DNA from: Gaeumannomyces sp. JS-464
Taxonomy: Eukaryota > Ascomycota > Sordariomycetes > Magnaporthales > Magnaporthaceae
DNA length: 64,000 nucleotides
NCBI GenBank assembly: GCA_002197995.1
Contig: NGZR01000001.1
Coordinates: 13,783,501 to 13,847,500 of the forward strand
Reading direction: 5' to 3'
Numbering within the stretch: position 1 is the stretch's first letter; each line of letters starts with the position of its first letter. The notes below the pieces were generated by a model that searched no databases, was not told the origin of the DNA, and was given only the letters and a program-made list of their open reading frames with translations. Of this stretch, positions 1 to 64,000 are shown in pieces. Made by a program: the position numbers and the translations under genes.

Positions 1-1084
1 GCTGCCACCCGGGCCCCCCCGCGTTAGCGCACCCGACCACGCCGTCCCGTTGCGGAATTCGCAACAACACAGGGCCCGTTTAGGGCCAGGAAGGCACCCA
101 CGACGGCAGCACCGGCACAGGTGCCCCTTTCCTTTCTTTTCCCCTCCCTTCCCACCCCCGGCCTACGCGCCCACCCCTCGGGTCGGCTGCGGCGGCCGCG
201 GAGGAAATTGTTGCGAGTTACAGCCGCAAGCAACAGCAAACGGCTTTAATTTGCACAACCCTCGCCCGCTTTATCGACGCCGGCATCGCTTCCCTCCCAC
301 TGGAGGCAATCCCCGAAGCCAACGGCTGGAAGGATTGTTTTATCGAATACGCCAAACAAGCCCTTTTCGGCCTGCCAACGCCGGCCCAAAGGGAAAGAAA
401 CCCCTACGGGGCCCCGGAACCTTACGCGCCTAACCCGCAACGCCCGCCCCCGACCACTTACGCGGCGGCGGCCCGAACAGGGCTAGCAGCCCCAGCAACC
501 CGCACAGGCTTTAAAAAACCGTGCACCCCGGGAGCCCCGCCCTCCCGCCCGGCCCAAAGCCGATTTCCGGGTTTTTGTTAAAATCCCGGAGGAAAAACAG
601 GCTTGGGCCAACCAACAAACGGGCTTTAGTATTCGCAAAGCCCTTGCCGATAGCAACCTGCCGTTTACGACAGCCGACGTCCCGGAAGCTTATCGAACCC
701 CTACTGGTTCGTGCTAAAAGCAAAAACGGCGGATATCCAAAGCCGGCTTTTGCAGCATCGATCCGAATTAGGCCGTTTATATAACGCCGAAAGGATCGAA
801 AAGCCCGAAATCTGGTTTAACTACGTGATTTCCGGATGCCCCACGTCCTTAACGAACGGCCTCGGACAAAGCGTCCCGGTATCGGAAAAGCTGGTCCGGG
901 AGGAAGTCGAAGCCCAAACATAAAGCTAGTAAGCGTTAAGCCTCCCCGGCGCTAATTACCAAGGCGTATATTATGGATTATATCCTTTTACACGCGCGTA
1001 ACCGGGTTTAGGCTTTGGGGATTACGTTTTTTTACGCCGCGTACAACGACACCGCCGGTTACGCAACATACCCCCGGCTGCCAC

Positions 1085-1626
1085 GGCTTTCACGTGGCTC
1101 GCAACTGTGCCCGGGCCGATAGGTGCCTCCGGTGCGGGAAAGTGAACGACGGCCGGCACGCATCGCCGTGCACGGCCTTCCGCAATGCGCAAACTGTTCG
1201 GGCCCGTACCCAGCCGACCACCCGAACTGCCCTATAAAGCCTGTACGGGTAAACGGAGTGCTAAAGCATTTAACCCGTGGGGAAAAAGGCGCGGTTAGGA
1301 AATTAGGGGCACAAGCCTACCGGGCGGCGGTAAAAAAGGTGGAAGCCGCCGCTGCCGCCGCCACCGCCGCGGCCGCCGCGGCCGCCACCGCCAACGCCCT
1401 TCCTGCAACCGCGGTTACTACGGACAATTCCGTTGTAACCGTTACCGCTAATGCCAATCCCGCGGCCGGTACCGGTAACGCCGCTGCTTCCGTTACCCCC
1501 GCCGCCGCCGCCGTTCCTGCCGCTGCTGCCACCGCCGACGCTGCCGAGGTAAGCCCGGCAAATCCGCTGGCCCCCGAGGGCGCGGCCCGTACGGCCGGCA
1601 AGGAAGGCACCTGCCAAAAGGCTTAG
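1085..1626 (+). pseudogene. LINE ORF1 (gag-like, CCHC zinc knuckles), broken
   Basis: This is the nucleic-acid-binding ORF1 of the LINE. A first knuckle reads as HVARNCARADRCLRCGK around 1090-1145. A second, CANCSGPYPADHPNCP, follows at about 1186-1230 but in another frame, so at least one indel separates them. The open frame from 1123 to 1626 then runs into an alanine-rich stretch made from GCC/GCT codons (about 1339-1390 and 1500-1545). In a live element the protein would coat the LINE RNA. The GC-rich minisatellite-like Ala tract makes the antisense frames look open too, but those are shadows. Confidence 0.75.
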
Positions 1627-1929
1627 GGTTAGTTTTAACAACCAATACGAAGTACTGGCGGATATGGAACTGGACCTCCCCGAGCCCGAAGGGCTATCGA
1701 AATAACCGGAAACCCTGGGAAACCGACGGTACCGCCGGCCAACAACCTTAGGGCCAAAGCCCCCAATACACCAACGCCGCTTTTACGTATGCCAGCAGCC
1801 AACCGGATATAACAAACGCATGGCAATAGGGCCCGGCGCCCGGGGCTTCGCCCCGAACGCCGTGCTTTAACCGCCGCCCAAGCGAACGTTCGACGTAGCT
1901 GGGAGGCGGGGGCTACTTTACTCCAACTA

Positions 1930-4900
1930 TTTTAGCTAAAATATCGACGTGGTGCTAATGCAAGCCTAGCGCGTGGAAAGGGAAGCTTATGCTTTGCACC
2001 CACCCGTCGTACGAGCTATTTACTCCGGTAAATAGCTGGCACGACCAAACCAGGCCTCGGGTAATAACTTACGTACGGAAGGACCCGGGGCTTCGGCCCG
2101 TAGCGGACCGGCCGGCAGGCAACACCCGGGACATCCTTTGGCTTACCGTCGCCAGGTGCACCTTCGTTAACGTATATAGGCCTTTAGGGACCTTCGGAAC
2201 CCTCGTTACCTTTTACTACGTTGCGCCCAACGGCAAAATGCATTATAGCTGGAAACTTTAACGCAGGGTCCCCGGCGTGGGATCCGGTTAAGTAATAGGA
2301 ATAGGGGCCAGGATATAGCCCAATGGGCTAATACTTATAACCTCCTCCTACTTACCGACCCAGGCCAACCTACGCATAACGACGGGGGCGTTTTGGATTT
2401 TACCTTTTCCAACGCCCTTTAGCAACAGCGGAAATCGACCTTTCGCTAGCAACCGATTCGGACCACCGCTCGATACGGATCGAAATTCCTAACCGCAATA
2501 ACTTCGTTCCGGACTGCCGGCGTATTACGCTACCAAACGATAAACTACCGTTTTTCGCAAACGCGGTAGCAACGGGGGCCGGCAATTGCCACCACTTACA
2601 AACCCAGGCACTGCGGAACACCTGGATAAAGCGGCCGAAGCATTAACAAACTTATTAAAAATGCGTTAATGGCTTTCGGCCGGGGGCTAAAGCTAAAAGA
2701 AAAGGCCAACCCTGTGGAACGAAAAGTGCGCCAACGCCCAACGGGACCTTGCAAAAGCTATGGGAAACGGCGGGCCTTTTACGGCCGAAGCCCGTGCTTT
2801 AAAAGCAACGGTTCGGACGGCTAAAAAAGCATTGGGCCAGCGTGCTAGGAAATGGATTCCCCGAAAGCGCTATACCGTGCTGTAAAGTGGCATAAACTTA
2901 CACCCGCTATACGGCTTCCCCCGTTAAATATTAACGGGGAGGTTATAATAGCCCCAGGGATAAAGCGGAAGCATTAGGCCGCAAATCCTCCGTAGGTTTA
3001 CGGCGGAGGACGACTTACAAGGACCCGTTACAGCAAAGGGCTACCTAAAACCGCACAACTCCCGTGGGACCCCCACGTCCTTTTAAAGGAATGCCGGAAA
3101 TGCACCGTTGGCACGGCAAACACGGCCCCGGGCGATTCCCTAACGGTTAAGCTACTTACAGCGGCGTGGCCGGCAATAGGGGAATACGTTAGGGCCTTTT
3201 TCGAGGCTTGCTTAGGGCCGGGCACCACCCAGCCCCTTTCCGCACAGCGGAAGTGGTTATGCTAAAAAAGCCGAATAAAACGGATTTAACGGACCCAAAA
3301 TCCTACCGCCCGATAGCTTTACTCCCGTGCTTAGGGAAAGGGCTGGAGCGGCTGGTGGCTTCGCGATGGCATCCCTCGCATTACAACACGGGCTTATAGC
3401 CCCGCAACACGCCGGGGCTACCCCGAAAAAGGCCGCCATCGATTTAACGGCATGCGTGGCCCACGAGGTGGAACGGGCCTTCCAAAAGCATAAAACGGCC
3501 GCCCTCGTTACCATATGTACAAGGGCTTTCGACGCCGTACTTCGCCGGAGGCTTTAAAGGCTTTTAAACCAAGGCTGGGATCCAACGTTAGTACGATGGG
3601 TATCATTTTTGCAAAACAGGGTGGTTAAAGTGCGTTTGGAGGACGCCACGGCACCCCCTTTTTCCCCGGACTGCGGGCTACCCCAAGGGTTACCGGCGTT
3701 ACCGGTCCTATTTATGCTTTATATGGCCGAAATCCTACCCAAAGCAAAAGCGATTAGGTACGGATACGCGGACGATATAGGCATTTGCGTAACGGGTAGC
3801 ACTCCGGAGGAGTGCTCCCGTAAAGCAGGGGCTACGGTTACGGAAATCCTACGTTGGGCAGGGCTAATAAGGTTGCTTTCGACCCGGGGAAGTGCGAGCT
3901 TATGCATTTTTCCAAACGGAGAAATCCCACAACCCCAGCGGTTACGGCGGAAGGGCTTACCATACAACAAGCTACAGGAGCTTTACGGTGGTTAGGGGTC
4001 CTTTTCGACCAAAGGCTTAATTTTAAAGCCCACGTGGAAAACAGGGCTGCAAAAGCCCAAAGCGTTGCCAACCACCTCCGAAGGCTTACGAATTCGATAG
4101 GGGGATACCGGCACATTCGGTTTACAAAGCCGTTACAACGGTTATAATCCCTACGGCTTTATACGGGGCCGAGGTATGGTATAGGGTAAAACTAAACCAC
4201 ACCCGTACAAGCCGGCACAACAGCAAATTATCCGCCAAGGCCATTTAATCGATCGGGTCGATAAAGCTTAACCGCGTCCCTTAAGGCAGTGGTCCCAGCT
4301 TGGAAAACCACACCGATAAACGCATTGCATTACGAATCCGGCATCCCAAGCGCCCAGGCGCTTTTGGAACAAGCCCGCCTCCGTTTTGCGGCCCGTATAA
4401 ATACGGTTCCGGAAGAACACCCCTGGCCGCAGCGGCCAAGCCGGCCCTTAACGCCCGAGGGCCTAGGGCAGGCTTACCCGGCAGGCTTGCAACCTTTTTG
4501 CAAAGGACGGCCGGACTTTTCCGGCTTGCACCCGCCCGGCCTACCTCCCTTATAAATATACGGGGCTTACGGTGGCCATATAAGAAAAGCAAGCAGCCGC
4601 TAAAGCATTTACGGCGTGGCTTTGCACCTCCCACCCACCGACGTTATAATATATAGCGACGGGTCCAAAGCAAAAACGGAGCAGTTGGATACGGCTGGGT
4701 AATATACCAAGCCGGCCAACGCAAACTTTCCGGGCACGGCCGGCTGGCGCATCCCGCGGAAGTATTCGACGGCGAGGCGGAAGGGGCCCGGATGGGCCTC
4801 CGTAAAGCCGTTTGGAGCTTCCGCAATTGCACTTTCCACTTGTGCCTCGATAACACCTCGGCGGCCAACGGCTGTTTAAGCACGGCCCCTGATAGTTTAC

Positions 4901-5345
4901 AAAGGCCTTTAAAAAATCCATTGCCTTATGGATAAACACCAGGTATACGTACGCTGGTCCCCGGGCCATATGGGAATCCCCGGAAACGAAAAGGCAAACG
5001 CCGAAGCAAAGTTGGGATCGGCCCTGCCAATACCCCAACATTTTAAACCAACGGTGGCCGGAGTAAAGGCTTTAGCCCGGAAAACGGCCCGGGACGCCCG
5101 GAACGCATGGTTTAAAAACTTTTCCGGATCGGTATAAGGCTATAGGCCTCCCGCCGGCACCACAACATACGCCCGAAGCGTTGCAGCTGCACCGGAGGTA
5201 CTGCAACGGCTAATAGCCGCACGCACCGGTTACGGGGATTTCGACTGGTACCACCGAAAGTTCCAACGAAGACGATAACCCGTGCCGCTGCGGAAAACAA
5301 ATCCCCTTCCCACCTGTATTTTGCAGGTTGGCTAAAACGGCAGAA
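1930..5345 (+). pseudogene. LINE ORF2 (endonuclease / reverse transcriptase / RNase H), broken
   Basis: The replicase ORF is split over several frames. Fragments in order: an APE-type endonuclease (PRVITYVRKDPGL and NVYRP near 2060-2190, a damaged GDFN-type box reading AGNFNAG near 2245, LLTDPGQPTHNDGGVLDF near 2355); a reverse transcriptase (CGLPQGLPALPVLFMLYMAE near 3675 and the active-site YGYADDIGI near 3765); an RNase H (DGSKAKNGAVGYGWV near 4660 and the HMGIPGNEKAN box near 4970); and a C-terminal zinc motif with CRCGK near 5285. The YADD catalytic pair survives, but stops and frame changes prevent a full product. The layout and motifs match the Tad1 clade. Confidence 0.85.
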
Positions 5346-5912
5346 AATAAATGGCCTATAGCGGACCCCTCCCCGGCTTCCGACAGGCCCGGATATTGGA
5401 AACGGCTACTTTAAAAGCCTTTCCTTTTTGCTTCGTTCGCCGAAGCTACCAATTATTACACTATCGCTGGACGATAACAACAGGCCTAAAAAGCCCGCAT
5501 ACATCCTTTTCCTTATTCTCCTACACCTTTTACCTTTTTCCTTTGTACCACCAGGACTAACAGTAGGCTCGTTGGTCCCCCGCACCTCCGGCCGGGCCCT
5601 GGGGGTCCCGAGGACCTTCCAGCCTAAAACCCGGCCCCCCCTTTACCGGCATACTCGCCGGCCGAACGCACTACTACCACCCGCAGCGCTTTACAACGCC
5701 CTGGCGTATATATATACGCCCTACCGCCGATTGCCCGCTCACTAACAAGGAGCGCTGGAACGCGGCCCGACCTTCGTGTGCCTTCGGGTTTAATTCTGCT
5801 AGCCGCCGGATAGCAACATGTAGCCTAATGTTTAGCTTAGGTAGCGCTAGCACGTCATATGCCCCTTGGGAGGCAGGGACTGGTAGATCCCGACTTACTG
5901 ACGTTAAATATA

Positions 5913-8689
5913 CTTACTCACTCACTCACCCTCTGGTGGCGGCGTGATTGGGCATGCTGTTGGGTAGAATCCGGCCTTGGGGTCGAGTCCGGGGTGGAGA
6001 TTTGGGATCTGCCGTCACCTTGCCAGCCGAAAGAAGCTCCATTTCAAGGCACAAAAGTGGGATGAAGGCTGCTGAGATGATAGCTGGTGTCGGAATAATG
6101 CTGATAGGCGGAAAACGAGGAGATGACAGAAGGATCCAGCAGCTTGACATGCGTCCAAGATGGATGTTTTCATGCTAGATATGCTCGTGTCCGGTCCCAA
6201 TGTGGTACCCTATGATCCACTTTGTTGCGGCCAAACGAGCCGGAGTCAGGCATCCGGTGGATATGTGTTTTGCACACGCCGCTTGCAGATGTTACCATCA
6301 GGCCAGGGGGCGGCTGGCTGGGTGGTTGCATTGCTGGCTGTCACTTTGCCTTGGCGACAGGGATCGTCGTGGGGTGGACGCGGTGCAACTTTAAGCCCCA
6401 TTGTCGGCGCGACTATCATGCCGTCGGCGGATATCATTGCTCTCGGGCTGGGACGCGCAGTTAAAGTAGCTTGACGGGGAGCCTCGACGGCCAGGCTAGC
6501 GATGGGTGCATTGGGCTGATACGGGCGGGTCTGGAAGGATCGGGCGGACAATTACGCCGCGAGGTTACATTTAGCTCATGTAGGCTCTTCTAAGACGGCT
6601 GAAGTCGGCTGGAATAAGCCGGAGTACCGCGGCCCGTACTTACCGCCACTCTCATCCCCTTCAGCCCCGGTGGGCGAAGGGAGCTGGCGGCCAGCAGTCG
6701 GGCCGCTGCCGCTTTGTTTTTGTGGCTCGTGCGCGCCATGCACCGGCCGAGTGACGCCGCTGCTGGGCTTCCATGGCAGCATCAAGCCGGCCCACGGGCC
6801 CACGTTCGGCGACGCGGCGCCCCTCCCCCGCATGCCGCTAATGCACGGGCCTGACGACGCCAACATTGCTCGGCAGCCGTAGCGGATTTAACGTCGCCGA
6901 TCAAAAGGGATCAAAAGGACGCTCACCTGTTGGCACGTAGAAAAGCTGCCGATCAGGGCTAGTTTAAAGCCTGCGCCGTGGAAGCACTTGGGACTCGGAC
7001 TCGGACAGCAGCAAACCAGACCCCAGCGCCGCGTGACCGAGACTCAACCCCAATGTTCATCCAGGACGGCGTCCAGGAGCGCCCAGGCAGGTCAATCCAT
7101 GGCGCGCGCCAATTTGTCCAAGACACCGGCCGCGCAGTCAGCCAACTGATACACATAAGCGGTGAGTATCTAAGCAGGCCACCTACGCGCAACGTCTCGC
7201 GAAGATAACGTGGGCCGGAACCTAGCTTACCAGTGCCGGCTGTGCCAACGCTGCACAGGCGCCACCGTCCGCAAGCGGAAGCCCGATGTCGGGAACGCGT
7301 TCCGATAACGTCATGGTCCCTGTCGGCGCTCGCGCATCCGAGGTTCTCGGCGGCTGGAGGGGCCACCCCAAAAGGGCCTTGTCCAATCTGCGCGCGGCGC
7401 CTTGTTGTCCGGCCTCGGGCTGCAGGTCAGGCCCGATCGCGGCCGAGGGGTGCCACCCACGGAGGCGTGCGCAACCCGCACCGCCTGTGCTGTCAGCAGC
7501 TGCAGGTCTTGGCGGTTTCCAATCCGGCCAGCGTAGCTGGTCTAATAGGGAGCTGATCGCCCGTGCTGCCTGGTGCGACGGGCAGTCCAGAATCGCCCAG
7601 TGATTGGCGCGGGTCGCCCTCGCGCCTCTCGGCACCAGACCTCACTCTTGCTTAGAGCTCCTGGGGCTGTCTGCAGGCGAGCGTTGTTGGCAGCATCCGC
7701 GTCTACCATTTCACCGGTCTGGTACCTCTATTTCTGGGGCTGGCGCCGATAAAACCTCCGCGGCCCCACCAGGCCGCTTCGACCGTGCATATGCCACCTT
7801 CGTCTCTGGCCCGGTCGGCGCGCGGCGTGGGTTGGCCCCCCACACAGTAACGGGGATCGCTCGATAACGTCCCCCGCCCGCTCACGTCAGCGGTCTCCGC
7901 GTGCGAAGCCGGCGATAGAGCCGGCGTCGTATGTTCTCAGCTATTCAGAGACGTAGGGCACAAGGCCCTCGCAGGGGCGGGCATGGTTGCTGGCGGAGGT
8001 GGTCAGCGGCTGCCCGAGGGGGTGCGGTCATCAGTCCCGTAGATGACAGCATCGAGGAGCACAATAAAGACGCAATAATACAGCCTAGGCGAGTGCTCCT
8101 CGCCTGCACGAGGGCAGCTGCTAGGGTTAGGGCTGCCTTCGATTAGCCAACGTCTCGCCGCATGCGGCTCAGCTCAGGTCTGGCCGTTTCATCCTCGATC
8201 GCGCGTGGCCTGACTCATATGCAGTCTTGCAGGATCGTTCTATCGTTCTTGGGTTCTTGGGGGGTTAAGAACGTGGGGCTAGGTTGTACACACAGAAAAA
8301 CACCTTATCATCCACAATGCAGAGACATTCATTTCAGGCGATATCCCTCGATGGCGGGTGGCACAGCCTTCCCGCGGCACCACTCGCCTGTGCCATTACG
8401 GGTTGAATCATGCCGAATTACGATTTTGAATCACCTCGTCAGATCCTCCAGGCATGTGGCAGGGGAAAGAAAGATAATTAGCACCGGTGCCAGCTATCTA
8501 ATCGCTTGTGCCAGGTGAGACATCACGAAGAGGAGCTTACAAGCAGCCAGTAGTTGAATGAGATATCGATTACCTGCCAGAGCAGAAAAGAATTTCACGC
8601 TTGGGTACCGTCGTCGCTCTGCGTTCCATCCCGAGCCTTCCGCGATTATTTTCCATGCGACCGGCCGCGGACAATCCGAACGATCCGCC
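5913..8689. other. GC-rich unique stretch with no recognised gene
   Basis: This begins directly after the LINE 3' end. Base composition is even and GC-rich, with none of the TA-rich mutation that marks the flanking transposons. Open frames of 60-135 codons occur on both strands, but none shows a domain, a consistent frame or intron signals that I recognise. It may hold decayed genes or the promoter region of the regulator starting at 8690. Confidence 0.4.
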
Positions 8690-10027
8690 ATGTCCCACCG
8701 CCATTCCTGCGAGCGCTGTCGGCAGCAGAAGGTGCGCTGTCTCCGCGACTCGGAGACGATGCAGAAGCCGTCCCCGGGCCAGTCCATCCCAAGTGTTCGA
8801 GATGCGCAAAGGCGGGCACCATGCGTCTATAGCTGTACGGGCCATAGTACCCAGCATCCTTCTCGCATGATCTCCCCTCCCTGCCGTGACCCGTGAAGCT
8901 GAGACGTGTGCTGCTGCTACAGTGCGACTGAGGACCCGCCGCCCCGGGTCGACCGCGGGCACCGGCATGACAGCCGCCGGGCAGGGCCTGCAGTCCGCCG
9001 CCGACAAGTTCCCACACCATTCGACTCGGTCGACGAGGATGCCAGTCCATATCAGCTGGACATTGACAGCTTCACTGGGACCAGATCCCCGTCTTCTACC
9101 TGAGCATGGGTGCGCAGGCGCGCGGCTCCGTAGACCACGTAACCGACCTGGACATGACCACCGGCGGCGGCCTGCGGGAGAAGCGCAGTGGTGGGCGGCG
9201 TCCCGTCGCCGCCGTCGCTGTCCTCGCCCAAGCCGGAGCCCTGCGACGACGACGGGGCCGTGCCGCCAGCGACTCGCTGCAGGGGCTGACTTCGCAGGCC
9301 ACGGCCGTCAGCGCGCAGGCCGTCTCGGCCACGCGGCGCCTGCACGGCCGGGGAGCTCGCCGCCGACGGTGTCGAGCGCGCTGGTCAACGAGGCGTTCGA
9401 AGGCACCAAGACGCTGGTGCACGTCATCAACAGCGTCGTGGCCATGGCGCCCCCGCCCGGCAGCACCAGCTACAAGCACAAGCAGCAGCAACGGCGGCGG
9501 CGCGGCGGCAGCGACGGGGACGAGCTGGAGCGGCGCGGTGCGCTCCGCCAACGGCGGCCTGGTGCTAACGACGCTGGCCTGCCACCAGCACCTGCTGGCC
9601 TTCTTCCGCGCCATCTGCGAGTCCATCGAAGCGCTTCGTCGAGTCCGTCGCGGACGGGAAGCGGCCGCCGCCGGGGGCCGGCGCCTCGTCGTCGCTCCAC
9701 GGCGACGGGCCCCCGTCCACGGCGCAGTTCACCATGGTGCTGCAGCTGCTGGTGCATCTGATCAACCGCCTGGACCGGTGCCTCTTCCCGGCGAGGCCGG
9801 CGAGCCCCGTCTCGTCGTCGTCCGCGGCCAGCGCGTACGGCGGCGGCGCGGGTGGCCTGGACCTGGACCTGGTCCTCGCGGGGCAGGAGGGCGACGAGGT
9901 GCCCGACACGACCGGCATCCCGAGCCTGGCGCAGGCGCTCGTGCGGGCAATGCCCGCCGATCATCTGAAGCTGCGGCGGACCATCTCGGACCTACAAGCG
10001 CGGATGGAGAGTCTTGAGGCATTCTAG
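8690..10027 (+). pseudogene. Zn(II)2Cys6 transcription factor gene, frame-broken
   Basis: A fungal-specific binuclear zinc-cluster regulator. The start at 8690 leads into SHRHSCERCRQQKVRC, the first half of the DNA-binding cluster. The second half, KCSRCAKAG then PCVYS, lies about 8793-8832 but needs two compensating frame changes. Downstream coding signal hops between frames: an acidic FDSVDEDASPYQLDIDSF segment near 9020-9075, a serine/proline acidic patch near 9185-9280, EGTKTLVHVINSVVA near 9400-9445, LACHQHLLAFFRAICESI near 9575-9630, and a clean final exon-like stretch from about 9636 (FVESVADG, MVLQLLVHLINRLDRC) to the stop at 10025. At least five frame changes are needed, and no GT-AG introns explain them. 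Similar C-terminal helices occur in regulators of secondary-metabolite clusters, but no target can be named. It is either a pseudogene or a real gene with uncorrected sequence indels. Confidence 0.7.
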
Positions 10028-10569
10028 GGCGTGGCCGATAAATGCAGGGATCTTCCTCTGGGACTACAGCAATGGGATTGGCTTGGAGTTGGCGGTAATT
10101 ATGCTATGCTTTCCTGTTCTTGGGCGGCCGGATTTGATTTTTAGTGGCTAGCGGTGAAATCCGTCACTGGGCGGACTGTATTTTGGTGTGGAACAAATAT
10201 GAAGCAGTCGCCGATTTGATGACACATCTAGATATAAACAAAACAGAGACAAGACCCCTGATCGATAGGCGCGGGGAGATTGCATTCAGGAGGAAGGAAG
10301 ATAGATCACGTTGGTTAGGCGACGAGCGCCGTGTGTTAAGCCATGCTATGCCACGTGTTATGGCACGTAGCCCTGGTAGGGCTCGGTGCCAGGAAGACCC
10401 ACTTGTTGCACGGGCGCCTGGTGGATCCGCGCGCCGAGTGGAGCTCGGCCCAATTACCCTACCTAAAGCCATTAACCCGAACAGGTGCAACGCACAACTT
10501 TTCCTTTCCTTTCCCTAACCCTAAATAGCCAATTCAACCAGGAGGGTTTGTTCCAGCCCGGCCTTTTCG
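10028..10569. other. Intergenic stretch, nothing recognised
   Basis: This follows the regulator's stop codon. Short open frames on both strands show no motif. The tail near 10500-10525 holds CCCTAACCCTAA, two telomere-like hexamers only, which is not enough to call an interstitial telomere repeat. Confidence 0.4.
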
Positions 10570-10870
10570 CCCTCGTTAGTGCCGTAACAATGCCCGGTCT
10601 GGGTGATTTTACGGTGTGGCATTAACGACTTCTTGTCCCATGCGGATGGCTTCTTCGAGGTTTGTTATCGCCCCAGTCGAGAGTATCTGTCGCCTAGACG
10701 ATTTGCGAAGTTGTCCAACCACATAGCCCGGTCCGGGTAGTCTTGCGGTGTGTTGCCAACGGCTTCTCGTCCTACTCGGATGTCTTGTTCGAGGTTTCCT
10801 ATCGTTCCAGTCCGTGGATAACTGTCGCTTTGACCTCCAAAATCGCGTACTCCAAGGATTTGCTAGGACT
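10570..10870 (-). pseudogene. TPR-repeat protein relic
   Basis: Read on the minus strand, this stretch carries three back-to-back copies of the tetratricopeptide unit common in large fungal TPR/NLR-type proteins. Recognisable pieces are YPRTGTIGNLEQDIRVGREA, then NTPQDYPDRAMWLDNFANRL followed by GDRYS, then STGAITNLEEAIRMGQEVVN, then ATP and HPDRA. One frame change sits between the second and third units (near 10680). Stop codons close both ends. Only about 100 residues remain, so it is a relic of a much longer gene, lying just upstream of LINE copy 2. In the family such repeats follow a NACHT/NB-ARC or CHAT domain; none is seen here. Confidence 0.65.
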
Positions 10871-11399
10871 AACACTTATTACTTAACAGCTTTTGGTAGT
10901 ATCCCTGTTATATAGCCATGCGAATTGCCTTTTCCCTTCACGCTTAGCCACTGTAGCGCGTACTGCGCCACGTACTGGCAGTTGCAAATGCCCGCTTACT
11001 GGCAACTGTAAACCCAAACGTATAGTATGTGCTGCTTAAAGGTCGGGGGGGGGGGGGGGGGTTGTGGCTAGCTGAATTGCATTGCAGCGTCACTTGCTAC
11101 CCAAATCGCTGCCGAGAATAGCTAGTTATTACGCAGTCTGCATCCTTTTTAGCTTTACCATTTTCATGCAGTTTGCTAGCTGATGGTTATTTATTGTGGT
11201 TAGTACACGTGCTATTGTGGTCGGGAGCATTCAATAGATTCGGGTAGGCTTGGCCAGGCTTTCCAAACTCGCGTCTTGCCCCCACCTCCTCCGGCGGACA
11301 AACCTACTTTGTTACCAGCTTACACGCTTTAATCCACCTTCCTCGAATTTACCAATTTTTGGCATTTGCGCTGTTAATGCACACTGCCAAATTGCATAC
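10871..11399. other. Intergenic or LINE 5' flank with a 17-base G run
   Basis: No gene is seen. A run of 17 G lies at 11045-11061. The stretch after it (11062-11400) may already be the 5' untranslated part of LINE copy 2, but copy 1 is cut off, so the boundary cannot be set by comparison. Confidence 0.4.
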
Positions 11400-12639
11400 A
11401 AATTTTTAACACCCGCCAATTAGCGACCCAATACCAACAACCACGCCCGCCAACGGCGCTGGCGACGATAACATGCCGTTGCTAACAGCCCCCCCCTCGG
11501 CCAAATAGGGTGGCGCGCGCCCTCCTCGTCGGCCCAACGGCCCGGAGGAACGCGTCGCTGCCACCCGGGCCCCCCCGCGCGCCAGCGCAACCCGATTACG
11601 CCGTTCCCGTTGCGGAATTAGCAATACCTAACAAGGCCTGATTAAGGCCAAAAAAGGCTCCCATAACGGCAGCACCGGCACAGGTGCCCCTCCCCCCTTC
11701 CCCCAACGCCGGCGTACGAGCCTACCTGTCGGGTTCGGCCGCGGCGGCCGCGGAGGAAATTATTGCGAGCTATAGCCGCAAATAACAACAAACGGCCCTA
11801 ATTTGCGCCACGCTGGCCCGATTTATTAACGCTGGCATTGCTTTCCTTCCGGGCGGAAGCAATCCCCAAAGTTAACGGCTGGAAAAATTGCTTTATTAAC
11901 TACGCCAAATAAGCCCTTTTCGGCCACCTACGCCGGCCGAAAAGGAAAAAAGCTTTATACGGGGGCCCCGAAGCCCTCGTAACGCGCGCCCCCGGCCATT
12001 TACGCGTTGGCCCGAAAAGGCCACTAATAACCCCAAACCACCCGCACAAGCTTTTCGGGGGCCGTACGCTCTAAATTACCGGGCACCCCGCTATTAACAG
12101 GTTTTAAAGCCGACTTCCGGGTGTTCGTTAGGATCCCGGAAAAAACGGCAAGCTTAAGCCAACCAATAAACGGGCTTTAGCATTCGCAAAGCCCTTGCCG
12201 ATAGCAAAAACCTGCCGTTTACGACGGCCGACGTCCTGGAAGCGTACCGATCCCCTACCGGGTTCGTGTTAAAAGCAAAACGGCCGATATTTAAAAACCG
12301 GCTTTGCAATACCGATCCGAATTAGGCCGTTTATATAACGCCGAAAGATCGAAAAGCCCGAAATTTGGGTATAACTACGTAATTTCCGGCTGCTTTACCT
12401 TTTTTAACTAACGGTTTTGGATAATGCGTCCCGGTATCGGATTAAATTGGTTCGAAAGGAAATGAAAGCCTAAACAAGGCATAAACCGGTAAACGTTAAG
12501 CCTTTCGGGGCTAACGTCGACCATTAAAAGCGTATATCGTGGATTATATCCCTTTATACGCAAATGGTCGGGTTTAAGCTTTAAAGGATCACTTTTTTTT
12601 TACGTCGCGTTAACGATACCCGCCGGTTACTTAGCATAT

Positions 12640-13270
12640 TTTTGGCTGCCACGGTTTCACGTGGCCCGCAATTGCGCCCGGGCCGATAAATGCCTTCGGT
12701 GCGGGGAGAATAAACGACGACCGGTACGTACAACCGTGTACGGCCCTCCCGCAATGCGCGAACTGCTCGGGCTCGTACTTTTGCCAACCACCCGAATTGC
12801 TTTATAAAGCCCGTACGGGTAAACAAAGTGCTAAAACATTTAACTTATAAAAAAAAGGGCCGTTAAAAGGTTAAGCGCACAAGCGTACCGGGCGGCGGCA
12901 AAAGCGGCGGAAGCCGCCGTTGCCACCGCCACCGCGTTGCCGCTGCTACTAACGATACCCTTCCCGCAACCGCTACTAACTACGGGCGGCTCCGCCGTAG
13001 CCGTTATTTACGGCAACCTTACGACCGCTACCGCTATTACTGCGGTTACCGTTATTACTATTAACGATACCGCTAATACAGCCGCTACCGCCGCTGTTAA
13101 CCTTACGGCTAATACCGTTATCGCCGTTATTTAGCCATTTTTATCGCCGCTGCCACCCGCCGCCCCCGCCGTCGCTTCCGTATAGCAAACCCGGCAAGCC
13201 CGCCGGCCCCGGAAGGCGTGGCCCGTACGGCTAGCAGGGAAAGCACTTTGCTAAAAGGCTTAGGGTTAGT
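12640..13270 (+). pseudogene. LINE copy 2 ORF1 (gag-like), broken
   Basis: This matches ORF1 of copy 1. The knuckle core FHVARNCARADKCLRCG is readable near 12655-12710, but the next frame carries TAA/TAG codons. The alanine-rich tail of copy 1 has become Ala/Thr/Val/Ile mixtures (12937-13134) through GCC-to-ACC/GTT type transitions. No product is possible. Confidence 0.7.
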
Positions 13271-13599
13271 TTTAACAATTAATACGAAGTACTGGCGGAT
13301 ATGGAACTGGACCTTCCCGAGCCCGAAAGGGCTATCGAAATAACCGGAAAACCCCGGAGGAAACCGACGGTACCGCCGGCTAACAACTTTAAAGCCAAAG
13401 CCTTAATACACTAACGCCGCTTTTACGTATGCTAGCAGCCAACCGGATATAACAAACGCATGGCAATAAAGCCCGGCGCCCGGGGCTTCGCCCCGAACGC
13501 CGTGCTTTAACCGCCGTTTAAACGAACGTTCAACGTAGCTGGGAAACGGGGGCTATTTTACTTTAACTATTTTGGAGCTAAAATATCGACGTGGTGCTA

Positions 13600-16500
13600 A
13601 TGCAGGAGCTTTTTAACGCGTGGAAAAAAAAGCTTATGCTTTGCACTTACCTATTATACGAGCTATTTATTCCGGTAAATAGCTGGCACGATTACTAAAC
13701 TAGGCCTCGGGTAATAACTTACATACGAAAGGACCCGAGGCTTCGGCCCGTAACGAACCGGCCGGCAGGCAATACTCGGGATATCCTTTGGCTTACCGTC
13801 GCCGGGTGCACCTTCGTTAACGTATATAGGCTTTTAAAGGACTTTTCGGAACCTTCGTTAAATTTTTTGCTACATTAGCGCCTAACGGCAAAATGCATTA
13901 TAATTAGGGATTTTAACGTAGGGTTCCCGGCGTAAAATCCGGTTAAGGGTAAAAAAATAAGGGCTAAAATATAACCCAATAAGCTAATATTTATAACCTT
14001 TTTTTACTTACCGATTTAGGCTAACCTACGCATAACGATAAAGGCGTTTTGGATTTTACCTTTTCCAACGCCCTTTTGGCAATAGCGGAAATCGACCTTT
14101 CGCTAGCAACCAATTCGGACCACCGCTTAATACGGATCGAAATTCTTAACCGCAATAACTCCGCTTCGAACTGCCGGCGTATTACGCTACCAAACGATAA
14201 ACTACCGTTTTTCGCAAACGCGGTAATAACGGGGGCCGACGGCCTACCGCTATTTACAAATCCATACACGGCGGATTATTTGGATAAAACGGCCGAGGTA
14301 TTAATAAACCTGCTAAAAAATGCGTTAATAGCTTTCGGCCGGGTTTTAAAGTTAAAAGAAAAAGCTAACCCTAATGGAACAAAAAGTGCGCCAACGCCTA
14401 ACGGGATTTTGCAAAAGCTATAAGGAACGGCGAGCCTATTACGGCCGAAGCCCGTGCTTTAAAAGCAACGGTTCGGACGGCTAAAAAACAGCATTAGGCC
14501 AGCGTGCTAAAAAAAGTGGATTCCCCGAAAGCGCTATACCGTGCTGTAAAATGGCATAAACTTACACCCGTTATACGGCTTTTCCCGTTAAATATCGACG
14601 GGGAGGTTATAATAGCCCCAAAAAACAAAGCGAAAGCATTAAGCCGCAAAATCCTCCGTAGGTTTACGGCGGAGGACGATTTACAAAAGGACCCGCTATA
14701 GCAAAAGGCTACCCAAAGGACCGCACAATTCCCGTGGGACCCCCACGTCCTTTTGGAAAAATGCCGGAAATGCACCGTTAGTACGGCAAACACGGCCCCA
14801 AGCGTCGACTCCTTAACGGTTAAACTACTTACAACGGCGTGGCCGGCAATAGGGGAATACGTTAAAGCCTTTTTCGAGGCCTGCCTTAGGGCCGGGCACC
14901 ACCCGGCCCCTTTCCGCACAGCGGAAATGGTTATGCTAAAAAGCCGAATAAAACGGATATAACGAACCCAAAATCCTACCGCCCGATAGTTTTGCTCCCG
15001 TGCTTAAAGAAAAGGCTAAAACGGCTAATAGCTTCGCGGATGGCGTTTTTCGCATTACAATACGGGCTTATAGCTTCGCAATACGCCGAGGCTACCCCGA
15101 AAAAGGCCGCTATCGATTTAACGGCATACGTGGCCTACGAGGTAAAACGGGCCTTTCAAAAGCATAAAACGGCCGCTTTCGTTATTATAAATGTATAAGG
15201 GGCTTTCGACGCCGTACTCCGCCGAAGGCTTTTTCGGAGGTTTTAAACTAAGGTTAAAATCTAACGTTAGTACGATGGGTATTATCTTTTGCAAAAAACA
15301 GGGTGGTTAAAATGCGTTTGGAGGACGTTACGGCACCCCTTTTTTCCCCGGACTGCGGGCTACCCCAAAGGTTACCGGCATTACCGGTCCTATTTATGCT
15401 TTATATGGTTAAAACCTTACTTAAAGCAAAAGCGGTTAGGTACGGATACGCGGACGATATAGGCATTTGCGTAACGGGTAGCACCCCGAAGGAGTGCTTT
15501 CGTAAAGCAAGGGCTACGGTTACGGAAATCCTACGTTAAGGCAGGGCTAATAAGGTTGCTTTCGATCCGGGGAAGTGCGAATTTATGCATTTTTCTAAAC
15601 GGAAAAATCCCACAACCTTAGCGGTTACGACGGAAAGCTTTACTATATAACAAACTATAAAAGCTTTACGGTAGTTAGGGGTTTTTTTCAACCAACGGTT
15701 TAATTTTAAAACCCACGTTAATAATAGGGCTGCAAAAGCCTAAAACGTTACCAACCACCTTCGGAAGCTTACGAATTCGATAGGGGTATACCGGCATATT
15801 CGGTATATAAAGCCGTTACAACGGTTATAATCCTTACGGCCTTATACGGGGCCGAAGTATGGTATAGGGGCAAAACCAAACCACATCCATATAAGCCGGC
15901 ATAATAGCAAATTATCCGCTAAAGCCATTTAATCGAACGGGTCGATAAAGTTATAACCGCGTCTTTCCGGGCAGTAGCTTCGGTTTGGAAAACCGCACCG
16001 ATAAACGCCTTACATTACGAATCCGGCATCCCAAACGCTTAAACGCTTTTAAAACAAGCCCGCTTCCGTTTTGCGGCCCGTATAAATACGGTACCGGAAA
16101 ATCACCCTTTAGCCGCAGCGGTTAAGCCGGCTTTTAACGCCCGAAAGCCTAAAGCAGGCCTGCCCGGCAGGCTTGCGACCTCGTTGCAAAAGACGGCCGA
16201 ATTCCTTTCGGTTTGCATTTGCCCGGCCTACGTCCTTTATAAATATACGGGGTTTACGGTGGCTATATAAAAAAAGCCCGCAGCCGTAAAAGCTTTTATA
16301 ACGTAATTTCGCACTTTCCCATTTACCGACGTTATAATATATAGCGACGGGTTTAAAACAAAAAACGGGGCAGTTGGATACGGCTGGGTAATATACCAAA
16401 CCGGCTAACGCAAACTTTCCGGGCACGGCCGGTTAGCGCATCCGGCGGAAATATTCGACGGCGAAGCGGAAAGGGCCCAAATGGGCCTCCGTAAAGCCGT

Positions 16501-17130
16501 TTAAAGCTTCCGCAATTGCACTTTCCATTTGTGCCTCGATAATACTTCGGCGGTTAACGGCTTTTTAAGTACGGCCTTTAATAGTTTATAAAAAGCCTTT
16601 AAAAAGGTCCATTACTTTATGGACAAATACTAAATACACGTTCGTTAATTTCCGGGGCATACGGGAATCCCCGGGAACGAAAAGGCCGATATCGAAGCAA
16701 AGTTAAGCACGGCCTTCCCGATCCCCTAATACGCTAAACCAACGGTGGCGGGAGTAAAAGCTTTGGCCCGGAAAATAGCTTAAGACGCCTGGAACGCATG
16801 GTTTAAAAACACTTTACCGGAACGGTATAAGGCTATAGGCCCCGCCGGTACCCTAACGCACGCCCGATACGTTACAACTGCACCGGAAGGTATTGCAACG
16901 GCTAATAGCCGCACGTACCGGCCACGAGGATTTCGACTGGTACCACCGAAAATTCGAATACGAGGACGATAACCCGTGCCGTTGCGGGCGAAATAAGTCC
17001 CTTTCCTACCCTGTATTTTGCAGGCTGGCTAAAACGGCAAAAAACAAATGGCTTATAACGGACCTTCCCCCGGCTTTCGATAGGCCCGGATATTGGAAAC
17101 GGCTTTTCCAAAAGCCCTTTTTTTTTGCTT
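13600..17130 (+). pseudogene. LINE copy 2 ORF2 (endonuclease / RT / RNase H), broken
   Basis: The fragments parallel copy 1. The endonuclease C-terminus with LDFTFSNALLAIAEIDL and the catalytic NSDHR box is open at 14049-14423. Reverse transcriptase reads FEACLRAGHHPAPFRTAEM near 14870-14935 and YGYADDIGICVTGS near 15440-15480. RNase H reads NGAVGYGWVIYQTG near 16360-16410. The C-terminal zinc motif CRCGRNKSLSYPVFCRLAK lies at 16976-17035. Multiple stops and frame changes separate them. Confidence 0.82.
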
Positions 17131-17586
17131 CGTTCGTTAAAGCCACCAACTATTACATTATCGCCGGACGATAATAACAAAGCCCAAAAAGCCTATACTT
17201 AACCTTTTCCTTTGTACTATTAGGATTAACAATAGGCTCGTTAATCCCTCGCATTTTAAGCCGGGCTCAAGGGAGGTCCCGAAAACCCCTTCCCCCGCCC
17301 AAACCCGGCTTTACCCCTTTTCCGGCATACCCGCCGGCCAATAGCATTACTACCACCCGCAGCGCTTTACAACGCCCCGGCGTATTTTTACGCCCTATTG
17401 TCGATTGCCCGCTTACTAACAAGGAGCGCCGGAATGCGGCCCGACCCCGTATGCCTTCGGGTTTAATTTATTAGCCGCCTTAATAGCAGCATATAGCCTA
17501 GTGTTAAGCTTAGGTAGCGCTAGCACGTTATATGCCCCTTGGAAGGCAAGGACTGGTAAATCCCGATTTACTAACGTTAAATATAC

Positions 17587-17785
17587 TTTCTTTTTCTCTC
17601 TTTCCCCGCGTTGCGTTCGGCGAGCAGTCGATTGGCTATATTTTTAACACTAAAAGGCCGGGAAGGAAATGCTCGCGAATCCAGCTCGAGGATGTATTTA
17701 ACAAGCGCCTTTTCTTTTAATTTTGTTAATTTCCGTAATTTAAGCGTGCAATCGCGTCGAGCAGGCCGGCCGCGCTTTCGTTTAG
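17587..17785 (-). mobile_element. Pogo/Fot1-type transposon fragment D, left part
   Basis: The minus strand encodes part of a pogo-type transposase N-terminal DNA-binding region, matching LLAKRDAG, the NIANRL stretch and AFPPRPFSVKNIA in element B. It is truncated on the left by LINE copy 2 and on the right by the copia element. Its other end survives at 23303-23375, so the copia retrotransposon landed inside this element. Confidence 0.65.
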
Positions 17786-17952
17786 TGTTAAAGGTGGCTT
17801 GGAGTTACGTAGGTGGCAACTGGTGCCCCACAGCTTTAAGCCTATGCACTGGCCCTAGTGCTTTGGCCTGCGCGCGTCTTAGCCCGCGATCGAATAAAAA
17901 AGCCCAAAAACAGTAACAAATCACTTCGGGTGCCTGTTATCGCGCACTTCCA
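17786..17952 (+). repeat. Copia 5' LTR
   Basis: It starts TGTTAAAGGTGG and ends CGCACTTCCA, giving the usual TG...CA ends. It matches the 3' LTR at 23137-23302 throughout. GGTTATAAGCC, a possible primer-binding site, follows directly. Confidence 0.75.
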
Positions 17953-18189
17953 TTAGGTTATAAGCCTTCGCGCCGCCGTTAACGATATTTCTGCCTAATT
18001 AGGAAAGATTAACGATACACGAGTTGTTTCCCGTTGTTTACGTTCTCCCGCCGTGGATTACGAGCGAGGCGCAGCAGTTAAAAAACCGTTAAACGACAAT
18101 TAATAAAGCCGCGTTCGGCGCCGATTAGCAACCATAATAAAGTAATAACAATAACCCTTTTAGCGCTTAAAAGCACCATTTCCCTTGCA

Positions 18190-21100
18190 ATCCAACGCTT
18201 TTGTACGCGTTAAAAGTGCCAACAAAGTTGCCAAAATGGCAATACCGCGAAGTCGCAGTGAAGGTCCCGGACCTGCTAGGGCCTTTTAACTTGGAAATAT
18301 GGAAGCGCACTATCCGGGTGCATTTAACCGCTTCCCGTAACATCTTTTTTATATTTGCTAACCCTCCGGTTAAATCGGCTGGAGCGGAAAACGACGAAAC
18401 TGTATAGTTATAAGCCTTTAGGAGGATATTAATATGGTATTGCATCCGTAACAATATCGAAAAGGTAACCACGAACCTGGAAAAAGCCGGTTAGGACCGC
18501 CCTAAAAACGACGAGGATTAAAACCTAAAGGCTTTTTGGGATAAGGTAGTTAGCACTATTAAAATTACCGCTAACGGCCGTTTCGACGCCTTAATTAACG
18601 AACATTATATAATTTCGGTAGAAAAGTTTAACGGTAACGTTAAAAAGTATACGAACCGTTGGTTATAGGTAAAGCAGGCTTTGGATTAGGCCAATATTAA
18701 CATTCCGGATCGGATGTTTATAAGGAGCCTCGTTAACGGGCTTAGCGCTACCTACCCTTTTACGGTGGCTATAGCTTTAGGGAGTTGTAAAAGCGAGCGC
18801 CGCATTCCCGCTAACTTTATTTCGAAAATGCTCGAAAACACGGCGGTTATAAAGGCCTCGGAGTTAAAGGCTATGGCTAACACTAATAAAAAGCCGGAAG
18901 GACTTTAAAGGCCGAGGGAAAAGCCGAAGTCCTGTAATAAAAAGGGTTGCATTATCGTTTCGCGTGCTCCCCATCACGATAAGTGCGGTAAGCATTACAA
19001 GGGCGATATACAATTGCTGGCTTTTGCACTTTAAAGGCCGAGGGAAAAGCCGAAGTCCTGTAATAAAAAGGGTTGCATTCTATCGTTTCGTGCTCCCACC
19101 ACGATAAGTGCGGTAAGCATTACAAGGGCGGTGATAACAATTGCTGGCTTTTGCACTTTAAATTTGAGGAGGCCTAAAAGGCTAAGTATCCGAAGCGGCG
19201 CTTCCAGCGAGGCAATAAGGCAGCTAACGAGGTTATAGCTAACCCGAGGGTTGCTAACCATACTGGTAATGTGCCAATTAATCGGGGCAATGCCAGCCAA
19301 TACAATATGGCCAATACCGCTTTAAACAATGTTAATAGTGCCCGTAACGCCGTAATAATCGACTCCGGCTCGTTTAAGCACCATTTTAACGATCGCAAGT
19401 GGTTTACCTCGTTAAAAAAGCGCGAGGTCCCCTATAACGCTACCACGGCCAACGGCGGCGCCCAAGTTTCCGTTAAAAAGGGTACCGTCGAAATGCATTA
19501 GCGTAATAAGGCGGGCGTTACTAATTACCTTACGGGCAATCTTTACGCTTAAATCCCCTTTTAACCTTTTTAGCTTTGGCAAAATGCGCAAAGCAGGTTT
19601 AAAAAACGATTAAACCGATTACTTCGTAACGTTTAACGACAAATGGTTGGGCAGCTACCAAATTAATAATAACGTACTAATTGCTAACGTTAACGTGCCC
19701 GCAAGCGCGCCCCGGGCCTTGTGGCCCTAAGTAACGCACTTAACGGAAAAAACCAACCGACGGAAGTTAACGCACCGATTACGACAAAGCGCCCGGTGTT
19801 TACGTGTTAATGCATCGGCGCCTAATGCATGCTAATAAGGAGGCGGTAATAACGGCCTGCCGTGCTGCAGGCATTAAAGTTAGCTATTTTAAGGTATTAA
19901 AGCATACTTGTTACGGCTGTTTAAAAAGCAAAGCGACCCAAATCATCGGCAATCGTCACTTCCACCGCACTACCCGCTTTTTGGGCCGTATTTATATGGA
20001 TATATTAACCATTTCGCCTACTTTATACGGCGGATATAATTACGCCGTTTATGTTATTAACGAGGTAACTACTTTTAACTGGGTAATTTTTGCAGTTAGC
20101 AAAGCTAGCACGGAAATCTTTACGAAGGTTTGTAATTGGATTAATTATATTAAATTCCAGTTAGGCATTAAAATATAAGCAATCCATACGGACGGTGGCA
20201 CGGAGTTTAACCCGGAAAAGTTAAGGGCCTATTGCATTGCTCGAAGCAAAGCTTGCGAAATTAGCCCGACGCGATGCCCGGAAATAAACAGCATCGTTAA
20301 ACGTGCCAACCGTATTATACTTAACGCGGCTCGCACCGGGATTAATGCTAACGGTTTGCATAAAAAGTATTGGGTATATGCTTTGCAAATAACGAGGAGG
20401 GTGCTAAATTACATTCCAAATATAGCTTTTAATAGCAAGGAAAGCCCGCACGAGGCGTGGGCAAAGGCAATCGGCCTTAACGAGGAGTATTACCAACCAC
20501 TAATCCGTACCTTCCGCATTTAGGGCGCGGTCGCTTAAGTGCTAATTAAAAACGGCAAATAAACTAAAGCTGATAAAATGGCCCCCAAAGTAACGAGGGG
20601 CCGGCTTATGGGCTGGGAAAGCTTTTATAACGAAATCCTACTAGTTAAACCGGACGGTACTAATAAGGTTTTCCGTTACCGTAACGCACGGATTAACGAA
20701 GGTGCTAGTAAACGCCGGAAATCGCCCTATAACTTTGTTAAAAAGGCGATTACCACTAATGCGGTTAACGAAGCCGTTATTAAAAACCTTTACTTTACAA
20801 TAGGCATTTGGGTTTATAATATTAGCCCAATTACTAATTCCACCGACAGTAACGATGGTAACACCGGTGCAACTGGCGATATTGCCGGCCCCGGAAGTGA
20901 TAACGATTTATCGCCTGCGGAAAAAACCGGGGAAACCGAAGCGAAAAACGAAAAGCCTGCCGTTGCAAAGCCTAAAAAGCCCAAAAAGCCCGCCGGCCCG
21001 GGTATGCCAATACCCGAAAAAACTCCCGAGCTCGGCAACGAGGCGGTTACGGTGCCCGCAACGCCTAAAAAAAAGACCTGCAAAAAGCGGCCGCCGCCCC

Positions 21101-23030
21101 CGCCGAGTAACCGGCAATTAAAAGAGCGCTTAACGGCCTTTAAGCATTACAAAGTCCTAATACCAAAGATTTGCAAGAAAAGGGAGCCCGCGGAGGCATT
21201 TACAACGGCTCGCTTCGAGCTTAAAAATATTAAAAAGGTGGCGGAAAAGGATCCGGGTAACCCTAAAGCGCCGGAAACGACGAGAGCTTCCATAGCCTTA
21301 ATACGAATACTAAAGCTGCCGAGGAAACTGCCCGAAAAACGGGCTTTGCATTCGTTAACGTTGCGTACCCGGATAACGATATCGTTTTGCCCCAAAAGAT
21401 CGGCGGCTTTAAAATCCCCAACCTCGCGCTTTTCGGCGTTGCCACGGTGCCGGGAACACCGTATATTCCGGCTTATTATTACGACGCGGTAAAGCACGAG
21501 GCCGAGTACGGGCGATATTATAAGCCAGTAATGCAAAAGCAAATTAACACGCTGCTCGAAAAGGGCACGTAGGTATTAAAAAAATTGCCTCCGGACGTTA
21601 AAGCATTACCGGGCAAATGGGTATACGTGCCTAAGCTAACGCCTAACGGCGCTTTTAAAAAAATCAAAGCGCGTTAGGTCGTTTGCGGCAATTATAACAA
21701 TACTTTAAGCGAGGATAAAGCTATAACATACGCGGTAATCGCTTATGCAGCGTTTACAAGGGTGTTTTTTGTGCTTGTAGCCGTTAACGACCTTAAATGC
21801 CGCCAGTTCGACTTCGTAATTACTTATTTCGGCGCCATCGTACCTAATAACGTTATGGTATACGTACAATAACCTTAGGGCATTCCGGTTGGGCAAAAAG
21901 GCTACTATTGCCGTTTAAAAAAAGCATTTTACGGCTTTCGCAAATCGCTTTTATAGTGGTATTAAACGATTACTTCGGAGCTCGAAGCACTTAGTTTTAA
22001 GCCGATTTACCAAAACGTTTGCTTTTACCGAAAAAAGGAAACGGGCGTTATATTATTGCTTTACGTAAACGACTTTTAAATTGCCGCTCGTACGGTTACG
22101 GAAATTAAAGCCATCGTTACCGAAGTGGGTAACCGGTTCGAAATAACCGCTTTGGGTAACGCAAAAACGTTCCTCGGCATGCAGGTTGTAAAGGATCGCT
22201 AGCGGAAAATTGTAAGCTTTTACTAACGCGATTATATTAATAAAATTATTACCAAATACGAACGGGAGGACTTTAAAGCAATGAAAACGCCCTGGCCTTT
22301 TGGTTTTATAATGCCGATTATTTGGAACCCTTTCCCGCACGAGGAGGTTTTACGCTACCAATCGGAAATAGCGAATATTAGCTACCTCGCTGGCATTACT
22401 CGCCCTAATATCACGTATACTGTAAAAAGGTTGCAAAAGGTTAACGCCAATCCCGGCAACGAGCATTTGGCACTGCTAAAACACTTTTGGCGCTATATTA
22501 GTAGCATTAAGGGATTCGCGCTTACTTTTGGCGGGCTTATTTACAGCGCCGAAGCGATAGGTTTAAAAGCTTACGGAAACGCCTCGTTCGCCAACTGCCT
22601 TCGTACGAAAGCATTTACAAGCGGTGTAATCGTTATGCTAGCGGGTGGTCCTATTTACTGGCAATTAAAAAAAGCAAACTTTTATAACGACGTTAACGAC
22701 GGAGGCGGAGTTCGTTAACCTACTGCTAACAGGCCGGGCTTTACTTTAAATTAAAAGCATTTTAAAGGAAACTAAATACCCTTAGCGAAAAACTCTCGTG
22801 GTGCATACGGACAGCGCTAACGCTTAAGCGACGGTGCTAAACCCGTTGGAATTAGCCCGCACTTGTATAATCGACCTCCGTTACAAGTGGGTAATCGATG
22901 CTGTAAAGCGTTAACTTTTCACTTTTAAGCTCGTTAGCACGGCCAATATAAAAGCGGACGGTTTTACGAAAGGCCTAACGGCGAAAGGATAGGCGAGGTT
23001 TGTTATTTAGCTGGGAATGCAGCAAATGCC
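18190..23030 (+). pseudogene. Copia gag-pol polyprotein, broken
   Basis: Pieces in order: gag (LLGPFNLEIWKRTIRVHL near 18270-18330 and FIRSLVNGLSATYPF near 18715-18760); a CCHC knuckle present twice (see the repeat at 18903-19154); a protease with VIIDSGSFKHHF near 19355-19390; the integrase pre-domain (HRRLMHANKEAV and CYGCLKSK, 19810-19935) and core (YMDILTI near 19995, THTDGG-like HTDGGTEF near 20187); a K/P-rich linker open from 20578 to 21492; a reverse transcriptase whose YVDD box reads YVNDF near 22060, with the first catalytic Asp changed to Asn; and an RNase H with YGNASFANC near 22573 and VHTDSANA near 22800. Stops interrupt most pieces. Loss of the catalytic Asp fits a G-to-A RIP change. 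Confidence 0.82.
18903..19154 (+). repeat. 126-bp tandem duplication covering the copia gag zinc knuckle
   Basis: The block beginning CTTTAAAGGCCGAGGG at 18903 recurs at 19029 with only a few differences. Each copy contains the knuckle-coding core (KCGKHYKG). The second copy continues into the rest of gag. Both copies are mutated, and the duplication sits at the gag-protease junction. Confidence 0.8.
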
Positions 23031-23136
23031 GCAGTAAACGGCTTACAAAAACCAGGGAAACACCACGGATTTGGAGGATTACTACGTAAATGCGGGCTCG
23101 TAATGCCATTAGGGCCGTTGCATAACTTACGGGGGG

Positions 23137-23302
23137 TATTAAAAGTGGCCTGAAATCACGTGGTGGCAACTGGTGCCTTACAGCTTTAAGCTTATGCACT
23201 GGCCCTAGTATTTTGGCCTGCGCGCGCCCTAGCCCGCGATCGAGTAAAGTAGCCCAGTAATAATTACCAATCATTTTGGGTGCCTGTCGTCGCGCACTTC
23301 CA
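23137..23302 (+). repeat. Copia 3' LTR
   Basis: It matches the 5' LTR from its start (TATTAAAAGTGG, where RIP would explain TG changed to TA) to CGCACTTCCA. The polypurine tract lies directly upstream. Confidence 0.75.
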
Positions 23303-23375
23303 TTAAAATGGGAAACGCGAATCGCGATGGAAACGCGTTATTCGCTAGTGTGCGTTACTCGCTAGTAAACTACGT
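23303..23375 (-). mobile_element. Pogo/Fot1-type transposon fragment D, terminal inverted repeat end
   Basis: The reverse complement begins ACGTAGTTTACTAGCGAGTA and carries two copies of the AGCGARTAACGC motif. It matches the left end of element B at 25687 through CGCGATTCGCGTTTCC. It ends at a TA dinucleotide (23376-23377), the target expected for this superfamily. It is the other end of the element whose left part lies at 17587-17785. Confidence 0.7.
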
Positions 23376-23457
23376 TAGCGGTAGTTAAAAGCTTAACAAT
23401 TTTAAAAAACGTTTTAATAAACCTTTTATAAAAGTTAGTAAAACTAATAAACGATTA

Positions 23458-25307
23458 ACGTAATCCACCAGTGTGTGCTACATATTAATGTGTGCCACAC
23501 TTACACCTAACCTTTAATTAATCGACGCGTATGCCAACCCAATAACGCTAGGAATCCATTTAAACTATTCGGAATTGTATATATCGGACGTTTTTTTCCT
23601 TTTGGCAAATGCGCGCATTGTGTCCAGTTTTGCCGCACGTGTTACATCGCCGACAAGTTATTATCGCCCTCCTTTTTTAACCCCCATAATTGCGCATTTT
23701 TTGCTATAACTGCTTATTTAGTTTTGCTGGTTTAAATATTTCGTATTTTTTTAACAATATGTAACCCTTTTATCGGACACGTGTTTTTTTAGCCTTCCGG
23801 CGTTTGCTTAATGCTTCGTTCGCTTTGCGTAACGAAGCAATTTCGGCTTTAAAAAGGGCTATTTAATGCATTATCGAACTCGTCCTTTTCGTAAACTAGT
23901 TATAACCGCTAGCATAAGTAACGGAAAGCTATTTCGGTAATTGGAAATCCGAGTTTTAATATGTTTGGATTGCGAAATTGCGTTTTTGGCTGTTTAAAGC
24001 GTTTTAAAAGTCCAAAGTTCGGCGGTTATTTAAAGGCTTTTTCGGGGGAATTAAAATTCGTAACCTTACATCCAGCTTTTCCAAAACCAAATCCGGATTA
24101 AAAAAGCAAAACCTTTTTGGAAACCTTTTTGGATATTTTTTTCGGTTATAAAGTTAAAAAATGCCGCTTTAAACGCCGAAAAGAATTCGATTTTAATTAC
24201 GTAATTAACGTGTAATTTTATTAAGCTTTCGATTTGTCGACCGTACGCTTTTTTTTAACGGGCCGAAGCATTTAACGTTAAGCGGTTAAAAAAGTAAAAC
24301 GAATGCGGAGGTATGCAAAGCGTAATAATGTTATATTTTTAGCAATAAAGTTCGAAATCCGTCGAATAGTGGCTTTCGTATCCGTTTAGCATTAACAAAC
24401 GATGGCTAACTTTTATACGTAACGTAATATGCTTATAAAAATGCTAAATCCATTTAGGCCGAGCTTATTCGTAATTTACCTGTTAGCATTCGTTAAAATA
24501 ACCTAATCGCGTAAAAGGCCGGTTTTCAAATACTAATTAGCTAAATGGTATTACCTTTTAACGATAATAAAAAAAGGATCGCTTAACCGTAATAATTAAC
24601 CTTTTAAATAACTATAGCCCATTCCCGGTTGCTAAGCTAAACCAGCTTTGTTTTATTACGGCCTTTCGATGTATTAATAACCATAACGGCGGCGATTATG
24701 CTTATAAAAAAGCCGGTTTCGTCGAAATTATAAATGTCGTTATTTAAAATGCTATATTTAGCTATAATATTCCGCATAAGGTTAAATTAAGCAAAAACGA
24801 GTTTGGGATTTTCGCATTTGGCCTTTTGGTAGTCGTATTTTCGAATCCAGCGCGTACCGAGCTTTGCGCGGCGTTTAACGAACCTCGCGACCTAATTGGT
24901 CCCGACGGTGCCCGCGTCGCGTTTAGCGAGCAGTTGGTTAGCTATATTTTTAATACTAAAAGGCCGGGGAGGGAATGCGCAAAAATCCAGCTTAAATATG
25001 TATTTAATAAGCGCTTCCTTTTCGGATTTTGTTAATTTCCGTGTTTTGGGCATGTAATCGCGTCGAGCAGTTTGGCCGCGCTTTCGCCGAGCGAGGGTGG
25101 AAAAGTTTATTTTGTAAATTTTAGCGGCGCTTCGGATACTTAACTGTGGATTTAATGCGATCGCCCGAAAGGTTAAAACAATTTTGCGTTCGTCGCTTTT
25201 ATTTGCCATTGTTTGTTATAGTGCTATTCGTGGATAAAGTTGGATTAACGCGTAAGCGCGTTAATTGTGGCACATATTAATGTGTGGCACACACTGGTGG
25301 ATTACGT
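23458..25307 (-). mobile_element. Pogo/Fot1-type DNA transposon A (1,850 bp)
   Basis: Terminal inverted repeats start ACGTAATCCACCAGTGTGTG on both ends and are flanked by TA (23456-23457 and 25308-25309). Inside, the minus strand encodes a decayed transposase. Length and structure match Fot1-class elements (about 1.9 kb). Subterminal duplicated GTGCCACA-type motifs lie in each end. Confidence 0.82.
23580..25209 (-). pseudogene. Transposase of pogo element A, broken
   Basis: The start codon at 25209 opens MANKSDERKIVLTFRAIALN, followed by a helix-turn-helix region (RSAAKIYKINFSTLARR) and a CENP-B-like second helix-turn-helix (EALIKYIFKLDF, AFPPRPFSIKNIANQLLAKR), to a stop near 24892. The DDE catalytic core downstream is riddled with stops. 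A C-terminal zinc knuckle (CRRCNTCGKTGHNARIC) is readable near 23610-23655. A live protein would bind the element ends and cut and paste at TA. Confidence 0.75.
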
Positions 25308-25309
25308 TA

Positions 25310-25686
25310 GCAATTTTACATTATTTAAGTTTTTTTTTTAATTTAACACCGTTTAAACTTTATTTTTAAATATAAACGATATTTTAAAAACTAATAACGT
25401 GTTTTTAAAAACTCGACTTTTTATGTAAAAGGACGTGCTAAAGTACCGCTTTATTATATAAACCAAAAAATCCAACAGTTTAAACACTATTATATATTAA
25501 GCCCCGAAGCTTTTATAAGTAACGCTTTAAACGACCCCGTTACACTATCCCTTTTTTAAAAAGGCCGCGTTTTCGAAAGCTTAATAGTAAAAACCGCGGT
25601 ACGCTTTTTTTTTAAAAGGTTTAGCTCCGGTTATTACTTTTACTTCGGTATAACGCACTTATTAAATTATTACGCTGTTTTACTTA
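25310..25686. other. AT-rich spacer between pogo elements A and B
   Basis: No gene is seen. About 130 bp at 25420-25550 match 27850-27990 in the same orientation (core GTACCGCTTTATTA), so the spacer is itself a fragment of another repeat into which the pogo elements jumped. Confidence 0.5.
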
Positions 25687-27544
25687 ACGTAATTTACTAG
25701 CGAGTAACGCATATTAGGGAATAACGCGTTTTTTATCGCGATTCGCGTTTCCTATTTCCAATTTTAATTTTTTAACAACCACAAATAGCATCGACATCCA
25801 ACGAGGCCAAAATTGTTTTTACTATACAAGCAATTTAATTTAATGCATAATTAAATGTGCGTTTAACAGCTAAAATTTACGACGTTTTTAAAGCCACGTT
25901 ACGTCGCTAACGCGCTAGCCGACCTGCTCGACGCGACAGCATGCTTAAAAATCGAAAATTAACGGAATTCGAAAAAAAAGCGTTTGTTAAATACATATTC
26001 GAGCTGGATTTTCGCGCATTTCCTCCCCGGCCTTTTAGTGTTAAAAATATAGCCAACCGATTGCTCGCCAAACGCGACGCGGGCATTATCGGGATTAACT
26101 GGGTCGCGAAGTTCGTTAAACGCCGCCCGGAGCTCGGTACGCGTTGGATTCGAAAGTACAATTACCAAAAGGCTAAATGCGAAAATCCCAAGCTCGTTTT
26201 TGCGTAATTCGACCTTATGCGGAACATTATAGCCAAATATGGCATCCTAGATAACGATATTATTTTCGACGAAACCGGCTTCCTTATAAGCATAATCGTT
26301 ACCGTTATAATTATTATAATATCGAAAGGCCGTGGTAAAATAAAGCTAATTTAGTTTAGCAATTAAAAATGGGCTATAATTATTTAAAAAGTTAACTATT
26401 GCGGCTGGGCAATCCCCTTTTTTATTATCGTTAAAAGGCAATACCACCTGGCTAATTAGTATTCGAAAACCGGCCTTTTACGCGATTGGGTTATTTTAAT
26501 AAGTTTTAACGGGTAAATTACAAATAAGCTCGGTTTGGAATGGATTTAGCATTTCGATAAACATATAATATCGCGTATAAAAAGCCCTTATCATTTGTTA
26601 ATGCTAAACGGATACGAAAGCTATTACTCGACGGATTTCGAACTTTATTACCAAAAATATAACATTATTACGTTTTGCATACCTTCGCATTCGTTTTACT
26701 TTTTTTAACCGTTTAACGTTAAATGCTTTAGCCCGCTAAAAAAAACGTACGGTTAACAAATCGAAGGTTTAATAAAGTTACACGTTAACCACGTAATTAA
26801 AATCGAGTTCTTTTCGGCGTTTAAAGCGGCATTTTTTAACTTTTTAAGCGAAAAAAATATTTAAAAAGGTTTCCGAAAAGCTAGCTTTGCTTTTTTTAAT
26901 TCGGATTCGGTTTTGGAAAAGCTGGATGTAAAATTACAAACTTTAACTCCCCGGAAAAAGCTTTTAAACGACGCCGAACTTTGGACTTTTAAAACGCCCC
27001 GGATAGTTAAAAACGCAATTTCGCAATCCGAACATATTAAAACTCGAATTTCCAATTACCGAAGCAATTTTCCGTTACTTATGCTAACGGTTGTAAACTA
27101 ATTAACGAAAGGGGTTAAAGCAATTATGCATCGGGTTAACCTTTTGGAAAAAAAGAACTCCAAATTTCGAAAAGCGAACGAAGCATTAAACAAACGCCGG
27201 AGGGCTAAAAAAACACGTGTTTAATAAAAAGGGTTACATATTGTTAAAAAAATACGAAATGTTTTAAACCAGCAGGAGCTGGATGGGCAGCTATAGTAAA
27301 AAATACGCGATTATAAGGGTTAAAAAAAAAGGGCGACGACAATTCGTCGGCGATATAGCACGTGCGGTAAAACCGGATACAATACGCGCACTTGTTAGGA
27401 AGAAATAGAAATGTCCGATATATATAGTTCCGAATAGTTTAAATGGATTTATAGCGTTATTAGGTTGGCATGCGCGTCGATTAACGGGAGGTTGGGTGTG
27501 GGTGCGTTACTCGCTGGTGTGCGTTACTCGCTGGTGAACTACGT
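25687..27544 (+). mobile_element. Pogo/Fot1-type DNA transposon B (1,858 bp)
   Basis: Ends read ACGTAATTTACTAGCGAGTA (left) and, reverse complemented, ACGTAGTTCACCAGCGAGTA (right), both flanked by TA (25685-25686 and 27545-27546). The right end contains the motif CACCAGCGAGTAACGCA twice in tandem. The plus strand encodes the transposase. It is close in size to element A but has a different subterminal motif. Confidence 0.82.
25786..27420 (+). pseudogene. Transposase of pogo element B, broken
   Basis: The N-terminal DNA-binding part is open at 25941-26207 (KAFVKYIFELDFRAFPPRPF, LLAKRDAG). The DDE core is legible through stops: NDIIFDETGF near 26255 (first Asp intact), LNGYESYY near 26603, where the family's DGH-type Asp has become Asn, and SPLKKTYG near 26735. 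FFNFLSEKN and KGFRKASFAFF follow near 26830-26900. The tail carries a knuckle, CRRYSTCGKTGYNTRTC, near 27345-27395. The Asp-to-Asn change and the stops fit RIP. Confidence 0.75.
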
Positions 27545-27546
27545 TA

Positions 27547-28241
27547 GCGCTTTGTTAAAAATATAATAACATACGTCGTATTAAAACCCTTAATTCCTAT
27601 AATTTGTTAAACATTTTTTTTAACGCCACGCCCCGTAAAGCCGTGCGCTTCGAGGTGGATGCACTTTTTTAGCATGTTAAAGCTTAAAGTTTAAAATAAA
27701 GCACGCCGATTTACGTGCAAGTACGTGCTATGTAAAATTGTAAACGTTACGAAAGCCTTACCCCGTTACCCTTTTTTTGGAATTACGCTTTTACAAAGGC
27801 AAGCGATAACAGCCAGGTTCGAACTAGTGCACTTACGAAGTGCTTAAATAATGTAAAAGGGACGTGTTAAAGTACCGCTTTATTACATAAATTAAAAGAT
27901 TTAACAGTTTAAGCATTTCGCGTTTAAACTTTTTAACACTACTATATATTAAGCCCTAAAGCCTTTATAGCTAACGCTTTAAGCGACTTTGTTACATTTT
28001 GGGTTTTTTATACACATTTACAAAAGGCGGTTATTAGGTTATATTTAATAATTTTTTTTAAAACTTTTTTAGTTAAATCGTTATGTTTTTCCTCGGTTTT
28101 AACGTAAATAAAACGGTTGTTAAAATAAATTAAAAAACCCGCATTAATTAAGTTTATAAAAATGTGGTTTATTAAGCTTTAAAAAGTAGTTACAGCATTA
28201 ATAAAACTTATTAACATAACGGTATATTTAAAAAGTTCGCA
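27547..28241. other. AT-rich spacer between pogo elements B and C
   Basis: No gene is seen. Part (27850-27990) is shared with 25420-25550. An isolated B-box-like GGTTCGAAC occurs at 27816-27824 without a tRNA fold. Confidence 0.45.
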
Positions 28242-28369
28242 ACGTTATTTATTAGCAAGTGCTATATATTAGCGAATGCTACACCCACACGCGACCTCCG
28301 GTTAATCGACGCGTATGCTAACTTAATAACGCTAAAAATTTATTTAAACTATTTAAAACTATATATTAT

Positions 28370-30037
28370 TACAATTAGGGGTTTGCTTTTAAAGTAAAGC
28401 ACTTCGGTAGCGGAAAGGACAGTATAGCTGGTATTAGTAAACAGGGGAACACGTAACTTAAAAGGACAATTTAATTGCTTGCTTTAAGGGATACTTGGGA
28501 GCTAACTTAGGTTAACTAATGCCGAAGCCTTAGTTAATAACTACTTAGGTTTGTAGGAAATCCATCCTTTATATACACGTTATTTTACTTTAGTAGTTTT
28601 TTAAATTTATAGCTTTGTTTCGAGTTTTTACAAATCCACAAATCTTTTTTTGGATTTGTTGCTTTGTTCCGAGTTTTTACAAATTTACAAATCCTTTTTT
28701 GGATTTGTTACTTTGTTTTTAGTTTTTACAAATTTATAAATCCTTTTTTGGATTTGCTTTAAGTAGTTTACCTAGTTACGTAACTTTCGTTTCCGCCGTA
28801 AGCGGGGTAAAAATACCATTTAAAGTCCTTTTTTGCCTTATGTCCTAAGGCTTGCATGCTGGTCGTAATATTAGGTTTCCCTTTTTAGGCTAAATCTTTT
28901 TAGCTATAATTTATTGCCCCGCTTTTTGTTAATTGGTAAGTATTTTCCTTTTTTACTATTTCCTTTCCCTTTTTAATTAACGAAACGTTCGGCCGGGTGC
29001 AAAAACGTCTTTTGCGAAGAAAACCCTTTAACGTAAAAACCTATTTGCTTAAGTTTTTTTTTTCTTATTAAAATGCTTTTTTGCTTTTTTGCTACGAAGT
29101 TTTAAAACGCGAAAAGTGTAAAGCCTCCTTTTAGGACTTATCGCGGTGCGTGGAGTACTTTAGTCGAAACCGCTCGGGTTGTAACATTTTAAGCCTTTTT
29201 CCCGCGCAATTCCGAAAAATTGGAAAATAATACGCAAAATTAAAAGCCGAGCTAAAAGCAAAAGAGGAAAAGCGCCGTGCCGTAAAACGGGAGCTTTTTA
29301 CTGCTAATGCCCGCATTAAACGTTTAAAAACGCAAAAAAAACGTGGTTTAAAAAGAAAATGCGCGCGTTTCGGCGCGGTATTAATGCTATGGAGGAGTTG
29401 GAGCGTGTCGAGCGGGAGGAGGCCAACCGGGAGGCTCGCTAAATTGCTTCGCAACCCGAGCCATCCGTAGCTCTTGCCGTTTTTCCCGACTAGCAAGCGT
29501 TCGGGGTTAATTTTAACCTGGATTTGCTTGCCTTTTTTAACTATAGTAAGTTACGATGTTTTCTAATAACTTTTTTGGGTTTTATAACGCACTAAGTGTG
29601 GTTTTGGTTTTCCTGCCGAGGTTTTATGTTCGAATTTTGGCATAACTATTGTTAAAAACCCAATTGTCGAGTTTCCAACGATTGGTTTTTTAGCTACTTT
29701 TGCTTTTGCTAACTTTTTTGTAAATGCTTTTACCGGTATTTCGTTAAGGCCTTTTAGCAGTTTATAAGGTTGGTTGCTTTTTCCCACATGTTTTTTTCGT
29801 GGCCGTACTTTTTCCATTTAATTAGGTATTTTTTAGGCCTATTTTTTAACTTATAGTTTAAAATTTCTTCGATTTCGTACTTTTATTTTAAATTAACTTT
29901 TATTAACTTATTATTTTTAAAGCCCGGTAACGCTAATTTAAATAAAGAAATATAAAAAACCGGGTAGGATTTTATAGTTAGCGGTAGTTGGAATTTGTAA
30001 TTTACGTTCGAAACTTTTTTTAATATTTTAAAAAGTT
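28370..30037. other. Inserted AT-rich sequence inside element C, origin unclear
   Basis: It separates the left end of element C from the foldback element. On the plus strand near 29225-29520 a coiled-coil-like basic stretch is readable (AELKAKEEKRRAVKRELFTA, then GINAMEELERVEREEANREA), followed by acidic/aromatic residues. It resembles C-terminal regions of fungal transposon-associated proteins, but I cannot name the family. The minus-strand open frame at 29563-29817 is lysine-rich and unrecognised. Confidence 0.4.
28612..28758. repeat. Three 49-bp tandem repeats with internal inverted ACAAATCC / GGATTTGT
   Basis: Units start at 28612, 28661 and 28710, each reading roughly RCTTTGTTYYGAGTTTTTAC. 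Each contains ACAAATCC-like and GGATTTGT arms that can pair. The decreasing match is explained by C-to-T changes. Confidence 0.8.
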
Positions 30038-30040
30038 CTA

Positions 30041-30469
30041 ACATAGTTTACCACCTTGTCGCGCACCCTTACCTTATCGCGCATTCCAAATCCCATACTA
30101 AACGCGGTTTTTTTTAACTGAATAATTCGGCCAATTTAAGCCCAAATTTAATTAAATTTAAACAGGTTACATTTAACTACGTAGCCGATTTTATAATGAA
30201 TTAGTAATATTTTTATTATTACTTTTTAGGGTTAGTTTGCATATTTGCACAATGTATTGCACGGTGTTTCAAACTAACCCTAAAGGAGTAATAGCAAAAA
30301 TGTTACTAATTTATTATAAAATCGGCTACGTAGTTAAATGTAACCTGTTTAAATTTGATTAAATTTGGGCTTAAATTGGCCGAATTATTCAGTTAAAAAA
30401 AACCGCGTTTAGTATGGGATTTGGAATGCGCGACAAGGTGAGGGTGCGCGACAAGGTGGTGAACTACGT
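30041..30469. mobile_element. Foldback (MITE-like) element 1, 429 bp
   Basis: Two arms of about 180 bp are inverted copies around a roughly 65-bp centre containing CTAACCCTAAA / TTAGGGTTAG. Ends read ACATAGTTTACCACCTTGTC (left) and, reverse complemented, ACGTAGTTCACCACCTTGTC (right). Each arm carries two CACCTTGTCGCGCA-type motifs. TA flanks both sides (30039-30040, 30470-30471). There is no coding capacity; it was probably moved by a pogo-type transposase in trans. Confidence 0.8.
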
Positions 30470-30479
30470 TATATCGAAC

Positions 30480-32553
30480 ATTTTTACTTTTTTTTTAATA
30501 AATACGCGTATTATGTCCGGTTTTACCACAAATGCTACATCGCCGACAACTCGCCGTCGCTTTCCTTTTTAAACCTTTTTAATCGCGCATTTTTGCTATA
30601 ATTATTTATTTAGCTTTTACTGGTTTAAAACATTTCGTACTTCGTTTATAATAAATAACCCTTTTAATTAAACACGTGTTTTTTTAGCCTTTCGGCGTTT
30701 ACTTAGTGCTTCGTTCGCCTTTTTAAACGTAAACACTTCGGTTTAAAAAAGGGCTACTTTATTTATAATCGTTTTCGCCCCTTTTGCGATTTAATTTATA
30801 ACTATATAAATGGAAGTCGGAAAACTACTTTAGTAATTAGAAATCCGAGTTTTAATATGTTCGAATTACGAAATTGCTTTTTTAACTATCCTAAACATTT
30901 TAAAGTTTAAAGTTCGGGGTTGTTTAAAAGCGTTTTTAAAAAAGTTAAAATTCGTAACCTTATATTTAGCTTTTTTAAAACCGAATTTAAATTTAAAAAC
31001 GCAAAATTAGCTTTTTAAAAACCTTTTAAATATTTTTTTAATTATAAAATTAAAAAATGCCGTTTTAAACGCTAAAAAAAACTCGACTTTAATTACGTAA
31101 TTAACTTGTAACTTTATTAATTTTCGATTTATTAACTGTACGCCTGCTTTATTAAACTGAAATACTTAACGTTAAACGGTTAAAAAAAGTAAAACGAATG
31201 CGAAAGTATGCAAAACGTAATAATGTTATATTTTTAGCAATAAAACTTAAAATCCGTTAAATAGTAACTTTCGTAACCGTTTAATATTAATAAACGATAA
31301 AATCCTGTAAAACGAGCTATAATACGTTTATCGAAATGCTAAATCTATTTTAAACCGAGCTCGTTCGTAGTCCACCCGTTAACGCTCGTTATAATAACCC
31401 AATTACGTGGAAAGTTGGTTTTTAAATACTAATTAGCTAAATAATACTGCCTTTTAACGATAATAAAAGGAAAACCCGTTTAACCGTAACAATTAACCTT
31501 TTAAATAATTATAACTTATTCCTAATTATTAAACTAAACTATTTTTGCTTACCACGGTTTTTTAATGTTATAATAACTAACGTGGTTTACAAGCGAGTGG
31601 AACACCCAAGCGAGTGGAACACTTTAAAATTCCATACTAAACGCCGTTTTCGACACCCTTGGTAAATCGACCAATTTAGCGTAAAATTCCGTGAAAATTT
31701 AAATAATAATATTTAATTATATTACGGATTTTATATTAAATTAGTGCGATTTTTAACGGCGCTAACCCTAACGTAGTAATTAGTTAAGTTTTCTCCATAC
31801 TAAATTTAATATAGGGAAATTTTAATCGTTTGCCCCACTATAAATAGCGCTAGTAAAAATCGCACTAATTTATTATAAAATCCGTAATATAATTAAATAT
31901 TATTAAATTTTCACGGAATTTTACGCTAAATTGGTCGATTTACTAAAAGTGTTAAAAACGACGTTTAATATGGAATTTTAAAGTGTTCCACTCGTTTAAA
32001 TGTTCCACTCGCTTGTAAACCACGTTATAACGGTAGCGATTATGCTTATAAAAAAACCGGTTTCGTTAAAATTATAAAATATCGTTATTTTAAACGCCAT
32101 ATTTGGCTATAATATTCCGTATAAAATCGAACCACGCAAAAACGAGCTTGGGATCGTTGCATTTGGCTTTTTAATAGTTGTATTTTCGAATTTAACGCGT
32201 GCCGAGCTTTGCGCGGCGTTTAACAAACTTTTCGACTCAGCATTTGCTAACGGTGCCCGCGTCGCGTTCGGTAAATAATTGGTTAGTTATAGCTTTAATA
32301 CTAAAAGGGCAGGGAGGAAATGCGTGAAAATCCAGCTCGAGTATGTATTTAACAAGCGCTTTTTTTCGAATTCCGTTAATTTCCGGAAGTTGAACTTACA
32401 ATCGCGTCGAGCAAATTGGCCGCACTTTCGCTAAGCGAGGGTGGAAAAGTCGATTTCGTAAATTTTAGCAACGCCCCGGATATTTAATTGTAAATTCGAT
32501 GCGATCGTTTAAAAAGCCAAAACAATTTTACGTTCGTCGCTTTTGTTTGCCAT
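30480..32553 (-). pseudogene. Transposase of pogo element C, broken and interrupted
   Basis: The minus-strand start at 32553 encodes the MANKSDERKIVL-type N-terminus seen in element A. Foldback element 2 (31580-32025) splits the DDE core, and stops are frequent throughout. The C-terminal knuckle region is legible near 30520-30560. Confidence 0.65.
31580..32025. mobile_element. Foldback (MITE-like) element 2, 446 bp
   Basis: Long inverted arms of about 190 bp surround an unpaired centre. Ends read ACGTGGTTTACAAGCGAGTG on both sides, each with two tandem AAGCGAGTGGAACA motifs. TA flanks both ends (31578-31579, 32026-32027). It is inserted in the transposase of element C and has no coding capacity. 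Confidence 0.82.
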
Positions 32554-32640
32554 TATTTGTTGTGGAAATATTTGTAAATGATGTTAAATTAACGCGTGGA
32601 CGCGTTAATTGTAGCATTCGCTAATGTGTGGCATTTGGCA

Positions 32641-33411
32641 ATAAACCTGGCCAGAATTCCGTTGAGCAGCGGGAGAGACCGGCCGAGGGACAAGGTAACT
32701 GATGAGAAGAAATGATCTTAAGTCAGTATGGGCGGGTTGAGGCAGAAGTCATGTAACTGACTGCGGAGAGGACGACTCACTCTTGGTTATCAACTCCATA
32801 ATGCTGGAAGCCAAGGGCTCCCAGTACCTAATTCTCCGCCCTAAGACACAAGCGGTGGGCTGATGACCCCGGCGCACGAGAGCTGCCTCGTTTGATCTGC
32901 CAGTATTCATGCATGTCTCTCCTGAGAGCTAGCGGGCTCCTGCTGGGGTGGTGGGTTTGCGGTTTTCCTGCTTGCCGGGGGTCTGTTTGTCGAGGTTAAG
33001 GTGGCTCTGGTTGAATTAACGAAGAGCCAGCGATGCTCAGCCTAGCGCCACGGCGGCAAGGGAGGCGAACAAAAAAGGAAGGGTATGAAAAGACACGAAA
33101 GTCTCGGCGAAGGTGCCCTCCCAGATCTCGTTGTCGCAGCCACTGAAATCTCGACTTGATAAGCTAAGGCCTAAAAGAGGTCGACAGTGAGCACGCAAGC
33201 CAAGAGAGACAATGAAACGGGGTGCGAGGATATGAATAGAGAGCAATCATGTTTCAAAGGGGTGCATGATACCCAATGAGACGAAGGGCCAAATGATATC
33301 TCGTCTCTTCCATGTTATTAATCAAGGAGCCCCGGAAGGCAGGCATGTAAGATGTGTACAGTGTGGCTGAGCGAAGAAGACCGAGTAGAAAAGGTATGAA
33401 AGTCGATATAA
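32641..33411. other. Unique sequence after the transposon block, no gene recognised
   Basis: Base composition returns abruptly to balanced values at about 32645. Short open frames only. No carboxypeptidase catalytic motifs are seen here that could complete the adjacent propeptide ORF. Confidence 0.4.
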
Positions 33412-33711
33412 TCACAGGTCGTCGATCAGCAGCGTCATCCTGAGGCCCAGGCGCTCGAGCTCGGCCACGGCCTCCGGCGCCACCGCGACGTCGAGGTGGT
33501 CGTGGGCCTCGGCGCAGGCAAGCGGGGCGGCCGCCTCGATGTTGGCGACGGCGTCGGCGACGGCCGCGTAGTCGACCGCCGCGTCGATCTGGTAGACCTT
33601 GTAGCCGTCGTATATGGACGCGCGCTTCTCGAGGCGCGACAACACCGAGGCCGTTGCCAGCGGGAGGGCCGCGACGGCCAGCCCGAGCGCCTTTTTCATC
33701 GAGAATTTCAT
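33412..33711 (-). CDS. Secreted M14 carboxypeptidase propeptide-like protein (99 aa, catalytic domain missing)
   Basis: The ORF starts MKFSMKKALGLAVAALPLAT, a typical signal peptide (basic start, hydrophobic core, small residues near 20-22). It then reads SRLEKR, a KR-type processing site, and a domain resembling the activation propeptide of metallocarboxypeptidases A (YDGYKVYQID near residue 34, HLDVAVAPEAV near 71, LLIDDL at the end). In the family this 80-90 residue unit folds over and inhibits the roughly 300-residue zinc peptidase that follows. Here a TGA ends it exactly where the peptidase would begin, and no catalytic HxxE segment lies downstream. It could be a truncated gene at the edge of the transposon block, a first exon with unseen continuation, or a free-standing inhibitor-like propeptide. 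Confidence 0.6.
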   Translation of the reverse strand: MKFSMKKALGLAVAALPLATASVLSRLEKRASIYDGYKVYQIDAAVDYAAVADAVANIEAAAPLACAEAHDHLDVAVAPEAVAELERLGLRMTLLIDDL

Positions 33712-36086
33712 GACGGGCTGCAGGCGGCAGGGGACTCAGTCAGGGAGGGGTTTTTCGTAGGGGCGCGGTTCTGCGCTCGCTGGCCGATGATAAGCCAGCC
33801 GGGAAGGATACTGTGCGCACCACTTGCGAGGGGGCAAGCCTGCTTATCAACAGTTTCGCCAAAGGAGAGACAGGATAAGGCCGGAAGACGCGCCGCCCGG
33901 GTCTACGACCCCAACGACGGGGGGTCGCCAAGGGGTAGCATCATGGTCCTAGCCACGGACGGACATGCATGCGGGGTTCGACGTCGACTGACGCATGCTG
34001 TCCTTGGCCACGGAGAAAAAAGGCTGACAGAGCTGGTAGCATGAGTTGGAGGGAAAGAGGTGGTCCAGGAGTGCCCGTTTCGCACGAGTCGATAGGTTGC
34101 TGACCGAGACGGCCAGAAATCGCGGCTTGCTACGTCGTCGGCTAAGAATAAAAAGATCCATCGTTCCAAGAGGAGGGGGACTACGCCAAAGTGGCAGCGA
34201 GATAGGATATGCACTAACATTAGACTTGGGATTTGGAGAAACCCAAGCATGCACGCCAAGCTCTCGTTTCTTGCTGATCGCTGCTACGCCGTCGTCTCGC
34301 CGCTGTCACATTCCCTATCGGACCTGCAAGCACCGCCCGAAAAAAAAAGAGCCAAGCTCACCAAGAAACGCTAGCCAGGCACGCCAGGGTCCATGGGCAG
34401 ATTCAAGGCTTGCCGGCTGCCGAATCCAGTTACGCTCCCCACGGCCCTCGAGACTGGCATGCACGCGCCGCCGTCTATTTTAACAGCAGCTCCAATTGAT
34501 AGCTGGAGGACAGTATTCATAGCAGAATGTGACGGTATGCCAACAAAACCGTCTACGTAGATACGATAAATAGAGGAGAGGGGTTGATCTGTCGAATGAG
34601 CGCCTGGCCAACTCGATGTCACGACGCAGGTCGACCGAGCCTGGGTGCGTGTGACCTCCCTCCACGCAAACATAACCGAGCCCGGTCACGGCAGCCTGCA
34701 TGACACTGCCTGTTCGTTTGTACGATAAAACGGAAAGTCGTAAGGGAAGCAAGGCCCTGTGGCTCGCCGGAACCCATTCCGGATTTAATTTAGATGCAGG
34801 AATTCACCGAGTTATTCTTTGCGTTTCGCTGCGAGCAGCAGTCTTCCGCGCCATTCGTTCACAAAACCTCTTTCAAAACCCAAGGACTAAAAAAGACCAT
34901 GAAAAGACTTCAAGCCGCTAATTCTAGCAGCTGTCATTTAATCTATCTACCTTATATATTTTTCCGCTTGTCAGGCACGGCCACCTCCTTCAATGCCGAA
35001 CATGATGCAGACGTCCAGGCCGTGATCCTGGACACGTAGGCGTCACCGTCAATGGAAAATCGCCCCTGTTTTCAGAGGTCAAGTTTTCAAAGCAACCGTG
35101 GCCTGGGTTGCAAATAGATGATGGCTGTAGTGGCTTACGGCTTGTGTCGCTTGTCCTCCCATCCTGCTGATGTGTTGTGCAATCTTTCTTTATGTATAGA
35201 TGCGCTTACAGAACCCTTTCAATGTTCCTGGCCTCCTCGATCTACACCCATTATTCGGCCTTCGGGGCCAACATGGCTATGTATTTGGTTTTCTTTGTGA
35301 TCTATAGATGCCATTACTGCTGGATCCATCGTCCCTAAGTCCGGCTGGAAGTTGGCGCGGGACGGCCAGTCCAAGAGCAAATTTGCACAAGAAATGCTCA
35401 ATCATCCAGTGTTCCAAGAGGGATATCCGGGCCATGGGCGTCCCCTCTCCGCTGTCTGTCAATTAAGTACAGTGTAAGTTGACAAATGAGAAATATTGCT
35501 AGCCTACCTTCCTATAGCTAGTGCTGCCAACTCCAACCACGGCTCATTCAGGGGATGGTCGCTTTATCTATAAGCGCCGAGGAGTACGTCTGCCAACAAG
35601 GTCCTCTTTTATAAGTCGTCAAGAATATTAATGTACACAGAAGAAATCTTGAAAGAGCCAGTGGCAGACCATTGCCTCGTAACCAAGATCAGCAGAGAGG
35701 GAGAGAGAAAGAGAGAGAGAAGGCGGTACAACTTTTGCAAACCAATGAGAGTCCAACGAGAGAAGAGGTGCAGGGCTCCATCCAGCAAAAAGAAAGAACA
35801 TGATCAAACATGAAAAACCGTGCAGAGATTAAGTGGTCCACATGACGGCACGGGCGCAGCTTTGCTGGAGGGTGGTCGTGGCTATGTTGGATGAGATCGT
35901 GAGATCGCTGGCCTGCTGGAGTTTGCATTCTGCTGGAGGGGGCCGTAGTCCGTAGTGCCTCAGGCTGGAAGCAGTACTCGGCGGTGACCGGACACGAGAG
36001 GGGGGGGCAGATTTTTCAAGACCCCGGTGCTTGTGCATGTAGAAGAGGCCAGGAGGCTTCGTGATTTCGCCACGCCATCACGTCCG
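33712..36086. other. Intergenic, no recognised gene
   Basis: This contains the upstream region of the propeptide gene and about 2 kb of mixed sequence. A short coding-like stretch on the plus strand near 35300-35470 (ITAGSIVPKSGWKLARDGQS and onward) has no recognised family. A GA-rich simple repeat lies at about 35697-35722. Confidence 0.4.
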
Positions 36087-37714
36087 TCACGACCCAGCTT
36101 GGTCCCAGAGCGCGCTGCCATTCCTCAGCCCGGTCCGTATATGCAGCCACCCCAGCTGCGCAACATCCCGACCCTGCCCGTCCACGAGGTGGCCCCGGAC
36201 CCCGTGTCCCCGCACCAGCCGCCACATCCTCACGATTTCTGCGCGCGCTGCGTTGGCGGCGGCAGACCCGTGGCCGCCACCGATGGCACCTGCAGAAATG
36301 ACGGCAGCCTGCGCCGCCGGCCCCACCATGAGGTGCAGCGCAGTGCTCCCCTCCGCGTCGGGGCCGCCAGCAGCTCCTGCACCAGCTTCTTGCCGCCCCC
36401 GTTGGAGGCGGCGTCGATGATGCGGCGCGCGACGGGGGCGTTGAATGCAGCCACTGCGACGTGCAGCGGCGACCTGCCGCCGTGGAGGCTGTCGTCGCCA
36501 AGCAGGAGGGCGGGCTGGAGGACGGGTTTGCTCCGCGCGCCGGCCAGGACGGCTTCCAGAGCACGGATGTAGTGGCGGGTGAAATTATAAGATGATGTAG
36601 CTGCGACGGTGGCGGCGTGGACAGGCGTGGCGCCGGTCCTATCGATGAGGTTCAGGGCGACCAGGATAGTATCGACGAGGAACCTCGTCGTGGTCTTCAT
36701 GCGACGGGCGATTTCCTTTTCGTTGCCGCCATTGAATGCGGGGATGCTGCCAGTCCTGGTGGGTGCGACGTCCCCGCCGTCGATGGGACCGGAGAAGACG
36801 GCGTGAAGTGCCGTGCGGCCGTGGCTGTCTAGAACCAGAGGATTCAGGCCGCCGCCGGGTTTCCAGAGGGCGGCCACGGCCCTCCAGTTACCGCGGGCCG
36901 CGGCGATGTGCAGCGCCGGGGTGCCGTCCCAGTCCAGTCCAGTGATGAGAGTGGGGTCGTATTCGCAAAGCAGCGAGAGGAGCCGCAGGTTGCCGTTACC
37001 GGGAGTTCGGAGTGCTTCGAGGGAACGTTGCGCGAGTAGCGTACCGAGTCCCGTTTCTGCCAAAGAATATGGACGATGGCGGCCGGCACTTCGCGTTTGA
37101 TTCGGGCGATGAGCCACCGGACCATGTCTGGAGAAGCGAATGGATGAAAATTGTAAGCAAGACCGCGCACGTCAGCTATGGTGTGTGAAGAGATTTCTGC
37201 TGCTGCTTACGTAGTGTGTGGCTTTGGGTCCTGCTATGGCGGCGAACAGTATGTTGGGGAAACGTGCGATTGATCGACCGTAGCCCTGGGGATGGGGGAG
37301 GCTACCGTAGCCCTGTGGTGGAGGAGGGCCTCGGTAGCCCTGGGAGGAGAAGTCGCTGCATAGCCCTGTGTAGGAGTAGGGTCCCAGTAGCCCTCGGGAG
37401 GATGAGGGCTTCCGTAGCCCCGGCAAGGGGGAGGGGCACCGTAGCCCTGAGGACGAGGAGGGTCCCGTAGCCCTGGGGAGGGCGAGTGCTTTGGTGGCCC
37501 TGGGGAGGAGGAGGAGGAGGAGTCGGAAGAGGAGGGCTTCCGTAGCCCTGCGGCGGCGGGCCTTTCTGGCAATATGTGGCAGAGAGAAGTGCCTGCGAGA
37601 CAGAGACGCCCAGGTCCCAGGCAATGGTCCTGGCCCTTCCGTGCAGGTCATGCTTGAAGTCCTTCTGGGCGTCGCGGTGGAAGTCCCGCACGTTCTCTTC
37701 CCCGAGTGAGATAG
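36087..37714 (-). pseudogene. Ankyrin-repeat protein gene with PQGYG-repeat N-terminus, frame-broken
   Basis: From MSISLGEENVRDFHRDAQKD at 37714 the frame runs through ARTIAWDLGVSVSQALLSAT into proline-rich PPPQGYG repeats (about 37240-37560). The GYG reading passes through all three frames within the repeats. A likely intron (donor GTAAGC near 37210, branch GCTGACG, acceptor CTCCAG near 37128) leads to MVRWLIARIKREVPAAIVHI. After another frame change come ankyrin units: DWDGTPALHIAAARGNWRAV, DSHGRTALHAVF, GGRSPLHVAVAAFNAPVARR, then, after a one-base deletion near 36359, GSTALHLMVG. The stop is at 36087. Ankyrin repeats bind partner proteins; no catalytic domain is present. Whether the breaks are biological or sequencing errors is unresolved. 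Confidence 0.6.
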
Positions 37715-37721
37715 ACATCTT

Positions 37722-37748
37722 TGTGGTGGTGGTGGTGGTGGTGGTGGC
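37722..37748. repeat. GTG trinucleotide microsatellite
   Basis: About nine GTG/GGT units lie just upstream of the ankyrin gene's start codon (on its strand, CCA/CAC repeats in the leader). Confidence 0.85.
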
Positions 37749-38530
37749 GGCGGCCAAGGATCTGGAGAGCCAAAGATGGACACGACGGACAAGCAGAATT
37801 CGCTGATCCTTGGCTGGAAGTTTCTTGTCCTGCAGAGTCACGCCTTCCTCATCGGACAGAAGCACAGAGTGGCAGGATGGACAAAGGGTGGAAGCTTGTG
37901 GGCGGGCTTTGGATCAAATCAAACCAGATGCTGGCACCCCAGCGAGCGACGAGTTACTGCCCTCGTCCCACCTCTCGACTGTGAATGAGTTAGGAAAGCT
38001 CCCTATGTGGGTACTGGACGTATGTGTGGATTTTATATGAAGCAAACACGACGTGAACCCTGAATGCCTCATCTTCACGAGGCGGCTGCAACAGGGCGTC
38101 GCCCAAAATCCCCGCCCAAAACACGCAACAACTCGAGCGTTGCATGTTTGTCTTGACTGCCGTCAGTCTTCGGTGACAATGAGGCCTAGCTCGTATATGT
38201 GCAGTAACGCCTTTATCACCAGCCTACGTATCTAATTACCTACCGTTCAAATATCAAGATCTTTGCCTAGATTTCGGCTGCGAGCACGCAAAATTTGTGA
38301 TCATCACGGACCGGGGAGGGAATGTAAGTAGTTTTGAAACTGCAAGTGACAGTCAAAGCATTGAGATTCCATAGTGGTGGCTAGGGATACAATGAGGGTT
38401 AAGACAAGCTGCGACGTATATGGAGACGTCTCTGAGATACAGTGGTGACACAAGGCACGGTTTCCCAACACCCATCACCGACATATCCACCTCCACCTCA
38501 GCCTCGAGTGCCCCTATTGTGTGTCCTGTC
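37749..38530. other. Intergenic, nothing recognised
   Basis: No domain, RNA or repeat structure was found. It lies between the ankyrin gene's 5' end and the tail of a minus-strand coding-like segment. Confidence 0.4.
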
Positions 38531-38930
38531 TACCAGATCTAAAGTCTGACGGCGAGCACGCTGACATCATCTCTGTCCTTGGCCACGACGAGGCTGTGGT
38601 CGTTGGTGTCTGTGGCCGAGCCGAGATAGGACATGTAGTTGCTCTTCGGATCAGCATCGACAACGTAGACCCATCGACAAAGGCCGAAAGCTTCTTCGCC
38701 GGCGCAATGGGAGGCGCCGCCCGCAGCGGCTGTTGCTGTTGCTGCTGCTTCTCGCCACTCAAGCTATGCTTGGTGTTGGGGCGCCCGGCTACCTCCTCGT
38801 TGACCGCCTCGATCAGCGACTGCGTGTGGAACCACTCGTACTTGGGCTGGTGGGATGCCGGCCCTGTCCCTGGGAACCGGAGATGGGGTGGGCCGGCATC
38901 CCACGACATCGTGTCGGAGAAGCTCACAGT
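38531..38930 (-). CDS. Unrecognised coding segment, frame-broken
   Basis: Two well-formed protein-like pieces lie on the minus strand. The first reads MSWDAGPPHLRFPGTGPASH and continues HTQSLIEAVNEEVAG, followed by a short CAG (Gln) run near 38735. The second, in another frame from about 38695, reads RWVYVVDADPKSNYMSYLGS and TNDHSLVVAKDRDD to a stop near 38545. A frame change or small intron joins them. I recognise no family. It could be a relic or a small real gene. Confidence 0.35.
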
Positions 38931-39153
38931 GTCTGCAAAATACAAAAAGAATACAGAAATACACTGCAAAACAAAGAGATATAAGTGACGATAATAAACG
39001 GAGATAAGAAAAAATAAAGAAGGCAAATAAAAAATAAAAAAAGGCAAGAAAAAAATAGAAAAAAGAGAAAGGCTTCAAGCCACGTAAAGTGGCCCACTCC
39101 TTTCCGCGCGTTGCGACGGCCCACCGCCAGAGACAGGTGAGTCTCACCGACAC

Positions 39154-39243
39154 AGATGGTACACCAAGGATGAGCAGACCAACATCAACGCCAACGTGTC
39201 GGCCATGGTGCAGATAGGCAGCGTCGGCGGCGCGCTACTAGAT
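39154..39243 (+). pseudogene. MFS sugar-transporter fragment
   Basis: Thirty codons read WYTKDEQTNINANVSAMVQI, then GSVGGALL. This resembles the second membrane segment region of fungal MFS monosaccharide transporters (typically N.N..SMVQIG.VGGAL). Nothing further of the usual 12-helix, roughly 500-residue protein is found on either side, so this is an isolated fragment. Confidence 0.45.
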
Positions 39244-42048
39244 GTTACCTCCCCCCGTTATTGCGTTCCTATTGTTCCGTTGCCCCCCCTCAAACCTCCT
39301 TGCTTCTCCTCTACAGCTGCTTACGCATCAATCCTACGACCTCTGTAATGGCAGAGACCCCACTGTCTATGCCAGCACGGCGGGCAGCGGCGGTGTTCCT
39401 CGACTGAGCAGCCGACTCCGCAGCAGCCTCTGGCGACAAGCTGATCAGGGCGACAGCGGCCGAGGCGATGCCCGTGACAAACGTGATGATTGGTCAGAAC
39501 TCGACGAAGGCTGACGTGCGAGTCTTTCCCCCACCACAGACAGTGGGAGATGGCTGATTTGATCGAGCAGACCAGGGCCGAGGCCGGAGGGGGCAAGGTG
39601 GGCGTTTGGGGTGTCTTGCGGTGCGAGTCACGTTCCTTTGGTGATGGCCACGATCCACGCCACGCTGAGGTCAAGCCTTGTCTGCAATTATAACGAGTGT
39701 CGCCGCGTGTTGTCATGGGGAGCCTCACGGTGGTGTCGGTGACGCCGTTGGCCGCTTGAGAGTCGTGTCCGCTGTGACTGCAGTGTATCCACCGATGGGT
39801 GTGAGGCTATTTGGCAATCCCAGTGAGCCAATTCGGGGCAAGGTAGAAAGCCTGATGGTAGAGCATAAAAGGGACACATTCGCAAGTGGTGTATGAAGAC
39901 ATGTCCAGCCCTGTAGTTTCTGTGGTATGGAACAGCAGTCTGCCGCCTCCAGAATGCAGGGGGGTACGCTTCCAGGTGAACCAAAGTAAAGCCTGGCCAT
40001 CCTCGTGCCGGACTCCACGGGTGTGGCTTCGGACTCCGGCTGAGGGTGGAGCGGTCGCGAAGAGAAAACAAGCATTCAAAGGATGTACATGCTCTCCAGT
40101 CCTCTGATGTGGTCCGGAACGCAGCTGGAATCCTGGCAAGAAGGCGGAGGGGCGGTTCCAGGACAGCACGGCCCAAGCTCTGTCACCGGCAATTGGCGAT
40201 CTGGGCATTCTGGGCTCAATCAGGAAAGTGCACAGCAAGTAGGTGCCATCCTGGACGTGCCCTCGCCGAGCGTGGTATTGACCTTCTCCGCGAGCATGGG
40301 CCCGCCGTGGAGATCCAAAGGACTAGGGTCAACCGCTGACGCGTCAAGCCTTTGTAATGGTATCAACTCTCGGAACTTGGCTGTGGTGCTGACACCGCGA
40401 GACGCGAGGTCCTCGCTTCCATCGCCATGGAAAGCAGGGCATGGCAGCCTCCCTGGAGACGGTACTTTGTGAAGTAGACTTGGCGCCGACTGACGTCTCC
40501 GGGTGCAGGATGGCGTTGGGCAAGCCATAGCGGCGAACATCCTGCTTCATTGATCGAGGTGGAGGGCCAGCCAAGAGCATGTGAGAGAAAATGTGAAAGA
40601 AAATGTGTATCCGAAGGTGCAGCAACTCACAGATGGTCTCCCGCACGAGGGCAGCCAGCCTCCCGTGTTGGTCCCCCGTGGGCACCGTCACGCATCGGCC
40701 ACTCCAACAGCTCTCTGCCGTGCTAGGGGACAGCTTGGAAACATCTACTGTCGAAGCCGAGCGAGGCACTCTGCTTGTGCTAAGCATCAGCTCGGGCGGC
40801 AGCAAGACGCTCGGACAGGCGGGCATGGAAACCCTGAGATGGGTCCTGGAAACCAAGGAGCTGCGGCAAGACTCTTTTGTATGTGTTGCTGCGGGATGAA
40901 AGGACGCTGTAGGATGGGTTGCTACGTGCGTTACCCGCTGCCGATGGATCCCTGCAAGAGCCGACTGGATACAGTTTGATCATCAGTACTGGAGGCATGG
41001 GAGATATTACGGAATAGAGAATGGCGATTCTATCTTTGAGAGTGAGCTTTGCTTCACTCACAAGACAAGTCTTCTGTGCTTGGGTCGACGAGCCGATTCT
41101 GCCTTGACTGCCCCGGACGCTGACAATAACACCCTAAACAGAGGAGCTTCTTGTGCCATCCAGTGCGGGAGACATCCTCGGGGACGCCGCCGACGAGGTT
41201 GTCGGAGTGCTGCTGTGGGTTGACCGTTGTATCGTGGCGCTCGTGCGAGTCGGCCTTGTTTTCGAGGTGGGCGACCTCGGCCAGCGGATGCTAGATAGGC
41301 CCGTGGGCGCGGCGGGATATTCGGTACCTTGAAATGTTGTCTAGAAGAATAGAATAAAAGAATGATGGCCAAAAAGAGCCAAAAAAAAAAAAAATACAGG
41401 CAGAGGTGTTCGCCGGGCCGCGTAGCCCGTCGCGGCCCGCTCCAGGCCGGCCTGCTGTCCATCTCGCCCCTGCCGTTGTTGCTGTTGTTGGTGAGGGATA
41501 TGAACGAGCGAGACGACCCGGAGCGGAGACAAAAGAAAAGGAGTACGGAAAATAGGGTAGCTACCATCCCCAGGCCGATCTTCTTGTACATTTCATTGGT
41601 GTTCTTGTTGTTGCTGTTGTTGACCAACGAAATGTACAAGAAGATCGACGTGGAGAGGGAGCAAAGAGACAGGTGAAAGCGTCTTGTGGGGGAAGTGGCA
41701 TGGTCGTCACAGTTTGGGGATGAGGCAGAAACGGGAGGAGGGGAAGGGAGCACCAGGAGTGAATAGAGAGGGGAGATACAGTGACTGCTCATGTCGATAA
41801 AAGTGGACCCAGCATCGAGCATCACCTTCCTACAGCCTTCCTCACCTGCACCGCATCTCAATTTTTCTTGGCCATCTCTTCCTTCTTTCCCAGAAGTTTT
41901 TCCTTCATATCGTTCGCCGAATGCGCCATCATTACGCCGACCGCATGAATTCATTCCCAACAACATCTTCTTCAACCTCAAGTTGATCTCTCTTCCTCAC
42001 GATCCCATCGCCGCGGCTACAGGTCAAACGTCGGTGCCTGATATCACC
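39244..42048. other. Unassigned stretch, short frames on both strands
   Basis: Minus-strand frames between 39688 and 41061 look weakly protein-like (for example VPSPGRLPCPAFHGDGSEDL near 40460) but switch frame every 200-300 bp and match no family I know. The 307-codon minus-strand frame at 41058-41981 is low-complexity and spans a hairpin, so I do not call it. The 41.7-42.0 kb part is the probable promoter and leader of the MAT1-1-2-like gene. Confidence 0.4.
41576..41647. repeat. Perfect 19-bp inverted repeat with TTG-rich loop
   Basis: CGATCTTCTTGTACATTTC at 41576-41594 is exactly mirrored at 41629-41647. A further TTGGT/ACCAA pair lies inside the 34-base loop, which is mostly TTG/CTG triplets. 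It could form a strong hairpin in DNA or RNA about 400 bp upstream of the MAT1-1-2-like start codon. Confidence 0.85.
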
Positions 42049-43268
42049 ATGGATACGGATCTTATGGACAGGATCTCCTACGATGCAGAGTTGATCGCCA
42101 CCAAAGTAAAGCCATTCGTCAGCGCTCACCAGTCTTCCCTCAGCCTGCTTGCCGAGGTCACTCGTAATGGCTCTCTTGACGCGAACGGCCAGTACCACCA
42201 TGCCATCTCATCGGCTTTGGAAGCCGTAGGAAAATTCCTCCACTTCAACACCACTCTCATGATTCTCATTGCCATGAAGAAAGATCCCGACGATCTTCCT
42301 GTCGAGTGGACCGAACAGCGCATTCAAACCGACATTGGCAAAGCTCAAGCCGCTATCGAGGGCCTGAAGCACACCGCCAAAATTGAGCATGCCCTCAGGG
42401 TTCAGAATTACCTCTCTAAGTCTGGTAGACTCGATAACTCCAACTTCCGCCTCAGCACCATTATCGTCATGTTGTCGACCATGTGGGCTTGGACGCACGA
42501 CGACCAGCGCGACCCTGATGTTCCTGGCGTGGATTTCGGCATGGCTCCTTTTGTCCATGTCTCTCTCGACTTTCTCGGCCGGCCGCAGTACCTCGATGGT
42601 AATGACTGGATAGGAATGGACGAGGCTCCTCTTGCCAAGATGCCAGGAAGCAACTGGGGTCTCTTCTTTCGCGAGCCAGGCCTGCCCTACTTTCACAACG
42701 AAGTCCTGGACACTATGACCCTCACCATTCCCCATGAAGGTCTCCTCTTGATCGAGAACACTGTGGAGACCTATACGAGCGTCGCCCGCCAGCTCAAGCG
42801 TGTCCATCAGCTGCTCAAGCGGACTCCCAAACACAAGAAGGTATGCCGTATCAATGTTGCCAAAATATTTCATAGCTAACATGGTACTAGGCAGCGGAGG
42901 AGTTCCACCAGGCATTCGGCAGTCCTTTCCCCAAGGCAGAGCCCACTGTAAGTTACCAAATCCTGCTGCTTGGCTATCTATGCGCTGACATTCTGCAGTC
43001 TCAGACCTACATTACCTACGACTACTCTGAGATCTGGACCGGAAGCCTTAGCGGCCTCAAGGTGAGAATCTTCCCTTTCAGCGAAGAGTTTTGATCAAAG
43101 CTAATGTCGCTACAGAATATCTCCATGCAGGACGAGACGGGCTGCTATAGGGCTGGCTTCATCGCTCATATGGTTGCCCATGTAATGAACCCGGAGATGC
43201 CGCTCGGTCACTACGAGACTCTGCAGACTCACCTCGAGCTTACCTTCGCCATCCCGGGAGATGAGTAG
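42049..43268 (+). CDS. MAT1-1-2: Probable MAT1-1-2 mating-type protein (4 exons, 354 aa)
   Basis: Exons are 42049-42840, 42891-42947, 42999-43061 and 43116-43268. The three introns (50, 51 and 54 bp) have GTATGC/GTAAGT/GTGAGA donors, CTAAC- or CTGAC-type branch sites and AG acceptors, and all exons join in frame. The start is chosen at 42049 because CACCATGG is an excellent fungal context; the frame stays open upstream to 41791 but that part is low-complexity leader. The 354-residue product begins MDTDLMDRISYDAELIATKV and ends ELTFAIPGDE. I recognise no catalytic motif. The call rests on position (tail to tail with MAT1-1-1, 360 bp apart), size and intron richness, all as expected for MAT1-1-2, which is needed for sexual development in Sordariomycetes. 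It is one of two genes here with no frame damage. Confidence 0.62.
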
Positions 43269-43483
43269 TTGATCCAGGAGGAATGGGAAAATGGGGCAGA
43301 TATAAATGGAGGAGGACTAGAGATAACATCGATTCGAGATGGAATATATCAGGGCGCAGTCATTTTATTTGCGAAGCTCAGCCGTGCCTACACTTACTCT
43401 GTATGTAGAGAGGAACGAGGGCACAATGGAAACTCTTTCTCAGGAAAGCAGCATCAAGAAACAGACGGGGTATATTTTCCACA

Positions 43484-43529
<46 letters not shown>

Positions 43530-43556
43530 TCCCTCTCTCTATCTCTATCTCTCCAA
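43484..43556. repeat. CT/CTAT microsatellite between the MAT genes
   Basis: A run of TC dinucleotides about 26 bp long, then TCTATCTC variants, lies in the shared 3' region of the two convergent MAT genes. Confidence 0.85.
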
Positions 43557-43630
43557 AGTCCGCCTGCATTAGGTCCCTCCCGTTCGTGGCTTCGTGAGAT
43601 TGTGTCGTTGAAGCGCAACCGGGGTCTCAG

Positions 43631-44732
43631 CTACCAGAGACCGATTGTGGAGTGCGAGTAGTCGAACGGTGTGTCCCGATGGCCAGCGGGAGGTTGGCCT
43701 GAGACAGGAAGCATGCTGTAATAGTCGACTGAGATGTCGTCGAAGAGCATGTCGTCGAAGAGCATGTCGTCGAAGAGCATGTCGTGCTGCAGGGGGGGTG
43801 CTGTGTCGTCTTGCTGGATTGGAGCTGTATCTTGGGCCTGGAAAGTGGGGATGATTTGAATGTCAACCAACAAGTTGGATATATCCTCGTTGGGAGAAAG
43901 AAGGGAAGCAACCGTATTGGTTGGATCGTTGATGAGGGTGTTGATGTACTCCTGGTTGATTTCTCTGCTCGAAGCTCGTACATCACCAGAAGGCGGAGCT
44001 GTCTGGGCCATGATGGTCACAGAGCTGTCCTCCATCTGCCTCAGAAGCTGGGAGCTGTTTTCGAATGGAAAGCCACCCTGGACGCAAGCTCGCAGGAGCT
44101 CGAGCTCGGTCATGGGCACCTGAACTTGGTCGGCAACTGGAGGCACGGCGGTCTGGTGAAGAGTGAGATCCAGTCTAGTCTCAGACCCTGCGGCTGCACT
44201 CGAAACCACCTGCCAGTTGAGACATCTCAGGTAGTCGCTGGGCTTCGGGATGCCCATCCGGGGGCAGGCGACCCGAAGAAACCCCGACATGACAATGCGG
44301 CCCTTCGTAGTGCCAGCAAAGTCTCGCACACGCGAGAAGACGCTGGCCATTATGGCCCATCTTGTCCTGAATGGATCCGTCTGCCATAGAGTCGTGATGA
44401 GAGGTGATCTCTCCTTCTGAGGGCGGTCTGAGAAAATCCCGGCGTAGTATGCTAAAAGCATAGGTCAGCAGCTGAAGAAGAGGTAGGTAGATAGAGAGAT
44501 ACTCACAGCGAAATGCCATGAAGCCGTTGACCTTCTTCTTCTTGCGAGACACAGCTGAGGCAGGCTGGTTTACGACCACGGCGGATTCCAGAGGCTGCTC
44601 GTTCGGTTTCTGCGCCCTGAGGAGCTCTTTGATCTTCTCTTGCGGGATGAGGCGTGCGATTGCATCCGGGGAAAGGCTGGATATCATTTGGCGGATTCTC
44701 TCACCATCAGAAAGGCTCGCGGAAGATGACAT
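43631..44732 (-). CDS. MAT1-1-1: MAT1-1-1 mating-type alpha-box transcription factor (348 aa)
   Basis: Exon 1 is 44732-44507 and exon 2 is 44451-43631. The 55-bp intron (GTGAGT...TTTTAG, branch GCTGAC) splits a serine codon inside the alpha box, the conserved MAT1-1-1 intron position. The joined reading gives KKKKVNGFMAFRSYYAGIFS at residues 64-83, then QKERSPLITTLWQTDPF and WAIMASVFSRVRDFAG, the hallmark of the MATalpha_HMG domain (about 64-185 with the CPRMGIPKPSDYLRCLNW tail). The protein is a DNA-binding master regulator of mating identity in MAT1-1 strains. The C-terminus carries MLFDD three times in a row (residues 300-314) in an acidic region. The length fits the family (about 300-390). 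Both exons are free of frame damage. I saw no HMG-box MAT1-1-3 nearby. Confidence 0.93.
43736..43785. repeat. 15-bp minisatellite in MAT1-1-1 (MLFDD x3)
   Basis: GTCGTCGAAGAGCAT is repeated three times in register, keeping the MAT1-1-1 frame open and encoding MLFDD repeats near the C-terminus. Confidence 0.85.
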
Positions 44733-45130
44733 TTTCTCGGATGGGTACCTTGATGATGCGGCGCGTCGAAAGCGGAAGATTCGAATATGAAAGGAAAAGA
44801 GATTGGAGAAGGTGATAAGGCGATAATTTGTGGAGGATTGCAAAAGGAAATTCGGTGGCGGAGGCAACAAAGAGTTCTTCATTGGCATGCAGCTAACCTT
44901 CAATTTTTTTAGTCCGCTCCGGAAGCGGAAGGGACATCCCCGGCCCTCATCCATTATCGGCCAACCGCATCCCTAAACAACCTTGCACGTGCTAGCCATA
45001 TACCACAGACAGAATTCTACTACACGCAGGCAGTCTCGTCAGCGCGGACTGTACGGCTTGCTTTCTGCGAAGTAGGCACGCCCGGTCCATATCTCCAGGT
45101 ACAACTAAAGGTAGTCCGTGGTCTCCTTTA
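44733..45130. promoter_or_regulatory. MAT1-1-1 upstream region
   Basis: About 400 bp lie between the MAT1-1-1 start codon (minus strand) and the MITE. No gene is seen. I could not pick a specific TATA box or factor site with confidence. Confidence 0.4.
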
Positions 45131-45539
45131 TGCCGTGTTTGGTTCAAGAGGTTTATGATAAACCGTGGTTTATCAGAGGTACGACGAGGTGCGGAGACGA
45201 TTCCCAGGGGGGGCCAAAAGTGCACGCACGAGGGGGCCAAAAGTGCGCGCACGAGGGGGCCAAAAGTGCATAGATTGGTAGAATAAACCAGCAGTTTATT
45301 ATTTTTTTCAACCAAAATAAAAAGTTGACAGGTTTATTGCCAGATTATGGAAATGCATGGATTTGCACAGGGGTTCAAGGGCCTGTTTGAGGCCCTGGTA
45401 GAAAAGCTACTTTCAATAGACCCTGGGCGCTTATTTGGGTGCTTATTTCAGGGATCACGGCGATCTCGTCAACTGGTTTACCAAGGCTTATCATTTTTGT
45501 ATGTATAAACCAATAAACTCCTCACCCAAACACACGGCA
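45131..45539. mobile_element. PIF/Harbinger-like MITE (409 bp)
   Basis: The ends are imperfect inverted repeats starting TGCCGTGTTTGG on the left and TGCCGTGTGTTTGG on the right (reverse complemented), both followed by GGTTTAT-type motifs. A 3-bp TTA direct repeat flanks it (45128-45130 and 45540-45542), the target duplication typical of PIF/Harbinger. Inside are a palindrome (GATAAACCGTGGTTTATC near 45151) and 23-bp tandem repeats. There is no transposase; it would be moved in trans. It lies 400 bp upstream of MAT1-1-1. Confidence 0.72.
45209..45270. repeat. 23-bp tandem repeat (2.7 units) inside the MITE
   Basis: Units at 45209, 45232 and 45255 read GGGGGCCAAAAGTGCRCGCA plus CGA. The third unit is truncated. 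Confidence 0.88.
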
Positions 45540-45542
45540 TTA

Positions 45543-45908
45543 CACGTTCTCCAACTGGGGAGACGCAGGCTCTGCAAAAACACAAGTGAGGTGTACTCAA
45601 GGACCATCTTGTGCTAATTCCGCCGCCCTTTCTGCAGGCGGCTCACCGGCCGCATGCATGGACGCTCTAGCTAGGGGCGCCCCCTTTAATGCGGCTCGCA
45701 GGCAGGTGCCTCTCAAGTGGAAGCCCAACAGATTTGCCGGACCAGGCCCTCCGGGTTGAGTCTCCGGCTTTCCTGCAGTGACTCCGGTGCCAAGCAGCAG
45801 TGGCCCCGATGCAAATGCTAATGCCCAAAATGCCGAAGTGCGCTCCTTCCTCTCTACCTAACCGTCAGTTTGTCCGAGAGCTGTGTGGCGTGATAGGTCT
45901 GCTGCCAT

Positions 45909-45939
<31 letters not shown>

Positions 45940-47390
45940 CAGCAGTCCTTCATCGACCAGGAAGACACGCCCCAAGGGAGGAGGAGTGACGGCACCCAGG
46001 GGGTATATGTAGAGGAAAGCATCTCGAGTAGTTCCCGTCCTGCCAAGTGTATCTCGTGCCTACCCGGGCCAAAAGTCCCTCGTCCACCGTCCACCGGATG
46101 CTCCCCCACCAGCAGCAACCATCCCCTTATTTTTTTGGAGAAAAGATTTCCAAGTCCGGGTTTCTCGTCCCTCCAGTATACGTAACTACCTTGCTAAGCA
46201 ATTTTTTGGAACGAAGTTATGATTAGCACCATCGTCTGTCATGCTCTCTGGCGGCTATTTCCCTCCAGCTTTCATTTTTTTTTTTCTTTGCCCCTTGCCT
46301 TTTGTAGGCACATCATTTGCTTCCCACCTCCGTCTCCGCCCTCTGCTGCTAAGCAACCCTCCTCCCTTTGTGGCCGTGATTCGAAAGTGTATGTGTGTGG
46401 GATGCCCTGGCCTGTTGCGCTTCCGTTCGCCTGGGTCAGACGCTGGTTGGTCTCGACTCGGGTTTCTTGCTGCTGCTGCCCGGGCTCTCGCTCCATTCAG
46501 GCAAGACATGGAAAAAAGTTGAGGGTTTGACTTGACATTGTCTGTCGAACCACTGGCCATTCCACGACACTGGCGAATTTCACTTTCCCTGTGCTTTTTC
46601 CAACCTATCCAGAAGCTGGGCCAGCCGCGTGGTGATATTGCAGCTGTCCTCTCCATCTGTGCCCTGGCTTTACTCGCAAATTTTTCGAACGCACTGCAGC
46701 CCTTGCATATCATGCACCCAAATCCATCGGCAGTAGCATCATCCCGATACAGAGGAGGCAGCCTTGGAGAATCCGGAGTAACACTCATTAATTCATCCTC
46801 CAACGCGCAGGCCACCGCTGGCATTCATGACTCGGCGCTTCTAGTCAGGGGAAATCTGCATCTGGGGACTGTGGGATCGCGAGTGACATGGATGGTGAAA
46901 GCGTCACGTCTGTGCCATGTGTACATCGAAGGGTGAAAGCGGATGCCTTCCTGGGCTCCTCCACAGCCGATGATCACCCCAGGTGGCGGGTTGGCAATGG
47001 CAACAAGCAACGAAAGCAAACAAGAGAAAGAACGACGGAAAAGGGCCAAAAAAAAGTCAGGTCATCTACCTAGGTAAGTAGCTAATCCAGAGAACGAACA
47101 AAGAAAAAGAAATCTGAAAAGAAAAAAAACGTCCCTTGGGTCAAGCCCCGTCGTGAACCCACCCCAAACGCCGACAAACATCGAGAAGCATCCTGACGAA
47201 ACCCCCCCCCCCCCCCCCATCGAACCACATATTCAAATTCACAAATTCCGGGACGCGACGAAGACTGGAAGTCCCATAGACCATGTCCATGTCCGGTCTG
47301 CGGTGCGTGTGGCGGCGGCAATGGCACGCACAACCAGGCAAAATCTTGTCCGACGCCGACAAAGCTCGAGGCTGCGGATTCTGCATTCTG
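45543..47390. other. Unassigned stretch with a 30-base G run
   Basis: G30 lies at 45909-45938, and a 17-base C run at 47202-47218. Open frames on both strands (for example the minus-strand frame 46255-46824) lack domains and intron logic. No gene is called. Confidence 0.4.
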
Positions 47391-47457
47391 CTGCTGATGC
47401 TGCTGCTGCTGCTGCTGATGCTGCTGATGCTGCTGATGCTGCTGATGCTGCTGTGCG
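47391..47457. repeat. CTG/ATG trinucleotide repeat
   Basis: About 22 CTG/ATG triplets lie here. On the minus strand they read CAG/CAT (poly-Gln/His) or GCA (Ala), depending on frame. Confidence 0.88.
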
Positions 47458-47479
47458 TCGCAGAGTAAAAAAGTTAGCA

Positions 47480-47690
47480 TCTGACGCGACTGCAGCGATG
47501 GACACGAGTGCACCGACCTGGTTGTCTTGACTGTCCTCAACGGCTTGAATGACCCAGGGGCCGCGGCCGATGCTCCAGCCCAAGGGACGACGGGCGAGCA
47601 GCTCGAGGCGGCGGAGAGCAGACTGCTCAGACCGCGCCCGAGATGACTCCTGCCTGTCCCGCGCGGCCCTTGTTGATCCCAGCAGGTGGC
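47480..47690 (-). CDS. Unrecognised coding-like segment
   Basis: The minus strand reads a plausible protein stretch, RSEQSALRRLELLARRPLGW, then SIGRGPWVIQAVEDSQDNQV, GALVSIAAVASDAN, before entering the triplet repeat. There is no recognised family, no clear start and no clear splice sites. It could be part of a gene running through the repeat-rich region. Confidence 0.25.
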
Positions 47691-48075
47691 CCGATGGTCC
47701 TTGTGCTTGGCAGACGATGAAGCTAGTGGCTCAGCGGAAACTGTGCAGCAAAGGGGAGAGGGGTAGCAACAAGAAAGAGAAGAGGCAGAAGCAATTGTGA
47801 CGGTGAGCAAAGGTGAAAGATGGAGAGCTGGCTTACTACGAGTTCCGGTGAAAACGAGAGGGATGGTGAACTTGGACGAAGTCCCACGAGCCCTGGACGC
47901 GCGGCCGAAACCGGAGTCGGCGATCTAGGCAAAGGCGCCGGCACAGATCCAGGTCGCCATGGCTCATCCGGCGTTCTCGCCGGAGCACTCCGTCGGGCTC
48001 AGGCCAGCATCGGTTTTCGACGGGGGATAAAGGCTGGCCGCAACCGACGCAGTGGTCGACGAGAGTGACTCGGAC

Positions 48076-48196
48076 CTCCTTTCTGCTGCTGCTGCTGATG
48101 TGTTTTTGTTGTTGCTGCTGCTGCTGCTGGTGGTGGCAGTGGTGGTGATGGTGGTGGTGATGCTTCTTCTTGTCGTCGTTGCTGTTGTTGTTGCTT
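48076..48196. repeat. CTG / GTG / GTT triplet-rich tract
   Basis: Mixed CTG, GTG and TTG triplets. On the minus strand they read Gln/His/Asn runs. Frames across it are open by composition only. Confidence 0.8.
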
Positions 48197-50079
48197 CCCG
48201 CCCGGTGGCTCGGGGTCGAAGATCGACGTGGGTCTGACCACACGCACCGTGGCCGGGGCGACCTTCCCGCTCCCGCAAGCCGGCCGCCGCACTAGGATGC
48301 TATCATAGCATCCGCATAGGCGGTCTATGGCGGGCGACCGGCTGCGGGAGCCAGCAGGAGGGAGGGCTCGCCCCGGCGGCAAAACCGGGAAGCTAAAGAC
48401 CCAAGAGTGGTATGTCAGCTCGAGCCGTGTCGGAGACGACCAGATGTTGTCAAAGTGCTGTGTGCAAGACGTGCAGCATGAGCTGGTTGGCTGGATGGAT
48501 GGGCAGAAGATATACCTCTCGATGCCGTTCATGCGGCTGCCGTGACCCTCGCACCCTATTGGCCCGGCCAGTATTACAGCATCCGCGCCGTGATACTGAC
48601 TGGGGCGCAGGGGCTATGGCAATAAACGTGTCGATGTAGACCGAATGGTGATGGTGGTGATGGTGGCGGTGGTAGTGGAAATGATGTCGAATAAAGATGA
48701 CCAAAAAAGATGGTGGCCAAAAACGTTCCAAAAAATGGATGAGGATGTTGGTGCCGGCGGTGGGTGGGCTGGAGAAAAGTGATGGAAGAGAGATCAAGTT
48801 TGAAGAAATTTCTGGAGCGGGGAAGCGTCGGGTTTTATGGACGATCCAGATGGGCAGAGAGGAGCAGAAGGACGACACCAGTTGCGGGCGTTCACTCTTC
48901 CAGCCGAGCGCGCTCTCTCACCAGGAGGCAGGAGCAGGCAGCACGTGTGAGTCAAGGAAGGCAGCGCGTGTGCCCTGGGAACGCTGCTCCGGCCGTAGAG
49001 CAGTGAAGGCAGCAGACGGCTTGAGGGGGGTAAGCCACACGCGGCATGGACTACGAGAGATCACGCCATCCTACGTTGGACTTGCATGTGAGCGTTGCTG
49101 TCCGGTCTCTTTCTGACAGGCGCCTCCGTCTGGGAATGCCGCGTCCCATGCAGGCAGCGAGCGTCCATGGAGGTGTGCATCTAGTAGGCCCGGAGGCAAT
49201 GGACCGGCTCCCCTTGCACTGGCAGGAGAGGCAGGCACCGGGCAAAAGTGAGCCTATTCCCCTTTGCGTGTTGCAGGTCGAGGAGCGAGCCTGCCAAATC
49301 TGGCAAGAGAGCATGCAACACTATGGCATCATCAAGACAAGCCGTCCCGTGTCCAGGCGCAGACTCGAGGGGGTGGACGGGTCTTGGGCGACACACACCT
49401 TCGAGAGGGGTGTCAACAATCATGAGGCGTGCCGTCAAGATCTCGCTGGTGCTCTCTCTGCTGAGGCGGAGGGAGTTGAGTGCCAGTCTGGAGGAAATGC
49501 TTCGTCCAGGGCTGCGCCGCTGCCATGGCAAGCACAACACTTCTGAGGCTCACAGCACGAAGTGCAGAGCAGTAACAGCCGCAGGCACCGCACCCTTCCA
49601 TCCTCGAGCAGCCGCAGAGCTAGAGTCACGCAGAGGTAAAGAGGGTTGCTTCTCCTGGATGTCCCACAGCAGCAGGGCACTTGTGAGACAGGCATCCTTC
49701 CGATTCCTCCGTCCCAGGTGCAATGGAGTGTCTGCGAGTGCTTTCCTGTACGCATACACTGTCATCTGACCATTCCCGGAGAAACAACGCCGTTGCTTTC
49801 TTATCCCAGACTCGTGCGTGCTTGATTTCGCTGCCGCGACAGGAGGTTAAGGACCTCAACCGAAACTGTCCTGGCCGGACATGCCTGGAGTTACACAGTC
49901 TGCGCACTGTGAATGAATGGGGACATGTAATTTCTAGCACAGTGTCTTGCCGAACGTAATGGAAATTGACCAATGGCAACGACAATGTACGCGGACGGTG
50001 ATGTTGAAATGGAACTGGCGTGCAATGGCGGGCAGCGATTGCCCAAGGAAGATGGCAGATGCTACACGTCCTACTCGTC
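48197..50079. other. Unassigned stretch
   Basis: Several 60-170 codon frames exist (for example plus strand 49046-49546), but none shows a domain, and competing antisense frames are equally open. A GGT/GAT repeat lies near 48645-48680. No gene is called. Confidence 0.35.
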
Positions 50080-50510
50080 CCGCCCATCAATCTTGCTCCC
50101 ATTGACCCGGCGCGTCAGACTCCTCCAGTCTTCCCTCGACCAACACATCCTGCCTGCCCCTCGGGACCGTCGGTTGCCTCCTCCACAGATGCTTCCGCAA
50201 CTAAAGCAACCCCGGGCACGCTCGCCGCCGTCGACTTGGAAGATCTAACCCACAGCATTCTTTTGCCCATGTCCTTGCCCAAGTGCCTGGCACCCGAGCT
50301 CGCCAACCTCGGCAAAACACCCTGGGGACTGGGCCCGAGCTGGTTGACGAGTTCTCCAAGAGCTTCTGGAAGCGGCGGACAGGGCGAAATTCTGGAACAG
50401 GCGGTCGGTCGCGAACCTCACGGACGAGAGCGAGCCTTACCGCACGACGACATTCGAGATGGCCGGGCGATCGTCAGCTACCAGGCTGCCGCAGCTCGTC
50501 CGCCAAAAAA
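50080..50510 (+). CDS. Unrecognised coding segment, frame-broken
   Basis: A protein-like reading starts among proline-rich residues, passes LAAVDLEDLTHSILLPMSLP and KCLAPELANLGKTPWGLGP, changes frame near 50335 to ELVDEFSKSFWK, then again near 50370 to AADRAKFWNRRSVANLTDES and EPYRTTTFEMAGR, ending in unrelated sequence. Coherent composition across frames suggests a real coding exon with one-base errors or decay. I know no matching family. Confidence 0.35.
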
Positions 50511-50899
50511 AATAAACGGCACACCAAAACCACATTTCCTTTCCTATATCCAGGCCACTGAGACCGGCGTGCCGGGATCCTGGTCTGTGGCAATTTCGTG
50601 CCATTTCCATCTCCCAACATGCCACGCTTGCCCCCACCAACCGCAGCTCCTCGACTGACAAGATCCTCGGAGCTTCTGCTGGCCGTGCAAGTTCCAGGTC
50701 GCAGGGTACGGTGCCGCAGCCACAAGCCCCAACCAGGCCGGTATCGGCGCCGACAAGGAGGGCGGCTGTACAAGGGCAGGGGCGTGATTAACACAAGCTG
50801 ATGATTTGCGTTTCCTGGGATTCTTCGTTGAAGAGCAATAATTGCAATGCTATATAGGGCAAGTAATTCCAGACCGAGTGCCTGTCCAAGCTGCATACT

Positions 50900-51120
50900 G
50901 ACTTCGCTATGATGCTCCAGAGTCACTCGGAGATCAAGCACTACGCGCTGCTGTGGGTCGGCGCGGCCCATGATCAAGGGGGTGGGAGACCATCATCCGT
51001 TCGGCGAGCGACGGTAACGAGCGTCGCCAGTTGTTTGAGGGCTACGTGCGCGACCTCAAAGCTCGCCCACGCGCAGAATATCACGCCGCCGCACCGAATC
51101 GTCGTCGATGCCCAACCTAG
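50900..51120 (+). pseudogene. FF-domain fragment (Urn1/Prp40-type), broken
   Basis: The reading MMLQSHSEIKHYA, then (after frame changes) SARPMIKG, then WETIIRSASDGNERRQLFEG and YVRDLKAR resembles an FF domain, the roughly 60-residue helical module of splicing-associated proteins (the family pattern has HPEIKHYTRW...RP.I.G..T.R....E.ERRQLFE.Y...L). Two frame changes occur within it, and no neighbouring WW or further FF domains are seen. A second partial copy lies at 51468-51530. Confidence 0.5.
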
Positions 51121-51467
51121 CATCACGACGTGCCCCTTTGGTGCTCATCCTACAACACGAGGGGAACGTACGTCACACAGATCGGTCCATTCGGTCCTGA
51201 AACATAAGATCTTTTCGGACGACACTCTGTTGTCCTGCACACCGATTCTGGCCCTTGAGGCCACTACCCGGTCCCCTGGCAGGCGGTGTAAGTCGCCTTT
51301 CTCTCCACGATTCCTCCCCATTTTCCGCCTCTCTGGCACTTATTCGCCACCACTAACTTTTTGCCTTCCGCTTTACAGCCGTCCAGCGCGGACGGCATGT
51401 GTGTGATGCTGGGTTGGTTGCATAATACGAGGAAGTCCCTTCGCCACGACGGTTCAAAGTCTCGCCG

Positions 51468-51530
51468 AGATCAAGCACTACACGCGCTGGGAGTGGACTC
51501 ATGATGTTCATGGACTTTACAAAACACCGA
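51468..51530 (+). pseudogene. Second FF-domain fragment
   Basis: VQSLAEIKHYTRWEW repeats the EIKHYTRW signature found in the fragment at 50900-51120. It ends within about 10 further residues. It is either a partial duplication or a second module of the same decayed gene. Confidence 0.4.
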
Positions 51531-53040
51531 GGTAGATGGAACTTTCCAGTGGATAGGGATATTTGGGAGGCAACGCGGGCGTAGCTTGATTACGACAATA
51601 CATAACAGCTTTCTTTGTTGCCGACATCAATGGCGTCCTGCCTGTCATCGACGTTCATGCAGGCTTCTAAAAGTACCTGTCCGGAAAAGGCCACTAATTC
51701 TCTCTCTGACTTGTCCCTAAATAACCTGCGCCTCAAGTTGCTCACCATACTTCTCTCCACTGTGTATGTACGTCCACGCCATTTGTGTCCTCTGCCAAAC
51801 CACCCTCCCAAATAAAAATCGGCACCACGGGTTAAGAACACTACTAGGTAAATTGTTATAAAAAATCAAAACAGAAAAAAAAGCAATAAGAATTTCCAAG
51901 GTAGATAGGATACAGTATAAGAAATAGGATATATGAAAAGAGTTAAAATGTGCAAGTAGAAAAAGAATAATGGAAAAGAGGCAGGATATATATAGGAAAG
52001 GAAATGTAGTTTGGAGTGCCGTTTATCTTTTTGGCGGACGAGCAAGCCTCATGCTTCTCCTGATTTCAACACCTGCAGCCTATCTAGCGCGGTATAGTGC
52101 TCGATCCTCGGTTGCCTGTTAAAATCCACATCGAAGTCAGAATGCCTCAGGGTCATATACGCCGTTTAGACAAGCACTCTGGCTCCTGGTAGCGCGGGAA
52201 CAACTGCCGAAATTTATTTTCCTCCATCGCTGGACGACCTCCCATCCCTCCTAACGACCAGTACATGACGCAATAAACACCTGCATGGCCAAAAGTCTTC
52301 CGAGTAACCAATCATGTGCTTTCCTTCAGAAAAAGGCCCTACCTGGCCAGGACTTCCTTCCGGAGATCCGCCGTGAAAGATTCTAATATCCGGGCCCGCA
52401 AGCGTACTATTTAGTGCGCCAACCCGGACGGGGACGCCCTCGAAGAATATGAGGGCGTTTGGGCCGCAGGCGCGATTTGTCATGGAGGTAACAAAGTCGA
52501 GGGCACAGTATCCTGAACATATACGTGAGCCAAATTCGCTGGGAAGAGAGGTTTCTCTTTTGTAAAACAGTCTGCTGTCGTGTTCCAAAGTCAGAATGTG
52601 GCTGAAGTTCCGGGTAAGGAACCACCAATAGGGGAAGGGAGAAACACAGGATGCTCGTAAACAGAGCGTTTGTGCGTCAAAGTAGTTGTTAAGAGACTGG
52701 GACTTGTGTTTGCGCAGGGAAGATGCCTCACCCCCAAAGAACCGGAGTACCAGCGGTCAGTAACCGCGACAGGGCTAATGTGCCACAGGAAAAGTCACAA
52801 GCATGCAGGCACAGAAAGCTGTCGAGCAAGAGCTGCAACCTACTCGGCGGCGGCGACGACAACGACATAGGAGAAGACGCACCTAGGAAAGCTGCTCCGT
52901 TACAGATTCACCCAAACCCCGGAGAAGTTTGTGCTCGTTTTGCCGCTTCGTCTCTTTCACGACAAAGACGTGGGGGAGGGGGCGTTCTTGTCCTTAGCCA
53001 ACAGCGGGATGTGGAGCAGAATCGCGAGCGGCGAGGATGA
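51531..53040. other. Unassigned stretch
   Basis: The minus-strand frame 52214-52588 (124 codons) is moderately protein-like, with glycine/proline-rich content, but no family is recognised. Nothing else is supported. An abrupt change to AT-rich sequence occurs at about 53041. Confidence 0.35.
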
Positions 53041-53710
53041 CTAGCTCGGAAACCATATTATTAAGTGAAATAACGTAATTAAAGTGGAAAGAATTGTAAG
53101 CGTTTTAACGCTTAATAATAAGCCATTACTTAAACCGTATAAAAATTTAATCATTTGGTTAAAAATAACTTAAAGATATTTATAATATAACGGTAATTAA
53201 AAGTAATGTCATTATTATTAAAAAGCTTTTTTAAAAAGCCTTTTGCTTTTACGTATAACTTTATCGCGCGTTTATTCAGTTTTAAATGCGGTATAAAAAG
53301 GGTTTTAAAAACGATTAAAAAAGAAGCTAAAAAGTTAAGTTGTAATTATAACAAAATTAGGTAAATCTAATTAACAAACAGTATTATAACGTATTAATAA
53401 AAAAATTCGCAGTTAAGTTACGGTTATAAATAAGTAAAGGTAAAGTTAAATTAAATAAATTAAAAACGAAAAAATGTAATTTAATTATTATAAACCATTT
53501 ACAAATAAGGTAACATTTATCGCACTGTTTTTAATTATGCATTTTTTTACAGCCCGTTTTATTACTTATATAGCTTTTTATATTTTTAATTTTATAAGCA
53601 ATCGTTTTATCCGTTATGTTTATTTTCGTTTAAATAATTCTTAAAAAAAGTTTTAATACATTATAAATTTATTAACGCGGCTTTTTTTACGTTTTATTAT
53701 AATGTTAAAG
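53041..53710. mobile_element. AT-rich transposon remains
   Basis: Very AT-rich, with most remaining C and G in CpG, the same signature as the 23-32 kb graveyard. No protein motif is legible. It probably is the internal 3' part of the LTR element whose LTR follows. Confidence 0.5.
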
Positions 53711-53880
53711 TGTTACGACCGTAGCTAGAAAAAAAGCCTGCAGGCAGCTATTTAAAAGTAGGCGGTTTAGGGAGGGAGGCGTCCTTAACCCCGCACTTAC
53801 GTTATGTAGCGGGTTATATACATAAATAGGCGATAACTCCGATATATCGAAATTAAACATATTACTTTTAGCATTAAATA
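53711..53880 (+). repeat. Probable Gypsy-type LTR
   Basis: It starts TGTTACGACCGTAGCTAG and keeps unmutated GC-rich pieces (GGCGGTTTAGGGAGGGAGGC) and a TATA-like TTATATACAT. TGTTACGACC starts are common in fungal Gypsy LTRs. The right boundary is uncertain, and no second LTR is in the window, so it may be a solo or 3' LTR. Confidence 0.4.
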
Positions 53881-54334
53881 ATATATGCGATTATCACCCC
53901 CATATACTTCTTTGCTCCTTTTTTATTTGCTTAGATTTTGTTTTTATACTTTCGTATTTTTTATACATTTTTCTCGCCGCGGTTTTATATTTGCCCTCCT
54001 TCCACAAACACCTGGTGGCCACAGGTGGTGTCGGTGGGCGAAATTGTTGTTGTGTTGTTCTTCCTTAAGGGGCAGGGGGCAGGAGGGAGGCCGGCTGGTC
54101 GGTGGGTTTCCGCGCGTTAAAAAGGCAATTATTAAGGAGATTGGTTTTGGCCGGCGCGTGGATTCAATTCGGTCATCACTTTTCTTCGTATGGATGCTTA
54201 CGCCTTCCGTCCATTCGAGACTTCTAAAGATTGTTCCTTTTTTTCCTCTCCCAAAGCCTGCGTCACTCTCAGAGACCATTTCCCAACTCGCGTCATCCTC
54301 CGTGTACACGTTGTTCTCCGCGGTCGTGCCGGCA

Positions 54335-55489
54335 TCAGCCGCTGCTGTCTGCGGCGCCGTGCTCGTCCGGCCTGGGGCTACTGGCGGAAGAGGTATCATC
54401 CTCTTCGTCCCCCGAATCCGCGAGGTGCTCCCAAAGGTTGGGGTACACCCAGTTCCCGGGGATCCCCGAAGTCGAGGCGGGCCCGTCTTGCAGAATGCTC
54501 ATCAGCTGGTCGTGCTTTTGACTGATATATTCCAACATGATGATGGGCGTGAGGCACGCCTCCCTAGCGTCCCTGATGAAAACCAGCACTTCGGACCGAT
54601 CGCCGGGGATGATGGGCTCGGGCCTCCAGATCTGAAGGCTCGTTTCCGGGTCCAGCAGCACGGGCCAGCAGTTCTTGTTGGCCACTTGGACCGACCGCAT
54701 CAGCTGGAAGATCTGGGATCTGAGGAGTCCCAGCTTCTCCGCCAGCGGGTATTCGGGGGCTGTGATTTCGTCGCGCCTGAGCCTGACGATGTCGGTCAGC
54801 ACCGACCGGTCGCTCGTATGCAGCGCCTCCAGGTCGAACATGTGCCGGATCTTGGTTATGGCGAGGGCGACCTTCTGCGCGAGGGTGAGGCGGACGCAGT
54901 GGAGCTCGACGGGGTCGCCGACGGCGTCGGCGTTGCGCACGTCGAGGAATTGGGCGCGAGGCGACGTCGTCGCCCTGGCCCAGGCGGTCGTCGAGGCTGG
55001 CCGTGGCCCACCACTTGACAAAGTCGTAGCAGCCCTGCTCGCGCCGCAGGCGCAGGAGGACGAATGGCACTACGTCGCGTGCGTTGAGCTGGTCCGTGTG
55101 GTCGTGGCGGAGGGAGAAGACGAGGGCGGAAAGCTGGTTTCTGCACGCCCTGTGGCTATCCACCCTGCCGGCAGCCCTGGTGAGCTCCATGCTAGCGGCC
55201 AGAAACTCTTTGGTCCGGGGACCAGTCAGAAGCGGCCCCGTGGAGCCTTTCAAGGATGTGATGCGGGCGGGCCGCCGTTGGCTTCAACTCGGGCCTTGTC
55301 CACGGCTGCCCTGACTACCGGCAAGGCCTGGCAGACGGCCTCGCACGCCTCCTTGTGCGCTGCGTAGTGAAGCTGCTGGTGTTCTCTTGAGCAGTAGCTG
55401 ATCATTCGCACCGCGCGCAGCCGCGTGTGCCCTCGCTCTTGCCGCACACGAAGTAGGAATCGCCCGTGGTTTTGGTTGAGGGGCGACAT
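54335..55489 (-). CDS. MYND-finger protein, frame-broken
   Basis: The start at 55489 (MSPLNQNHG) leads, with frame changes, into an MYND zinc finger: VCGKSEGTRGCARCE then ISYCSREHQQLHYAAHKEAC and EAV (about 55340-55465). The residue expected to be the first cysteine reads Tyr (SYFVCG). The rest continues as KEFLAASMELTRAAGRVDSH, ARDVVPFVLLRLRREQGCYD and FVKWWATASLDDRLG (frame 2), then, after a one-base deletion near 54960, FLDVRNADAVGDPVELHCVR through to an acidic serine-rich tail and a stop at 54335. This layout (N-terminal MYND followed by a helical region) is common in uncharacterised fungal MYND proteins. MYND fingers mediate protein-protein contacts. About three one-base corrections are needed. 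Confidence 0.65.
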
Positions 55490-56855
55490 GGCGGCGGCGA
55501 TGATTTGGTCGAGGTTTTGGGTGGCAGAATTGGTGGGATGGTGAAGATGCTGACGCCACTTATGGCTGGGAAAGCGGTTGTTCGAGAGCGTCGAACGTTT
55601 CGAGCGTGTAGAGATGTGTCGAATTATGTTGACGGTACAGTTGAGATGCGGTCTTGGAATCTTCTGTCTCGGGTTCTTTGCGCGCGGTGTGATATCAGCA
55701 TACAAACGAAACGGAATCCAATGGAGAGAGACGAGCCGTACGACACGCCCGGGGCTGTGGCGGCCTCTTGTTGGCTAGGTAGGTAGGTAGCTACTTTCCA
55801 CCTCCTGTTTTTTTCCTGAGCTCTAGTCCTTTCCCCGAATGCATCGTCGTGCCACTTGGGAATGGGAAAGAGCACTGGTCGTAACGGGGAGAAGGGTCCG
55901 GGGGCAATAGAGGAGAAGCAAGAAGAAGGGAAAAAGTCGGAGTGGAATAATGTAAAGAGAATGATTTTCGGCACCAGGACGGCCAAGCCAAGAAAAGAAA
56001 TAAAGAGGAAAAATCAAAAGTTGGTGGTGGTACGTGCCTATGATAGCAAAAAGGAGTGATTTGAGGATATAGTCTTGGGGACTGCTGCTAGTTCCTCTGC
56101 ACAGGCCGTCTTATCACATCCTTTTTCTCCCCTTTCTCTTTTCTTGGTATTCCCATCCTTTCCTTAGGTACCTTACCTTGTCGCATCTCTCTCCTCCCGT
56201 CTTCCTCTTGTCCTTATATGTTTCGTCTCTTTTTTCGCTTCTCGTCTTTTCCTCCCGACCGTCCCGTCAATAGCTTTTTTTCCTCCTTCTACTACTGAAT
56301 CTCAGACCAAATACTACCAACCGCATTGTCTTCTTTTATGCACGCACCAAATCGCCTACCCCGGGCTTATGTGAAGCTTTGAAAGCTAGCTACCCTACCT
56401 ACCTACCTATCTACCTACCTACCTACCCTATCTAGGTGGCCTCCAACCGTGTATGAAGCAAGATTGGGACCCCTAAAAGCTGGCCGCCACAGTAAATCCC
56501 CCCAAGTTAGAGCCGCGGGCGGTGCTGTCCTGGCTTCTCCTGTGAGGGACAACCTCACCGTCTGACCCCGCAAAGGTTCCTCTCCCTCTGCTCTCATCAC
56601 CGAAAGCCACCCCCGGTATCTACAAAGACAAAAGCGGGTGACAACACAAGACCATGAACATACAAAAAAGATCAGAAGAGAAAGACTGAGGCTTCCTTCC
56701 TTGCATGAGGCAGAGGACGCAATCCCCAGAAGAGATGCCCTCTCCTCCCACCACCAACCTCTTGTTTTCCCCTCATCTCTACATACTTGAAGAAAGAAAA
56801 GCCAGCCCAGAGCTGCCCACGACGTTTGTCTATCTTCCTATCTTTTCTCCCCTCT
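55490..56855. other. Intergenic with CTAC microsatellite
   Basis: This separates the MYND gene from the large acidic-protein gene. A TACC/TATC repeat lies at about 56388-56427, and pyrimidine-rich sequence at 56100-56300. Nothing coding is supported. Confidence 0.5.
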
Positions 56856-59800
56856 TCACCACTGACGGAACATGTACGGGTTCCGGTCCGGGTCGAGCGA
56901 GTCGTAGATGTAAGTGGCCGGCTGCAGGAGCGTCTGGTCGCCGAGGATATGGGACAAGTGCTCCCGCGGGAACTGCGATGCCTCCTCGTCGCCGAGATGG
57001 TCCAGCACCTCCACGCGCGGCTCGCGCCTGGTTACGGCGTTGCGGAAGGACCTGTAGGTTTTGCGCTTCTTCTTGGACTCCTTCTTCATCGTATTCCTCT
57101 CCACCTTGTCTGCTTCGCTACCGCTCCCTTCGTCGTCGCTGCTCGACCCGGAGCCGTCTTTGCTGACGGCGGCACCGCCGTCAGGGACCGGCACCGCGGC
57201 CTTCACCTCCGCACGGGGAAGGGCATCGTGGTTGCTGTCGAGCCTGCTTCCACAGCCATACTCCTTCGTGACACTCGCTTGATGCTTGCTCTTCTTCTCG
57301 CGCTCGTGCAGCTCTGCAGCAGCAAAGAGACCAGGCGCATCGGCCATGCTCTCTTGGACCGCGATGCGGAGGATCGCATCGTCGGCCGGGTCGAAGGGGT
57401 TGTCCGGGTTGTAGACCCAGGCCTTGACGTCGCTCCTGGCCCGCCATCCGGCCTTGGCTTTGGTGCGGATCATGTCGAGCGCGCGGAGGATGCAGTCGAG
57501 GCGCGTGAACAGCCGGCTGTAGTGCTCAACCATGTGCGGGCTGAGGTTCATGCCCTGGCCCCAGTTGCTGTTGCTCGCCGACAAGCTCTCGATGTAGGAC
57601 TTCGCCTTGGCCTTGTCGGCCCGCAGCCGCGCCAGGTCCACCCCCATGCGGCGCGCGATCACCTGGCGCTCGCAGCCGCGGCAGACGCAGTCCCTACGGT
57701 GACCACTGCCGCTCATGCTGACGTCTGGGTTCTCCGCCCGGCACGCATAGTTCTTCTGGGCGGCCTCGGCAGCCTCAAGAAAGTCGATCAGATCACCGAT
57801 CGGCTTGCCGTTGAGTCCAAGGCTGGGGTCTCCAGGATAAGTGTCGACGGAGGAGACCATGAAGACGTCCAGGTCCGTGTCCATGTCCATGTCTGACGGG
57901 AGCCCGGCGGCCGGGCTGTAGCTTCCATCCTCGTCCTGGCCAGTCTGGGTACCGCACGAGGTGGAGCCGGTTGCGTATCCGCCTTGAGTGTGAGTCGCAT
58001 GCTGCTGATGCTGTTGCTGTTGCTGAGCGGCTTGACCAGTCGAGGGGCAGCTGGAGATTGCTGGAGCGGTAGTAGTCATCGTTGATGCGCCAGGGATGCC
58101 GGTAGACACAGCAGCACCGACATCTGCTTGGGCGATCTGAGAGGAGCCCGTACTGACTAGAACTGCCGGCGCACCAGCCCCAGCTTGCCCAGTGACAGCG
58201 GCCTGTGAAGTACCATGGCAGGCTTGCCACCGGCTGTAGGCGGCACTGTACTCGGCGAGGCGGCTGTCGACGATTGCTTGCATCTCGGCCGTGAGTGGGG
58301 CGTCGCGACGGAGCTGCTCCGAGGTGCAGGACCCCATCGCTGGAGCGGTATTTGGCTTCTGGTACTTGATGCGGGTGGTAGGGTCTCCTCGGGGCACAAG
58401 GAAGGTACCGTTGGGCCTGCGCACACCAAAGCTGTTGCTGGAGGGGTTGGGCGTCGGGACACTGGCCCCGGCACCAGGTTCGGCAGAGGGCTCCAGAGGG
58501 AACTGCAAGGTGGCGGTGCTCGCGGTCGACTGAGATCCGGGATTGTCATGACCGCCACCATCATCATCCTCGTCATCGCCCTCGTCGTCGTTGTAGTCAT
58601 CGAAATCCTCGTCGTCCTCCAAGTAGTCTCGGGGGTCGTCGAGCATGGCCTCATCATCCTCATCAAGGTCCAAGTCATCCTCGCCCTCGCCGCCACCCGG
58701 ACCACCTTCGTCGCCATTGGGACCATGTGAGTCGTCCTCGTCGCCATCTTCGAACCCGCCCTCGTCCTCCTCGCTGCCGAAACCCTCCTCGTCGTCGGTC
58801 AGGTCGTCTTGGGGAATCCAGGCCTGGGCCTTGAGCAGCTCGTCTTCCTCGACGGCCAGCACAGCAAGCTGCTCCTCGTGCGACAGAGTGTTAAAGACGT
58901 GGCGCATGTGGTGATGGGGCATCCAATCCGAGGCCATCAGGGGCACGTTCCCGGCGCGGCCGTCGATGCCGGTCGGCGCCGAACCGCATTCGTCGTCGCT
59001 CATATAAATATCGTCGATGGTGGGCGGGATGGGTTTGCCGCCGACCTCAAGCCGGTAGCCCCATGCCATCATGATGTTGAGGTGGAGCTCGAGGCCGAGT
59101 CCGCGGAGCAAGCTCTCTCGGGCGACCAGTTCCTTGGGCTGCACCAGGTGTCCCGGGCCGTGGCCCCAACCCTCAGTGTGCGTGATGCCGAGGAACTTGA
59201 CGGGCACGCCCATCAGCGGCTCGCCGCGCAGCATGTCTTCCTCGGTGGCCTTATAGCTAAACATAAGCGCCAGCGTGATAACCTCGGTGAGGTCGTGGCT
59301 GAAGCGCTTCCTGCGGAGCAGCTGCCAGAGACAGCGCAGGCCGGTTGGCTGGCCAAGCATGAGGTCCCTAAGCTGGTCTCCTGCCCCGCCTCCATGCATA
59401 GGGTCGCTGAACATCATGCTGAGTTTGACGAGGAACAGCTGCAGGTTATAGAGATCGGTGTTGCTCCAGGCCTTCATCATGTCGTAGCGGCCCTGGGTAA
59501 TGGGGCAATCGAGCACCATCCAGAGCTTGCGCAGCATCCAACGCGTCGACGAGGGGAGGCGATGGCCCTTTCGAGCCATGCACGCTATGATGTCACGGGT
59601 TTGGCGCTCGCGCTGCATCAGCATGTAGACCCAGGCCAGTCCGGCGGAGAACCCCGACTGCTTCGTCACGGACGCGCTATTGGCGGCGGTTGTCGACGAT
59701 CCCGCCTGATTTTTCTGGGCAGGAATGGGCGCGCCTCGTTTTGCCAGAACCATCTTGTCCCAGTCAGTCAAGGTCTGCATATCCATGCCCTTGGAGTACT

Positions 59801-60614
59801 GGGGGGTGTAGTCGATGTCGATATAGCCCTTAGGGTTCCGCACGAGTTATACAGCTCCCAAGGGAAGGCGACGGCGGCCTGGGGGTCAAAATGGCTGGCC
59901 AAAATGCGGCAAAGTAGTCCCGTGGCGTGGGAAAACGCGGCTGATGGAGTACAGCGTTAGGATCTCGCGGGGTGGAGATATTTAACGAACTCGGCCGTCA
60001 AGAGGTTGTACGAGGCGAGAGAGCTGATGAGGTCGAAGCGGCGCCTGCCGGTGCTCACCTCCCGGTTGCGCCGTTTGAACGAGCGCGTGCTCAGCGACAG
60101 CTCGCCGAGGTCGGGGTGGAGCGAGTCTGGCGTTTTGGCCATATAATACTTGGTGTTGCCCATGAGCTCCGAGCTGATAATGCGGCGCCGTTTGTAAGGG
60201 TTGAATCCCTGCTGCGCGGTGGCATAGCTATCGGCGGCCGCGTCGAGGGCCCTCTCCGCGGCGAGCAGTGTCCGCATCTCCTCGTTCTTGTCCATCCTGC
60301 CCTTCTGGAGCGAGCGGATGATGGCGGGCACGTTGGCGTCGACACCGAGGCTTTCAATGTACTTTTTCTTGGCGCGTTGGCGCTGGGCCTCCTGGGCAGC
60401 CTTCTGCTTGCTCCGCCTCCATGATCTCAACCTCCGCGGCAGTAGGCGAACCTGCCACCGGGAAGGTGTCTGACATCTTGTTGAGCAGATTGCGGGCGAT
60501 CATATGCGCGGCGAAAAAGGGACCCATGGTAGATTCCATGGTCTCGTGCTCCCGCTCTTTGCCCTCGGCCTTGCTCTCTGGGCCAGAGCCCGGAGCTGCC
60601 TGGGCTTCTGCCAT
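56856..60614 (-). CDS. Large acidic nuclear-type protein with F-box-like segment (~1,250 aa), N-terminal part frame-broken
   Basis: The start ATG at 60614 gives MAEAQAAPGSGPESKAEGKE. After a one-base indel near 60405 it continues QKAAQEAQRQRAKKKYIESL, KRRRIISSELMG and an F-box-like stretch (SLASYNLLTAEFVKYLHPA, then ILTLYSISRV, FSHATGLLCRILASHFDPQA, FPWELYN). The last three pieces lie in successive frames within 120 bp, each restored by one missing base. From 59843 a single 995-codon frame runs to 56856. It contains a D/E-rich region near its residues 350-430 (coordinates about 58560-58800), a Gln/His run, a CVCRGCERQ cysteine motif and a basic KKESKKKRKTYRS patch near the end, suggesting nuclear location. 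The function is unknown. The long open plus-strand frames here are shadows. Confidence 0.7.
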
Positions 60615-61395
60615 CACATGCCCTTTTTAAGCAGCCAGCTGTTGCGCTTGCGAAATTTCTCCTCAAAAGAGCGTCGTTATTGCGCGCCCGGTCGTGTTGC
60701 GGAAATGGCGAAGCGTGAGACGAAAAGGTTGAATGTTGGGATAAAAAGATGGGCGAAAAAATGGGCGTGCTTGTGTGCTTGTGATGTTTTGACTGTTGGC
60801 CCAGGATTGTGAGGTGGGCGAGTAACTGCAGCGGGTTGAAGTGGTTGGTGTTGTGGGTGGTCAATTTGTGTATTTCTGTGCCGAGTCAAAACACAGATCT
60901 GGAATATTAATGGTGATTCCCCTCGTATGCCTTTGAAAAGGGAATTCGGGTGAGCGGGATCTGAGTATGGCGGAGGTGACGTGCAAAAGTGGTTATTGAC
61001 AGCCCGAGGTCTGACCGGAGACGGTGACATGGAGAACGTGCCTTCCCATGAACCAACCGCGAATGCGCCTTGAGAAACGGTTCCCGCATTGTCGGGGGAT
61101 AGCGGCACGTGTGGAACCCGGCCGAAAGAAACGGAAGGAGCGAGTCCCTCCCGTTGCTCTTCCAATCACCCATTCAGGATCGGGTGTGTCCATTTGTTGG
61201 ACGACTTGCCCTGGGCATCACAATAGGACCCTATTGAAACAATAGGGTACATCCACAATAGGACCCATCACTCTTCATCCGATCTTGCAGCATACCGAGA
61301 AAAGAAGGAGCCCAGTCCACAACGGTGGAGTGGGGATCCGCAGCCTGCGCGACTCAAGAGGGGCCGGAACCGTACATCCCCACATCGCCTAGTAT
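60615..61395. other. Intergenic with short palindromic AATAGG repeats
   Basis: At 61220-61265 CAATAGGACCCTATTG, then CAATAGGGT, then CAATAGGACCC form overlapping direct and inverted repeats about 150 bp upstream of the tRNA gene. No gene is seen. Confidence 0.5.
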
Positions 61396-61476
61396 GGCAA
61401 CGTGCCTGAGTGGTTAAAGGGTATGACTAGAAATCATATGGGTTCGCCCTCACAGGTTCGAATCCTGTCGTTGTCG
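61396..61476 (+). tRNA. tRNA-Ser (anticodon AGA)
   Basis: A full cloverleaf is seen: acceptor GGCAACG with CGTTGTC, a D arm with GAGTGGTTAAA, the anticodon stem TATGA/TCATA holding CTAGAAA (anticodon AGA, codon UCU), a long class II variable arm with GGG-TTCG-CCC, and the T arm ACAGGTTCGAATCCTGT (B box). There is no intron. The long variable arm confirms serine identity. Confidence 0.93.
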
Positions 61477-61493
61477 AGCATTAAACGAATGTC

Positions 61494-61498
61494 TTTTT
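61494..61498 (+). terminator. RNA polymerase III T-run terminator of tRNA-Ser
   Basis: TTTTT lies 18 bases after the tRNA's 3' end, the usual Pol III stop. Confidence 0.75.
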
Positions 61499-62897
61499 GC
61501 AGCCTCCTCCAATGGAGACACTCTCGTCTCCACCTCATTTGACTTCTTATACCACTGCTTTTTTTCTCCTATTTTCCCCGCCTCCCTTTTTAAATTCTAA
61601 TTCCCTCCCCTTTTACCTGCAACTTTGATAGTATCTTGTGCGCAGGTTTATAATAATACCAGGTCGCCAAACGCGCGGGCTATATCTAAGCAGTTAGTAG
61701 TCAGTAAAATTGCTTGGGAGAGCGTCCGCTAACATAGGGACTATTGGTAGAACAAACTGTAAACCCGAATACATTCGTAATGCCTCCGTTCCACTACGCA
61801 GGTAGTCTGGATAGATTCAGCGCCTTCTGGATTCATGTAACCCACCTACTAGTGCTTTCTTTTATCTTTTTACTGGCGTCCCGGGGTAAGACCGGCCTCA
61901 CACGGCCCGATGTCCGCCTCCTGCACCACGTCATGCCACAGTCTAAGCTCACTCTTAGTTGACCACATGGTATTTATAATAATGTAAATCACAATTCAAT
62001 GCCTGCCATGGGCCATCGAGCAATACTCAAGCGCCAAATACGTAAGCAAGCAGGAACAATTGTATCCTCTGTCGGTTAAATGTCAGCAGCTATGAATTCT
62101 TCAAGCTTTTATTGAAAGAGGACAATTTATCGAGAGCAAAACGCATCTAGTGAAGCTTCTGGCCGACGTCCATCACCAAAGAGCTGTAGGAAATACGACT
62201 GCGGGTCGGAGACCCTCGGACTCCATATGCGCGAGTGCGCAGGAGGAGTGGAAGACCCTCCTCGGCGACGCCGAGTGCACCGAAACTTAACAACGAGCAC
62301 CTATGACCTAAATAGAAAGGAATAAGGTAAACAGAAGATGTAGGCAGCCTGCAGATAATTGGCTATTTAGTAGTGGCCTCGTGGGGGCTCTCACGTAAGC
62401 GCCAAAGGCCCCAGAACTAAAGGCTGTACCAAACCTGCAGCGCAGACGAGGGTGGTAATATTTCCGGCACTCCCGCAAGTCACACTGCTTTTCGATAACA
62501 CATGATTGGACGAGAGGTTGAAACTCGTTTGTTCTCCGCTTTCCGTGATATCGGCCCGCGCGGTGGCCGAATTTCCACTCGCCGCACTCAGAAGGAGCCC
62601 CGATCCGGATCCAATATCAAGGTGTGTATGCGGAATGCAGCAACATTCGTTAGGAGGTCCTCGCTAGGACGCCGATACAAAGGCACCGGCACCGGTCTAC
62701 GTGCGTAGCTTACCGTCGCATGCACATAGCATGTGCTCGACTTGCGTGTTTGCATACATATACGGTCACGACATCCCGTCGGGTTACAAGTTGAAATCGT
62801 TGCACATCCCCCACACCCCCAAGTCTGTAGCATCGTCTCGCAATTCGGTTTAGATTTCTCTTACGACTCACAACTCGAACCACACGCCCTGCAAGCT
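61499..62897. other. Intergenic, no gene recognised
   Basis: Short frames only. It contains the promoter of the short-chain dehydrogenase gene, which starts at 62898. Confidence 0.5.
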
Positions 62898-64000
62898 ATG
62901 CCTTCCTACGTTATTAGCGGAGCATCGAGTGGCCTCGGAGTAAGTTCTCCGACACCTGAGAAGTTGACCCTACGGGACCCTGATTCTAATGACCAGAATT
63001 TACCTTCTACCAGTGGGAATTCGTCAACCAGCTCTCAAGTGACCCGAGCAACACCGTCATTGGTACCGTTCTCAACAAGGTGGAGACTCAGGAGCGGGTT
63101 GCCAAGGAACTAAGCGGCCGATCCAATATCTCGATACTGGAGGCCAACCTGACGGACTATGATTCCATGAAGGTAGTTAAATCGACACCAATGTTTTGGA
63201 CCTACCCGAGCCTTGAATGAGGTTTTCATTCATGGCACCAAGCTAACTGGCAAATTTACACCTTTCTTTTCAGCGTATGGCTGGCGAGGTGGCCACCATC
63301 ACCGGAGGCGCCCTTGACTACCTTATCGCCAATGGTGCCTTCCTCAGCCCCTGGAGTTTATGTGGGAAATCGGAGATCTGTTAGTATTTTGGAACGAGGT
63401 CTGTCACGCTCTCGAAGCTGGCTCCTAGAATCTGACAGCTCATTCCTCCGGGGCGACGGGGCCGTAGGGCCGCAAGCGAGCCCCAGAAGCTGGCCGAGAA
63501 CTTCCACGAGGCCATGAACACCAATGTCCTGGGGAACGTCTTCTCATCTCCTCCTCATGCCGCAGATCCTCAAAAGCGAGATCAAAAAGGTGGTTGTCGT
63601 CACCAGCGGTGCAGCGGACCTGGGCATGGTGCGGGGTACGAGATTGCCAATGCTGCTGTTTACTCGACCAGCAAGGCGGCTGTCAACATGATGGTTGCCA
63701 AGTTCCACGCCCAGTACAAGAAGGACGGCGTCCTGTTCCTGGCCATCTCCCCCGGAAATGTTGCCACGGGCAACGGACTCGAGAACCGTAGGCAGACCAC
63801 ATTTCGCTCACCGCTCAGTGTATAAGTAGCCCTTCGAAAGTATTATAACTGCTAACTTCCATGTCCCCTATCTGGGGCTGCCCATCTATTTCAGTGAACG
63901 AAGAGCAGACGGCAAAAGATGGGAGTTTTGATGAAAAAGTACCAGATGTACTCGCCCAGCTTCAAGGGGCCGGACACGCCCAGGGATTCCGTCAGGTCTA
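62898..64000 (+). CDS. Short-chain dehydrogenase/reductase (SDR), 3' end beyond window
   Basis: Exon 1 (62898-62939) encodes MPSYVISGASSGLG with the nucleotide-binding GxxxGxG-type loop. A 74-bp intron leads to exon 2 (63014-63172; FVNQLSSDPSNTVIG, RSNISILEANLTDYDSMK). A 101-bp intron with CTAAC branch leads to exon 3 at 63274 (GGALDYLIANGAFLS, the NAG-type motif region). After a disturbed stretch (63355-63480, a non-consensus intron or indels) coding resumes with EPQKLAENFHEAMNTNVLGN, ILKSEIKKVVVVTSGAADLG and YSTSKAAVN, the YxxxK active site, near 63660. Then come FHAQYKKDGVLFLAISPGNV and, after a further intron ending at about 63894, KKYQMYSPSFKG. At least three one-base frame changes are needed. 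The family uses NAD(P)H to reduce or oxidise small molecules; the substrate is unknown. Confidence 0.78.

Follow-up and report, generated by a model that had tools for sequence, protein, structure and literature searches.

Bipartite terminal repeats, two helix-turn-helix modules and mosaic transposases in Fot-type pogo elements of Gaeumannomyces sp. JS-464

Pogo elements and foldback MITEs of the window

The window is a stretch of 64,000 nucleotides of Gaeumannomyces sp. JS-464 (contig NGZR01000001.1, positions 13,783,501 to 13,847,500), and its positions 23303 to 32640 hold pogo elements A to D and two foldback MITEs. The original prediction for this DNA was that all of them share one terminus design, a constant ACGTA end followed by a type-specific motif in tandem duplicate. 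Elements A and D and both foldbacks are indeed as described at both ends. However, B is a short fragment and the ends of C are degraded.

Element D (25685..27546, + strand) is a complete pogo/Fot-like element of type CAGC.AACGCA, 1862 bp in span and RIP-degraded, with both ends found and the transposase on the + strand. It serves as the coordinate reference when modules and regions are compared between elements. The left (5') end (25698..25728, +) carries tandem units at 25698-25711 and 25715-25728, and the right (3') end (27503..27533, -) carries them at 27520-27533 and 27503-27516. The HTH1 (psq) module lies at 25785..25935 (+). It is predicted to read unit positions 9-13, the inner half-site, an assignment based on an HTH_psq Pfam match on the homologous stretch of locus L084 and on association tests. 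The HTH2 (Tc5) module lies at 25965..26144 (+), with its recognition helix at about 26094-26123 according to modelled helices. It is the predicted reader of the outer half-site; here the Pfam match on the homologous L084 stretch is to HTH_Tnp_Tc5, and the modelled helices and association tests were used as well. A third variable segment (27075..27175, +) is leucine-zipper-like by eye and has three alleles.

Element A (23456..25309, - strand) is also complete and pogo/Fot-like, of type CAGT.GCCACA, with both ends found and a span of 1854 bp. RIP indices mark it as RIP-degraded, and HTH1 and HTH2 are readable in the transposase on the - strand. Tandem units lie at 23469-23482 and 23486-23499 in its left (3') end (23469..23499, +) and at 25283-25296 and 25266-25279 in its right (5') end (25266..25296, -). 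Fragment B (about 23303..23377, -) comes from the 5' end of a D-type element, with a ACGTAGTTTAC end and two CAGCGAGTAACGCA-type units; no partner was found for this end (C1:13806865-). Element C (28240..about 32640, -) is of type CAGC.GCCACA, and both HTH1 and HTH2 could be read. Its left (3') end (28253..28283, +) reads CA-ACGTTATTTAT and has units at 28253-28266 and 28270-28283. The right (5') end (32610..32636, -) fits the units but lacks ACGT-TA, having an inner unit at 32610-32623 and a degraded outer unit reaching about 32636. Both foldback MITEs are nested inside C and interrupt it. MITE 1 (30039..30471, unstranded) is of type CACCTT.CGCGCA with a unit period of 18 bp and arms of 185 nt that are 95% complementary. 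MITE 2 (31578..32027, unstranded) is of type AAGC.GGAACA with a period of 17 bp and arms of 125 nt that are 91% complementary. Both ends of each were found.

All of these belong to the Fot type of pogo DNA transposons or are MITEs of such transposons. DDE_1 (PF03184) matches lie inside elements, such as C1:3288164-3288658 in the L056 element (E 1e-18), in a profile search that scored 150 of 588 candidates. HTH_psq and HTH_Tnp_Tc5 both score above the Pfam cut-off on one L084 stretch (22.1 against 20.4 and 24.8 against 22.2 bits). As in Fot elements, the terminal inverted repeats measure about 40-60 bp and contain direct repeats of 15-17 bp. The target-site duplication is TA, as judged from three joins, of which the one at L056 is clear. 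There, removal of the inserted element leaves a MITE that continues like that of L043 with a single TA (CA in L043); foldback 2 fits except for two bases, and foldback 1 had no comparison sequence. The modelled two-HTH domain finds the CENP-B DNA-binding domain (1HLV) at rank 2 with Foldseek and at rank 2 with VIA, a likeness that may reflect two tandem helix-turn-helices on one site, as on the CENP-B box. By sequence, the L084 DNA-binding stretch had no match to solved structures up to E 1. Two scans for relatives in viral contigs confirmed none.

Excerpts from the literature describe similar ends. Verticillium DAHLIAE 1 and 2 have ACGT ends and direct repeats of 15-17 bp that are named as transposase-binding sites (PMC3441728), Sclerotinia elements have ACGT ends (PMC4188875), and Paracoccidioides Trem, Aft1 and Tan1 have two 17-bp direct repeats (PMC2836289). 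Therefore, the view that no such scheme had been described for fungal pogo elements was mistaken. To judge from the same kind of excerpts, the present elements resemble Fot and Fot-like pogo elements (DAHLIAE 1/2, Trem, Aft1, Tan1, Fot1, Pot2) in their length of about 1.85-1.9 kb and, for DAHLIAE 1/2, in the ACGT ends. They differ from most Fot elements in the target duplication, which is TAA in most of these and TA in the FotC and FotD clades (PMC7386202).

A duplicated terminal unit made of two half-sites

The shared terminal stretch is ACGTRRTYYAY, and a 14-bp unit lies just inside it, twice per end, with a period of 17 bp. In the 53-Mb host genome the pattern for ACGTAR ends, TAACGTARTYYAC, has 238 matches (113 + 68 + 57) against 5 for a reversed-pattern control, and in this sense the terminal stretch is constant as proposed. 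However, the pattern for ACGTGG ends, TAACGTGGTYYAY, has 857 matches (control 6), so ACGTGG and not ACGTA is the commoner end. Together the two patterns give at least 1,095 ends. The two differ by one RIP-type transition.

Duplication of the unit was counted in 119 of the 238 ACGTAR ends (99 + 20), with 106 listed and 13 unlisted ends left out; the sample was drawn from these ends and not from the 857 ACGTGG ends as such. When lags of 13-24 bp are tried, the best is 17 bp in 110 of the 119 ends, which bears out the proposed tandem duplication of a type-specific motif. The others are 18 bp (four ends), 13 bp (three), 19 bp (one) and 22 bp (one). At the best lag, full-letter agreement lies above the 99th percentile of shuffles in 86 of the 119 ends. 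In purine/pyrimidine code, where the 99.9th percentile of shuffles is 14, the agreement is 15/15 in 98 ends. At exactly 17 bp, 94 of the 119 repeats are identical once RIP-type transitions are disregarded. Nevertheless, the duplication is not universal. The original prediction had named an unduplicated motif as evidence against itself, and at least two single-unit ends do occur, the 5' end of the L065 element and the 3' end of the L077 element at C1:13650158. L045 and L055 are truncated, four MITE-type ends have an 18-bp period, and in two further cases, the CCTT type and the outer MITE of L056, one outer half differs from the other.

How many types of unit are there? Five had been counted in the window. 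Among the 119 ends there are 16 unit strings that differ by transversions, 12 of them at two or more ends, and complete elements were sorted by us into 15 types. These comprise 39 elements out of 51 raw end pairs. Four spans were excluded as nested or wrongly paired (three in L056, one in the window), four others as MITEs, and L055 and L057 for spans of more than 2 kb; L065 and L069, whose ends are unlike, were set aside as well. The 39 elements are an unfair sample for the frequency of unit duplication, because a duplicated unit was an acceptance criterion for ends outside the strict pattern.

The 14-bp unit consists of two half-sites, an outer (positions 1-6) and an inner (positions 9-13), which are combined in many ways. 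In 34 of the 39 elements, all four units match one another in purine/pyrimidine code. The outermost unit is equal at both ends, within one purine/pyrimidine difference, in 39 of the 41 elements considered; the other two are L065 and L069.

Each half-site tracks its own helix-turn-helix module

Across the 15 types and 39 elements the outer half tracks HTH2 (Tc5) and the inner half tracks HTH1 (psq), without cross-association, a statistical link that suggests physical binding. Types with the same inner half have a similar HTH1 (transversion distance 0.035 in five same pairs versus 0.204 otherwise, p = 0.0002, which is the floor of 5000 permutations), and their HTH2 modules are not similar. Conversely, where types share the outer half, it is their HTH2 helices that are alike (0.014 for 21 same pairs versus 0.053, p = 0.0008), and their HTH1 modules are not similar. 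For this test CACT.GGATTA was assigned to outer block CACC and to inner block GGATCA. The catalytic body follows neither half-site, and nor do the three alleles of the zipper segment. Mantel tests gave r = 0.38 (p = 0.005) for the outer half against the HTH2 helix, r = 0.50 (p = 0.0003) for the outer half against the stretch before that helix, a region that takes in the start of the Tc5 domain, and r = 0.29 (p = 0.013) for the inner half against HTH1, whereas the crossed pairings gave r = -0.14 and -0.02.

The link is closest at unit position 1, where the correlation with HTH2 is r = 0.94. HTH2 residue 109 is N in 11/11 elements with A at this position and K/R in 28/28 elements where it is C (or T through RIP). 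The same split holds for residue 104 (K versus T, or I through RIP), and both residues are inside the modelled recognition helix (104-113). A rule linking K versus R at residue 109 with G versus C at unit position 3 is not claimed, since a change from AGG to AAG is of the RIP kind.

In held-out 5' ends the nearest HTH1 correctly named the inner half in 14/16 cases, and A versus non-A at position 1 was correct in 14/14 ends with a well-matched HTH2. Here 42 candidate ends gave 17 rows and then 16, most of them in training-set types. The row dropped was that of the outer MITE of L056, where the HTH1 is part of a nested insert, and HTH2 could not be used in L041 and L059. Element C of the window combines half-sites in a way missing from the 39 elements, yet its HTH1 is of the GCCACA type.

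These associations agree with the suggestion that the diversified motif acts as the binding site of the transposase. The further suggestion, that each transposase family has its own specificity, survives in part. The motif is linked to the DNA-binding domain, but specificity appears to be set by two exchangeable modules rather than by transposase clade. Indeed, near-identical bodies carry different motifs, the very situation that had been expected to count against the scheme. The conflict is resolved because specificity would follow two exchangeable DNA-binding modules and the motif is bipartite, a feature absent from the original prediction.

Mosaic transposases and a proposed origin of new specificities

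The best explanation, to which we give a probability of about 0.78, is that DNA-reading modules are swapped combinatorially and the half-sites at the ends are replaced in concert. The shared terminal ACGTRRTYYAY would probably serve cleavage and synapsis, and the duplicated unit would be the binding site of the transposase, with the outer half read by HTH2 and the inner half by HTH1. Recombination between elements would exchange HTH1 and HTH2 and so create new specificities. Selection, together with gene conversion or unequal exchange between repeats, may then bring the four units to the matching combination.

The mosaic structure of the transposases is seen in the sequence comparisons. The mean transversion distance between types is 0.017 in the body versus 0.194 in HTH1. 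Divergence drops sharply near position 270, and the diverged segment comprises the 5' end, the promoter and HTH1. Transversion-variable third positions number 24/47 in HTH1 versus 8/309 at 26133-27060. Since bodies differ by about 2% and HTH1 by about 20% in transversions, with silent sites as diverged as the rest, HTH1 looks like an old cassette that has been exchanged. What if the modules had instead arisen in place, by fast positive selection on point mutations in the recognition helices that let elements escape cross-mobilisation by relatives and MITEs? The variable residues are inside modelled recognition helices, and the differences in HTH2 are few and within reach of point mutation, and the HTH2 alleles may have this origin. 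However, the variable columns of HTH1 include 21 first and 12 second positions next to the 24 third positions, and the 5' noncoding stretch beside HTH1 is equally diverged. Overall, this alternative is unlikely.

Ordinary divergence, in which the types are separate old families that inherited ends and transposase together with no exchange of modules, is a poorer prospect still. Same-type copies are close in every region, as inheritance predicts (within-type transversion differences are 0-4% per window and below 1.5% in most), and excerpts from the literature record separate fungal families with different direct repeats. However, the types fall into different groups by HTH1, by HTH2 and by the zipper, and body distance is tracked by neither half-site. 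L069, one of the two elements with unlike ends, is plainly an end-swapped recombinant. It is like CAGT.GCCACA at 40/44 informative sites before 1200 and at 16/17 at 1403-1486, and like AAGC.GGATCA at 12/12 sites at 1816-1849. The change-over falls between about 1678 and 1816, and the swapped stretch is about 62 bp (positions 1801-1862). Ordinary divergence was rejected, being contradicted by near-identical bodies with diverged HTH1 and by L069.

The inner motif might follow HTH1 merely because the two are exchanged jointly in one 5' block of about 265 bp. Divergence does extend from the 5' end through the promoter into HTH1, and the noncoding sequence on the 5' side also follows the inner half. 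However, the outer half shares this 5' end and yet tracks HTH2 rather than HTH1, and the matching unit is also present at the 3' end, some 1.8 kb off (39/41 elements). Such hitch-hiking is very improbable and was rejected. Least credible of all is that the motif types are products of the RIP system of the host: the elements are heavily mutated by RIP (14295 within-type transitions versus 712 transversions) and transitions alone separate GGCGCA/AACGCA/GACACA and GGGCCA/GGATCA, but the main tests used the purine/pyrimidine code, which RIP cannot alter, the A/C difference at position 1 and those in codons 104 and 109 are transversions, and HTH1 is equally variable in predicted full-length transposases elsewhere (among the proteins listed), so this artefact was rejected on the persistence of the association with transversions alone.

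Module swapping with concerted ends has partial parallels. In type I restriction enzymes, each half of a bipartite site is read by one exchangeable target-recognition domain of HsdS, which gives combinatorial specificities. By analogy, bipartite site and exchangeable readers may work alike here, although the proteins are unrelated and a transposon has to alter its site at four places of its own sequence as well. The Drosophila pogo transposase reportedly recognises a 12-bp sequence in the terminal repeats (work of Wang, Hartswood and Finnegan in 1999), which is similar in that a short sequence within the terminal repeats is recognised by an HTH; we know of no family of combinatorial variants of that element. 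The Fot-like literature searched, in the portions available, contains no two-half-site repeat, no match of half to HTH and no exchange of HTH cassettes between near-identical bodies. Nor was the scheme found in literature on CENP-B half-site contacts and transposase module exchange, a search with most subscription papers outside its scope. The bipartite unit, the half-site/HTH match and the cassette exchange are presented here as new.

The origin of new, mutually exclusive end recognition in transposon families is a long-standing problem, and a hard one because the transposase and four binding sites must change together. This genome seems to bring together many outcomes, a recombinant with a swapped end and MITEs whose ends are remodelled, so the question can be put to a direct test. 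The matched half-sites and helices also offer a first data set from which to build a recognition code for psq and Tc5 (CENP-B-type) domains, and such domains are found repeatedly in domesticated host proteins. We lean towards the broader view that fungal pogo elements found new families by exchanging two DNA-reading modules, possibly with a third, zipper-like one for dimerisation, each tied to its own half-site at four terminal positions. A near-identical catalytic engine would thus be re-addressed repeatedly, by a general and ongoing mechanism across fungi that yields a natural psq/Tc5 recognition code. Among the relatives compared (117 of the 120 proteins listed passed a length filter, out of 1163), bodies are at least 95% identical in 20 pairs, among them P0018 and P0014 with identities of 0.99 in the body and 0.55 in HTH1, and HTH1 is less than 60% identical in 13 of these 20.

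Termini and their duplicated unit

Positions 23303-32640 contain pogo-type elements A and D, both complete, a D-type end fragment (B), an element with degraded ends (C) and, inside C, two foldback MITEs (30039-30471 and 31578-32027). The original prediction was that their terminus scheme is undescribed in fungal pogo elements. However, ACGT ends, direct repeats of 15-17 bp and the role of such repeats as transposase-binding sites are already published (PMC3441728, PMC2836289 and PMC4188875). PMC2836289 also remarks that differences in the DNA-binding domain may be connected to the TIRs.

The shared terminus itself stands. In the 53-Mb host genome there are 238 matches to TAACGTARTYYAC, against 5 with the pattern reversed, and 857 to TAACGTGGTYYAY, against 6. 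Given these two counts, ACGTRRTYYAY is a better notation of the end than the predicted common ACGTA, which is the rarer form. The tandem duplication of a type-specific inner motif was borne out in most of the 119 ends read, out of the 238 of the ACGTAR form. The best recurrence lag of the motif is 17 bp in 110 of these, and the full-letter repeat match lies above the 99th percentile of shuffled ends in 86. Traces of RIP, a host mutation system, are plain (14295 transitions vs 712 transversions within types across the 39 complete elements studied). Because RIP makes transitions only, the key comparisons were done in purine/pyrimidine (RY) code. In this code identity is 15/15 in 94 of the 119 ends at lag 17 and in 98 at the best lag, the 99.9th percentile of shuffles being 14. 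There are exceptions: the unit is single in at least two ends, truncation affects two, and the period is 18 bp in four of MITE type. The TpA/ApT ratio is RIP-like in the left flank (1.48 at 10000-20000 vs 0.64 in the right flank at 34000-44000), so the RIP-affected region reaches past the five elements.

The 14-bp unit is bipartite, with outer and inner blocks joined in many combinations, usually through a GAGT linker or a relative of it. The outer blocks are CACC, CAGC, AAGC/AAGT, CACCTT, CAGT and CCTT, and the inner ones GGCGCA, CGCGCA, AACGCA, GACACA, GGGCCA, CGGTCA, GGATCA, GGGACA, GCACCA and GCCACA (author's RIP-aware readings). Instead of the five element types first proposed, there are 15 among the 39 complete elements, and 16 unit strings separated by transversions among the 119 ends (12 of which recur at more than one end). 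An element's four units, a pair at each end, are all RY-identical in 34 of the 39; D is one of the other five, differing by one transversion. The outermost units of both ends agree within one RY difference in all 39, from which two further elements with unlike ends had been set aside. In CCTT-type ends (loci L040, L041, L042, L048, L055, L057, L070, L097, L098 and L099) the two units differ in their outer halves and share the inner half. Perhaps these are an intermediate of end remodelling.

Each half-site follows its own HTH module

The inner half-site follows HTH1, the psq-type module of the transposase, and the outer half-site follows HTH2, the Tc5-type module. Among the 15 types, pairs sharing an inner block have an HTH1 distance of 0.035, vs 0.204 in the remaining pairs (5 same pairs, p=0.0002), and are no closer in HTH2. 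Conversely, pairs sharing an outer block have an HTH2-helix distance of 0.014 vs 0.053 (21 same pairs, p=0.0008) and are no closer in HTH1. The catalytic body and the C-terminal zipper track neither half-site across these types. Mantel tests concur, with r=0.94 for unit position 1 against HTH2. The association extends to neighboring sequence. For the outer block it reaches the stretch right before the HTH2 helix, which takes in the start of the Tc5 domain (r=0.50, p=0.0003); for the inner block it reaches the noncoding 5' sequence adjoining HTH1 (r=0.28, p=0.014).

Across the 39 elements two residues stand out, both within helix 104-113 of the structure model. Where unit position 1 is A, residue 109 is N (11/11 elements) and residue 104 is K; where it is C or T, residue 109 is K or R (28/28) and residue 104 is T (or I, the RIP product of T). 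Exceptions outside the 39 are element C (K104 although position 1 is a pyrimidine), L048 (N109 with C) and L065 (E104 with A). For held-out 5' ends, the nearest HTH1 gave the correct inner block in 14 of 16, a modest test because most of these ends belong to training-set types; both misses confused AACGCA and GGCGCA, which are inseparable in RY code. The A/non-A call at position 1 was correct in 14/14 ends with a good HTH2 match. Element C is CAGC.GCCACA (outer.inner block), a combination absent from the training set, and its HTH1 is of the GCCACA kind.

How might this work? Most likely, cleavage would occur at the ACGT end, while the tandem unit would bind two transposase subunits through HTH2 at the outer half and HTH1 at the inner half. 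Module exchange would then yield an enzyme that fully fits neither parent's ends, and only copies whose four units reach the matching combination would move further. We infer that conversion or unequal exchange among units and ends could spread the change. The two-HTH domain may resemble CENP-B, to which its model (pTM 0.48) gives a weak fold match. The literature searched, which covered few subscription journals, yielded no description of half-site combinatorics or of HTH cassette exchange, and neither did passages of PMC7386202 and PMC7325037.

Divergence and recombination

Aligned end to end, the types differ by about 2-7% in transversions overall, spread very unevenly. The catalytic body averages 1.7%, with single windows reaching 7%. 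Divergence peaks at both element ends, in the 5' noncoding stretch plus HTH1 (mean 19%), in the HTH2 recognition helix (3-6%) and in the leucine-zipper-like C-terminal segment (9-16%). Could HTH1 simply have undergone recent, fast point mutation? Its third codon positions speak against this, being variable in 24/47 columns vs 8/309 outside HTH1 at 26133-27060. They are as variable as first positions (21/47; second, 12/47), which argues for exchange of old cassettes.

The elements are mosaic, and one is a recombinant. L069 matches CAGT.GCCACA at 40/44 informative sites before position 1200 and 16/17 at 1403-1486, then AAGC.GGATCA at 12/12 at 1816-1849; of three sites between 1486 and 1816, two match the latter and one the former. 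L065 is a second element with unlike ends. By eye, much of the inner sequence is common to MITE L043 and the outer MITE of L056; they also have the same inner block, but their outer blocks differ. Three zipper alleles exist, cutting across other groupings without following end type. By these patterns, ends, HTH1, HTH2 and zipper have separate histories. The AAGC.GGATCA type holds two of the three zipper alleles (27075-27175 and aligned elements), and foldback MITEs of differing end types (30039-30471, 31578-32027, L043, L056 and L090) have related internal sequence. Complete elements often carry a short CGCG-rich palindrome in the 5' subterminal stretch, e.g., TTAACGCG-CTTA-CGCGTTAA; their 3' subterminal stretch is a ACCCGACCTCCGGTTAATCGA-like sequence common to many types.

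Relatives and a second lineage

Of 7990 candidates scored, 1163 are related to the read-through L056 transposase at E up to 0.001; among the 120 listed, all with organism names are fungal. Body and HTH identities were compared in 117 of those listed, from proteins alone. Body identity is 95% or more in 20 pairs; their mean HTH1 identity is 0.61, with 13 below 0.60, although the protein database is clustered at 90%, so that pairs of this kind are over-represented in the top bins. In one pair the identities are 0.99 for the body, 1.00 for HTH2 and 0.55 for HTH1. Lower bins should be less affected, and at 0.70-0.85 body identity HTH1 is 0.50-0.56 vs 0.67-0.77 for HTH2.

Of the 29 other DDE_1 loci of this genome, 22 have AGTC-type ends followed, by eye, by at least one copy of a type-specific unit; these are a Fot1-like lineage. 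In the second pogo lineage, L009-L037 with TA-AGTC ends, units such as CCTGTTGGCCACC or CCTGTCCGGCCACC are present once or more, and there are less degraded copies, L012 retaining a 543-aa open frame.
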